DNA from: Sipunculus nudus
Lineage: Eukaryota; Annelida; Sipuncula; Golfingiida; Sipunculidae
Assembly: GCA_026874595.1 (NCBI GenBank)
Contig: CM049315.1
Span: forward strand, 14,969,664 to 15,033,663
Length of the DNA stretch: 64,000 nt
Reading direction: 5' to 3'
Positions 1-64,000 of the stretch are shown one piece after another (the stretch's first letter is position 1; each line of letters begins with the position of its first letter). The position numbers and the translations under genes are program-made. The notes below the pieces were generated by a model. That model did not search any database and had not been told where the DNA came from. It saw only the letters and a list, made by a program, of their open reading frames with translations.

Positions 1-2525
1 AAGCTGATATTTGAACATTCTTCAACATGTTTAAATGTAACCAATTTATACTAGGATTTACACCAATCCATATAACCAGATCCCTCCCGTTCTGTCCACA
101 CTTCCATGGATGGTAATGGTTTGAATAATCCACTGTATATAATTTCAAAACGACTGGTGCAGATTGCGGTCTGTTGATCGTCTTGATGTGAAATAGTATC
201 AACTAAATAAATGCTACCTAGTACAAAAAAAACCTAGACCTCACCTGCTTTAAAAATTACAAAAATAAGGATTATTTTCGCATTTAATGAATTTTACCCA
301 AAAATGCGTAAACATGGTACATCTATGAACCATTCGTTTCCCTACAGGCACAGAGCATCATATATAGAGTTCCCTTGGCTTTTAAAATTATGTGTTTACA
401 TAAGGGATGTTTAAACTGAGACTTCATCGAAATACTAAATCATCGATATATAGGTATAACCATAGTAGACCAGCTGTTTAAATTTGTCTAGTCAGTTAAA
501 ATTGGATCTCATTATGCATCCAATCGACTCAAATCGGCACTTTTAACAGCTCATTTTAATCAGTGTTTACTTGATGTAAGAAATGTGCTTCTGTTTTCCC
601 AGCCTTTATGACTCGTTTATTGTTTTATACAAACCTTATATGTACAAAATTACCTGACACTACGAGAACATATTTAATATCATTGTAGACAACCTACAAT
701 TCTGAATATTGGGGATACATATAGAAACAAAATACGGAATGAAACAATTTAGTCGACCTTTTATCAATCTGTTGACATTATGCCAGGTGAAAGGTTGATA
801 TCGACATATGCTCTACTACCTTGCCCCAATAATGCTCAAGAGGCTTTTGATTACATCTTTGAAATAACATTTTTGCTTTGATGTGTTTTCCACTGATTCA
901 CCGATTGCAGTCGAAACAACTGGACACATTATTAATATAACTGTATTAAAATCACTATAATTGCTCGTTTTGTGGGGGAAACCGTATAGCTAACACCCGT
1001 TAAATCATTAGATGTGTATATTATTATTCTTATAAGGTTTGTTTATAAATTGGTGATTTGTGAGTTTCGGCAACCTGAGGGCGTATTCAGGAGACTCTTT
1101 GCTCAACACAACAAGTTTGATACGCCCGTAACCTACGGGGATATACCATCTCAACTGGTTTCTTGTTGGTTTCATTCGCCTCTTGTAACACGGTATTCTT
1201 CTGGGAATATCAGCTGCACTGGCCTCTGTTTGGTTTTAGTTGCCTCTAGGTAACCCGCAGGGATGCGTCCCAGACTCCGTGGTTATCTGATGACCATTCC
1301 ACCGGTTTGGTCATTGAGGTCGGGGCCGGTCGCCTCCCATGGTGACCGCTAACTGAGTTAGGCCACTAATGGGTCTCTTCAGTCTGATAATCATATAAAG
1401 GCCGATCATCAGCTCAAGTAAATAGATCTTGCCCCAGGTGGCTGTGTCCTTTGACATATTACCTAAGCTAATACTAGTAGTTCACCCGACACACGCACAC
1501 ACACACGCGTAACTTTCCCCATACGGACATGCTGTATAGGCCTACTACAGGGCTTTCCATAAAATGTTGACTTTTGGGTCCGAAGCGTGTACGGGCAAAC
1601 AAAACCCAAGAAAATATTTTATATAGTTCATGTCAAAAGTGTTTTATGCCTTGGATCATCACTTATCAGTTACATGAATGGTCTTATAAACATGACCGTT
1701 CCCAAAACATGTGCCACTTCATCCCAGTTAATATATATGAGAGCTCAGCAGCCAGGCAGTATAGGACAGAGTGAGCTAAAGTCAGCTACCAAAATAATGC
1801 GATACATAGACAAAGTGATATCTTACGATTAAGTCATCCTTATCAATGACGGTAATAATGTTTCTGTTTCGCAGCGCCAGTAGAATTGAAACCCACCTTG
1901 TGCGAGTAAGGAATTCATAGCGGACAAAGCATATCTTTCTCCCAATAAAGTAAAACGGAAGTCAAACGGCAGGGGGTGTATTTTCACTGCAGAGACTTGA
2001 AACTTTATTCGAGCCAAAATAAGAGATATTTAAAACATCTCACGCGTTAAAGTTTGAATATAGATGACGCTTAGAAACAAAAACGGTATTACCGTACATA
2101 ACAATCGTGTTCCAATCTACACCGTGATCTTTCCCATTCAGCTGTTATTAATATGTAATTCATCGGAATTTAATAATAGGCATTAGTAGATAATTATCAC
2201 GGTTTTTGAAATAAGATTTAAATGCCTAAATTGATTTTTTATAAAGAAAATTAATTTATTTTGAGAACTTTTAAAGGGCACGCAATGTTAATGATGTAGT
2301 AATTCATCTAATAAGGTCCAGCTATGCTACATTTCCATAAAAGAAGAATGAATGGAAATTAGTTATTTTTCATGCAATTCGTTTGTTTATCTTTCTGGCA
2401 GTACGGTATCATTTTTCTTTAATGATTGTAACTTTATAAAATATTTCAAACGTTATAAGCGCTTTGGTATTAGATAGCCAACTACAAAAAAGATAATTGA
2501 GTATTTTCTATTCCTCGTTAGGAAG
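1..2525. other. No gene recognised, left edge
   Basis: AT-rich sequence with a more GC-rich stretch around 1070-1420 and a short (CA)n-like run near 1492-1507. Small ORFs here have no recognisable motif. The words GAGCTAAAGTCAGC near 1770 recur near 7270, within the border of the repeat described there, so a fragment of the same family may be present. Confidence 0.5.
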
Positions 2526-3081
<556 letters not shown>

Positions 3082-3149
3082 ATTAATGCTCCCCTGCATG
3101 GTCGAGCACTTTTACAATGATGTATTAAAATTCTATGTGCATTACTTTG

Positions 3150-3152
<3 letters not shown>

Positions 3153-3213
<61 letters not shown>
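3153..3213. repeat. (TA)n microsatellite, left of MITE
   Basis: Uninterrupted TA repeat ending exactly where the MITE terminus CAGTAGAACGCC begins. Confidence 0.95.
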
Positions 3214-3216
<3 letters not shown>

Positions 3217-4130
3217 TAGAACGCCTGTATTACGTTCACCATTGGAACTGGATGAAAGTGGCCTTAGTAGAGGAGTGGCCGTTATACAGAAAACCAGGAT
3301 AGGGGGGTTAAAATGTAACACAAAACCAAGTTCAAATCTTTATTACAATCAATAAAATAAACGTATACAGAGTATTAGTATATTTACTGTTATCAATAAA
3401 AAAATAAAATCTTTACAATCACGTCAACCCTATTTATAACAATTTCCTATAATATATAAAAATACAGTGTTTGTTATTAAATTTCAGATTGTATATCCAT
3501 AATATTTGCACAATTTTTATGTTTATTTTGCATTCATACTTATTCAAGTATGAGTAAATTGTGCGATGTTTGCCGCACTGGTTTCGATTGATGTACGTGT
3601 TCACAAGGACATTAAAGAAAGTTTAAAGATCCACAGTTTACCTAACGTTTTTCTGTAGACATAATCATCGGGACCCGCTGGTTGTCATTCGTTAATTAAA
3701 TGACAATTAATATATATAAACACCCTGATCCGGCTCGCACGACTGATTCCGAAACATACACGCAGGTGGGAACACATGCCTTACTATTGGGCATACTAAT
3801 GGGGCTGAGTGGGGTAGCACGACGGATGAGTGGGCTCTCATTAACAGACAGGAATATGTGAGAGCGGACACTTCTGTAATGATATTGTGGTCAGAAGTGG
3901 CCGCTCGATTTCTTGAGCCGATGTCACGGAGTCACTGCCCCTGACCGTAACTGAGGCGTTTCCCGGCCTGCGGGACCGAGAGACCTGGCCGTAATACGGA
4001 ATAGAGGAGTGACCGTAATTGACAACAAAATGATAATGAAATATAACGGCCGAAAATTCGGGACCGGAAAATCTGACCGTTATAGACGTATTGACCGTTA
4101 TTGGGGCGTGGCCGTTAGCAGGCGTTCTAT

Positions 4131-4132
<2 letters not shown>
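3214..4132. mobile_element. Tigger/pogo-like non-autonomous element (MITE) inside a TA tract
   Basis: The left terminus CAGTAGAACGCCTG and the reverse complement of the right terminus CAATAGAACGCCTG match at 13 of 14 bases. The element is about 919 bp and lies between two (TA)n tracts, the expected target for TA-inserting Tc1/mariner and pogo families; the CAGTA-type terminus is typical of pogo/Tigger. Subterminal copies of GACCGTTAT and GGCCGTTA words occur near both ends. No transposase frame is visible, so it is non-autonomous. Confidence 0.65.

Positions 4133-4135
<3 letters not shown>

Positions 4136-4195
<60 letters not shown>
4136..4195. repeat. (TA)n microsatellite, right of MITE
   Basis: TA repeat directly following the MITE end (after GTG); probably the continuation of the tract split by the insertion. 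Confidence 0.95.
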
Positions 4196-4199
<4 letters not shown>

Positions 4200-5268
4200 T
4201 ATGTTAAATAGAATAGGGTGGTTACACGTAACTCTCGGCAATAAAAAAAATATGGTAACTGTATATTATATATTTTATATTTTATAAATACGCTGACAGC
4301 CATTAACAGAGCATACCATTTTTCATCTTATGATGTATGAATAACACTTTCGCTCTCATGGATAAGCCCCGTGGCCCAGACTGACCTGACGTTTTATGCA
4401 TAGCGAAGATAAATTTTAGAGAGAGTTAAAATGTTTTATTTACATTTAAAGAAAATCAGTCTTAGATTGTATCAGAGATATAACTGCGGGTAAACATGCT
4501 ATTTCTAATTATATGTCTTCAAAAAACAGAATAAACCAGTCAAAATATACCAGTTATGTAAAGCAAAAGGACGATGATTCAACCTCAATAACTTCAGTAA
4601 ACACGCCTGCATTCTTTAGTTTTACGGGAAAACATGTTGAGCATTTTGTTTCTCCATTACTTACGGTAATTGGCTCTCACTTAAGTAGGGTATCTAGTAC
4701 TAGTGATGGGTTTATGATGACGGTTATAAGACGGTAAATACTGGAGGGAAGTATAATTCCTCGCTACTGATAGCCACGTCCCAAAATATAATGGCACTTG
4801 CTATCGCCTCGAATTCTAATCTGCAACCCCTTGTATAATATATGGGATTTTTTATGGATATTATAGGAAGGTAAGGGATGACAGATATTTGAACCATGGT
4901 ATGCTTTAATATCGTTCGATACAAAAACAGGTGATGTAAAACACAACACGAAGGATAAAATCAAATTCAAACCCTGGGGTGTACACTTTTTTCTGGACCT
5001 GCCTGGAGGCATGTTAGTGGTATTGCTGCCATCTGGTGGTTAGGTTTCACTCAGGATCTGGAAAAAGGCTCTTGAATAAGAGCTTAAGCAGGGGTAGCCG
5101 TTTGACAATATGTCCCAGATACATTACCTGACGGTTAATGGATAAGTGTTCAGTACTTTTATTTACATTAAAACATGTCAGAAAAAAAATTTCCTATATA
5201 GCTCTGTCTCATATCAAATTACAATTTAAATGTTGGGTTAAAATGTTTAAATGAACAGAACAACAGAG
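4196..5268. other. No gene recognised
   Basis: AT-rich. A match to the CTCF core in minus orientation (GCCATCTGGTGG) lies at about 5028-5039. Small ORFs are unconvincing. Confidence 0.5.
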
Positions 5269-6424
5269 GTTTCAGACATCACATGACGATAACGAACAGA
5301 CCACCAGAGGTTTCAGACATCACATGGCGATTACAACCACACCAGCAGAAGTTTCATATAAAACATGGCGTTAACAACCACACCAGCAGATGTTTGAGAC
5401 ATCACATTGTGTTATCAACCATACCAATAGATGTTTAAGACATCACATGGCGATAACAACCACAGCAGCAGAAGTTTGAGACATCACATGGTGTTATCAA
5501 CCACACCAATAGATGTTTAAGACATCACATGGGGATAACAACCACAGCAGCAGAAGATTCAGATAACACATGGCGATAACAACCACACAAGTAGAAGTTT
5601 TAGACATCACATGGCGTTATCAACCACACAAACAGAAGTTCCAGACATCACACTGAGATAACAACCACACCAGTAGAAGTTTTAGACATCACATGGCGTA
5701 AAAAAAACCACACAAACAGAAGTTTCAGACATCACATGGCGTTAACAACCACACCAGTAGAAGTTTAAGACATCACGTGGCGATAACAACCACAAAAACA
5801 GAAGTTTCAGACATCACATCGCGATAACAACCATACCAACAGATGTTAGAGACATCACATGGCGATAACAACCACACAAACAGAAGTTCCAGACATCACA
5901 CTGAGATAACAACCACAGCAGCAGAGGTTTCAGATATCACATGGCGATAACAACCACACCAACAGACGTTTCAGACATCACATGGAGATAACGATCAGAC
6001 CAACAGAGGTTTCAGACATGACGTGGCGATACACACCCACGTCAGCAGATGATTCAGACATCACATGGCAATACTCACCACACTAGCATATGTTCCAGAC
6101 ATCACATGGCGTTAACTATTAGACGAACAGAAGTTTCTGACATCACATGGCTTTGACAACCACACCAGAAGTAGTTTCAGACATCACACGGCGTTAACAA
6201 CCACACCAGCAGAAGTTTCAGACATGACGTGGTGATAATGAACAGACCAAAATAATTTTCAGACATCACATTGGTTAACAACCACACCAACAGATGTTTT
6301 AGACATCACCTGGTGATAACAACCAGACCCGCAGAAATTGTTCAGACATCACGTGACCATAACAACCACACAAGCGGAAGTTTCAGATATCACACGTCAA
6401 TAATAAACAGGCCGAGAGAAAGTT
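5269..6424. repeat. 41-bp minisatellite, about 28 copies
   Basis: A unit beginning GTTTCAGACATCACATGG and continuing CGATAACAACCACACC, then AGCAGAA, repeats with starts at 5269, 5310, 5351 and 5392 (exact 41-bp steps) to about 6422. Copies differ at 10-25 percent of sites, so the array is old. The unit length is not a multiple of three and frames are broken, so it is not coding. An orphan fragment is at 7708-7730. Confidence 0.92.
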
Positions 6425-6816
6425 TCTGGTTGCAGGTACGGTGCCTTCTTAGCCACAGGTTCATTGCGTATGCCCGGCGAGAAATGAAACACCGCTATAA
6501 CATTAAGTGCGTCTTGTTGTCCTAGAATTAGTAAAACATTGGATGTACGTAGCGCACTTCCCTGTCCATGGACATAAATATCACATGGTCGCTCAGTACC
6601 GCCCCAAGGGACTTGCCGGGGAAAGTAAATGAAAAGTACCCTGAAAGCATTTAATGACGATGGCACTATAAATCTGATATACTTTTCTGATCTAGGACCT
6701 TTAAAGAGAAGAAGATGACCAGGCGTGGGTGCACGGAACTCATTACGTACCATAACAACATGTTATTTATAGATATGTGAGGGCCACCCATGATCACGCT
6801 CTCTTATTAACCTTAC

Positions 6817-6823
<7 letters not shown>

Positions 6824-6910
<87 letters not shown>

Positions 6911-7268
6911 CACGAGTTGGACCAGGAATACACAAGACACAGAAGAGTAAAACTTATTATTAAACCAAATGGAAATAAGTCACATTAAACCTGGTACCGT
7001 GTACTTTCTTATTGTAAATGCATTTATGAAATTCAAATTCATTTTCAAATAATACTCTAACACTTTTGAAAATTTAATTTTCATTTTTATCACCCGACAA
7101 CATTCCACTTAAATAAACCTGAATGCAAATAAGAAAAAAATTCTGTTTCAAGTTGGCGTAACGTAACGTAACGTAAATAACCTGTTTAACAATTTTAACG
7201 TATCCTTGTGTGGATAATACGCCAAAACCACACGTAGGAGCTTATCAATCATTTATGAAAACAGACGA
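6824..7268 (-). repeat. (CT)n(TA)n-tailed dispersed repeat, right inverted copy
   Basis: Read on the minus strand this runs from about 7268 through GCTCCTACGTGTGGTTTT and TTATCCACACAAGG, then about 360 bp later into (CT)n (GA on plus, about 6876-6903) and (TA)n (6823-6870). A short CGTAA pentamer run sits at about 7158-7177. It matches the copy at 2526-3014 in inverse orientation about 4.3 kb away. Confidence 0.6.
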
Positions 7269-7297
7269 ATGAGCTAAAGTCAGCCGCACAAGGAAAC

Positions 7298-7301
<4 letters not shown>

Positions 7302-7352
<51 letters not shown>
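7302..7352. repeat. (TA)n microsatellite
   Basis: Uninterrupted TA repeat just outside the right copy of the (CT)n(TA)n-tailed repeat. Confidence 0.95.
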
Positions 7353-7356
<4 letters not shown>

Positions 7357-7707
7357 ATTATCAATTAATTTACTTTTTCATTGTTGGATATCAAATACCG
7401 GAGAGCTTAATTCTAAATTAAATTTAATGGTTTTACCGAATAAAAAGGTCTGATACTCTACTGCCAGGTAGATTGACAGAAAAATTGTAAGAAAATAAAA
7501 CAAATTTACATTCTACTGCTTAGAAGGTTTACCATGAGTGCACCCGACTTGATGAAATCACTACATTATTAACTTTGGGTTCCCTTTAAGAATTCTCGCA
7601 ATAGGTATTTTTTTTTATTAAAGAATTCAATTAATGCATGTAAGTTTTTTTTCGAACGCCGTGATAATAATCTTGAATAATGTTCATCAAGAAATAAAAC
7701 CTTTGAG

Positions 7708-7730
7708 CAACCACACCAGCAGAAGTTTTA
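7708..7730 (+). repeat. Orphan fragment of the 41-bp minisatellite unit
   Basis: CAACCACACCAGCAGAAG followed by TTTTA repeats the junction of two 41-bp units, 1.3 kb from the array, with nothing repeated on either side. Confidence 0.55.
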
Positions 7731-7961
7731 TGACCTTTATAAACTTATTGGGGAAAAGTTATTTAACGTTTGAAATGTGGAAAAATTTCTCCACAGAATG
7801 TCGACAGCAATTACAGAACAACATTTTTTATAATATATTTTGTTGGAGTTAACCGCCTCCATTTTGTAATGCTAGTATAACTAAGCATATGTACAACTAC
7901 AGAATTCAATTCGGACTACGTGACAGGGCAGTATCACACGCTTCCTCTCTTGTTATATCCT

Positions 7962-8240
7962 GGTGTAAAACCAGGCCCGGTGGCTACTGCACTTGCGGGC
8001 CCTGGGTATGAAATCTTGTCCATAGCATAGTAACCCCTAAAAGACGCACTCGTTTGTGAGTAAATCAAGGCCGTTGCGCACGGCCTTCCCATTAAGCCTG
8101 CAGAGCGCTCATCCTGGATGGGGTGGACCGTGAAAAATCTCACCACCATGACTGAGATTAGAACACACGATCTCCCGGCTTTGAATCCTACGCTTGAAAG
8201 AGACATGAAGTACAAAAGTACAAAAAGCACCGGAATAGCA
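7962..8240 (+). mobile_element. SINE-like repeat, copy 1
   Basis: Positions 7962-8061 are a clear relative of 22932-23035: both have ACCAGGCCCGGTG, then CTGCAC, CTGGGT and CTCGTTTGTGAGT in order and spacing. The 3' half (GAGATTAGAACACACGATCTCCCGG) resembles the reverse of a tRNA-type B-box region. It is diverged, with no coding frame. Confidence 0.6.
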
Positions 8241-8284
8241 TTTTTGGTGATATGTGCATGGTCATTAAAGAAGGGTCACGCAAG

Positions 8285-9991
8285 CTTCAATGTACAGGAG
8301 TAAACACGCGACAACCAGAGAAAACTATAACAATTTAATATAGAAACTTAGTTTTCGCTAATCGACTGAAATGCCGTCCGTCCAGCGTCGAGTTGGCAAT
8401 ATGACATTCAAATGTGTGATATTATTCATGTTGTTTTAGTAAAATAATTATGTATAGTTTTATTGACTCAAAATGTCAAACATGAATAAACAAAGCGTGA
8501 TACCTAGGTACGGACAATTACAGAGACAGTATAGTAGCGTACCCTGCTCCGCCTTTGTACAAATTCTCACGGAAATTGATTCAATAGTTGTTTCGTAATT
8601 CAGCAAAAAGACAAATACGCGTTTCACATTACCATCTTGAGGGGTAATTATAGCCCCAGTGTAGACAATTTCTGGTAGAACGATAGACCGGAAAAAAAGG
8701 AATATCATTACCTGGAACCTGAATGATACAGATATCAAGAACATTTCCCAACTAACGGGAACTTATGAAAAGCGTTATACAAATGATTCCATCAAATACA
8801 AATCCACACAGGCTGCACATTGTGATGTCAGCAACCGATACGCATCGCATCGCCAGTAAACCTTTATAAATGAACAATGACCTTTACATCGACAGTCTAC
8901 TCACAAGTCTTTAACATAAGTGGCAGGTCGATATTTGACAGGGTGAAATATGTCAAAGCTGGATGGCAGAATATCAGGCACTTCCAGCGTGAGGAAACCT
9001 TGACATAAAACACAATAGAAAATCAACAGAAAGTTTGCTGAAAGTCTGAGCCTGGAAACTGCTCGCCTATAGATAAGCCTTAAACCTTCAAAGTCGTATT
9101 GTATTCTATGCAAACATCATTAATTTAAGACCACATGCTTTCTATCTCTTGAGGCGGTTGCAAACCAAAACCTCAAGTTCTTTTTAACGATTTGCCCGTC
9201 TTCAGAAAGTTTTTCGCTCGACATCATATACGTTAGCTTTACAACATCTCAATTTTGACCCCACAAGGCAGATGTAGTCATGTTTTAACCATTAGCTGGG
9301 ACTGGTCAGCTCTTCAGGGTGACTCAGGTTCTTCTGTAAACCTTCATTTGACATTGTGCTACAGTATTCTATGCTTATTAACAAATGGAATTTAAATTTT
9401 TACCGATTTTCAATTTTAGGCTTCACTCAAAAAATAATTTGTTCGTCGGATTCGCCGCTCCTTTTTTGTGGACTAACTGTATTTAACAAATAATGACCAG
9501 GTCTCCAGAAATGTTGCTAATTTGTGCTCATGCTTAATTCCTGAAAAGGAAGGGAAAATGGACTGAATGTTGTGTCGATTATATGTACCCTTTATTGAAT
9601 CATTTTTAATTTTTTTTTTTTTGCGTGTTGCCCCTATTTTGATTCGTAAGCCTTGAATAAGATCGGTGGCAAGCCGACCATTGGCGTCATTTGAACATAT
9701 TCTCAGGACCAATTTTACCTAGGGGCCCTGGAGATCCTGAAAAATACTGTTAATGTTATATAATATGTAAAGATGAAACGGAGGGGGTATTATAATAAAT
9801 ATAAAAATACAATGGCAAAAACGAAATAACTAAAATCCAAACTCTCAGGTACATGCGACGTACTCATAATGATTTTACCACAGCTAACTCCACCCAGGAG
9901 GCTACGTTTCACCCGTGTTGGTATGTTGGCTGTTTGCTGATTTCAAAAACGTAGCTGCGCCGATATCCTTGGAATTATGTGAAGTAGGGCC
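8285..9991. other. No gene recognised
   Basis: AT-rich intergenic sequence with short poly-T and poly-A runs (about 9608-9622). Small ORFs on both strands show no motif. Confidence 0.5.
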
Positions 9992-10492
9992 TAGACTGGT
10001 ACCCTGCTCTATTATGGCCCTCAGCCAAGCATAGAGACAAGCGTACAACGCCATCTTAAGTACTCCCAAACTCCTGACTTACCTGTAGACTGGTTCAAAC
10101 TCCAACAAGCACGCTCATACCGGTTGTCGTGGACGTTCATACGATCCTTGTTGATTATCCGTTAAAAGATTTCTTATAAAATAACTTTCTTTAGTTATTT
10201 CCAGTTTTCAAATATTGAAGAATGAGTTGTTGCACAAAAGCTTAATGATGGATGTAAAGATAATACGATATACTGAACCTTTGATATTCCACTGTTTGAG
10301 CAGTGATTTATTATTACTATCTATAAATCTAATCATTACGTCACACGTAATGTACAGCCAACTTTTGGTAACTTCTCTGAGCAAACGAAGTGCATATTTT
10401 TATCTGCCGGGAGTAAATAAGATGGCGTTGTACGCCCGTCTCTATGATTGGCCAAGAGCAGCGGTGCCATAATAGAGCGGCGTACCAGTCTA
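9992..10492. mobile_element. Mutator-like MITE, copy 1
   Basis: The termini TAGACTGGTAC and GTACCAGTCTA are inverse, with inverted similarity extending more than 75 bp (CTCTATTATGGC, ATAGAGAC, GCGTACAACGCCATCTTA). It is 501 bp with no ORF of note. It is homologous along its length to 56942-57479. Its target-site duplication is no longer clear. Confidence 0.75.
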
Positions 10493-13400
10493 GGCAGGGG
10501 CCTGCGAAAACCCCTTTTAACTTTTGATGAGGACCATAATAAAGGGACAAATCCTGTACATGTCACCTTTACCATTGCTTATACATATTTATAAAGATCA
10601 TATATTAAATTCCATCTGTGATGCTTGCAATGAATAGATAAAGAAGGGAACGAGATTTGGTTCTAAGAATCACATTTGACCTGCAAAAGTTTCCTGGACA
10701 AGGTGGCCCATTTGCTTTAATCAGGAACGGAACTGCTGTTTATTTTGGCTTTGCAGGGGGGGGGGGTCTACAAGCCCACCTACACTTTTTTTTAAACTAG
10801 ATAATTAGATATATAAATACACTCTACAAACCCTCTAAGTCTCCCTTTCCTGTCAGTGGATGATTAATGAGAAACCTGTCTTTTTTATTGTCCGCGTTAT
10901 AATTCTAAAGACATGAATAGCAGTTAAAAATGTAGTGACATATTAAATAATCGCGTGAAATAAATCTTTCAGTGACAGCTTACTGATGTATTACTTAATA
11001 AGCGACAGTACCTATATTTATATAGCTCTACACACGTTGGACAAAATGACCATATCGCACACTTCGAATCATCCAGAGATATTCAAATTGACCGGAATAC
11101 ATCTCGTAAAACGCGTTTTCTTTTGAAATATTTCAATAATTGTGAATAAGCCGGTCGTTATCTTACACTCTTTTAAAGTTCGCCACATGAAACAACCCTT
11201 ATATGAAGATGTAATGGTCGAGATTTTGTACTAAGCATCTTTTATATGTTTTTTTTCAAGAAAGTTATTAATATGTTTGCAAATTAAGAGAGGTGAAGAA
11301 AAGTGCACTTTGGAAAAAACAATATACGCATATATATATATATATCCGATAGAATATAGAATATATAGAATCCGATCATATTTTATATAGTTATTAGCTT
11401 TTAAAGCGTGTGAATATATCATTGATAACTTATGGATTAAATCATATTCCTAACAGAGCTGTTGGTTTGCGCAATATATGATTTAACGGAAAAGCATGGA
11501 CTAGTACATACCAGGGGGTATAAATGGCTTGAGAGTTTGTTGGTTCACATAAATGATTATACAACAATAAAAAAACAGCAAACATTGTCCTAGTGCTTAT
11601 ATTTTTTATTGAGACATTTAATTCGATTTCACACTTCCAGGTATATTGGAATAAACCGATAGCGTATAGGTAAAATTGAGACCTAAGGTTTCTTTTTTCC
11701 TGTCAAGGTCCTTTTTATATATTAATATCAACAATAAGATTTTCCTGGTCAAGATCTGAACCGTAAATATAGACATTATATCACATAAAATTATTATTTT
11801 CATAAATAAATATGAAAGAATGTAGATAAAAATGGTCGCCAACTAATGTCAAGATGTTGCCTTATCTTTTTTTCATAACTTCCCGTTTGTTGTCTGCAAA
11901 GCACATCATAATGTGTCCGCTCCCACCCAACCGAGGGGTAACGACCTCTGTCGTCGTATGTAGAATTTCTTATAAACCCGATAAGTTCTGAAGCGCAGCA
12001 TATTTTGGTACGACATTTGAAATACAAATATTTTCGACAACATTTCTGACAAGTCTGAAAAATGGTGACCTCGACCCTGACATACACTGTCAAATCAGCC
12101 AAAATATAAACATGTTGTGAACCCCAATAACTTCTGAAATATTGCTTATTATCTCCTGAAAGTTGATATTGTTTCACCTACTTTTCTGAAATGTTTGAAA
12201 ACGTGTGACTCTCATCCGGTTCTAACAATTAAAATCAGTCTAATTATAGTTCATCTTCAAAAGCATTTCTTTGTAGCGCAAGCACCTTTTGAATTACTGT
12301 ATATTTTCCCTGGTGTTTCACACACGAGTCGTTTCTTTAAAGATCTCGGCGGGGGGGGGGGGGGGGGGGGATATGGCCACCGGCCAAACACTTCCCATTA
12401 GGACATCTGGCGGCAATTCACATGAACCAATGTTTTGCAAATGACAATATTTTGCGTGACTTCATATGTTCTCCCCACTAACAGCTAGTGATCTCTTAAG
12501 AATTTGAATGTTTGCCGAATAAGAAAGAAATTACGTAAATTCTATATATATATATATATATATATAAGGCAGGTGAATAATGGTTTTAAGAGAGAGGTTT
12601 ACGAAAAGGAAAATCATGATGAATCATTTTCGTGATTACTGAAATCATTCATTCATTGATTTAAATCACTTATGGTTTAGACAGGTTAACAAACGGTAAC
12701 CTGAGCTATAATCAAGGACCACTGTCTGTCGTATGACCGTTCGTTAACAGAGTATATAATCCATAACTATTACAACTAGAATCATGATTTAGAACCCAGA
12801 TAAGATCTTAAGATAAACAATGTTTTATGCAAACAGATTCCAGGTGAACTGTTTTTTTGTTGTTGTTGTTGGTCACTGTGACTGTCGTCATTGGCTATGA
12901 CCATCAGGCGTTTGTCGGAATCCCCTTGGCGTCATCGCATTGGTTATAGGATCACTTGTTATGATTTTCTTTGGTTTGCACAAAACAGACAATTATATTT
13001 CTGAAAGCTCCATGTTACAAGTAGAACAAAGGGTGTTGCATCTCAGTTGTAAATGATTGGTAATTACAATACATACGGGATCAGCATAATGTCACCATCT
13101 CGAGATAATATCTCGATAATATCCAGATCTCAAGATAAATTCAATATATCCTGGGTCCTAAATCAGCCACCGTTGACATGGCAATTTGATCTGATGAAAT
13201 TCACTTTTACGTGGTAGTAGTTTACTGACCACCCCTTTCTGGACTGTGTACTAAATAGCATATACCCTCTCTCTAACTCCAAGGCAATCTGCAAATTGGT
13301 GATCTCACAATAAAATGTGACTGACGATCAATGGTAAATAGCCACTATACACAAGGAATTATCTTGATATGTGCACTTCAAGGTAAGCAATATTTTATTT

Positions 13401-16400
13401 ACCCCATAATTAGGAATGTGATGGTTACATATGTATAGTTTATAAAGTAACTGCTACTATGTCATTAACATTGATTCCATTAGGGAACGGTGGTGCCGTT
13501 ATTGAGGGTATCGGTTGTGTACCTAGAGCCGTTAATACGTTACTGAGCAAAAGGCCTCAAGGTTGCGAAGATGTTGTTTGCGCGCTCGTTAAAGCAGCTT
13601 TATTGCCTAAAACTTTCACGATTTGTTGGTCGTCAAACCACTAATACTCTCATGGGGGGGATTAGCCGGCGAACCGGTGTTTGTCAATGCCCGCTGCCAG
13701 GGTCACTGATTTTAAAATAATTAATTCCTGACGTTCGATGTATCAAGTCATTGCCCCGCTGTACAATACGTCACAGAAAACCGACGTGTCACGGCCCGGC
13801 CGATACAGAGAACAGCTCCTTCCGGACATTCCGCCCTGGGCGACTAATCCTTGAGGCTTGTGAACGATTAATTGTCTCTGGGAGATTTCCGCTCTGATTG
13901 GTCGTACCCGATAAACCACCAATGATCAAATGTTCATTTTAGTTCCATTGACTGGTTGCCCTAATGGGATGCTCCTTTTATTTTTAAAGTAAGAACCATT
14001 TTTTTTATCTTAAATTGTTATTCAAGTTGAACACATAAAGCTAGCAATATCACAAAAAATGCATTGTGGCATATGTACATGATATCTTTCTGACTTAAAA
14101 ATAAGTTATTCTACTCGACTTTCGTTATTTATTCTCAGCATTAAATATTGTTCACTTCCTTCTCTCTCTGTTAGTGTCTTGCTTTTCGTTTGATTGTTTA
14201 ATACAACTTCCTTGGAAAGTGTATTTTTATCTATAGTCCGAAGGCTTTTTTTTGTATATATTCGTCCTCTTATTCGCTGGCTTGATAAATATATATATTT
14301 TTCGGAGATCTTGAATATTTCATTCTTGCACGCTTCCTTGGTATGTTTTTATTTCATTATCTTCCCGGTCTTTTCTGTCTAAGTTTGTTATTATTTGCTT
14401 CACTTTATTTTTTTTTCCTGTATCCCCTCCATCTCCGACAGATTACTGTCTGTTATCTTCCCGAGGACACGTTTATATTTCAGCTGATATGGGTATCGAA
14501 TGTAATGCTTAAACTGATCACAGGATAGCTTGATGTGCCTCATAATCTGACAGACACTGTACAAAACGATTTGTCAGCCTGTCATGTTGTCAATTTAAAC
14601 AAAATCAATAAGTCTTCAGAAAAAAGTTTAAAATGTTTTCGCTTTTGTTTATTTTTAATTATCCGGTAAGTTATGATACATATGAATAAATAAGTAAAGA
14701 GTATATACACTTCGACCATATGTATATCGTTGTCTACGCGTAACGTATAGTTTTAAAAAATATTTATACATTTAGAAAATAACCACAGCAAATAGTGCAA
14801 ATACGGTGGGATTATACACAAGGCTGGATTTTTTCTTCATTTTTCTTGTAATTTACGGTTTTGAACTGGCATGCCCTTATTGCCATGAAAACAAAAGTGG
14901 CCACTTCAAAGCCGTTACGCGAAATACAACGTAGTTTAAATCAATTCGACTATAAATCTTTGTGTCCTAAGTGCTTTAAATCATTTAAGCTATAAATCAG
15001 TTTAGCCACGTTATAACCTGGAATAAATCTGTCTGTAGTATTCGTTTTTAAGACAAGAACATTAAGAACACGAGGCCAGTTTGTTTCCTTACGTGCTCCA
15101 GTGTCGCCAGACGAACTAATAGTGGTTTAAATCATACGGGACATAAATCAAAAGAACAAAGTGGAGCAGACCGCATAAAGTAACAGAAAACGGCCAGCTT
15201 CTCGTAACTCAAGTACACAAACAATATGGCCCTGTCTGGTCTCTTAGGAAACTTTAATGAACTTGAAAACTGTAATAGCACAGAAGCATCTTGTTTATTG
15301 AATCTATGTCTTAAAATTCAATAATCCATTGAATAAAAGTCGTGTCAAGACAGTACTAAGTAAAAAATATAATTGTTAAACGGTGAATTAACAGCCTGTT
15401 TCGGGATTTTAACTCCTGGGCTCAGTTGAAGTGAGAACAAATGTTACCCATCCGAGATTCAACAGCCCAGATAAATTATGAGCTTTTCATTAAGCTAATA
15501 TTATACCAAAATCATATTCTGCAAACTTAGTGCCGGCAATTAAACCCATTATTCCACCGCTGTATAAGAGTTTTTAGGTCTGATGACGTTACATCCGTAA
15601 ATAGGGGCTTGTCTTCGACCCTGCTTGTTTGTTTGTTTGCTTCTCTGTCTGCTTGTGAGCAAGTTTATACAGGAAACTTCCACGAAATCTTGGAGGGTTG
15701 GAATCAACTAGGGAAGATCCCCGTATATATCGGAGTTGTTTTGTCTTGCTTCTAAGATCGCACAAACTGTTGCCTGTTAAGATAAACTTTGTTTTTTCAT
15801 TGATTTTTCATTGATAAGATTATAAGAAAGTCTTTAATCAAGAGGGATTACATCCGGGCAATCCATCAAACTGTTCACGAACAAGCAAGGATTTTGTAAT
15901 GTTTCTGACAAAGGAAATTCCTAACGTATTAAATCCTGTTTAACCTGACAGCCGTCATTTTCTTTGTGAAGCCGCTCTTACTTTCCGAACCCGTGGACCT
16001 TTTTACAGCGCAACATTTCTATGGAATACGAGCCTGCTCGGGGATGTTATAATCAATCACCGACCCCCCAGTCAGTGCGAGTCCGCTGTCATGAAGCCCC
16101 AAGATTAACAAAGATCATCCTTAGCTGTATGGATTATGTTCATCTTGCACGGTCATTTCGATAATTTACAGGGAGACTTTCCATCCCACGTGACTGTTTT
16201 TTACGTGAAACAGGTATCTCAACTTCAGTGATGCAATTTTATGTTTTCAGTATGCTTTCTTCCTTTCAGAGCTGAATCCGCCTTTCATAGGTTGTTAAGG
16301 ATAAAAAAAATATGGTACGTTTTTCTGTTCTTGAGGTCATTTTCTATGTAGAAAAAAAAACATTATCAAGCAAATAACTGTACGTAGAAGCACTTTCCTG

Positions 16401-17577
16401 GGCATTCCTTGTGTCGCCTACTCCCTCAATATTACTCACTTCCGGGTTGCAGTGTTAATATTTACCCAATTATTTCCTCGATCAACCTGAGAGGGCTATT
16501 GTGAGCACGCTGGCGGCGCCTAGAGATTTCAGACCTTCACGAAACGTAATCAACATTTTATAGAAAGTAAATTTATATTGCTAAAAATGTTAAACATCCA
16601 TGGGAAAGACAAACCGATGATATTTAAACAAACTGGTTGTTAGCCATATGTGATCAGTCTGTATGTACTTTGTGGTGCAGCGATGAAAAATGGATGTTTT
16701 TTACACTGATGGTGAAGAGGTAGATTTATATTTACTTGCGGTATACTTAGATTGTGCGGCATATGAACCGCTCAGGAACGCATTCCGGGGAGGAACTAGG
16801 AAAATATTCAAAGGACAATATCAAGGTAAATATCCATTTGCGGAGAGTTTGGTGCCGATTGGACCCGAAAGAACGCTGTTAGGTGATATCACAAACATCA
16901 GTGAATTAGGGTAATATAAGGAAGCGGCTATGAAAAATAACAAAGGCGGATTACATATTCGATTAAGGCCATATTGAATATTAAAATTGCGATAAAAACG
17001 TTATCAACGATAACAACATGATTTTCAATGTGTGACTGTAACATTCCATTGAATAATCGTTATATTATATATCGGTAATCGAACTGAGGATCGATTAATT
17101 TCAATTACTGCATTTACCTTGATTTTCATGACGTACTAATACCTGAGGACAGCTACAATTAACATTATGTGGTAAGCTATTTAACAAGGAAAGTGACCTG
17201 TTACCCTACATAAGATACTAGGGTAGTTATGGAGGAGAATATTTAAACATTAATTTGTCAAAACTCTTGACACAATATTTTAACGATGTATTTTGAACGA
17301 AACGAGAATTGAATCGACAGGCAGTAATGGATAATCGAGGACCCTTCAAGCTGGTAATTCACAGGTCTAACTCTGAGGACTACAGTACTATGTATTGAGA
17401 TTGCAAGTCGCACACAAAAAAGTAAATTGTTATAGTTATGCATGAACTACAAATACTGGAGCATGCATGAGATGAAGGAATATTCAACTATTATGAGAAT
17501 ATACCTGCGCATACTAAATCCGAATTTGTATGCCCTAATATATCGTTGTTTTATTATTATTTAGTTTTATTAAAACG
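10493..17577. other. Long region without a recognised gene
   Basis: It contains poly-G runs near 10756 and 12350, short (TA)n at 11331-11345 and 12543-12566, a (TTG)n run near 12855 and a small CGAGAT-AAT-ATCTCG hairpin near 13102. More GC-rich parts (about 13460-13960, 15540-16100, 16440-16920) hold short ORFs, such as a 74-codon frame at 16690-16914, which I do not recognise. No splice-consistent gene could be built. Confidence 0.45.
12351..12370. repeat. Poly-G tract preceded by GATCTCGG
   Basis: A run of about 18 G after GATCTCGGC. The same lead-in word precedes the poly-G run at 59646. Confidence 0.9.
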
Positions 17578-17612
17578 TAATAATAATAATAATAATAATG
17601 TCAATAATAATA
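17578..17612. repeat. (AAT)n microsatellite
   Basis: About seven AAT units followed by a second short run. Confidence 0.9.
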
Positions 17613-18580
17613 AGCATCGTCGTAAAGAAATTCTGTTAAAAAAATTCAGTGTATGATTCGGCTAAAATGAAATCCAAACTTTACATGCATTTTAGTGATA
17701 TGGAGAATATCACTAAAATGGAGGCGTTTATTCTTTTTTTTTTAAATAGAGAATACCTAAAGAAACTGTGCTAATCATTTTAAATAAAAACCTTACATGA
17801 GTTTAACAATTCATACTTGATCAGTCTGTATGAATGCATTAACATTCGTTCGAAGATCTAATTCAAATTACTCAGTAGTGTAATATAAATTTGTCTTCTT
17901 CCTGAACAGGTAAAAGACTTTATTTTATGTAAAAGTCGGAGGGACAAATGTATCTGAATCTCCGGTAGTAACGTTTCTAAAAGATGAAAATGTCCCATTC
18001 ATCTGTTGAGTGCCACCTATGTCCTCAGAAAGTGTTTTGTTCCCCATCAATTTTCCTGGGCAGAAACCGTCTGACTGGCGCCTTATCGAACCGGCAAACA
18101 TGCATCCTGAATGTACAGAATCTCCGGTTGAATATAATACATATACCGGAAGGGTTTTTTCAAGGGTTATAATAATATAGCGAAGGAGTGTTTTTTCCGG
18201 AGAGTTATAGTTTTAGTAAATGCCAGCTCTCCATCAAAATGAGGAATATCTCCTGTCATTTGTGTCTCATCATTTTCAATTTAGCGACCTGTAGACTTGT
18301 ATCCCCCGCTGCTAAATTGCCTGTCTTGCACCAGAAGCTGCAAATTATTAATGCCAGGGTGACAAGTATTATTTCCTTCCCTAACTTGCCATGACAGGCG
18401 ATTAGGTTTCGTTATATTTGATTCGTACACATTCCCTTTATAAATCTGTACAAAAATGAAATCCTGCCGTGTATTTTCCCAAGGATGATATCCTGTTTTT
18501 CTAACATCCGTCTTGCATCTATATCTCTTACGAAAATTATATTCCATATTTACGCCATTTCCGAAATTTGAAAATTCTTA
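17613..18580. other. No gene recognised
   Basis: AT-rich, no repeat structure or recognisable ORF. Confidence 0.5.
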
Positions 18581-19281
18581 TGTGTTACCAAAATATAAGA
18601 AAGACTACGCCTGTATAAGGAATAACTTCCCTGTGTAAGGCATTGTTACAGGTGCTCCTTTTTTTTACAACGTGTTGTAATTGCACTTTATGTTTAATCC
18701 GTGCTGGTTGGGCTCTTGTTGTCGTGCTACCTAGGGGCTTTAACGCCTGGTCGAGGTATCGTGATGACCCTGGTATGTAGAGATGCACACAGTGATGTTT
18801 TTCCAGATGATTCCTGTGACGCGTGCTTACCGTGTATAATGTATTATTCTTCGAATGTTCTAGAGGTGGAAAATTCTCGGCTTGGGGTGAAGAGTATATA
18901 AAGGGGCTGTGTTTTAGAGCCGGGAGGAAAGAGCAGAGAAGATTTCCAGCGGACACAGAAGCGTGTGTCAGTTTCTGGAACCTTATCCGATGTGTGCGGC
19001 AATTATAGATTTTCTTCAGAGTTTCTCCTGAATTTGTGCATTTGGACTTCAGTTTACTTTCTGGATTGTTACAAGAGCTTTACACTGGACTGTCAATCTC
19101 CGGGGGTGTAGAACTTATCGTTGTAACGGTGTTGGTTTCCAGGTACTGGGCACATTGTTTATTTTTCTGTGTGATTGTATTGATTTGTTGTTATACCGCT
19201 GTTTTATTGTATAATTGTATTGATTTAGTGTAATGTAATGTTAGGGTTGTTTTAAGAATAAATAAAAGTTATTTGTTATCA
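18581..19281 (+). mobile_element. Candidate solo LTR
   Basis: The block is more GC-rich than its flanks. It has a TATA box (GTATATAAAGGGG, about 18892) and, about 360 bp later, AATAAATAAAAG (about 19257), followed by a TGTTATCA-type end. The putative start is TGTTACCA at 18581. A TATA box closely followed by a polyadenylation signal, with no coding frame between, is the U3-R-U5 layout of an LTR. No second copy, primer-binding site or gag-pol is present and I find no clear target duplication, so the ends are tentative. A real promoter with a short non-coding transcript is the alternative. Confidence 0.4.
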
Positions 19282-19520
19282 AAAAACCACTAACTTCTTT
19301 TTTCATTCCCCTAGACATTTCACGCTGCCTAGTGTTACAGAATCTGATTTTTTTATCTCCGTTACAGAATTTGTGTTCATCACTCATACATGATCTGTTT
19401 ATTTTAGGTTCCGTAACAGGCATAAATGTAATTTTATTATAAATTTTATGAGGGGAATTTATTATTTTGGATAGCAAAATTACAATTTATACGTATATTG
19501 TTTTTTTTTTTTCATAGAAC

Positions 19521-19702
19521 GAAGTTATTAAGTTGAAAAGAACAATCTGACAGGAAAATATGGAAAATATACTTCAAGTGGATATAAAAGGTCCATATTT
19601 ATGCAAATTTGTTAAAAGAATTAGGTCATTAAGTTGTAGTGAACAATATGACAGGTACTCGGGGAAAATATACTTCACGTTGATATAAGAGGTCCATATT
19701 TA
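19521..19702. repeat. Tandem duplication, about 101 bp x 2
   Basis: AACAAT-TGACAGG, AAAATATACTTCA and GGTCCATATTTA recur in order at a 101-bp step (for example 19590 and 19691). The copies have diverged. Confidence 0.75.
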
Positions 19703-22031
19703 GAATAAATATAAAGCAACCTGCAGCGAAAATTGTTTCTATGGACAAAAGCAATGAACCTAACTATATGATGTCATTGTCATAAAAGTGGTTTACATAT
19801 GAATTTTAAATATGAATAAACCTCCACATCTAAGTAAGACCAGCATCAAAAGATATCTCAGTTTACGAGACAGGGCACGAAATAAACAGAAATGGTCACA
19901 CGATGTGATCAAGGAAGATTTAGATACCTAGAACTTGTCGGATAACCCTGCACAACGTTATGTATTGGGCCATAAAACGGGGCAATAAGATGTCCCTTGA
20001 TAAAGCTCTGGTCAAGTTCACACAAAATAACACTGTTAGTTATTTTTATGTCGCACTCTGGATCTGTTTTATTGCTCTTTTGTTAATCTTTGGGAACATG
20101 TATGAAAATCACGCAGTCAAAATGTTATTAATGGACAATGAATGCATGTCAAAATCGTGATTTTTGTCAAACAATCTTAATAATTCGTGGAAATGAGGTG
20201 AACGCACGGCGTGATCGTTTGTTTGCAAGTCCTACGATAACATGTATTGGAAATAAACCGGAAATGATTGAGACCTTAGAGGTCCTGAGATACGGGCCAT
20301 TATTTGAAAGTTTTAATGAAACTCATCTTGTAGCATATTATATAAGTACATGTCTGAAATTCGACAGCGCACATTCCCTCACATTCTGTACATACTTGGG
20401 CAAAAATCACGGAGAACATTTCAAGATAGCTTCCTGGCGCCATATTTTATTTCTGATGAGTGTGATATTGTGAACCGCACATCCTTTTATGGATTTCACC
20501 TCAGTCGTTTAGACAGTTCTTGGGAAGGTGCACTTGAAATGAGTGTCTAGATCGCTGCAGCCATATTGGACGGCGTGGCTGAATTACGATACGGGGATCC
20601 ATTCACAGGGGGAATGAATGTAACTTGTCCGTAGAGTTCTTGAGATATTATGCGAGAAAGGAATCCCCGATTAAATGCTATATTGCTCACATACCACGAA
20701 TAGCTAGGAATTGCTCATATATTAAAATGAAACTTGTGTTTAGATAAAAATGACACATTTCTTCATTCTTCAGTAAAATATAGTTATAACGTATTGTTAT
20801 AGCTTTACCTGTCTTGGCGAGAAATATCCGGAGCAAAGCGTTTATTCAAATTAACGCCGAAGGCGCATCTAAAATACAACATTGCAATAATAATTTAGGA
20901 TCCGGAATCAGGTCTTATAGGGATGAATCGCATATAGCAGACCATGGAAATTGGCATCAAAGTCGATGTTGTTTTCTGACTCTTATTTTGATTCCGAATT
21001 CCCATAATATTTGAAAACGAACCCAATTCTCTTTATAGAAAACATAGATGTGTCAATTCAAAGAAGATCAAAACCGTTTTTAGTCTATGACAAAGGGCCG
21101 TTTCTGTCAATTTTGAATTTTCTTACGTAATGATAGCCAAAGGGTTGATGCAAAACGTAACATAAAGGGGAAAGGGAATGGCTTTTGGAGAGATTTCAGG
21201 AGAAACCCACTTTTAATGGTTATGTTATCAGAGAGCGACTTCCTGCTTGGCACTGAAACGGGAAGATTATCATAAAATGAAGGCCAGGAGTTTGGTCCTT
21301 TTCGTTGTAGTAATTGCCACTCAAGCAACCAAAGGTCTTCTACGTGTAATTTGTATTAAATATGGATATACAGTTCACCGTTAATACTTTCTAAGCTGAT
21401 ATGTTGATCATGTTTATCCGCCAATGCTCTCACTGCACATAGTTGAATAATTCCCCAGGTTTATCTTAAATTTTCACGTAAAATTGGTAGGTATAATATT
21501 GTCGAATGAATAAGAAGGAAAGGCGACAATAGGTATCAAGTGTCATATCAGGTAATTACACCTAGCCTGTGGCATCCCGGGTTGTCTCCGGCTAACAGTA
21601 CCAAACGATTATCAATTAACCCTACAACAATATACAGGAGCTTCTCACTGCATGTAATCCTCTAATGTCACACAAAGAGAATACACATATATAGCAATGA
21701 TAAACAAGACTAGTATATTAAACTAAAACCGGACAAAAGCACTTAACAGAACTCAGTTTTCGCCGTGTGTTGTCCCCATCGCATTTTTTCCTAAAGTATT
21801 CTAAGATCCAGTATTGTCTTTTTCTTGCACAGCCAAGTCAAACATTTGCTCCAAGGTTCGTTCCAGGAAGTATAAATATGTTTTTCAAGCTATCACCAGC
21901 CAGTGTTTGGCGTATTTACATCCGACATTGGAACACTCATGGTAGCACGTCATATATACGAGTTTCGTGTGGAATACAGCAGCAAGGCAGACTGCAATTT
22001 CAGTGTATCGCGGACGTAAGAATCCGAGTGA

Positions 22032-22035
<4 letters not shown>
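19703..22035. other. No gene recognised
   Basis: Several ORFs of 60-111 codons occur here (such as 20138-20473) without recognisable motifs or splice context. Confidence 0.45.

Positions 22036-22079
<44 letters not shown>
22036..22079. repeat. (TA)n microsatellite
   Basis: Uninterrupted TA repeat. Confidence 0.95.
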
Positions 22080-22082
<3 letters not shown>

Positions 22083-22232
22083 TATAAAAATTGCTAATGT
22101 TTTCGTGGCATATATATATTAATCATGAGGATCGTTATGTGTAAAACGTTAATTCAGATGGGAATAAAATACGTTTGAATTTTATTCTATGAAGCTGTGG
22201 AAATAAACAGCATTATAAGTATGTTTACAAAG

Positions 22233-22350
22233 GATGTCAACTAAGAAGATTCTAGGTCCAACGGTTAAGATTTGTGCCCTGTTAACGAACGGACGGACAG
22301 ACAGACGAAGGACAAAGAGTGTTGCTATAGCTCAGCTGACTTTCAGTAAT
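22233..22350 (+). repeat. Dispersed repeat fragment, shared with 36131-36184 and 33220-33292
   Basis: GATGTCAA, GAAGATTC, AGGTCC and ATTTGTGCCCTGTTAAC match 36131-36184 in order. The following part (GACGGAC, CAATCG/AGTGTTG, CTCAGCTGACTTTCAG) matches 33220-33292. It is a dispersed element of unknown class. Confidence 0.6.
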
Positions 22351-22907
22351 ACATCTATGACGTTTGTTCAGCTGTTTTTGATTGTTATGCCATAAACAAG
22401 ACACAGAATGTTTAAATAAGAGGATATGTCAAACGGGAAATTTTCATTAGTCAGACAAAGATCTGCTCTTTACAGAATTTAGGGGTACCCACATTTGCTT
22501 ACTATACTAAAGAACAGAAAAAATGGGAGGTGCCCAGACTGCCGTATATTGAGATGAACGCTTATAGACATTGCCCACTAGGACATGTTCGACTGTAGTC
22601 ACAGAATGTGGTGGCAGTAATTCAGTGTAGTCTAAACAGATGATTTTAACTGCACACAGTTTAATCGTGGAATAAGGTGATTTAGAACGTTGCAAGACAC
22701 AAAAAGGTTATAATCAAATCAGGTTATGCGTTATTTTCCCTCAAAGACTTTCATAGCGTTAACACAAACAGTAGCATCAGACATGAGCTTAAACATGACT
22801 TTACTTTTTAGACACGGTTTTTAGTATTGTTATACTAGATAAAATATTTATGAACATCTGCTAAATTCCATTCGGGTTTCGGAGTCTGTGTTAGGGCAGT
22901 AGCACCG

Positions 22908-23159
22908 TAGCTCAGTAGCATTTTAAGCCATGGTGTTTACCAGGCCCGGTGACTCCTGCACCTGCGGGTCCTGGGTTTGTAATCGATTCCATTGCTGGGT
23001 CATACCACCGAGGAACCCTCGTTTGTGAGTTGGTTAAAACGCGGCATCCCATCCCTCTCCGCTCTAACCCCTACACAACAGAAGCCGGTAGTTGCACTTC
23101 ATGTTTTAAAATCGCGCCCAACCTCAAATGATCGCTGGTTGAATGTTCATGATAACAGG

Positions 23160-23161
<2 letters not shown>
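22908..23161 (+). mobile_element. tRNA-derived SINE-like repeat, copy 2, with (TA)n tail
   Basis: It starts with an A-box-like CGTAGCTCAGTAGC and has a B-box-like GGTTTGTAATCGATTCC-type stretch near 22972. It shares ACCAGGCCCGGTG to CTCGTTTGTGAG with the copy at 7962-8061 and ends in a long (TA)n. This is consistent with a Pol III SINE. Confidence 0.6.

Positions 23162-23237
<76 letters not shown>
23162..23237. repeat. (TA)n microsatellite
   Basis: TA repeat of about 38 units at the 3' end of the SINE-like repeat. Confidence 0.95.
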
Positions 23238-23241
<4 letters not shown>

Positions 23242-26200
23242 CAAATATCTTGGGCGGTCCTCATAACATCCTCGGGTCTGTTAACATTACAGATTCACAA
23301 TAATATAAATTAGATCACTCTGATTTTGCATATTATGAATTTATCCTGAGCATGAAAAAGGCAGCGCTAGTGGAACGAGGTCACACTGTAGTTCACTTGT
23401 GAGTAAACAGATCCGAAAGAATATATTAGAATATATCACCTATCCTAACTCTTCAGTCTACTCACTATTAATATATTTATTAATTTACTGTGCCATTTTG
23501 TAGATTTATTAATAGTTTGATACATATTTCGGGCATTTCATGTTGTACACCACCACTCTGAAAGCAGTACGAGGCTCATATTGTTTTTGGTTGAGGGGAA
23601 ATCTCACCTGTTGACCTGATCCACGGGATCATCCTTGTTTTGTGCCAGACACGGTATATCTGTGAGGACTCTCCGTGCCATCTGGCTATCGGATGTGACA
23701 TTCAAAATCATAACAGGATACTTTTTGTACAAAATATATTGTTTCGGATGGTGCTTGCAGGCCGCCTGGACTTATAAATTTAATGAGTTGGTAATGAGCT
23801 AATGTTCAATTCATTGAAAACATTAAGTCTGTCGAAGTATTGTAAGAGATCTTGTCAACCATTTGAAAATTGCGATAAATTATATTACAGTTTTGAAGAC
23901 CATAGTAACAGTAAAAGCAAGAGAACTTGTTCATTTTGTTGACTTCTGAGAATAAAAAAAAAAACATATTTGATTAAGAACAGAATGTACACAGTGTTGA
24001 CCATAGGAGTAATAAAGCTTCAGGAATTCAAATCAAAATACCAGTTGATATTTTTAAAAGTTTGATGTTATTTGTTGGAAGGAAATGTGAAAAAAAAGAG
24101 GCCGACGATAGGGAATGACACTTTTTTTTGGCTCAGAACGTTTGCTTGATGACAGCAACACAGAGAAAACATGTTATCTGATATCACCATATGAATAGAT
24201 TGCTCATAATGTTACTTGCTTCAACGTACGAATAATGAAAAAAAATCATATATACAGATTTATAATAAGAAATTATGTGAAATGTCCATTGAATTACACA
24301 AACCCAAATCTAAAGTCCAAGCACTCGTCTGAGCAAAGAATCCCAGCGTCTGTTGGCCTGTAACCCTACATACTAAAAGAAAAAATATTATGCAAATGCA
24401 GGAACTAGAAATATAAAATTACCAAAGTACAAAAGCATGTTATCAATAACCTATCAAGACCTTACAAGCGGATTCGAATTAAAATGTAAACTTATCACTC
24501 CCAATCCCAGTAGTGTCAAATAGATATAAAGTGGGCACTAGTTATTTCCTACCTTCCCGTTAGATGTCGCTATACATAACAGTTGAAAACATGTAAACTT
24601 TTGTCTTCCGCATATCTTTAATAACCGTTTGAATGAACGATGGTCTTGAGTGACTTGTTGTTCCTGATCTTTCAACTGTCATGTTTTTGTGGGATATTGT
24701 TTGCATATAGCCTATCAGTTTTTTTTATAATTTCCTTTCCAAATTGTTTATTTAGAATATGATATTATCTATCTTTTTTAGTGGCTGAGGATGCCCCCCC
24801 CCCCCCCCTCTAACTTTCTGGTTGGAGAAGCTTTAACTATACTTTCCCTCTTTCTTTTAACATAAAACTTGTTGTGAAAACCTCACTGTAAGTAATCAGT
24901 AGCGCCACTGTGTGTCAAATTGGAGAATAATGGTCATCTGTGCTCAACCGACAGATATAGCTTCTCACCAAATATATCTTTTTAATTCAGCTGAGCAAGA
25001 CTGTTCAGGATTCGTATTCTCTAGACAAATTAGATCTGTCTATGAAGATCAGATCAAGGATAAATCCCATGCACACATTCGTGCGCACAACACGCTTATA
25101 GGCCGAAATCGAGCATATTCACCGGATAAGCGTAAATTACAAACATTAAGTAAATGGAGGAAATATAAAGTATGCTTCGACAACAACCTTTCCAAATATA
25201 ACGAACAAAAGGTATTTGCCGTGAAACATATTATATATATTGATAAACCGGTGTATCTATTTTGCGGTTTAATATCCGTGACTCGGTATTGTACATATAA
25301 ACAGAAACTGATACAAGTGCCTGCCAGGATAGTTTACGTGATATAACTGTTTCCAGAATTGCTGAAGATGTAAATACACGGTGATAGTGCAGCGACACTT
25401 TTTGTCTTTTCAGCTTTATGCAAAAGGACTATCTGCATGATTTCGGTGATAAACCATTATTGCATGCTGACATAAGACATCGGTGGCAAGGGATCGAGAG
25501 TCACATGTCGTTTACATTTACTGATCATACAAATGAGGCGGTGACAGGGTCAAATGTCAGGTCAAAAATGCTTCAGTGCGGCACTGCCAGCAGGTATTTA
25601 TCATTGTGCACAATTGACCTTATCCCTGCGCGGAGGTTGCACAGTGTCTTTCCCTGAACGGAACCAGGGGGCGCTCAGCTATCAGCAACAAGCGGCAGCC
25701 GCAACACGCCACATTATACAACCCGTAGAACTAATAATTTATCTCGCGTTTTGCCGAGTGCCTGGTTTCTTAACCTCCCTTTTATCAGGATTTTCTAAGT
25801 AACGTACTCATGAACAACTACCTCGGGGAATTATTTCTCTATAAAGTGAAAACACTGAGTGGCACTTCTTATCTTTCATCGTAAACATGCTGGTACTATT
25901 TTATAATTAGTGCGGACAATGTCTCCCTAAAATGAAGCCAGTTTAACCAAAAAGTTAAATAACCGAATTAATTTATTAGACAAATATATGTTTTAAGGCA
26001 AGGTAAAACAATACTTTTGATGAAAAACGGTTTACTTTTATAAGGTCAGAGAGGAGAGTACAATAAGAGAAAAAAAAGAGCTCCTTAAAAAAAACATGCA
26101 AACACCCGAATGCTTGAAAGCAACAAGCTACCTTAGCCGCAGGTTTTGATGACGTTATACCAGGCGTCATTCGTTTTTCTTGAGATGGATTCAGGTCAGG

Positions 26201-28990
26201 TGGCTAGAGTGGAACCTGTCTTAAATCTAATTAGACCACCTCTCTATTAACACCACCCTTACGTGAACCAAAGGAATTCACATTAGTTATAAATGACCTA
26301 ATAAGACCTGTGAATTAGGACCACTTTTCCATGGGTGGCCTTATTATACAGGATTCCCTGTTTTCAAACAGAGCACATTATAAGCAAAAGTCTTTCCTTT
26401 TTTCTCTTTTATAAATTCAAATGTATTCCCAAATATGGTTTATTTATTAGGTTGAAATATGTAAGTTCTAAGAAAATATCAGATATATAAGAGATAAATA
26501 TTTCCAATGCCTCTTCCGCACCTGAGAACCATTGTTAATTAATATACGAAAAAAAGGTTTTCCATATATGCATGGGAGCTCAAATGTACACTCTAATTAC
26601 CAAAAATGCATACTTCAAACCCTTAATTATTGATATATGTTTGATTTTGATCATGTAAAAATAGATATATAGTCTTATATTTAAAGATTTTCGTGAGCTA
26701 CTATTCAGATAAAGGATAAAGTATTTGTCTAGTAAATGTGCATATTTAATTAAAATGTACGCCAAACATAGCTTATATCGTTTCATATGTATGCATCTAA
26801 CTATGAACAGATATATATTGAATTATTTATTATTTATTTATAGTTATTGATATTATTTATTGAAAAATGTGTAGATCTTTTCCCTGGCGGCTCTTATTTG
26901 TGTATTACAGAAATGCCCAAGGTTTTCATGAGGACAACCAAGTTAAATGTATCACATGATTAACCATTACAAATCCACCACAACATTACATGCCGTCTTC
27001 AATTTATAGATTGAATGTGGAATTCATGTAGGCTTTAAAGGATAACAATTGTCATTATAATAAAAGCCATTTTTAAAACAATCTGTACCTTTCTGACATG
27101 CATATTGCAGCTTTCGGAGAGGCTTGCAGCCCCGAGAATTCCATCCCTAGATCCACCCTTGTGTTTGCGTACTTAACCAAATGCCAGACTAAAACAGAGA
27201 ACAATTAAAGCTCTCTCATATAACAATTACCCGATTATCTGGCATTACGAATAATTGTTAAAATTGCTTAGTCATATCCACTGTAAACACAAACGCCAAT
27301 TTGTCTTACACGTACGCATTATTAACGTGTAAGAAATGTCCGCTTGTTAACGATGCATGGAAACCAACACAACAAGACATAAAAGCAAATTCTAAAGTAT
27401 TCATCTTCTCTAATTACAAACAAGAATACGGACTGTCGACAAGCGGCTACGTGTGTCCTCGGAATCATAGGGACGTGGAATAAATAAGGTAATGTGATGT
27501 CTTCTGACGTGAGAGCCCTCAAACTTTCTGGCATCAGCGGTGTCAAAATATCCAAATACTCACGGACGGATGCCAAAATTCCTGTTATAGGTGGCGCCAT
27601 CAGACCAATGGCAAGATAGAACTATCTAGTTTCTACGGACATGCACATTTTTCGGTTGATATATCATACCACTCCAGAGATGTGAGTCTGTGAGATTTTT
27701 TTTCCCAAAAATAAACGCACGAATGGACACTTTGCTAAAATGCCCGTAGAAGGCGCCACCAATCATGCATCAGAGATCAGGATACGCCAGATCTATGAAC
27801 ATGCAACATTAAAGGCCGATTCAGGCCGACAAACACCTCCTAAGATATGGCATGGATGTATTCTCAAAACTGCGACTGCGGGTGGCACCGCCATTTTGTA
27901 CACAAGCGTAAGCTCTAAAAGAGATATGTACTTGCAAAATATTTGGTTGATACCTACAAAGATTTTAGGTGGCACCATCAGAATTTTGTTAGGCAGATTT
28001 TCAAACGTGACTCTATAATGATGTAAAGTTTCGGAAAATTCCGTCCATTGTTTCAGAGGGCATTAGCAGTAACGTACTCGTCGAAAGCAACCTAAAACAT
28101 AATCTCCTAGAAACTTCGTTACAATGAAATATAATATATCCGCGATTAGTTTAATGTTTTTTTATGATTTATTTTGATCCCGGGCTTTTTTTTTGCATAG
28201 ACAGAATTCATCAAATAGCTCAGCTCCGAAATTATTTGACACGAAACTAGAAATCTGCATTCCCAGGACCACAAGCCTCGGCCATGTGGACATTCACTTA
28301 TTTGCCAATATTCCAAGGTCCATTCGTGCATATATTACTGAACATTTGTGAATATTCCTCGATGACTTTTCTGAATCCAGACCATGTGTCGGGTCCACAC
28401 AAAAATCTAATCGGTTCTTCATTGGCTAATTCTTGAAATGCCATAAAAATTTCATGAGATTCCGATCATTATTGCGTGAGGTATAATATTGAACAAAAAC
28501 ACAAACACAGGAACGGCAACGAATGCATGCCTTTCTGGCGGGGGGAATGATGAAACAAGTATTATAACATGTGAAAATGAGCTTTGATATCGCTATCTGT
28601 TGAAACTTGGTGACTAGAGTGCCCTCCGCAGGATATAAAGTAATTTAAATAAATGAGTAATTTTGTTATCAGAATATTAAAATGCTTCTTCAGGAAATGT
28701 CTTAATATGTGCCTTTTCACTGACGTACTAAGAATATTTCCAAAAATACAATATCTTTAATCAGTCTGCGAATCTAAACAAGTGATACCCTCAGGTGTCA
28801 GATGAAAGTCAAACATTATGTCACATAACAGACACATGTTAAGGAAGGAAATATGCTACAGTTTTTGTTGTTGTAATATATGTTCATTAATTTGAAAATA
28901 TACATATAAACAAACCCAACACTAGGAGATATTCCCTCCTCCTAGAATAGTGATGGATGTACAAACATCATTAAAAAAAGTAAATGTTAC
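23238..28990. other. No gene recognised; scattered repeats
   Basis: It holds a poly-C run near 24797, the longest ORF of the window (24912-25346, 144 codons, no motif), and a possible pogo-like MITE at 26207-26360. GGTGGC-CCATCAGA words recur at about 27590 and 27968, with related words near 27748 and 27880. No gene could be assembled. Confidence 0.45.
26207..26360. mobile_element. Possible small pogo-like MITE
   Basis: The left end (AGTGGAACCTGTCTTAA) and the reverse complement of the right end (AGGGAATCCTGTATAATAAG) are related. The interior has paired AGGACCAC and GACCACC words, as in Tigger/pogo MITEs. The borders are uncertain. Confidence 0.35.
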
Positions 28991-29199
28991 ACCAAATCAA
29001 ATTCAAAGAAATTAAACAATTCGTATACAGAGACATTATTTTTCGCATAATTTAATGCATTTAACTTATATTTAAATACCAGTTCACCTATCATGGACAT
29101 TTCTAAGTGTGTTTTTTTTTTCTTAGCAATAAGAAACTCGATATGTTTTACATATGCAAGATATTTCTTCAGTACTGTAAATGACATTAGATTTTGTGT

Positions 29200-29515
29200 T
29201 TGTCCGCTCGTTTGTCCACATTGCTTCTGATGTTTCATTGATAAGTATTAATTCTGATACCTTTTTAAATTATTTGACGTCTTTTATCAGTTTATTTACA
29301 GAATCAATGTTTGCCAGCACTGCTGTCATATCTTCTACATAAAGAAGAAATTCAATTTTATGTCCAAATATATTAACTCCTTTTATTTATCATTATTCCT
29401 CACATGAATAACAAACATTTCAATACACAAGAAAAACAAATATGGAGACAATAGATCCCCCGGTCTCACACCTCTGCCAAGTGATGAGATGACAGTTAGC
29501 TTGGTGACATATAGC
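29200..29515 (-). pseudogene. Decayed LINE reverse-transcriptase fragment
   Basis: The minus strand reads GVRPGDLLSPYLFFLC from 29472 downward, the well-known GxxQGDPLSPYLF block of non-LTR retrotransposon reverse transcriptases. After a frameshift and stop it continues GVNIFGHKIEFLLYVEDMTA, where YVED replaces the catalytic (F/Y)ADD (29327-29341). INETSEAMW follows near 29209-29240, matching the downstream IN-K-E-MW block. The changes at QG and ADD plus the breaks show that it is inactive. The flanks may hold more of the element but I cannot recognise it. Confidence 0.8.
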
Positions 29516-32500
29516 TTCCTATCCTGTCCTATCCCGTCTTATCGCGTCAAGTGACATCATATCATGCCGTGGGGTATGATACTTTATCATACAAAATAGT
29601 AATGGCTGCCAGACGGCATATTATAAATATCACCGGCCTAATGATATATCGAGGCTTTCCTATAATTTCATATCGTATCATTAAAACAAAAAGAATTAAA
29701 AAAAAACATTAATCAATCATGCTTTTTAAAAGCAACCAGTCATGATGCAAGAGTATATAGGTCTATAATTAGAAATGCAGAGCCATTTGGATACCTTACA
29801 AGGAACCTAATCGCCAGGTAACTTCCAGAACAAAGTTTCCCCATTATACACACAAGATCAGAAGAAAAGAACACAAGAAAATGGATTTGTACGTTGTATT
29901 AATCCCATCAAAACATGTCATACCAAAAAAAAAGCGTAAATGACGTCAACATACGATGATTCAGCATTGTTTTAAATGCCACTTACAATGATTCAGACCA
30001 TATGTCAGATTAATATCCATTAATAATGAAATACATTATTTTCTAGTGAAACATTAAAGCATGTCTATACACATCAATCTATTAACATTAAATCAGAATA
30101 TTTACACTGGATCTAAGGCCTACTGTTTCTTTTTAACACTTTTCTTATCGTGATAAAAGCGGTAGGAATGTTAATAAGGCTACTGGACTGTGACTCCCAA
30201 ATATACTATATTTCAAGGAAATAATATAAGACTGTCACATTAGAATTGCTATAGACGAAGCCTTAGTGTTTTACATGAAGGACAGTGTAAACTGTCTAAA
30301 TTTGATCAAAACTATCAATAATGATCGTCCACTAATTTGAACTATATAGAGATCTAACCGTTTTAAATTTGTTCGTTGTTGCAAACGCTTTCTTGAGCTC
30401 AAGCATGGGAATACTTCGTCCGTTTTCTGACTTAAAAAGCTTCAGACTGTTGGACTGGTTCGGGTTTAGTTTGGCGAATACGTGGTCTTCTGGATGCATC
30501 CGTTCCTATGTAGCCTCTTTCTGTTCACAGGTTTCACAAAGATCGAAGTCTAGACACACCCTGTTATAACATAACTTCATAAAACGGGCTCAAACATTGT
30601 GAATATGGTCATTTTGAATGCATTTGTACTCAAAATGGATCTTCTGTAATGAATTTTTAAATTAAATTAAATGAAGTTTTAGACATATCATTGGAGATTT
30701 TTCGGACTTGAGGGACGATTGAGAGGGGACGACCGCTATAACTCGGTCAGTTAAGCTAAACATCGATCATTAAACAACGGATGCTAATCCAATATTATAT
30801 TACGTACTTAAAACTCAAAGATTCATATATTTTGCTTCTATAGAATTTTCTGCGTATAAATCTATGATATTTACTCGTTATGTTCAGAGATAAAAAAATG
30901 AATATGCCTAACTAAGTATAAGTTAAGGATTAAAAATATTTACATGCATCTATAGTGGGCCTTCAGATCGAACCCTACGCTCCCGAGGCAGCGGAAATCT
31001 TGCGTTTCTAAAGAAGCAACTGATTTTCACGCTGCCAGCTTTGACCGTTTATGATATATTTAGACACAAGATGGCGGTTCGTTGTCCACTGAAATAAACG
31101 TGCGTATGATGTTACAAGCAGCCAATCAGATGCAAATAAACAAACACTCGACAGGCATCCTGGCTCCGCCCATTGCTGCGCTTCAAGCGCCGCTTAATGA
31201 GTTTCCGGTCGAATTTAAATTGCTCCCTCTGTATTCTCGCATCATCGACCGATTCGATTATGACATTATGACTGTGTTAGCGTAGCCATGTATCTGTTGT
31301 CTGCAGAACTGAAACCAGCCAGCGAGGTGTGCACGCAGCCTTTGTTGTTACGTTTCGTTTGAATTACAGCTCACCGGCCGAGCATCCTATGTGCCCAAGG
31401 CCCTAAGCAAACCACGTCAGGGGCAATTCTCTCTGAGCCTGTGGCCTGTTCAGACGGTTACGCTGGGGGATGAGCTGTCACCCAAAAAGAAATGAATATG
31501 ATTGGCTCCGTGTATTCCTCGTTTGGCTTTGTCTTCCAGCACAAAGTCTCATCTGATTTGACAAAAATACAGTGCTTCCCTCTGGTGTTGCAATTCAGGA
31601 TACGAGGTCATAACAAACAGCGCCTTACGATATAGGTAGTAGCCCTATAGGTAAAGCGCTGTGTATAGAGCGTAATCGAACCCCGGAACAATCACGGAAC
31701 ATCGATCGCAATAGAAGCCTGATCCTCTCAAGCGATCTGTTAATAAAATGACAAAGAAAATATGAAAAATAAATCAGTGAGCATATTCGTATATCAATGT
31801 CAATATTTTTTTTTTCATTTAAAGACCAAATGTTGAGGACATCACTAAGATCTGATGGATGCGTTCTGGACAGTGTTTCTGTAATAGAAAAAATTGCTGC
31901 CGAAAGATGTCAGAGTACATCAGTGTAAGCAGATAAGACGTTTAAGTAGATATCATCAACCTTGCTGCCAAATAGAACGCCGATATCATATACTCTGCTT
32001 AAAAATAAATTATCAAAGAAACAAATAATCAACAGGGAAGGCAGTACGTTGTGTGACAATTCGATAAGCAGATCAAATTATTCCTCTTTTTACTGTTCAA
32101 ATATATCTGGGGAAGGGGGGGGGGGGCGACATTATTATAAGAACCTGCTTTTCAACTCAGCCGACAATGCAGTGATCCCAATACAGTGATTCTCCAATAT
32201 TGCGCCCGCGTATCAGTTCCCTGCTCTAAGGCATCATTCGCAGGTCAGGCTAAATTCTACAGCATTTTTTTCTGACAGTTAACCTCATAAGACAAGTAAA
32301 AATATATACCTAGTCAGATGCTTGTTTTAAATCTACCATAGCATAGATTAACATATGGTAAATAATATAATTGTTATCCTTTCATTAGCCACAATTTGCA
32401 GACAGTTACATCAATAAACATCTTACATAAATATTTAATTACCTAACCACATAATGTTGAATCCAACAGACTTGCCACCATTTACGTTTACCGAGAGTTT

Positions 32501-32595
32501 AGACAAGAACATGGCATTCATCAAAATGTGACAGGATGCATACGTTAGCGACCGTAAACGCCATACCATAAAAGAGTTGAAAAGGGGGCACTATG

Positions 32596-32669
<74 letters not shown>

Positions 32670-33220
32670 CGAATTGGGGGTCACTTACCCGCACCTGTAC
32701 CAAATGCCGTGAATGCGTCTAGTGCAGTGACTGCAAACGAGTCCTTTAATGATGCAAAAAAAGCAAATGTGTAAAGCATAGATGAATATGATAACATATG
32801 GAAACACTGACTAGGGGTTCATATGGAATGAAACTCATTCCATAACCAAGATTGTATAAGACATAAATACGTCAACCGGACTCAATACTAAGTTTCCAAG
32901 AAAATCTTTCCACAACAGGTCTGCATGTAATTGTTTGAATTTCCAAGGTCTGATGGTCATTATTTATTCCCGCTAAGGGTTACACTGTTCAAATTTCTTA
33001 AGCCCGATTAGCACACGCACAATATCAAATTGTCCAGCAGTTACTGAAAAATCTTGCCTTTTGTATGTATTTTTACTGTAAACAATCTCAACTTTTTTTT
33101 AATTTTTTTTTTGGGGGGGGGGGGGGGCTATAGGAAGAAGTTATACAGGAGCTGTTTACACGTGATTTGGTTGCAATAGATGACCTATCAGAAACTGTCA
33201 GCGTGTTCTGGTAAGTGTCG
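29516..33220. other. No gene recognised
   Basis: A more GC-rich stretch (about 31020-31560) carries AAGATGGCGG (YY1-like word), a CTCCGCCC GC-box-like word and GATTGG (inverted CCAAT), so it could be promoter-like, but no gene is attached. Poly-G at about 32116 and 33114. (TA)n(GT)n at 32598-32668. Confidence 0.4.
32598..32668. repeat. (TA)n(TG)n compound microsatellite
   Basis: TA repeat (32598-32648) followed by a TG repeat (32649-32668). Confidence 0.95.
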
Positions 33221-33292
33221 ATCCTGTTGACGGACGAACAGTCGACGGGCATAGAACAATCGTTGTATCTCAGATGACTTTCAGCTGACGTT
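33220..33292 (+). repeat. Dispersed repeat fragment related to 22280-22350
   Basis: CTGTTGACGGACGAACAG, GAACAATCGTTGTATCTCAG and TGACTTTCAG align in order with 22278-22350. Confidence 0.5.
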
Positions 33293-33509
33293 TAAAACTG
33301 ATGAGTAAACGTGTTATCACACAAATTCAAACATAGGTTATATCATTCACTTGAATAAATGGGACTGGGAAAGCTTTGTGCAATACTTTTAGCACATTTC
33401 ATTAAAGTTATATCAATTATTATTATTATTTTTAACTGAATATTATCATCAAAATAAAAAGTTAAATTAAAAACATAATTATGCAAATACCTATTCGTTG
33501 TCCCTGCAG

Positions 33510-33663
33510 TCGCGATGCATTGCATTCCCTTGTGGAAGTAGTTGGCCTTATGTTACGCAACGATGAATGCACTCTTAGATTTCCAAGTTGGCATCTTTCA
33601 GTGGATGGGAAGAAGTGGAGGCCTGAATCTGTCGGCGTTGAAGTTGAAAGAAATGATGATTAA
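33510..33663 (+). CDS. Possible orphan terminal exon, unknown product
   Basis: After an acceptor-like TTGTCCCTGCAG the frame runs SRDALHSLVEVVGLMLRND, continues through FPSWHLSVDGKKW and RPESVGVEVERNDD, and stops at TAA. The composition is protein-like and unlike the surrounding T-rich ORFs, but I recognise no family. No upstream exon or polyadenylation signal could be tied to it. It may be part of a gene whose other exons I missed, a retained fragment of a decayed gene, or chance. Confidence 0.22.
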
Positions 33664-33877
33664 AAAAGTCTCTTTACAGAATCATTAGAACTTCAAAGGG
33701 TCCCCGATCAGTACGTTTTTACCTATGTTCACTTAGAAATGTATGACATCAGAGATACCGCAGTATTCCCCGACATTGGCCATAACCCCTTGAAGTTTTG
33801 CTGCGAAATATCTTTAAGATGTACGTTAATTGTCACCGATGTCAGGGAAAACACATGTGGATTCGCCCTGTTCATAC

Positions 33878-33881
<4 letters not shown>

Positions 33882-33942
<61 letters not shown>
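33882..33942. repeat. (TA)n microsatellite
   Basis: Uninterrupted TA repeat of about 30 units. Confidence 0.95.
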
Positions 33943-33946
<4 letters not shown>

Positions 33947-34204
33947 CGTTCATGTCAAAAATGTCTCGTTCATAAAGCTGTCCATCATAAAGCTTCTTCG
34001 CATATCTAAGCACATGCTAAATATAATGCTCACATTAAGTGCTGGTTGATACATGAATTATAACAAACCGAAAAAAATAATGAATGTGGCACCACCAGGA
34101 CAAGACAAAGCTGTCTAAGGTCTTTTGTCTTGTGAAATTTCAAGTAAATCATCATCTACTCTTGAGATAACAAATGCTTTACAAAATTTTCACCAGATAT
34201 AGAA

Positions 34205-34290
34205 CTGTCTTAGTAAAGGTCACAGGGGCGTAGCCAGGATTGAGGGAGGTTATCAAGAAATTCGAAAACGGGGGGGGGGGGGGGCTTATA
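34205..34290 (+). repeat. Possible dispersed-repeat tail with poly-G
   Basis: AGGGGCGTAGCCAGGATT is followed by a poly-G run (about 34270-34284). The word and its G-rich follow-on look like a retroelement 3' end. This is only an impression from one copy. Confidence 0.3.
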
Positions 34291-34790
34291 TGCATGTATT
34301 TTATGGAAAATACTATGGAAACTGTTGCCCTCACGGGCCCTAACATGCAGGCACAAGTCAAAACACCTGCTGACCAACTACAAATCCCCTGGATCAAGTA
34401 TATGGAGCCCCGACAAGACCACTCAGTGTTCCTGACGAGTGAGGGCCCCTTACGAAACAGAGCTGTCGAACTCAAGTAAGTGTGTTTAAGTCCTGCGATG
34501 GTGCGACCGTTATATCCCTACTGTGTGCGTATTAGAACTAATCCCTGTAAACAAGGTATCCCATAATTATATATACTCAAATTTGCTATTTCAAAGAGTT
34601 TTCTGTACTTTTGATCTCAGAGAAAGAGAGCAGTATCAGTGTAGGGATCATAAAATATATAATATAAAAAAAATCCACTATCTTTATAGTGTATCGGACT
34701 GTAGAATGAGTTTGTCTAGGAGTTGGTATGGTGTAGGTAAGGTTTCCAAGGCCAAATGAAACTTTGTGGAACGAGTGAAATTACCTGCTT

Positions 34791-34944
34791 ACGTTCAGTA
34801 GCCATTCATTTAAGTAAGCTGTTACAGAATGGGAGCAGGACAAGCAGGTATGATATTATTATATGATATCATATAATTATATCATACCTGCTTGTCCTGC
34901 TCCCATTCTGTAACAGCTTACCTAAATGAATGGCTACTGAACGT
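34791..34944. repeat. 154-bp near-perfect palindrome without spacer
   Basis: The halves 34791-34867 and 34868-34944 are complementary at 75 of 77 positions by hand. The centre is GATATC (34865-34870). The ends read ACGTTCAGTAGCCATTC and its inverse. The mismatches are A/G near 34813 and T/T at 34857/34878. Bases just outside do not pair. It could be a fold-back element, a hairpin RNA source or an assembly artefact. Confidence 0.95.
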
Positions 34945-37000
34945 GTGGTTTATGTTGTAACAAGGGGGTGTCACTTCTCTAAGGCAATGCAGAACTAGAT
35001 CAACTGCTTCCTCTTGGAACATATACCAATCGATAATATTGTTTGCGTTGGCCATGCATGTAGGCGAGTTGTTTTATTGTGGTTCAGACTTTGTCCAATC
35101 AACGCACCATACAGCAGGAATGTTCGTGTTACATACGTGTTTACGAATATTTATCACGCTTTGCCATTAAAAGGTTTATGAGTACACAACGCCCCATGTG
35201 AACGGTGACAGTATCATAAATCCCTCTGATATAAATGAGCCTCTTAGTCATTTCTTAGGTGCAAGTATTGATGATTTTTAGATGACTGGACAAAGTTAAT
35301 CTCATGTGTCAAACCCGTACGTGCTGCCAGCTGGGGGCGGCGGGTTTCGTTAAGGCCCAGTCACACATGCTTACGATTGGCAAACGGCCTTTGATCCCAA
35401 CTACCTACCAACTAAACTGATAAAGCGCCAAGAAACAGAAATTGATTATGTGTGTATAGTTTACATTATCAATTAAAAATTTTATCTTGTATGCACTGGT
35501 GTCTAAAGTCATCATTATCTTTGAATGATAAGTCATTGAAATAAAAAAAAACACATAAACAAAATCACATAACAATATACAATGTATATGCACAAGTATG
35601 TTTATTCTCATATAATGTTTCCCTACACAGGTAAACGTCTACAACCTCATGCCGCTCGGAAGCTTCGTATTTTTACCAAGCATAAAGATTGTCGTAACAA
35701 GTGATGGAAAAAAAGCAATGATTGTTACCTATAAGTAGAAGTTCTATCTCCTACGACATCTAATTTGTCAAAAATATCAAGCTGAAAAATACGGTACGGA
35801 TAAATGATCGGACCGGTTTCCCAGTTGTGTGCAGTTCAGAACAATCGCCCTTGCAAACTATAAATCATTGCGTGATGAAGCGTCTGGTGGTTTAAAAACA
35901 TACAAAAAAACACGTTAACAGAAAAATCTTGACTGATACAATTCAATTACACTTTGCTGTACCGGCCGTCCAATAATGGAACATGTCACAAACGGTCAAT
36001 ATAGGACGACACATATGGTTCCAAAATTGACAAAACTGCATAATATTAACAACCAATAAAAATGGGTTGAGTTGGGTAACAGAGACCTAATTTCAGGTTT
36101 CCACAGAGACTTTTTTAATGGACCTCCTTTGATGTCAAGTATGAAGATTCCAGGTCCTGAGGTTACGATTTGTGCCCTGTTAACAGATGACAGTTTCTTT
36201 GAAGGTCTCAAAAACAGAGAACAAAAATTGTAAAAATTGCAAAAAAATACATGTGGCGCAACCAGGTTACAGGAACTGATTAAACACTCCATGATGAATA
36301 GTCATGCAAAGAATCATGGTGATCAATGCATTAGTTATTCAGATAACTGAGCTTTCCATCATTTTCCATCACGACGAAAATATTTGAATCCTCAGCAGGC
36401 CATAAATTGTCGTTCTCGTTATTACTGCGCGGGCACTCTGACATCTCGATGGGGTCTCTTATGCGCTATTTTAGAAAAGTGCCGGGGAGTGCAGTGTCCG
36501 ATGTTTGGTTGCGATTGCGTGAATCACTGGACGTGACAACTTAAACACGAAACTGGACGTTCACTAGGCTTGTTATAGCAGCAAGAATCAAAGAGCCTGT
36601 GTGTGTTTTACAGCAACCGTGTGACGATGGTGCTGCCTCTTCTACATCGCTGTTCGGGTAGGATACTTTAAATTCGGACTCAGATCCCATACCTTCGGAT
36701 TCAGCGTCCTTTTACTAATATAAACATTCAGTAATTGATTTAAAGATAATCCGTTGAAAGTTTAATAAAAGTAGACCAGAAAAACGCTGATCCGACCGCA
36801 CACAGACTGCTCGGTTGGTTTATATCCACTTCTTTATTACGTGAGGAGCCCACCAAAATAATCTAAGCACACTCAATAGAAACATCAAGCGGCAAGTCAG
36901 ACTAACTAGATTTTCGCTAAAAGGGCTTTATGTAACTAGTGACCTTGATCAGCTTTAGCACTTATGCAAATAAATAGATTAAATGTTTTTGTTGTTTTTT
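34945..37000. other. No gene recognised
   Basis: Contains the dispersed-repeat fragment at 36131-36184. On the minus strand a 49-codon frame (36541-36690) starts MGSESEFKVSYPNSDVEE and has a protein-like composition, but it lacks any motif or splice partner. Confidence 0.4.
36131..36184 (+). repeat. Dispersed repeat fragment matching 22233-22287
   Basis: GATGTCAAGTATGAAGATTC, CAGGTCC and GATTTGTGCCCTGTTAAC align base for base with few changes. Confidence 0.65.
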
Positions 37001-37161
37001 GCTTGCCGGAATCAAAGATTTCGGCAAGCATATTGCTCAGTTGCGTATGTCTGTTTGTCTGTTTGTTGCTTGCCGGAAATCTTCGATTTCGGCAAGTTGG
37101 TTGGTCAGTTGCGTATGTCCATTTGTTTGTTGCTTGCCGGAAATCTTCGATTTTCGCAAGC
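37001..37161. repeat. Three GCTTGCCGG hairpins in the first leader
   Basis: Inverted arms GCTTGCCGGAAATC and GATTTCGGCAAGC flank a TTC loop, with a one-base bulge (37001-37029 with a variant AAA loop, 37068-37097, 37132-37161 with one arm change). Similar hairpins are at 38401-38430, 38461-38490, 38517-38546 and 44702-44730. Confidence 0.85.
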
Positions 37162-37320
37162 TGGTTGGTCAGTCGCGGATGTCTGTTTGTCTGTTTGTTT
37201 GTTTGTTTGTTTGTCTGTCCAGTCTCTACAGGTCGCAATTTTGATCCCATCGCTTTCAAACTTTCATAGTTTGTGTAAAATCAAAAATGCAAGAAGCCTA
37301 TTGTTTTTGAGCAATATAGG

Positions 37321-37342
37321 TCAAAGGTCAAGGTCAAGGTCA
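37321..37342 (+). promoter_or_regulatory. Tandem nuclear-receptor half-sites
   Basis: TCAAAGGTCA followed by two overlapping TCAAGGTCA (ERR/NR5A-type monomer sites). Equivalent sites occur once per leader at 38712-38720, 40728-40736, 42837-42845 and 44901-44909. Confidence 0.4.
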
Positions 37343-37775
37343 TCAAAAGTTCCTAAAGTGCTCTTTTCTTCATATCTCCATTACTATTTGTCATAGCCAC
37401 TTCAAACAGGGCTCATTTTAATCGGCATTCCAAGGCCTTTCTTCTGATATATATGTTGCTGAAATCTGCTGTTTCTATGGTTACACATTTTGGGGGGAAA
37501 CTCATGATTTTCGAAAATAAAAGGCCTAATTTTTCTAACTTTGTCATTTTTAAAGCTAGAGAGTTCTAGTTTTTTGCATCAGATAGTACTAAATAAGCTT
37601 TTAATTATACAAGTGAAAGTCTCGTAAAATCTCGCACCATTTCTCGTCAAACGAGAATTTTCGAGATTTCATTAAATATGGCTTACAGGTCGCATTTTTT
37701 AAACTATGACTTTGAAAATGACATATTTTGTGTTAATTAGAAATATCTCGAAACCAATTTTTCATTTTTTGGAAA

Positions 37776-37794
37776 TAGCCACCAGGGGGCGTGG
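37776..37794 (+). promoter_or_regulatory. CTCF-like site 1
   Basis: TAGCCACCAGGGGGCGTGG against the CTCF consensus TGGCCACCAGGGGGCGCTA. The core CCACCAGGGGGCG is exact. Confidence 0.55.
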
Positions 37795-38269
37795 TACATG
37801 AAACACTGTAACATATCATTTTTCTGCAATATCTCAAAAAATATTAAACGTGACACCATTTTTTGGGTCGTATCTGAAACTAGGAACATTGGCTTATCCC
37901 TTCGCACATGTTGCTTTGTGCTGCCGTTACCATGGTTACCAAATTTTGGGGTAAAACTTGACAATCTGAAAATTCGGAGTTTTCCAGCTTCTCTCTCTGT
38001 TGATATTTGCGATAGAAAGGTCTGGTGTTTGGCGTTAGACAGCATCCCTCTAGTTCTTAGTCATTCAATCGCAAGTCTCGTCATATCTCGCACCGTTTCT
38101 CGTGAAACGAGAACACGTGACCATTGAAAGAAATGCCTATAATTATGTCATTTTTCACGCTACAGACACATGGTTTGCAGCGCTGGATAGCGGCTGACAC
38201 TCGCAGTCACATTCAGGGGTCACATTGTTAGTCTCGTCAAATCTCGCGCCGTTTTTCGCCAAACCACGA

Positions 38270-38360
38270 AGACACGTGCCGTCGCCGCAAGTGGCGGCAG
38301 GGTCCCTACGGTGGGCGGCCGGCGTGTGCAGCGGTGCGTGACGGCCTCTCCGGGCCCCAT
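38270..38360. other. GC-rich island within the composite repeat
   Basis: About 90 bp with many CpG (CCGTCGCCGCAAGTGGCGG and GGTGGGCGGCCGGCG) in otherwise AT-rich DNA. It follows a diverged monomer and precedes a leader hairpin at 38401. Neither duplicated block contains it. Confidence 0.75.
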
Positions 38361-38984
38361 CTATGATCATACATGTTGGAGGCACAGTCCAGACTTTATT
38401 GCTTGCCGGAAATCTTCGATTTTCGCAAGCTGGTTGGTCAGTCGCGGATGTCTGTTTGTTGCTTGCCGGAAATCTTCGATTTTCGCAAGCATGTTGATCA
38501 CCCGCGTATGTTTGTTGCTTGCCGGAAATCTTCGATTTCGGCAAGCATGTTCGTCAGTTGCGTATGTCTGTTTGTCTTTTTGTTTGTTTGTTTGTCACGA
38601 CTCTCCAGGTCACACTTTTGCATCAATCAACTTGAAACTTACAGGCTTGATTGACAAACCAATTTCTAGGTGCCCTATTGTTTTTGGTCAACATTGCTCC
38701 AAGGTCAAGGGTCAAGGTCACGACAGGTATGGTTAACGGTTTTTGCACTATAACTTCGCCATAAATAGGCTTATCCACTTCTGCAATAGCTCATTTTTTT
38801 CGTCATCACCTGCCCTTACTTTTGACATGTAGCTTACTTAAATTTGCCGTTACCATGGTTACATTTTTTGGGCAAAAATCATGGGATTTCGTGATATTTT
38901 TCAAATTTGCAGCAATCGTACTGATTCTGAGATATTTTATGTAACACAAGAATATCTCGAAATTGTTTTTTCAGATTTTGGAAA

Positions 38985-39003
38985 TGGCCGCCAGGGGGCG
39001 TTG
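38985..39003 (+). promoter_or_regulatory. CTCF-like site 2
   Basis: TGGCCGCCAGGGGGCGTTG; differs from the consensus at three positions. Confidence 0.55.
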
Positions 39004-39441
39004 CAGATGAAAAAACATGAAAATTTGTTTTGGTGCTATACCTCCAGAACTATTAAACATTGGGCTATTTCCATCACAGCACCTTCAACTGGGGTCCATG
39101 GGCTTATTTTTGCGCATAGGTGCCAAAGTGCGCTATTGCCAGATTTCTCTATTTTTGGGGTAAAAACTTTTGAATTTTGAAAATATGCAGTTTTCAGCTT
39201 CTAACTCTGTCAGTTTTTATGCTGGAGAGGTCAATTTTTTTGCATCTTGTAGCCCTTGGTGAGTTCTCGGTGATCCACTCAAAAATCTTGCAAAATCTCG
39301 CACCGTTTCTCGTCAAACGAGAGTCTTCGAGATTTCATTAAATATGACCTACAGGTTGCATTTTTTTAACAATGGCTTTGAAAGTGATATATTTTGTGTT
39401 ATTTATAAATATCTCGAAATCAGTTTTTCATTTTTTGGAAA

Positions 39442-39460
39442 TAGCCACCAGGGGGCGTGG
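39442..39460 (+). promoter_or_regulatory. CTCF-like site 3
   Basis: TAGCCACCAGGGGGCGTGG, identical to site 1. Confidence 0.55.
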
Positions 39461-39749
39461 TACCTGAAACACTGTAACATATCATTTTTCTGCAATATCT
39501 AAAATAATTTTAAACATGGCACAATTTTTATCGTTGTATCTTAAACTAGGAACTTTGGCTTATTCCTCCGCACATGTAGCTTTGTGCTGCCGTTACCATG
39601 GTTACCAAATCTGTGGGTTAAACTTGACGATCTGAAAATATGCAGTTTTTGGCTTCTATCTCGGTTAATATTTATGTTTCAAGGGTCTAGTTTTTTGCAT
39701 AAGGCTGCTTCCCCTTGGTTCTAAGTCATTCAATTGCAAGTCTCGTCAA

Positions 39750-40545
39750 ATTTCGCTCGGTTTATCTTCAAACGAGAAAAAACGAGATTTCACGGAAATG
39801 CTTATAACTCGGCGACTTTTACAGCTATACAAGTCTAGTTTTCGGCATTTCATAACATATGACCAGCTTGACACGCCAGAAAAGAAATCAGGCCAAATCT
39901 CGCACCATATCTCTTCAAGCGAGAAAAAAACGAGATATCATGGAAATGCTTATAACTAGGCGACTTTTACAGCTACTCAGGTCTAGTTTTTGGCATTTGG
40001 TAACATTTGGCCAACTTGACATAGTAAAACTGCGATACTTGGCGAAATCCCGCACTATATCTGGTCAAATGTGGAAAAACGAGATTTCACAGAAATGAAT
40101 ATAAGTCGGCGACTTTCACGGCTAGACAGGTCTAGTTTTTGGCATTCATTAACATTTGGACGGCTTGACATGACAAACCTGCAAGACTGGCCAAATCTCG
40201 CACCATATATCGTCAAACGATAAAAAGGAGATTGCCCAGAAATGCTAATAACTCGGCGACTTTTACAGCTAGACAGATGTAGTTTTCGCCATTTCATAAC
40301 ATTTAGAGAGTTTGATATGACAAATCTACAAGACTGGCCAAATCCTGCACCATATCTCGTCAAACGAGAAAACACGAGAGTACACGGAAATGCTTATAAC
40401 TCGGCGACTTTTACAGCTAGACGGATCTAGTTTTCGCCATTTCGTAACGTTTGGCCGTCTTTACATAATAAAACTGCTCGTCTTGCCAAATCTCGTACTA
40501 TATCTCGTCAAGCGAGAAAAAAACATGATTTCACGTTTTCATGAT
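39750..40545 (+). repeat. 148-bp tandem monomers, block 1
   Basis: Starts of TATAACTCGGCGACTTTTAC-type words at about 39801, 39949, 40098, 40244 and 40393 give a step of 147-149 bp. Each monomer includes ATCTCGCACCATATCTCG, the hairpin TCTCGT-CAA-ACGAGA, TTTACAGCTAGACAGGTCTA and a GCTTGACATGACA-type word. Confidence 0.92.
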
Positions 40546-40929
40546 TCCATTTCCGGCAAGCGCGTGACCTCTGGTCATCTTGTTTGTTTATTTGTTTTTT
40601 TGTGTGTTTGTCTGCGCTCTCCTGGCCACAATTTTGCAGCAATCGACATGACCCTTACAGGGTTGATTTACAACCGAACACCCTGGAACCCTATTGTTTT
40701 TGGTCAACATTGCTCCAAGGTCAAGGGTCAAGGTCACGACAGGTGTGGTTAACGGTTTTTGCAATATAACTTCGCCATAAATAGGCTTATCCACTTCTGC
40801 AATAGCTCATTTTTTTCGTCATCACCTGGCCTTTCTTTTGATATGTAGCTTACTTAAATTTGCCGTTACCATGGTTACATTTTTTGGGCAAAAATCATGG
40901 AAATTGGAAAAAACACGAGCATTTTTTTG

Positions 40930-42540
40930 TAACTTTGTCAGTTTTTAAGCTAAGCAGATCTAGTTTTCGGCATTTTGTTCCACATGACCAGCTTGACACG
41001 ACAGAATTGAAAGTCACGCCAAATCTCGCGCCATATCTCGTCAAACGAGAAAATACGAGACTTCGCAGAAATGCTTATAACTCGGCGACTTTTACAGCTA
41101 GACAGATCTGGTTTTCAGCATTTCGTTCCACCAAACAAGCTTGACACGACAGAGCTGCAAGACAGGCCAAATCTCGCACCGTATCTCGTTAAACGAGAAA
41201 ACACGGGATTTCACGGAAATGCTTATAACTGGGCCAGTTTTGCAGCTAGACACGTCTGGTTTTCGGCATTTAGTTCCACTAGACCAGCTTGACACGACAG
41301 ATATGCAAGTCTGGGAAAATCTCGCACCGTATCTCGTCAAACGAGAAAACACGAAATTTCACGGAAATGCTTATAACTCGGCCAGTTTTACAGCTAGACA
41401 CGTCTGGTTTCCGGCATTTCCTTCCACATGACCAGCTTGACACGATAGATGTGCAAGTCAGGCCAAATCTCGCACCCTATCTCGTCAAACGAGAAAACAC
41501 GAGATTTCACGGAAATGCTTATAACTTGGCGACTTTTACAGCTAGACAGGTCTAGTTTTCGGCATTTTCTTTCACATGACCTGCTGGACATGACAGAACT
41601 GAAAGTCAGGCCGAATGTTGCACCGTATCTCGTCAAACGAGAAAACATGAGATTTCACGGCATTGGTTATAACTCGGCGAGTTTTACAGATAGACACGTC
41701 TGGTTTTCGGCATTTTGTTCCACTAGACCAGCTTGACACGACAGACATGCATGTCAGGCAAAATCTCGCACCGTATCCCGTCAAACGAGAAAACACGAAA
41801 TTTCACGGAACTGCAGCTAGACAGGTCTAGTTTTCGGCATTTAGTTCCACATGACCCGCTTGACATGACAAACCTGCAAGACTGGCCAAATCTCGCACCA
41901 TATCTCGTCAAACGATAAAAAAGGAGATTTCACAGAAATGCTAATAACTCGGCGACTTTTACAGCTAGAAAGATGTAGTTTTCGCCATTTCATAACATTT
42001 AGAGAGTTTGATATGACAAATCTACAAGACTGGCCAAATCCTGCACCATATCTCGTCAAACGAGAAAACACGAGAGTACACGGAAATGCTTATAACTCGG
42101 TGACTTTTACAGCTAGACGGATTTAGTTTTCGCCATTTCGTAACGTTTGGCCGTCTTGACATAATAAAAATGCTCGTCTTGCCAAATCTCGTACTATATC
42201 TCGTCAAGCGAGAAAAAAACATGATTTCACGTAAATGCTGATAACACCGCGACTTTTGCAGCTAGACAGGTCTAGTTTCCGGCATTTTGTAATATTTGAC
42301 AAACCTGACATGACAAAACTGGAAATCTCGCCAAAGCTGGCACCATTTTCCGTCAAACGAGAAAACACAAGATTTCATGCAAATGCTTATAACTCAGCGG
42401 CTTTTATAGCTAGACAGGTCTAGTTTTCGGCATTTCATATCATTTGGCCAGCTTGACATGACAAACCTGAAAACGTCTCACTGCTTCTTGTCAAACGAGA
42501 TTAACGGGATTTCATGAAAAAATTTTGAACTTGGTCCCTT
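40930..42540 (+). repeat. 148-bp tandem monomers, block 2 (about 11)
   Basis: Successive starts at 41074, 41222, 41370, 41518 and 41666 are exactly 148 bp apart. One monomer near 41814 has lost about 20-25 bp around its TATAACTCGG segment. The last three monomers (41865-42230) repeat in the same order as 40160-40540 and 44293-44665. Confidence 0.93.
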
Positions 42541-43110
42541 TTACACTAGAAAGATATGCAGCTGTTAAAGGTCAGCATGCATAAATAAACATATTATCCG
42601 TTTCTGCTGCCCCCACATTGTTGCTCATTCATATGACTGTTTCTATATGCACTCTCTGTCTATCTGTCTGTATCATTTCCATTTCCGGCAAGCGCGTGAC
42701 CTCTGGTCATCTTGTTTGTTTGTTTGTCTGCACTCTCCTGGCCACAATTTTGCCACAATCACCTTGAAACTTACATGGATGATAAAAAAAAAAATTTCTA
42801 GGTGCCCTATTGTTTTTGGTTAAAATAGGTCCAAGGTCAAGGTCACGACAGGTATGGTTAACGGTTTTTGCACTATAACTTCGCCATAAATAGGCTTATC
42901 CACTTCTGCAATAGCTCATTTTTTTCGTCATCACCTGGCCTTTCTTTTGACATGTAGCTTACTTAAATTTGCTGTTACCATGGTTACGCAATTTTGGGGA
43001 GAAATCATGGAATTTCCTGATATTTTTCAAATTTGCAGCAATCGTACTGATTCTGAGATATTTTATGTAACACAAGAATATCTCGAAATTGTTTTTTCAG
43101 ATTTTTGAAA

Positions 43111-43129
43111 TGGCCGCCAGGGGGCGTTG
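43111..43129 (+). promoter_or_regulatory. CTCF-like site 4
   Basis: TGGCCGCCAGGGGGCGTTG, identical to site 2 (block B partner). Confidence 0.55.
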
Positions 43130-43566
43130 CAGATGAAAAAACATGAAAATTTGTTTTGGTGCTATACCTCCAGAACTATTAAACATTGGGCCATTTCCAT
43201 GACAGCACCTTCAACTGGGGTCCATGGGCTTATTTTTGCGCATAGGTGCCAAAGTGCGCTATTGCCAGATTTCTCTATTTTTGGGGTAAAACTTTTGAAT
43301 TTTGAAAATATGCAGTTTTCAGCTTCTAACTCTGTCAGTTTTTATGCTGGAGAGGTCAATTTTTTTGCATCTTGTAGCCCTTGGTGAGCTCTCGGTGATC
43401 CAATCAAAAATCTTGCAAAATCTCGCACCGTTTCTCGTCAAACGAGAGTCTTCGAGATTTCATTAAATATGACCTACAGGTTGCATTTTTTTAACAATGG
43501 CTTTGAAATATATATATTTTGTGTTATTTATAAATATCTCGAAATCAGTTTTTCATTTTTTGGAAA

Positions 43567-43585
43567 TAGCCACCAGGGGGCGTGG
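43567..43585 (+). promoter_or_regulatory. CTCF-like site 5
   Basis: TAGCCACCAGGGGGCGTGG, block B partner of site 3. Confidence 0.55.
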
Positions 43586-43859
43586 TACCTGAAACACTGT
43601 AACATATCATTTTTCTGCAATATCTAAAATAATTTTAAACATGGCACAATTTTTATCGTTGTATCTTAAACTAGGAACATTGGCTTATTCCTCCGCACAT
43701 GTAGCTTTGTGCTGCCGTTACCATGGTTACCAAATTTGTGGGTTAAACTTGACGATCTGAAAATATGCAGTTTTTGGCTTCTATCTCGGTTAATATTTAT
43801 GTTTCAAGGGTCTAGTTTTTTGCATAAGGCTGCTTCCCCTTGGTTCTAAGTCATTCAAT

Positions 43860-44695
43860 TGCAAGTGTCGTCAAATTTCGCTCGGTTTATTGTCAAACGA
43901 GAAAAAACGAGATTTCACGGAAATGCTTATAACTCGGCGACTTTTACAGCTACACAGGTCTAGTTTTCGGCATTTCATAACATATGACCAGCTTGACACG
44001 CCAGAAAAGAAATCAGGCCAAATCTCGCACCATATCTCGTCAAGCGAGAAAAAACGAGATATCATGGAAATGCTTATAACAAGGCGACTTTTACAGCTAC
44101 TCAGGTCTAGTTTTTTGGCATTTGGTAACATTTGGCCAACTTGACATAGTAAAACTGCGATACTTGGCGAAATCTCGCACTACATCTGGTCAAATGTGGA
44201 AAAAACGAGATTTCACAGAAATGCATATAAGTCGGCGACTTTCACGGCTAGACAGGTCTAGTTTTTGGCATTCATTAACATTTGGACGGCTTGACATGAC
44301 AAACCTGCAAGACTGGCCAAATCTCGCACCATATCTCGTCAAACGATAAAAAAGGAGATTTTACAGAAATGCTAATAACTCGGCAACTTTTACAGCTAGA
44401 CAGATGTAGTTTTCGCCATTTCATAACATTTAGAGAGTTTGATATGACAAATCTACAAGACTGGCCAAATCCTGCACCATATCTCGTCAAACGAGAAACA
44501 CGAGAGTACACGGAAATGCTTATAACTCGGCGACTTTTACAGCTAGACGGATCTAGTTTTCGCCATTTCATAACGTTTGGCCGTCTTGACATAATAAAAC
44601 TGCTCGTCTTGCCAAATCTCGTACTATATCTCGTCAAGCGAGAAAAAAACATGATTTCACGTAAATGCTGATAACACGGCGACTTTTGCAGCTAG
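43860..44695 (+). repeat. 148-bp tandem monomers, block 3
   Basis: Part of block B of the duplication; it ends abruptly at GCAGCTAG, where a new leader (TTTGTTGCTTGCCGG) begins. Confidence 0.9.
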
Positions 44696-45349
44696 TTTGT
44701 TGCTTGCCGGAATCAAAGATTACGGCAAGCATATTGCTCAGTTGCGTATGTCTGTTTGTCTGTCTGTTTGTCTGTCTGTCTGTTTGTTTGTCTGCACTCT
44801 CCTGGCCACAATTTTGCCACAATCACCTTAAAACTTTCAGAGATGATGGAGAATTAAATTTCTAGGTGCCCTATTGTTTTTGGTTAAAATAGGTCAAAGG
44901 TCAAGGTCAAGGTCGTCAAAAATTCTCAAAACGGTTTTTTCTTTATATCTTTGTGACTATTAGTCGTATCTACTTCAACAATAGCTCATTTTAATCGTCA
45001 TTCCAAGGCCTGTCATCTGGTGTGTAACAGACTCAAATTTGCCGTAACCATGGTTACAAATTTTGGGGGAATAGTCATGATATTCGAATATAAGGGGTCT
45101 TATTTTTCTAACTTTGTCAGTTTTAAAGCTAGTGTGATCTAGTTTTTTGCATCAGGTAGCATTTAACTAGTACTACAAGATTTTATAACAAGTATTGCAG
45201 TATCTCGTAAAATATCTCGTGAATAGAGATATTTCGAGATTTCATTCATCTTGCGCCAAAAGCCACATTATTGCAGGAATCTTTCTGAAACTGACATATT
45301 ATAAGTCCTACACTAGTGTCTCGAAATCGTTTTTTTCATTTTTTGAATA

Positions 45350-45368
45350 GGGCCGCTAGGGGGCGCTG
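45350..45368 (+). promoter_or_regulatory. CTCF-like site 6
   Basis: GGGCCGCTAGGGGGCGCTG; core GGGGGCGCT as in the consensus. Confidence 0.5.
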
Positions 45369-45669
45369 GATGCGAACCTCCCGAACATATCATATTTTGG
45401 CCATATCTCCAAAATTATAAGCATCAATTACATAAACTGTAGCTTTTTTCTTCCTTTGAGTCTTCTCCATAACCTGGAGTAGTCATCTGGACTCAATTTT
45501 GAGTCACTTTGTCAGTGTTTGTCAGTTGTCCACAAATACGCCTGCTTGTTGGCTCTTGCGTTTCACATATAGCATTCTTTAGGCCACAGTTTTGACGGAA
45601 TCCTTTTGAAACTATTAAATCTTATGTCTTACACTAATATCTAGAAATAAATTTTTCATTTTCCGGATA

Positions 45670-45688
45670 TGGCCACTAGTGGGCGCTG
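45670..45688 (+). promoter_or_regulatory. CTCF-like site 7
   Basis: TGGCCACTAGTGGGCGCTG; differs from the consensus at three positions. Confidence 0.5.
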
Positions 45689-46000
45689 CACACGACTCTC
45701 ACACACATACCGTTGTATTGGCCATATCTCTACACCCAAAGCCTCAGTTACATAAGCTATAGCTTATTTTCTTCCTTTGAGTCTTCTCCATAACCTGATT
45801 AAGGCATCTGGTTTCAATCTTCTGTCACTTTGTCCGTGTGTTCATCTGTTTGTCCGTTATCCTCAAAGTCGCCTGCTTGCTGGTTCTTACGCCTTACATA
45901 TAGCATTCTACAGGCCACAGCTTTGACGGAATCCTTTTGAAACTGAGACATCTCATGTCATACACTAATAATACGAAACGCATTTGTCGTCTTCGGAATA

Positions 46001-46019
46001 TGTCTGCTAGAGGGTGCTA
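46001..46019 (+). promoter_or_regulatory. CTCF-like site 8, diverged
   Basis: TGTCTGCTAGAGGGTGCTA at the same place in the third ~325-bp unit; weaker match. Confidence 0.35.
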
Positions 46020-46337
46020 CAGTCGAGCCTCCCAAGTATATCATTAATTCGCCATACCTCCTAAACTATAAATCTAAATTACATAAATTATAACTCATTT
46101 TTCTTTCCTTTGAATCTTCTCAATAACTAGCTTATGTCATCTGGTGTCAATCTTGTCTCACAAAGTCAGTATGTCTGTCTGTTCGTCTTTTGTTGTCAGC
46201 TTTGTCTGCTTGCCTGTTCTTTTGTCTCATATGTCATTCTACGGGCCACATATTCTCAGCAATGTCCCTGAGAGTCATTCCATTAATAGAAAACCGACAA
46301 TATGTTCTGTCTGTCCGTCTGTGTTTCACTTCCGAAT

Positions 46338-46368
46338 TCCGGCAAGCGTTCGACCTATGGTCGTCTAG
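46338..46368 (+). mobile_element. Helitron-like 3' terminus
   Basis: TTCCGGCAAGCG (inverse of the leader start) is followed by the hairpin CGACC-TAT-GGTCG (46351-46363), then T and CTAG (46365-46368), then poly-T. Helitrons end in CTRR preceded by a short hairpin. Related internal ends with TGACC-TCT-GGTCA are at 40565-40577 and 42697-42709. The hairpin is closer to CTAG than the usual 10 or so bases, and no Rep/helicase is present. Confidence 0.4.
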
Positions 46369-46370
46369 TT

Positions 46371-48035
46371 TTTTTTTTTTGGCTTGTCAATATTGCTGTG
46401 TTTACTAAGAGCTTTAAGATAAACAAGCTCATTGTTCCGTCAAAAGGGCGTTATAAGAACTCTTTTTAACTGAAACTAGCTAGAAATGATTTATGTGTAC
46501 GTAGAGCGAGCCATAAATCAAATAAATTAGATAGAAAAGGCAGGTAATTAGCTAGCTTCAAGCTCTAGGTTTCTGTAAATATCCGAGAGAGCGCATGTTT
46601 GTCTCATACGAAACCTGTTCCCGTTGTACGGTAAGCTTAAATAATGGCGTCACAAATGACATACCACTTACAACTCCTGTCGTACACAGTTCAGCTCTCA
46701 TGAACAATAAACCGTGCACAACAAATCTAGGGTACCCAATGTATAAAATACCTCCATATCTGGGATATTTGGTTGTCATAAGGTTCCAAGTGTATTTCAT
46801 GCGAAGTGGATAACTGCATAATCACTTTGAATAGTGGATATCAACTTTATAGCAAAGGAGATGCGGGCCTTATTACAACAAAAGTGTAATAGGCTTAACT
46901 TACTGAATTGCCATTAGATATAATCGTTTACATCTCGTCTGTAATTGGAATCAATTATTAGCTCAAAAAAGGCTCAAAAAATAATTATATGTGTCATCTA
47001 CTTATCCATATGTCTATCATGCAACCCCGAACACACACATAACAACGCTTATTTACACGCGCGGATTCGCTAGACATATATTGGCTTGTAATGTCAAGTA
47101 TATGATTTGATGAAATATATGAATTCTCTTATTTTATTGACGTTTCGTATACATCTTTTAGCTCCTTCCTTTAAATGGGGAACATTCACAATTTGCGATG
47201 GTCTTTGTGCGTATATGCTGATATTATCTTGTTCCAGTTCGTGAAATCCCTTAATTTGATGTATTTATGCATATATATATATATATGTTTTCTTATAAAT
47301 GTCTTGTCCGATCATCTATCCGTTTCAAAAAGTTATTCTTTCCTTTCCCCATCTCAGTCAACCGATTACGTTTTACTAGTAGGAAGAATTGCTTTTAAAA
47401 TCATAATCAATGACTTAAAAAAAAGACTTACTTTCTATATTACTTGAAATCTGCTGTATACTAGTACCTAAAATATTGACCTCAGTATATAGTCTGACAT
47501 GTACATTGGTATTCATAATGAAGCCATGAATACACCTTGATCCTAGGTCGACTGTCGTTGGACAATTGTTCAGGGTTCCGTTTTGATGTTGTTCGTTATT
47601 TTTTATTCGTGTATCTCTGACAGTATTAGATTCTTTGCTTGTACATACATAATCGTTTTAATTGATTATGCAAAATGCAATCGATTTAATTGATTTTGAA
47701 AGAAAATGACCAATCATCGATTGAATCGATTAATCGGAACACAACTATGTTTTACAAGCTGATGGGAACATTATTTATGTGATGCCCATCTCCAAGGGGG
47801 GGGGGGGGGGGGGGTAGCCAAACCAAGGTATCGTTTATTACATCATACACCAAACCTGATTGAATACAAAAAAAAAACAAAGACTTAAAGCTTTTTCATT
47901 TGTGCAGGATTTATTGACAATTTTATGTGATGATTGTCGACATATATCAAAATCAGGGAATTAATCAAGTGAACAAATCAAAAAACATTTTACATACATT
48001 TATAAAACAGCACAATGATACACTAATATAATTCT
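46371..48035. other. No gene recognised
   Basis: AT-rich with a short (TA)n at about 47273-47286 and a poly-G run at 47798-47814. Confidence 0.5.
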
Positions 48036-48270
48036 GGATACCGGAATATGTGTGGTTTGACTACATGGATACCGGACAGTGTGTTTCTTAGCTACATGGA
48101 TACCGCACAGTGTGTGGTGTAGCTACATGGATACCGCACAGTGTGTGGTTTAGCTACATGGATACGAGACACTGTGTGGTTTAGCTACATGGATACCGGA
48201 CAGTGTGTGGTTTAGCTACATGGATACGAGGCACTGTGTGGTTTAACTACAAGGATACTGCACAGTGTTT
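48036..48270. repeat. 31-bp minisatellite, about 8 copies
   Basis: GGATACCGCACAGTGTGTGG plus TTTAGCTACAT repeats with starts at about 48036, 48067, 48098 and 48129. It is confined to this spot. Confidence 0.92.
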
Positions 48271-49237
48271 TTCAGGTAGCATAAGATGTGACCTTCCAAA
48301 TTCACATAACCATTTAGAACGCTAGTTTATTAAGCGTTTTACAAATATTGTCTAAAAAAGACAGACAGACTAATAAATAATGTAGAAACGTTGCTAAGTG
48401 ATTGATCAACAAAATTTGAAAATATCGCAACAGCAATACATTTTTCAGATGACACATATAGCCATTAAAATTAATACTTAGTTATACTGATCCAAATGAT
48501 AATATAACAATTTGACAATATTTTGTTGGCCTCCACCCACATTAATAATGTCAGGATAAGGTGAGTAGTTTATATACTCAAGTGAAAAATACATAGTATG
48601 TTGACATATATACTCAGGTAATACATCCTTACACGTTGGTGCGATTGTTTCTGCAACTCTTGGTTAACATTTAAAACAAAAGTCTGGAACTGTGACTATT
48701 AGTTGGGGACCTGCCACGCAAAGAACCATTCCAGTTATATACTCAAATAATCCCTATCATTTATATTGTACTTAATTTTTCTTTCAACGAACTTGAATCG
48801 AGGCAAAACCCTGAGGAATTTTGAACATTCCGAATTTCTGTCCAAGTAAATCAACCCGTTGGTTTGTCCTTACTTATTTAAACCCGATATATTGCAGGAA
48901 TATGTTAAGATCTGCAGGAGCTTTTTTATTCTTATAGTTTCCGTTATATGATGGATAATTACTATAAACAAGTACGACCCGAAAAAAAGCTGCCTTTGCA
49001 ATGTAAATTAGGTAACCCGTGAATAATCGTTCATCTGAGTACAGTGTACAGGTATGCAGACAAAATAAATACAAGTATATAACATTGATAATATTGAAAA
49101 AAAAATAAAAATAAAAAAAATACATAAATCTCTATCCACCTCAAATGCCCAAAAAAGTAAATCTCCCCTGGCGCCATCTGACGGTGACAGAAATGATTAA
49201 AAAAGTAGACAGTTACAGATGCTTAACTTTCAATATA

Positions 49238-49242
<5 letters not shown>

Positions 49243-49284
<42 letters not shown>
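49243..49284. repeat. (TA)n microsatellite
   Basis: TA repeat 3' of the EGF-SEA gene. Confidence 0.95.
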
Positions 49285-49289
<5 letters not shown>

Positions 49290-49394
49290 TTTATTTTATA
49301 TATGCATTAGCCTCCCGCTTGAAGATTAGCCCGTTCCTCAACGCTCTCTCGCGACCATTTAATGTGTAGCCCGACCTTACAGGAGAACTCACGT

Positions 49395-49400
49395 TTTATT
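49395..49400 (-). terminator. Possible polyadenylation signal of the EGF-SEA gene
   Basis: TTTATT on the plus strand is AATAAA on the minus strand, about 460 bases past the stop codon. It is the nearest clear canonical signal in the correct direction that I noticed; weaker TATAAA-like variants lie closer. The choice is inference. Confidence 0.3.
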
Positions 49401-49857
49401 CGTCTGAGACGACTACTCTCACTTTCGTTGTCCGATTGTAATAAAATCAACGAAATATTGTAAAATGCAGGTAAAAGACAAATAAGGTGAATCTAGTACA
49501 CGACCCTCGGTATTCCTCGCATATAGGCCGGGGCGTATCTGCGAGGCAGTTCTGAAAACAAACTGAAATGAAAGAAAATTAATATATATAATCAATATTT
49601 TAAATAATAAAGTTTGTACCATTGTTAAACCAAACATGTTCTGCTTATCATGGTCAATGAAATATCAATTAAGCTTGTGACAGGTTACACGTTTACTTTG
49701 TCATATAATATAAACGATTTTTTTTATATCAATTACAGTTACTAATTTTTTTTAATATTCCATTTATAAAAAAAAAATATTTATAATAAGCCACTTCAAT
49801 TTTCCGAAATAAAGCTGCACTTAAATTTAATTCAACACTCTAAAAACGTCTTATTGC

Positions 49858-50119
49858 CTATTTAGTATATAAAGGATCCGGAATACCCTTGATGCTAGTC
49901 ACAACTGACCTAGAGTCGGTTTCTGTCTCTGAGAGTTTGCTTCTTGAGCTTATATGGCGTTGCCGCCATCGGAAGAGGGAGTAGATGATGATAAAAAGCA
50001 GAGCGACAAAACCAGTACTGGAGATAACGGCGATCAGTGCTGTCGTGTCTCCATCCCCAGGTTGTCCAGCCTGACTGTTTTCGGACAAACAGTCGGGTCC
50101 TGTGTATCCTTCCAAGCAC
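49858..50119 (-). CDS. Exon k: EGF end, transmembrane helix, cytoplasmic tail, stop
   Basis: Terminal coding exon, acceptor TTGACAG (phase 2), 86 codons then TAG at 49858-49860. It completes the EGF with CLEGYTGPDC, then a short Gly/Gln/Asp stalk, then a helix of about 24 residues starting TALIAVISSTGFVALLF and ending in YSLF. The basic RWRQRH follows, so the C-terminus is cytoplasmic by the positive-inside rule. The 37-residue tail is rich in Ser/Thr (SETETDSRSVV) and ends PDPLYTK; the Tyr could be a phosphorylation site, which is inference. An upstream in-frame ATG in the intron is not needed because the exon is internal to the spliced frame. Confidence 0.92.
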
Positions 50120-50765
50120 CTGTCAATGCGTATAAGCACAATACTTTTTATTCTTTAGGTCTCAATGTAAGTTAATACGGAGTGTTTTACCTGTATACAA
50201 AAAATTGACGATGCTCAAGCAGATGTAGAAATATTAAAATTAATTAACAAACACAATTAAGATTTTATTATGAATATATAGAGGATAAGTCATTTTTATG
50301 TTATGTTATATATATATAAATAAGGTGCCCAGCTTTCTATTGAAAACCTCGGTCCATACGAAAATTCAAAATAAAAAAAAAACTTACAAAGAAGGCAATG
50401 AATCATTAACCTGAAACTGTGTTTATGCAAGAGAAGGAAAGTAACACATAAAAACACATTGACAAGTCCAACTAGGGAGGGTTATCAACGAGGCAATATT
50501 ATTTTCCATTCTTGAGTTAAATAATGTACGCTTTCAATTACATAACCTTTTGTTGAATTTTCAAACCTAATCCAATTATTTGATGTCAGATTTAGCAGGA
50601 AAACCATATACATTATAATTGAGTGGGATTTGAATATTTTTTCGATGGAAATTCAATTACATCACACCATTAGATTACATAATATTACGAGATATAATAA
50701 TTATGATGGCAAATAAAAAAAATCTCTTATTAACCAATCACACGTGAAATCTTATTTTTGCTTAC
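50120..50765 (-). other. Introns of EGF-SEA gene, distal part (50120-50765, 50854-51382)
   Basis: Two short introns flank exon j. They are AT-rich with short poly-A and poly-T runs. I see no further exon or repeat in them. Confidence 0.6.
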
Positions 50766-50853
50766 TTGCACACTGGTTTCGAGGGCGTACTATTGTCGCA
50801 GTAACTATTCTGACACGTTGTATTGAGTAAACTACAGCTGTCTTCTATTCTTA
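50766..50853 (-). CDS. Exon j: first four cysteines of juxtamembrane EGF
   Basis: An 88-base exon, phase 1 at the acceptor (TGTTTCAG) and phase 2 at the donor (GCAA|GTAAGC). It encodes RIEDSCSLLNTTCQNSYC and on to KPVC, giving cysteines 1-4 of an EGF module; the last two come from exon k. The junction codon AA|G is Lys, giving PVC-K-CLEGYTGPDC, an exact C-x-C...GYxGxxC EGF ending. NTT and NST are N-glycosylation sequons. The intron inside the EGF domain confirms both exons independently. Confidence 0.9.
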
Positions 50854-51382
50854 CTGAAACAAGTAACAGAGTTCAACCTGGCTGTTGCATAATAAACGTT
50901 GCCTTTAAAAGTTGTGACTTCTGCGACCGCAAACACCCCACAGAAGCTTATTTTTGAGTTAAAAACAACTGCATTAAATGTAACTGTTTTTCTGCTCAAA
51001 TTAATTTCATTTAAAGGCCAGTGTGCTATGATTCATATCAGGTTAGCATGGTGATCTCTTCAGATAACCTCTCCACTATCAGAAACTTCAGCAAAGAAGA
51101 CGATTATGTTTTAACAGCAACAATTATATTTTTGATAAGGCTATCATCTCTTAAATGGAATAATAAATAGAGTGAAGTATGCGCATGATTGTTAATTTTC
51201 TCCTCGATTATTTGTCATTCTAGATTTTCGTGTCAATCGTGAAAGGAATTTCCTTTCAATTGAGAATAACATATATCCACATAATTAGCAGTCGAATATA
51301 CACAGTTTCTGTAAATGATACTTTTTTCGTATTGGTATATTTTAACCGTTTGATTATGACTTTCCTATAAAGTAAATGTTAC

Positions 51383-51451
51383 CTTTTCTGCCTTCGTGTA
51401 AAACCTCCGTGTGAAACAGTTTGAATTGTTCTTTGCTGAAGTAGATTGAAT
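51383..51451 (-). CDS. Exon i: SEA domain, C-terminal part
   Basis: A 69-base exon, phase 1-1, acceptor TATTTTAG after a T-rich tract and donor AAAG|GTAACA. It encodes SIYFSKEQFKLFHTEVLHEG (res. 319-338) and then RK, closing the SEA domain. Both split codons fit (A|AT Asn, G|TA Val). Skipping it would also keep frame (69 bases), so an isoform without this segment is possible in principle. It lies just outside the 38-bp minisatellite of the same intron region. Confidence 0.8.
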
Positions 51452-51510
51452 CTAAAATAAAAAAAAAACAAAAAAATACTGAATACCACTGTTATAATCA
51501 GAGCGGACCG

Positions 51511-52745
51511 GTATAATAAGGGTATACAAATACAATATATGTAAACTTGGTTTATAAGTGTATACCAATAAAATATATGTAAACCTATTTAATTGGTGTA
51601 TACCAATGTAATATATGTAAATTTGTGTAATAAATGTATACCAATATAATAAATGTAAACCTGTTTAATAAGTGTATACCAATATAATATATATATATAT
51701 ATAAGCCTGTTAAACAAGTGTATACCAATTAAACATTTGTTCACATGTTTAATAAGTGTATACCAATATAGTATATGTAAACCTGTATCATCAGTGTTGT
51801 TAAGGGGTGACATAAAGGAGTGATCGGCCAAATATTTTCCCCTGAGTAATTTGTCTTTGTAACAAAAAGCCGATCCAGTATTTTCCCCTCAGTAATTTTT
51901 CTTCGTAACAAAATGAGGCCTCGTCCGGGATTCGAACCCATGTCGGTGGCGCACATGTCCGGCGTTCCAATCGCTTCGCTAGAAAAGCAAGCTTCACTAG
52001 CAAGACAGTTCGGTCCGCTTTTTTATGTCACCACGTATCAGTGTACACCAATATAAAATGTGTAAATCTGTTTAACAAGTGCATACCAGTATAATATATG
52101 TAAAACTGTTAAATAGGTGTATACCAATATAATATGGAAATCTTTAAATAAGTGTATACCAATACAACATGTGTAAACCTGTTCAATAATTGTATACCAA
52201 TATTATAAATGATTACCTGTGTAATCAGTGTATACCAATATGATAAATGTAAACCTGTTTAATAAGTGTATACCAATATAATATATGTAAACCTGTTAAA
52301 TAAGTGTACTTATTCAACGTATGTAAATCTGTGTAATCAGTGTATACCAAAATGATAAATGTAAACCTGTTAAATAAGTGTATACCAATATAATATATGT
52401 AAACCCGTTTTATAAGTTTATACCAATTCAACATTTGTAAACCTGTTTAATAAGTGTATACCAATATAATATGTAAACCCGTTTAATAAGTGTATACTAA
52501 TTCAACATTTGTAATTCTGTTTAATAAGTGTATACCAATATAGTATATGTAAACTTTTTTAACATATATATACCATAATATCTGTAAACCTGTGTTATAA
52601 GTGTACACCAATATTACATATGTTAACCTGTTCAATAAGTGTTTACCAATATAGTTTATCTAAACCAGTTTAATAAGTGTATATGTGTGTATACCAGTAT
52701 AACGGCAAGCGTATACGAGTGTGATAAATGTATTGCGATATAATT
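51511..52745. repeat. 38-bp minisatellite filling an intron, interrupted by a SINE
   Basis: A unit like GTGTATACCAATATAATATA then TGTAAACCTGTTTAATAA repeats in 38-bp steps (52228, 52266 and so on), with frequent small indels. It occupies most of the intron between exons h and i and is interrupted at 51804-52032 by a SINE-like element. Confidence 0.9.
51804..52032 (-). mobile_element. SINE-like element in the 38-bp array, copy 1
   Basis: On the minus strand it starts GGTGACATAAAAAAGCGGAC and has a perfect B-box-like GGGTTCGAATCCCGG. It ends TTTATGTCACCCC, so GGTGACATAAA is repeated in inverse at both ends. The tail TTTTCCCCT-AGTAATTT-TCTT-GTAACAAAA occurs twice in direct order on the plus strand (about 51832-51868 and 51881-51921). 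Confidence 0.75.
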
Positions 52746-52758
52746 TCAGTTTAAATGA

Positions 52759-52761
<3 letters not shown>

Positions 52762-52800
<39 letters not shown>

Positions 52801-52811
52801 TGTGTGTGTGT
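52762..52811. repeat. (TA)n(TG)n compound microsatellite
   Basis: TA repeat followed by a short TG run at the end of the 38-bp array. Confidence 0.9.
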
Positions 52812-53309
52812 TTGCAGTTGATGCCTGTACCTGATATTATTACATATGTAAAAATTACGACAGAACCGGTTCACTATTAGTAAAATCATATACACTAAAT
52901 ACGTGAAGTTAGCGATGTGTTTAGTAATTTGTATCTTATACACATGCATATGCATTTAACAATCAACACTTTTTATGTTTCGTAGACAGATTATATAGAC
53001 TGCTGATATAAAGCTCTTTTCAGAATATCACCAAATGAGTATAAATTTCGAAAATATGGAACCATCTAAAAATGGTTGAAAATATAGTTACGAGACGTTT
53101 TATAAAGGTGAAAAAAAATAATAAATGCTCCCTTTTTACTTGTTTTAACATATTACTCGGGTTTAATAAAAACGAGTAAGTTTTCAGTGAATATGATGAG
53201 ATAAACTGATGTTCATAGGCTGATACAATCAATCCGTATCGTGAACTGCAATGTGTTACATATACCGAAATGCGCCCGCCCACACAGAGAAATATTGCCT
53301 AGTACTTAC

Positions 53310-53419
53310 TATCACTTTGTGCTGCTGATGCTATGAGAGCAGCCGCAATAACAGAACGCTCAGCTAACGCCAGTGTCCGCCCGAAACGAACCTCATAGTC
53401 CACCAAAAGACTGCCCGCC
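53310..53419 (-). CDS. Exon h: SEA domain with G-S cleavage-type motif
   Basis: A 110-base exon, phase 2 to phase 1, acceptor GCTTCAG and donor GATA|GTAAGT. It encodes AGSLLVDYEVRFGRTLALAE and onward to SAAQSD (res. 282-317). RAGSLLVDYEV matches the SEA hallmark, where GSVVV-type sequences in mucins are autoproteolysed between Gly and Ser. Here the motif is G283-S284-L-L-V, so cleavage into two non-covalently held subunits is plausible but not shown. The intron that follows is largely a 38-bp minisatellite with an embedded SINE. Confidence 0.9.
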
Positions 53420-53839
53420 CTGAAGCGTGTCCATATGTATCAGATATTTAAACTATGCAGAGGGAATACTTTATTTATAACATTAAATTTCACTAAATTT
53501 ATTTATTTTTTACAGTACCGATCATTCTAACTTTCACAATGAAATAATCAATAAATCATGATAGTTTATATGCAGAACTAACAACACGAATTGATAAAAA
53601 CCGAAACAACATAAATATAACATATAATTATAGCTGATAATTTCAAATAATATTAATAAAAGCAGAAAAATAAAATGGGAATTATGGTATGCATATATAC
53701 ATCTTTGTGTTTAAAATATCCTGTGCTTAATGTTATATATATATATATTTATTAATATATGTATGTGTGTGTGTGTGTGTGTTTGTGTATACGATTAATA
53801 ACAATTTCTTCTTACTTAATAAAAATCGTAGGTACTAAC

Positions 53840-53898
53840 CTGAAATCCGTGAATGATACATCTATAAATCCGTCGAATCTTTTGTATATACTGATGAA
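53840..53898 (-). CDS. Exon g: SEA domain, central part
   Basis: A 59-base exon between TTTTTAG and TCAG|GTTAGT, starting in phase 0 and ending in phase 2. It encodes FISIYKRFDGFIDVSFTDF (res. 262-280), and the split codon AG|G gives Arg. The VSFTDFRAGS stretch formed with exon h is the expected SEA strand before the cleavage loop. The open frame, the correct phases on both sides and the domain continuity together make this small exon convincing. Confidence 0.85.
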
Positions 53899-55545
53899 CT
53901 AAAAAGTTAAAAAATTAAAGGAAAAAAACGTTAATATCCAGGTTAAAAAAAAGGAAATGAAATTCACTGATCCCTGCTAAACAAAAATCAACAAAAAGTA
54001 ACTCAATACTGGATGAAATAAATTCATGCAGCAACTCCCTGGTTAAACTAATACACGTATAAAATACACCACCGTTAAACAATTGCTATAAAGCTTTTAA
54101 AGCTAACACTTATTTGGTCTTCAAATGTTGTTCAGTTAGAAACTTATTACAAGTCGTAAATTCATAAGTGACCAAAACATTTGGTTCGGGATTTTAAAGA
54201 AATCCCATGTATTAAATGTATAACGCGTTTCTGTTTAAGTTACATAATTTCTTTTAAAGAATAAAATTACGAAAACATATCGTTGTGCAATGAAAACTTA
54301 AGTACATCTTTAACTGGATAAATGCAGTAAATCTGGCCTTAACTAATTTACATATAAACTAAATCTCAGTTACAAAGAACACACACTAAACCACTGAAAA
54401 CACTAACGCTCATACGGGACATATTCAGAAAACAAGACGCCAAGTGGTCTAATGTTTACTCTGTATCATATTGTACATGATAATGCGTTATCAGTAAATA
54501 AAACATTTAAGTTTATCTGTGATCAAACTTTGGTGGCTTTCTGCTTACCAGTCACATGATCAATAGTTGAAACAATTCCTGAGATATATGGCGATAGTCA
54601 TTACATTATTAATGCAATCAAATGAAATAATAAATAAAAAAATCCATAAAGACACACTTTTAAAAAGATAAAATTGAATACTAACTCTCTGCATCTATTT
54701 TTAATTGCTAGGCAGAAATACTGATCAGAATATGAAAGCAGGAGTATTTTTCTGTTCTGACTTATCCATGAAAACTAAATAAAAAAGATAAATGTGCAAA
54801 ACATAGTTCGACACATGTAGTGTCCTGCAGCTTATAACCAGCCATCAGTTATAACTTCAAATTTCTAGTCTAATATGATGCTTATACTGTAACTGTGCCT
54901 GGGGATATAGTAAAATGCATAATATCATGTTTGCAAATTGCTACGGGGTGACATAAAAGCGGACTGAACTGTCTCGCTGGTGAAGCTTGTTTTTCTAGTG
55001 AAGCGGTTGAGACTTCTGCGCCACCAACGTGGGTTCGAAACCGGAATCGGCCCAATGTTTTTCCCTGAGAAATTTGTCTTCGTAACAAAATAAATGTAAT
55101 TGTCAACTTTTGCCACTGACAAAATAACATGTTCAGTAAAGCAACAGTTTTGAGAATGATATCATACTTTTCTTTCACATTTATTGTTCCCTGCTCCAAG
55201 TTGCTATTTACTGTGATCTGAAAGATAAAGTTTCATTCTTTTCTATTTTTTTTTTTCGAAAGAAAAGCTGAAGCTTGGATTAAATATGGTTGAAACTTTG
55301 TATTTTCACCATTTTAAGAATTCTGAGACATTTTTTTGTTCTTTATATAGGAGCTGACAAAATTGTTCCTATGTTGTCTTGGCCAGTAAACCAATAAATA
55401 TTTGGTTTCCAAAACGTATTCCACCTGTCCTTACACAAGACCATTTTGACTATATGTCGAGGTTTACAATGTCACAAAAATATCAAATATCAATTACGGA
55501 TGACATGAAACTTAACTTGAATATTTTACTTGGCATTCAACTCAC
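53899..55545 (-). other. Intron between exons f and g
   Basis: 1,647 bp, AT-rich, with the SINE at 54945-55095. I find no additional exon. Confidence 0.6.
54945..55095 (+). mobile_element. SINE-like element, copy 2
   Basis: GGGGTGACATAAAAGCGGAC, TGAAGCTTG, TTTCTAGTGAAGCGGTTGAG (A-box-like), GTGGGTTCGAAACCGG (B-box-like), then one tail copy ending CGTAACAAAAT. Same family as 51804-52032 in opposite orientation. It lies in the intron between exons f and g. Confidence 0.75.
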
Positions 55546-55652
55546 CATTGACGTAAGTTTAGCAGTCAGCTCGATGGTGAGAGGGTCACTTGGGTCATTG
55601 TAACTGACTTTGTATTTTCTGGCAAAGGTGGCTGACATCTGAACTTTCTCCA
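55546..55652 (-). CDS. Exon f: SEA domain, N-terminal part
   Basis: A 107-base exon with acceptor CCTCCAG (phase 1) and donor AATG|GTGAGT (phase 0). It encodes EKVQMSATFARKYKVSYND and ends in TAKLTSM (res. 227-261). This matches the opening of SEA domains: a first strand with hydrophobic-x-hydrophobic pattern, then a variable loop and a helix that runs into the next exon. It lies downstream of the Pro/Thr linker. The intron before it (55653-57633) holds a Mutator-like MITE and a 45-bp minisatellite. Confidence 0.85.
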
Positions 55653-55965
55653 CTGGAGGTAGATTTTACAAATAAGGCTTATATTAAGCGACATTGTAGC
55701 GTGGCAACGTATATGTAATTAATCACAGGAAAACAATGCACGTTTATTCCATGTATAAGTAATTAACTCGCTTCATAGGTCGTAGTTCATGTACGGAGCG
55801 GTCAAGGAGCACATGATTACCGTTTAAAATGGTTTTTATGGTAGGGTTTTCCACACAACCGTATGGAAAACCTATTTAGCATAAAATTGGCATAATTGTG
55901 GCCCTTATCATTAATGATATTTATCTAGTGGAAAATAATGGTCAGTAAACGTACGCCATGGACCG

Positions 55966-56032
55966 CCACCTGGGGATCCTTGTATATTGATGCCGTGCCA
56001 CCTGGGGATCCGTGTATATTGATGCCGTGCCA
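55966..56032. repeat. Tandem 32-bp duplication
   Basis: CCACCTGGGGATCC, TGTATATTGATGCCGTG occurs twice in succession with one base change. Intronic. Confidence 0.85.
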
Positions 56033-56796
56033 AGAACATTATTATAGTGGATATCTGGTGACATGCTACCCTATTATATTTTTTACAATTCACCAAACAA
56101 ATTGTTTAGAAAATATATTATAAGATTGCACTGACAATAATTTCTGTTAGAAATATAGATACATATCGACCAAGATAATCTTGCAAGAGAAGAAATGTGA
56201 ATGGTCATTCATTAAATCAAAGCTATAATGAATTTATCTATTGCATTCGGTTTCCAGTAAATATTAACTTCGAGGCACTTCATCGTGCTTTATGGAAATA
56301 TGTATATGATGACATGAGACAACCCATTGTAGTGAACATTATGCTGTCAGAACTCGTAAATGTCCATACAAGGGATATATACCAAGAGCTGCACACCCAT
56401 ATTTAATCACTTTCAGTTACCCACAGTTTACCTTTTGTCAAATTTCAATCAGCCTTTTTTTCAGATTTCTTACAGAAACACAGTCACTTATAATCAACAA
56501 AACAATAACACTCCTCTTTGTGAATGGTTAATATGTTAAATTTGATTTTACTGATAGAACGTTTCAGCAAATATAACATTGGGAACAAGAGTGTACTAAA
56601 GCAATAGTAAAAAGCAAAAGTCTTCCTTGCTCTATGTGAAATCTCTTGGAAATCTTGGCCCGGTGCCAACATACACGGCTCCTCTTAATCCCCGTGGAAG
56701 CAGTGTTGCGAATGAACTGGATTACCAGGAATGGAATGCCACCGCTGCGTGAGGACTGTATTTCAAATTTTAAGTCACAAGTCTAAACGTTGAGAT

Positions 56797-56941
56797 AAAT
56801 AGTCCCGATCATTCCACAATACCTGACACGACCGTTGAGGCAAGTAGTCCCGACCATTCCACGATACCTGACACGACCGTTGAGACAAGTAGTCCCGACC
56901 ATTCCACAATACCTGACACGACCGTTGAGACAAGTAGTCCC
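56797..56941. repeat. 45-bp minisatellite, split by a MITE
   Basis: AGTCCCGA words at 56801, 56846 and 56891, with AGTCCC at 56936, are exactly 45 bp apart. The unit continues after the MITE at 57480-57512. Confidence 0.92.
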
Positions 56942-57479
56942 TAGACTGGTACCCTGCTCTATTATGGCCCTCAGCCAAGCATAGAGACAGGCGTACAACG
57001 CCATCTTAAGTACTCCCAGTTGCAACACCTAACTTACCTGAAGACTGGTTCCAACTCCAGTTTGCACGCTCATACCGGTTGTCATGGACGTTCACGCGAT
57101 CCTCGCTGATTATCCGTGAAGATATCTTATAAAATAATTTTCTTTATATATTTCTAGTTTTCTAATATTGAAATATGATTGGTTGCACAAAAATTGAAAG
57201 CTGGATGTATAGATAATACGATATACTGAATCTTTGATATTCCATTGCACTTAGCATGGATTTATTATTAATATCTATTGATCTAATCATTAAAGTCACA
57301 CGTAATATACAACCAACTTTTGGCATCTTCTCTGAGCAAACGAAATACGTATTTTTAACATATATAATATATACTGGAGTTGGAACCAGTCTGCCGGGAG
57401 TACATAAGATGGCGTTGTACGCCCGTCTCTATGATTGGCATAGAGCAGCAGTGCCATAATAGAGCGGGGTACCAGTCTA
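56942..57479. mobile_element. Mutator-like MITE, copy 2, with 9-bp target duplication
   Basis: The termini TAGACTGGTACC and GGTACCAGTCTA are perfect inverses, and inverted similarity reaches more than 100 bp inward (CTCTATTATGGC, GCGTACAACGCCATCTTA, AGACTGGTTCCAACTCCAG). AGTAGTCCC flanks both sides (56933-56941 and 57480-57488). Long terminal inverted repeats with a 9-bp duplication fit Mutator-like elements. It is homologous to 9992-10492. Confidence 0.85.
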
Positions 57480-57633
57480 AGTAGTCCCGATCATTCCACA
57501 ATACCTGACACGAAGAGTTTCGTTTCGATTAGAAACCCCCTACGGCGGGAGGGTGCCCCTCTTGGCCAAAAAGTGCTTGCTAAGGTGAAATGTCATACGT
57601 GAATTAATTAATGCAGGGTTACAAGTCACTCAC

Positions 57634-57696
57634 CTGGGGCTGGGGTCGTTGGTGGGGCCGGAGGTGCTGTTGTTTCTACTTCCACTTCGTCAAATA
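57634..57696 (-). CDS. Exon e: Pro/Thr-rich linker
   Basis: A 63-base exon bounded by TTTTAG and CCAG|GTGAGT, phase 1-1. It encodes FDEVEVE followed by a run of Thr, Ala and Pro (TTAPPAPPTTPAP), a short mucin-like and likely O-glycosylated spacer between the EGF array and the SEA domain. It was accepted because both split codons work (A|TA gives Ile after the preceding EGF, G|TG gives Val before the SEA start) and the splice sites are strong. Exons this short are easy to miscall, but the frame continuity across three exons supports it. Confidence 0.8.
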
Positions 57697-59028
57697 CTAA
57701 AATTATATAAAAAGGTAGTTTCACATGTCAAATGATCCCAGTCGGCACAGCGGGAACTTCACTGAAGCCCAGACAACCATAAATGTATTTGATTAAGGCT
57801 ATACTTGACTCTTTAATATAACCACTCATGTATTTCGTATATGTTTTCCTTAACATTAAATTTTCTATTAAATGTCTTTCGTACCTCAACATCAATACCC
57901 TCAGAAAAACAAGTATGTATCCGGTATTTCACCGAGCCTGTGAACAATTACACAGTAACACGTTTGTTACTGGCATGGAGTGTGCCTAAAAAAACTCCCC
58001 TTCATTATGAGAAAGCGAGAATATCTTGCCAGTAAACTTCATCAACTGTTAAGATAATCGAAAGTAAGACTTTTTTTTTCAAAATTCCGTCTATCGTGGA
58101 CAACTTATATTATATCTTATATCCCTATTAAAATTGTTCATTGTCTTCCTAGTACTGTGTCTTGGATAATACAGAAGGGCTTTCAGGAACGCGATAAGTA
58201 TCGGTGACGCTTAAAATCCCATCGCAACGCTCCGCAGTGAAGGTACAATCAGACGTGCGAGTACCAAAGCGTCATTCTCTCGTCAAAGTCGCTAAATTCG
58301 TGTCAGCTGCTTTATCCAAATTATTCAACTATGTAAGTGTTCTGACAGTTTAGTTATCTTTAACTCACCAAACAAGCGGAACCTATGCTTAAATAAATAA
58401 TTACGAATTTCCTGCCACGCATTGTACGCCGCATTAGCGATCTATTGACATAAAATAAAAAAAGAAAGAATATCTATTTAATTATACAAGGTTTTTTCAC
58501 TATTTCAACTATTTTGCGATGCTACAATCCATTGGACTAAAGATATTATACGCGCGACCCGGACTCTCTATTTTTCTTTGCCTACTAAAACACCTTGATT
58601 CAAGCAAACAAAATCCCGTTTCTCGTTTCATTGGTATAATATCGCGTACGCATGTGAATAATCACCTCCTTCGGTTGAAAATAATGTGTGTTGTTTATAA
58701 GACATTCTTGCCTATGGAAGCAAGTTTGCTAACGTTTTGATATTTGATTTTTGTTGGCATGTTATATTTTTTATCAATTCAGATCTTAAATAATTGACTT
58801 CTGAAAACTGTCATTTCTGCAATATATTGCACCAAACGCCTAGGAGTAGGCCCAGAAAGTAAAGGTTGTCTGTATTTGGTAATAAAGCGATTATAAAGAA
58901 CCTTTAAATTGTCATACTCTTGTGGAATGTTTAAAAAATACAAATAGCTGTACTGAGCCACAGTTGAAATCAATCCATGTAAAGTCGTCAGTAAAATATA
59001 CTGAAAATATAATAAAGGTTCCACTTAC
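57697..59028 (-). other. Intron between exons d and e
   Basis: 1,332 bp; no repeat or exon recognised apart from short A/T runs. Confidence 0.55.
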
Positions 59029-59283
59029 TACAGTAGCCATCACCTGTCGTTATGTATTTGTCCTGACAGACACAAGTATAACCTCCTGCAGTGTCTACAC
59101 ATTTCTGTGACGTAGTACACAAAGATGAATTCCGGGAACACTCATCAATGTCCGTCTCACATTTATCACCCGTCCAGCCCGGCTTGCAGTCTGTACAGCC
59201 AGTGATATTGTCACACCGCAGCACATTATCACCACAGTTACACAAGTACTGACAGTTTTCTCCCCAGTGTAAACTGTCACATG
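59029..59283 (-). CDS. Exon d: EGF/laminin-like plus calcium-binding EGF
   Basis: A 255-base exon, phase 1-1, with acceptor CTTTTTTAG and donor TGTA|GTAAGT. It carries two modules without an intron between them. The first (res. 121-161) has eight cysteines, starts CDSLHWGENC, and ends CKPGWTGDKC, resembling EGF/laminin-type repeats of MEGF or scavenger-receptor-like proteins. The second starts DIDEC and ends GDGYC with six cysteines; CVDTAGGYTCVC fits the Asx-hydroxylation pattern. NIT and NSS are possible N-glycosylation sites. Together with exons a to c this gives at least five consecutive EGF-type modules, so the extracellular part is probably rod-like and calcium-stabilised. Confidence 0.92.
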
Positions 59284-60611
59284 CTAAAAAAGAATACACA
59301 TTTTTATTTGTACGGTTATACGATTATACATAACATGACACGTTTGCATTTACCAACAGATGTATACACAGCAATGATCCCATAAAAATTACCTTCAGTA
59401 CTTCATAGATATTCACAAGGCTTCTCCAAAAAGAGTTTTCGGATAAAGCCTTTTTTGCGGATCATTGATTTGTTGTTTTGTGTGAGTGTCATACCACTAG
59501 GGATGTGAACTTCCAGGTTCTTTTCAGTCAGTCAGTCAAAATAACAGGCACACCAGACATTAACACCAAAAGAAAAATTCTAAGACAGTCTTAACTAAAA
59601 TAACTAACAAATATAATAACAAATTAATGGGTTACTTACAGATCTCGGGGGGGGGGGGGGGGGGGTGCCGTCAACACTAACAATTATTACGTTAGTTCAC
59701 AGAGTCCAATAATCCTCATAACACTAATCTTCCTAACACAGACAATTCAGAATGTTCCAGGTCACATGATTTCTCGCTCTCACGTGACGTCTAGACGTTC
59801 TGGTGGCCTCTGGCGTAATCCATGTGTACACGGAGCATAGTCCAGTCCCAGCGTAATGGTCACAACACACAACTGGTTCTTCCTGCGGAATAACTGTTAA
59901 TCGTCCGTAAAACACAATCCACGTGCCGCATACCGAATGCTCCTGTGGAACCCTGAATCAACGGCTCTCTCAGTTACAGTCTACTGTAATCTTTCAGTTA
60001 CCGGATACCGAACAAACGCACTCTCTAGTGAAATTAAGCACCATCACAGTTTCGCGTCAAGACAAAGTCCTCTTGCTTGTTCCTGGGAGCACTCACCATC
60101 ACAAGAATGCCTGCCCTTCGGCAAAAAAAAAAAAAAACACTCTCTCTGAAGCACTTTACATGCAAGTGTCAACAAGGTGGCCTCCCTCAGACCTTAACTG
60201 TCAATAACCACTGACGCGATCGCCAATCTGGACACACAGAAGATAGCAGACCAGCCGGTTGGACTGCGGATCAAAAGCATGCTCAGGTGACGCTACACTC
60301 ACGAAGCGCTCCGGCTCTCCTGAAGGTAGCTAGGATTCAGCATCTCTTTGTGCTTTTGTGTATAAATAAAGCAAAATGCCCCGAATATTACCGACTGATG
60401 AATCTGAGAGATAGAGGGGGGGGGGGGGGGGGAGAGAGAAAAGGTTCCCCGTTCGCTCCCTATTTAAGTTGGTCAAATAGACAAGAACTAAACAAGGTCT
60501 GAGGAGTATATCAATGGTGATCGGTCAAACACACTGCCTTAATATGAGATCGACCACAATTTTGGCTGGTGATTATAGGTGTAGTTTACTATGTGGAGGG
60601 TAACTACTGAC
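59284..60611 (-). other. Intron between exons c and d, with two poly-G runs
   Basis: Poly-G at 59648-59666 (after GATCTCGG) and 60416-60432. A more GC-rich stretch (about 59750-60300) has short ORFs without motif and a poly-A run near 60123. Confidence 0.55.
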
Positions 60612-60734
60612 CTTCACAGGTTCTGGAATCAGAGCGAAGCTTATTTCCGGGAGAGCAGTAACAGGTGTAACCACCCTCAGTGTTCCTACAGCCGCCAGCA
60701 CAAGAATCTGTGTCGTCGGTGCATTCGTTAATGT
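60612..60734 (-). CDS. Exon c: calcium-binding EGF-like domain
   Basis: The acceptor ATTTCAG and donor GAAG|GTCAGT bound 123 bases, phase 1-1. Joined to exon b the split codon gives DINEC, the classical calcium-binding EGF start. Six cysteines are present, and CRNTEGGYTCYC carries the Asx-hydroxylation pattern. The exon ends at RTCE and the split codon G|CA gives Ala before the next module. The intron between this exon and exon d (59284-60611) contains two poly-G runs and no coding sequence I can recognise. Confidence 0.9.
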
Positions 60735-61451
60735 CTGAAATCATAAATAAACGCTATGGATCCATAGTTTGTGATATCGTATGCAGTTTAAAAGGCAAGG
60801 CTGAGTGAACTGACACTATTGACATGAAACGCGTCAAAGTCACAGTTCATACATGTCTGAGAAGCATGTAGCCATACTCATAGTTTGTAAGCAATAACTG
60901 GACCCCCCCCCCCCCTGAGAAGTTTGATACTGAACTTCCTTATAATCATAATAAAATTTTGTTTTCTCCCTTTCGTTGAATATATATAAAAATGTTGCAG
61001 GAAAGTGTGTGTTCCATAATCGCAATATATTCTGTTTGACCAAGTTGTTAAAATGCTCAGTTCAGTTGTCATGGTAAATAGAAATGGATCTATGTTATCA
61101 TTATAATTTAATCATATCATAATTTAATCATCATAATTAAGTTTCATTCCATTATATATAGCCATGGCATCAAAAATGTACTATAAAACTGAAACTGCGT
61201 CCACTTTTCAATATAAAGCGAAACCAAGAAGAATTTCTTGTAACCGTAACTGGTGTCGTATTTTCAAGTAAGGCAGTGTAATGCTTGAACGACACAGAAG
61301 CAATTATGTAATACTTCTAATATCTTTCGAAGGTTATAATTATTATTTCGAGTGGCTAGATTTCGACTCCATATGGAAACCACGGCATGTTAATGATAAT
61401 GTATATATTTATATTGATCTTTGCGCTTCAACTAGTCGGTAAAATGTTTAC
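60735..61451 (-). other. Intron between exons b and c
   Basis: 717 bp with a poly-C run at about 60903-60914; otherwise AT-rich and featureless. Confidence 0.55.
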
Positions 61452-61562
61452 CGTTGCATGACTTGCCGTCGGTATCAAGTTCGTACCCTGGTCTACACTG
61501 ACAGGACTCCACAGTACCATTCTTCACACAGATATGGTCACAGGACTTCGTGCAGGTCATGT
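61452..61562 (-). CDS. Exon b: EGF-like domain, acceptor not canonical
   Basis: The exon encodes a six-cysteine EGF module starting MTCTKSCDHIC and ending TDGKSC, with an NGT glycosylation sequon. The donor (AACG|GTAAAC) is good and its split codon G|AC joins exon c as Asp. By phase and homology to its neighbours the exon should begin at 61562, giving 111 bases in phase 1-1. The two bases before it on the minus strand are CG, not AG, after a good T-rich tract. The reading frame stays open upstream through that tract and gives a hydrophobic stretch (ALIILLSTLLLIFLHD), so an alternative first exon with a signal peptide cannot be excluded. T-rich tracts translate into Leu/Ile/Phe trivially, so I prefer a mutated acceptor or a base error. 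Confidence 0.7.
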
Positions 61563-61674
61563 CGTGTAAAAAAATAAGCAAAAGTGTACTAAGTAAGATG
61601 ATCAGTGCTTTCGATGAAAAAGAAACGTTCTGTTTAAAGTAGAAAAGTAGTAAATCATGACAATGCATATATAT

Positions 61675-61850
61675 AGAGAAGGAGAGACATACAGAGAGAG
61701 AGAGATATGAAAAGCCATCCTGGTTCATTGTATATAGAGATGGAGCTAGAATACACAGACAAGTCGGTTCACTTCCGATGGAAATCGAAGCCATGCTCTT
61801 TCGATTTCCTGTCGGCTGCTTTAACCACTAAGCTACGACAGATCCCAAAC
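61675..61850 (-). mobile_element. tRNA-derived SINE
   Basis: The minus strand reads GTCGTAGCTTAGTGGTTAAAG, a good tRNA A-box region, followed by CGAAAGAGCATGGCTTCGAT and an AG-rich 3' end near 61690. It lies in the intron between exons a and b. Confidence 0.7.
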
Positions 61851-62027
61851 CCCTCTAAGTATTTGTACACTGTTATAGGAACCAGCGAAACTACGTCACG
61901 GTTGTGACGTCAGAATTCTTTCCACAACATGAGTCGACACGGCGACTTTGCATTCAGCAGGAAGAACTGATTTTCATATATGGCGCATGTGCGGCAGTGT
62001 ACCGACTTTTCTGTGTATTCTAGTTTA

Positions 62028-62127
<100 letters not shown>

Positions 62128-62779
62128 CATACTCCTGTGTTCAAAGTTATGACTTACAGAACAAGTAACCAGTCTGTTTATTAACATTTTGCAATACACC
62201 GCATGCATAAGATAATATTATACATACGTACACACGTACATAACTATGAATGTGATTACTCACTGAAAACCTCTTTGCCATTGATATAACAGATAAAAAT
62301 ATCCTTTTATATATAGTACACCTTTAAGGCATAACCACAGAAGAACAGAATTGTGCTTATATCTTAATGTAAAAGCTTCATTATTCACAAAACATAGTAT
62401 GTACAAAATACAACTAAACAGTAAGAGCAAAAGATACTGTAAACTAGAAAGCAGTCTGAGAACACATATACCTCCATCGGAATCTTTATTAAAATTTGGT
62501 GTGTGCTACACAGAAAGATGCTTGTCAGGGCTTACCATCTACAAGTTTGGATCACAAGTTCGGGGACACCTCTAATTCTAGTGAAAGACCCTTGTCCTCA
62601 GCCAACCAACTAAAATCAATAAAACATATCCCCTCTATGGATATATTCATATGAATTGTACAACATATATAAGAACCTTTCCACCAATAATACCCTTGTG
62701 CAATTAATTGCTCTAAGTAGAAATGAAATTTTTTATTAGGTATTTAGAAAAAAATAATACAAATATAGACTGAACTTAC

Positions 62780-62905
62780 TGAGTTTACAGCGGAATCCGT
62801 CTCCCTCCAGATCATAACCCGGGTAGCATTCACAAGAATAGTTTCCGTCCGCATTGATGCAAATGTGACTGCAGTTGTGGGAGTTTTCTGTACACTCATC
62901 CACAT
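62780..62905 (-). CDS. Exon a: calcium-binding EGF-like domain
   Basis: Most 5' exon visible. A clean acceptor (cttacag) at the high end and donor GTAAGT at the low end bound 126 bases, phase 1 on both sides, the usual arrangement for shuffled EGF exons. It encodes one EGF module beginning VDEC and ending GFRC, with six cysteines. The segment [12 protein letters not shown] fits the Asx-hydroxylation pattern C-x-[DN]-x4-[FY]-x-C-x-C, and the DVDEC-type start implies calcium binding. The split first codon N|AT would give D, as in DVDEC. The next exon upstream is not in the window: the upstream sequence becomes a 39-bp minisatellite. Confidence 0.88.
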
Positions 62906-62914
62906 CTGTAAGTG

Positions 62915-64000
62915 AGACACTACATGTTACCATAGTCTAAATGTGTGCTCGTGAGACAGTACATGTTACCGTATCCCGGTTGTGTGTTCGTGAGACAGTA
63001 CCTGTTACCGTAGTCCAGGTATGTGCTGGTGAAACCCTACCTGTTACCGAGGTTAGGGTGTGTGCTCATGAGAGAAATCATGTTACCGTTGTCTAGGAGT
63101 GTGTTCGTGAGACAGTACATATTACCGTGGTCCAGGTGTGTGCTCGTGAGACATTACATGTTACAGAGGTTAAGATATGTGCTCATGAATGAGTTCATGT
63201 TATCGTAGTCTAGGAGTGTGTTCTTGAGACAGTTCATGTTACCGTGGTCTAGGTATGTGTTCCTGAGACAGTACATGTTACCGTGGTCAAAATGTGTGCT
63301 CGTTAGACAGTACATGCTGCCGTGGTTTCAGTGTGTGCTCATGAGACACTACATGTTACCGAGGTTTAGGAGTGTGTTCATGAGAGAGTACATGTTACCG
63401 TAGCCCGGTTGTCTGTTCGTGAGACTGTAACTGTTACCATGGTCCAGGTGTGTGCTCGTGAGAGAGTTCATGTTACCGTGGTCTAGGAGTGTGTTCTGGA
63501 GACAGTACATGTTACCGTGGTCTAGGTGTGTGTTCGTGAGACAGTACATGTTACCGTGGTCTAGGTGTGTGTTCGTGAGACAGTGCATGTTACCGTGGTC
63601 AAAATGTGAGCTCGTGAGACAGTACATGCTGCCGTGGTTCCAGTGTGTGCTCATGAGACACTACATGTTACCGTTGTCTAGGTGTGTGTTCGTGAGACAG
63701 TACATGTTACCGTGGTCCAGGTGTGTGCTCGTGAGACAGTACATGTTACCGTGGTCTAGGAGTGCGTTCTTGTGACAGTACATGTTACCGTGGTCTAGGA
63801 GTGCCTGACAGTGCATGTTACCGTGGTCAAAATGTGAGCTCGTGAGACAGTACATGTTACCGAGGTTTAGGAGTGTGTTCATGAGAGAGTACATGTTACC
63901 GTAGCCCGGTTGTCTGTTCGTGAGACTGTAACTGTTACCATGGTCCAGGTGTGTGCTCGTGAGAGAGTTCATGTTACCGTGGTCTAGGAGTGCGTTCTTG
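62915..64000. repeat. 39-bp minisatellite with higher-order structure, runs off the edge
   Basis: Units like ACAGTACATGTTACCGTGGT then CTAGGTGTGTGTTCGTGAG repeat in 39-bp steps (for example 63541 and 63580), about 28 copies. A group of 13 monomers recurs: GAGGTTTAGGAGTG at 63361 and 63862, 501 bp apart, which is 13 x 39 less a 6-bp deletion near 63806. 39 is divisible by three, so both strands stay open, with 13-residue repeats such as LDHGNMYCLTNTH. I regard these ORFs as by-products. It lies upstream of exon a, probably in an intron. Confidence 0.92.

Follow-up and report, generated by a model that had tools for sequence, protein, structure and literature searches.

Cg_HINE elements are described as non-autonomous Helentrons of the oyster Crassostrea gigas (PMC7492417), and the related literature on Helitron-N_Cgi families reports that these carry Boxes 1-5 (PMC8268682). 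In some oyster elements, a conserved 156-bp segment (Box 3) lies between the microsatellite and the repeats (PMC7492417, PMC8268682); the microsatellite is of the GTCY type in several (PMC7492417, PMC8268682). The word CTCF is absent from the main texts of PMC7492417 and PMC8268682, and our literature search found CTCF sites on Helentrons unreported. Among invertebrates, a CTCF-like motif has been described at squid TAD borders (PMC9023564) and in annelid open chromatin (PMC7854359), where open regions are reported to contain mostly a single motif with no clear directional arrangement (PMC7854359).

We analyzed a 64,000-nucleotide stretch of Sipunculus nudus DNA, referred to here as the window. 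Judging by layout, positions 36996..46366 (plus strand) hold a putative nest of non-autonomous Helentron-like (HINE-like) elements, as delineated from ends, modules and a comparison of bodies. The oyster elements and the nest have in common a 5' subTIR with a complementary inverted repeat, a microsatellite, and a 3' subTIR followed by a palindrome (PMC7492417). As a criterion for HINEs, we used a 5' subTIR of 11-12 bp with its complementary inverted repeat 1-12 bp away. Seven 5' subTIRs (GCTTGCCGGAA, plus strand) and, in mirrored orientation, three 3' subTIRs are present with zero mismatches, and no further exact copy was found elsewhere in the window.

The 5' subTIRs with their inverted repeats, all on the plus strand, occupy 37001..37030 (AATC type; hairpin z -6.97), 37068..37097, 37132..37161, 38401..38430, 38461..38490, 38516..38547 (z -5.89) and 44701..44732 (AATC type; z -7.15); the second to fifth were identified from the exact box and a profile. 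The inverted repeat lies within two mismatches of the complement of the 11-mer in four of the seven boxes, and has the weaker form TTTTCGCAAGC in the other three (37132, 38401 and 38461). Minus-strand matches to the box profile occur at all seven (E 1.2e-6 to 0.017), this profile, like that of module K below, being derived from the very copies it detects, so that E-values are not independent. Hairpins were folded for three of the seven boxes, with z from -5.9 to -7.2. The 3' subTIRs, also given on the plus strand, are at 40544..40577 and 42676..42709, each with palindrome TGACCTCTGGTCA, and at 46330..46366, where TCTAG and a run of T come after palindrome CGACCTATGGTCG. By sequence a palindrome thus follows each of the three right boxes; its fold energy is no better than that of shuffles in any of them (z -0.48, -0.48 and -1.55). 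Microsatellites follow the 5' boxes at 37180-37218 and 44749-44794, and a third can be read after box 38517, with few units left between the stacked boxes. Helentrons insert at TT without duplicating their target, a rule that the nest may follow: TT precedes all seven left boxes (GTTTGTT in five) and right ends continue into T-rich DNA, but the ends are embedded in microsatellites. The nest contains 11 stop-to-stop ORFs of at least 110 aa, 10 of which were searched against Pfam with no sign of a Helitron-like Rep/helicase gene: eight had no match and two had matches below the cut-off.

Between these ends, the central repeats are composed of modules termed L, X, S (148 bp) and K (about 100 bp), the CTCF-like site being located at the end of K. 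Module profiles distinguish five bodies on the plus strand. Body 1 (37222..38278) reads L, X, S, K, X, S; body 2 (38599..40535) reads L, X, K, S, K, X and ends in an array of 148-bp S repeats; body 3 (40615..42557) consists of L, X and a 148-bp S array, with K absent; body 4 (42730..44695) has the same order as body 2; and body 5 (44794..46297) opens with L, X and S and continues as three units, each roughly 330 bp long and containing a single K. The S profile was derived from the satellite only, which makes its leader matches independent. The S arrays (39768-40535, 40943-42473 and 43892-44695) are oriented as their flanks, body 5 having the 330-bp units instead. An earlier note on this DNA described the carrier as satellite-like. 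Repeats are indeed present, but the sites belong to module K of the HINE-like nest, and the 148-bp S satellite repeats contain no CTCF-like site. A plain satellite was ruled out, the repeats being framed by element ends. Nested insertion as the sole account was also rejected: boxes 38401-38517 and bodies 2-4 agree with it, but boxes 37068 and 37132 have no bodies, and local duplication is therefore as likely as nested insertion.

Outside 36401-46500, the only similarity in the window is at 202-318 (minus strand), where K is absent, and a search of the window against Rfam returned a single tRNA match and none in the array. In viral contigs, two patterns matched three stretches and one stretch, respectively, and two others matched none; in genome contigs, the first pattern matched none and the second a single stretch. 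BLAST comparison of the array with these five loci yielded, apart from the searched word itself, only matches 17-28 bases long (E at least 0.006), so we take the five loci for chance matches. No paper containing the letters TTACCATGGTTAC turned up in a literature search.

The earlier note had counted eight CTCF-like matches, five of them with an exact core, all on the plus strand of 37776-46019, and both a CCAGGGGGCG search and matrix scores bear this out. Allowing one mismatch on both strands of the window, we found eight CCAGGGGGCG matches for 0.43 expected. Six are exact, five of them within the repeats (37782, 38991, 39448, 43117 and 43573, all plus) and the sixth outside (25664, plus); the one-mismatch copies are at 45356 (plus, in the repeats) and 55964 (minus, outside). 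We scored 19-mers with approximate counts of the vertebrate CTCF matrix MA0139.1. On this scale, seven of the eight K sites reach 22.5-24.9 bits: A1 (37776..37794), A2 (39442..39460) and A3 (43567..43585) with 22.5 bits each, B1 (38985..39003) and B2 (43111..43129) with 23.5, C1 (45350..45368) with 24.9 and C2 (45670..45688) with 22.9. The eighth, C3 (46001..46019), is a decayed site of 9.4 bits which, taken alone, is under chance level. When the window was dinucleotide-shuffled 200 times, the best score averaged 13.7 bits with a maximum of 23.5, and at most three matches of at least 15 bits occurred per shuffle, versus 11 observed. Likewise, seven matches of at least 22 bits were observed over 36901-46400, versus at most one with 1000 column-permuted matrices. 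Shuffles and permuted matrices together rule out a chance origin for seven of the eight sites.

The 19-mers of all eight K copies fall in the same alignment columns, which confirms the fixed placement claimed earlier; multiplication by shared descent of the repeat is likewise supported, the K copies being homologous. Bodies 2 and 4 are 96.3% identical over 1951 aligned columns, and because of this identity only some five lineages (A, B, C1, C2 and C3) stand behind the eight sites. Minus-strand matches of 13.8 bits also occur at 42726 and 44790, both in L modules: the single orientation is true of the eight K sites, but the array's matches above 12 bits do not all share it.

Outside the array, the window contains 12 matches of at least 12 bits, versus a mean of 1.8 with 1000 permuted matrices and fewer than 12 with every one of them. 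This enrichment suggests that the CTCF motif is in use by this genome, and hence that host CTCF probably reads it. Strong matches outside the array are located at 5024 (minus) and 35324 (plus).

We lean, with somewhat better than even confidence, towards a scenario in which a HINE-like nest acquired its present sites through a module K bearing a near-consensus CTCF-like site, whose copies multiplied with the element. The anatomy and homology of the modules show a central part assembled through repeated duplication of related modules, in an order of events that we can only infer. Within the element, predicted CTCF sites may have multiplied as units of roughly 456 and 330 bp were duplicated in tandem, and further copies may have come from whole elements inserted or duplicated side by side. 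That all eight K sites face the same way would follow from their multiplication with the element.

Such multiplication may have been entirely passive. We give an even chance to a hitch-hiking account, whereby the ancestral K contained a CTCF-like word by chance, youth or homogenization preserved it, and CTCF binding is absent or inconsequential. Conservation among copies bears directly on this point, and the earlier note had proposed that the core is retained while flanks drift. This holds against the downstream flank, where 91 of 300 cells depart from the majority versus 8 of 65 in the core (five lineages, p=0.0015), but not significantly so against the upstream flank (69 of 370, p=0.14), as expected under hitch-hiking. 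Nor is the core kept throughout the diverged 45.3-46.0 kb units, as had been claimed: C3 (46001), the most diverged copy, has lost its site. Body 3 does without K altogether, bodies 2 and 4 represent a recent copy, and between A1 and A2, 69 of 342 windows equal the core in conservation, all of which fits passive carriage. Across whole units, A compared with C1, 53 and 87 of 342 windows are conserved at least as well as the core, and the full 19-mer of type A is 26% off consensus, versus 19% in its own upstream flank. Against hitch-hiking, changes spare the matrix score beyond simulation: with drift at the upstream rate, 2% of runs retained so high a mean score (P=0.02, a rough value given five lineages, a star tree and a majority consensus taken as ancestor), and drift at the downstream rate gave P <=0.0001, for sites that were chosen for matching and flank rates taken against the same consensus. 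The core also ranks first, second and joint first among 142 K windows with five, four and three lineages, respectively. The constraint suggested earlier is thus only partly supported: score sparing speaks for it, but alignment columns 340-352 of K are about as conserved as the core.

These additional conserved stretches in K would also suit another reading, to which we attach a low probability: the K word may serve a different factor or the element itself, as a KLF/SP-type GC-box, as an internal promoter or as a site used by the transposition machinery, its CTCF likeness being incidental. On the minus strand, A-type copies fit CCACGCCC, which we take to be a KLF word. However, this word is absent from the B and C copies, and A, B, C1 and C2 all retain the CTCF-typical half CCRCYAG that precedes the G-run. 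Very unlikely, finally, is a directional CTCF platform adopted by the host in the manner of Dxz4, anchoring loops or insulating neighboring genes: seven strong same-facing sites inside 8 kb, the plus-strand match at 35324, 2.4 kb further upstream, and opposite-facing matches downstream (49169, 16.2 bits; 55961, 14.7 bits) would agree with it, but motifs are its sole sign, duplication alone explains the shared orientation, and the downstream matches are weak, that at 55961 lying inside a small tandem repeat.

If K sites did multiply with a HINE-like element, as we favor, intact predicted sites would probably be recognized by host CTCF wherever chromatin is open, a step we rate close to a coin toss. 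Once bound, seven same-facing sites might form a one-sided cohesin barrier, as proposed for mammalian Dxz4; that such a barrier matters to the host seems unlikely to us, and spread would be possible without host benefit. A bolder and rather improbable hypothesis is that the Helentron-like element spreads a regulatory cassette made of nuclear-receptor half-sites (L), RFX X-boxes (X) and directional predicted CTCF sites (K), its same-facing banks acting as mobile insulators or loop anchors and keeping its own chromatin open for transposition.

CTCF site placement is little known in animals other than vertebrates and insects, and a review states that direct evidence of TAD formation by loop extrusion is lacking in invertebrates (PMC10658181). 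If our reading is true, one insertion of a multi-site element could bring in a whole CTCF bank, and insertions in both directions would provide a natural experiment on orientation. Predicted CTCF sites may also explain why the non-satellite part of the elements stays recognizable.

Mammalian SINE B2 spreads CTCF sites by copying. The nest resembles it as a mobile element distributing a CTCF-like site in this way, but SINE B2 is a retroposon, whereas the nest would be a DNA element of rolling-circle type with several sites per copy. DXZ4/Dxz4 of the mammalian X also has tandem-oriented CTCF motifs inside tandem repeats (PMC5899087). There, CTCF binding and orientation-dependent contacts have been shown, whereas the nest is known from sequence alone; DXZ4/Dxz4 is moreover a single-locus macrosatellite and not a mobile element (PMC5899087). 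Unlike the predicted sites of the nest, the CTCF-like sites of squid and annelids are not linked to mobile elements in the accounts given there (PMC9023564, PMC7854359). The oyster elements, compared by layout, have satellite-like repeats whose orientation is fixed and whose length is mostly 140-180 bp, to which the 148-bp S is similar. The nest differs from them in packing five bodies and ten ends into 9.4 kb, and in its long, itself repeated leader with CTCF-like sites.

Profile searches with four modules (L, about 125 bp; X, about 43 bp; S, 148 bp; K, about 100 bp) resolved five bodies, the central parts of the stacked elements. Body 1 (37222-38278) reads L-X-S-K-X-S. Body 2 (38599-40535) reads L-X-K-S-K-X, then an S array, an order found again in body 4 (42730-44695). 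Body 3 (40615-42557) has no K: its L-X leads into a long S array. In body 5 (44794-46297), L-X-S precedes three units, each about 330 bp long and containing one K. When a profile was derived from only the satellite repeats, it matched the S parts in the leaders (E 1e-15 to 0.16, most below 0.01), so the satellite shares descent with part of the leader. The first parts of K and L are weakly alike (best E 0.0003, in body 5). At 38279-38395, between body 1 and the stacked boxes, lies GC-rich sequence that no module matches; 202-318 (minus strand) is about 70% identical to leader X and S parts, without K.

The eight CTCF-like sites reported in the earlier note, all in one orientation within 37776-46019, were confirmed by word and matrix scans, with the proviso that the eighth has decayed. 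A search for the core word with at most one mismatch returned eight matches against 0.43 expected. Six are exact copies of CCAGGGGGCG, five of them inside the repeats (37782, 38991, 39448, 43117 and 43573) and one elsewhere (25664); the other two differ at one position, one lying inside the repeats at 45356 and one elsewhere at 55964 (minus strand). On the vertebrate CTCF matrix MA0139.1, which may not be the host's, scores are 22.5 to 24.9 bits for seven sites but 9.4 bits for the eighth, at 46001; the window, dinucleotide-shuffled 200 times, gave best scores averaging 13.7, with a maximum of 23.5. The window holds 21 matches of at least 12 bits (mean 1.4 and maximum 6 in 200 dinucleotide shuffles) and the array seven of at least 22 bits, versus at most one for each of 1000 column-permuted matrices. 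Weaker matches of 13.8 bits lie on the minus strand of L modules at 42726 and 44790. Because 1951 aligned columns of bodies 2 and 4 show 96.3% identity, the eight sites represent about five lineages: A (37776, 39442, 43567), B (38985, 43111), C1 (45350), C2 (45670) and C3 (46001).

The earlier note had further seen in the retention of the core a hint of constraint, and this stands in part. With five lineages, the 13-bp core tops the 142 13-column windows of K (mean identity 79% against a mean of 62%); with four it is second, behind columns 340-352, and with three it is joint first with four other windows. Across whole units core conservation is not exceptional: out of 342 windows, 87 equal or exceed it in the A1-C1 comparison, 53 in A2-C1 and 69 in A1-A2. 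In tests that assume a star tree, on sites picked for their match to the matrix, 8 of 65 core cells are off the majority, against 91 of 300 in the 60 columns downstream (p=0.0015) and 69 of 370 in the 75 columns upstream (p=0.14); the full 19-mer of A is 26% different, versus 19% in its upstream flank. When drift from the consensus was simulated on the same assumptions, the observed mean score was reached at the upstream rate in 2.1% of runs with five tips, 0.6% with four and 0.9% with three; the downstream rate gave it in no more than 0.01%. The core is slower than the downstream flank and the scores are spared, but the upstream comparison does not separate core from flank, and in C3 the site is lost. 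For A, B, C1 and C2 this is read as weak evidence of constraint.

By layout, rather than by comparison of box sequences, the carrier is probably a HINE, a non-autonomous Helentron. Ten mobile-element ends lie within 36996-46366: GCTTGCCGGAA is found exactly on the plus strand at seven left boxes, or 5' subTIRs (37001, 37068, 37132, 38401, 38461, 38517 and 44702), and on the minus strand at three right boxes, or 3' subTIRs (40551, 42683 and 46337). The rest of the window has no copy without mismatch. A complement follows each left box, four of the seven being within two mismatches of the 11-mer and three being weaker; left-box hairpins, three of the seven being folded as single strands, gave z of -5.9 to -7.2. 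Microsatellites of TGTC and TTTG type lie downstream of left boxes, and a palindrome follows each right box (TGACCTCTGGTCA twice, CGACCTATGGTCG once), folding no better than shuffles. An AATC type is common to the boxes at 37001 and 44702. No Helitron domain was detected in the 10 ORFs scanned of the 11 in the nest of at least 110 aa.

Three consecutive left boxes (38401-38517) precede bodies 2, 3 and 4, and bodies 2 and 3 each end in a right box followed by a microsatellite and then, with no left box between, by the next leader. The pattern of bodies 2-4 is what would remain had one element inserted into another's microsatellite. As a full account, insertion fails: the boxes at 37068 and 37132 are without bodies, and body 4's S array, which breaks off where the last element starts (44694-44702), is not taken up again beyond that element's 3' end at 46366. 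Because insertion leaves both unexplained, local duplication probably took part in building the nest.

Two other words in the leaders serve as leads only, as both were chosen post hoc and a large motif library would yield many such matches. GTAACCATGGTAAC (minus strand) matches the RFX X-box consensus; the six exact matches of the window scan (37926, 38849, 39592, 40865, 42974 and 43717) all fall in X modules, six of the eight being hit (0.38 expected). TCAAGGTCA, presumably a nuclear-receptor half-site, occurs in all five L modules (37328, 37334, 38712, 40728, 42837 and 44901); with a seventh just outside at 36940 (minus strand), six of the window's seven are in L (0.52 expected).

Elsewhere in the window, another dispersed repeat has two copies (56932-57479 and 9982-10492) with 82% identity, and its ends also match in reverse. 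Minisatellites occupy 5264-6394 (41-bp units), 52040-52683 (38-bp units) and 62912-63992 (39-bp units). Two exon-like, EGF-type ORFs on the minus strand, at 58988-59320 (EGF_CA above cut-off) and 61432-61824 (cEGF just below cut-off), are perhaps parts of one animal gene; a tRNA match above the Rfam gathering score (61770-61842, minus strand) overlaps the second.

Outside the array (36901-46400 excluded) we counted 12 CTCF matches of at least 12 bits; the 1000 permuted matrices averaged 1.8, and every one of them stayed below 12. Two pairs are non-independent (35322/35324, overlapping on opposite strands, and 55961/55993, in or adjoining one small tandem repeat); once merged, they leave ten matches. 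The top scores are 22.7 bits (5024-5042, minus strand) and 22.5 bits (35324-35342, plus strand). Since these matches exceed the permuted matrices, they suggest that a vertebrate-like CTCF motif is in use in the host. Two studies describe CTCF-like motifs at squid TAD borders (PMC9023564) and in annelid open chromatin (PMC7854359).

That a repeat has spread CTCF sites, here candidate sites, is a plausible but unproven reading. SINE B2 is a mobile element that spreads CTCF sites; the array would likewise be a mobile-element carrier of CTCF-like sites. For such cargo on a known kind of satellite-bearing element we found no earlier report: none of CTCF sites on Helentrons appeared, by title or opening of the abstract, among the papers listed from the accessible literature on CTCF and Helitrons, molluscs, bivalves, oyster Hi-C or invertebrate transposable elements, which includes few subscription journals, and three papers on oyster satellites never use the word CTCF in their main text. 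The same order of box, hairpin, microsatellite and palindrome has been described in the Pacific oyster for the non-autonomous Helentrons Cg_HINE (PMC7492417). The array also resembles the Helitron-N families in which a conserved segment of 156 bp separates the microsatellite from the repeats (PMC8268682). A bivalve or other molluscan source would fit this likeness to oyster elements. With its same-facing motifs, the array is alike in appearance to the CTCF bank of Dxz4 (PMC5899087).
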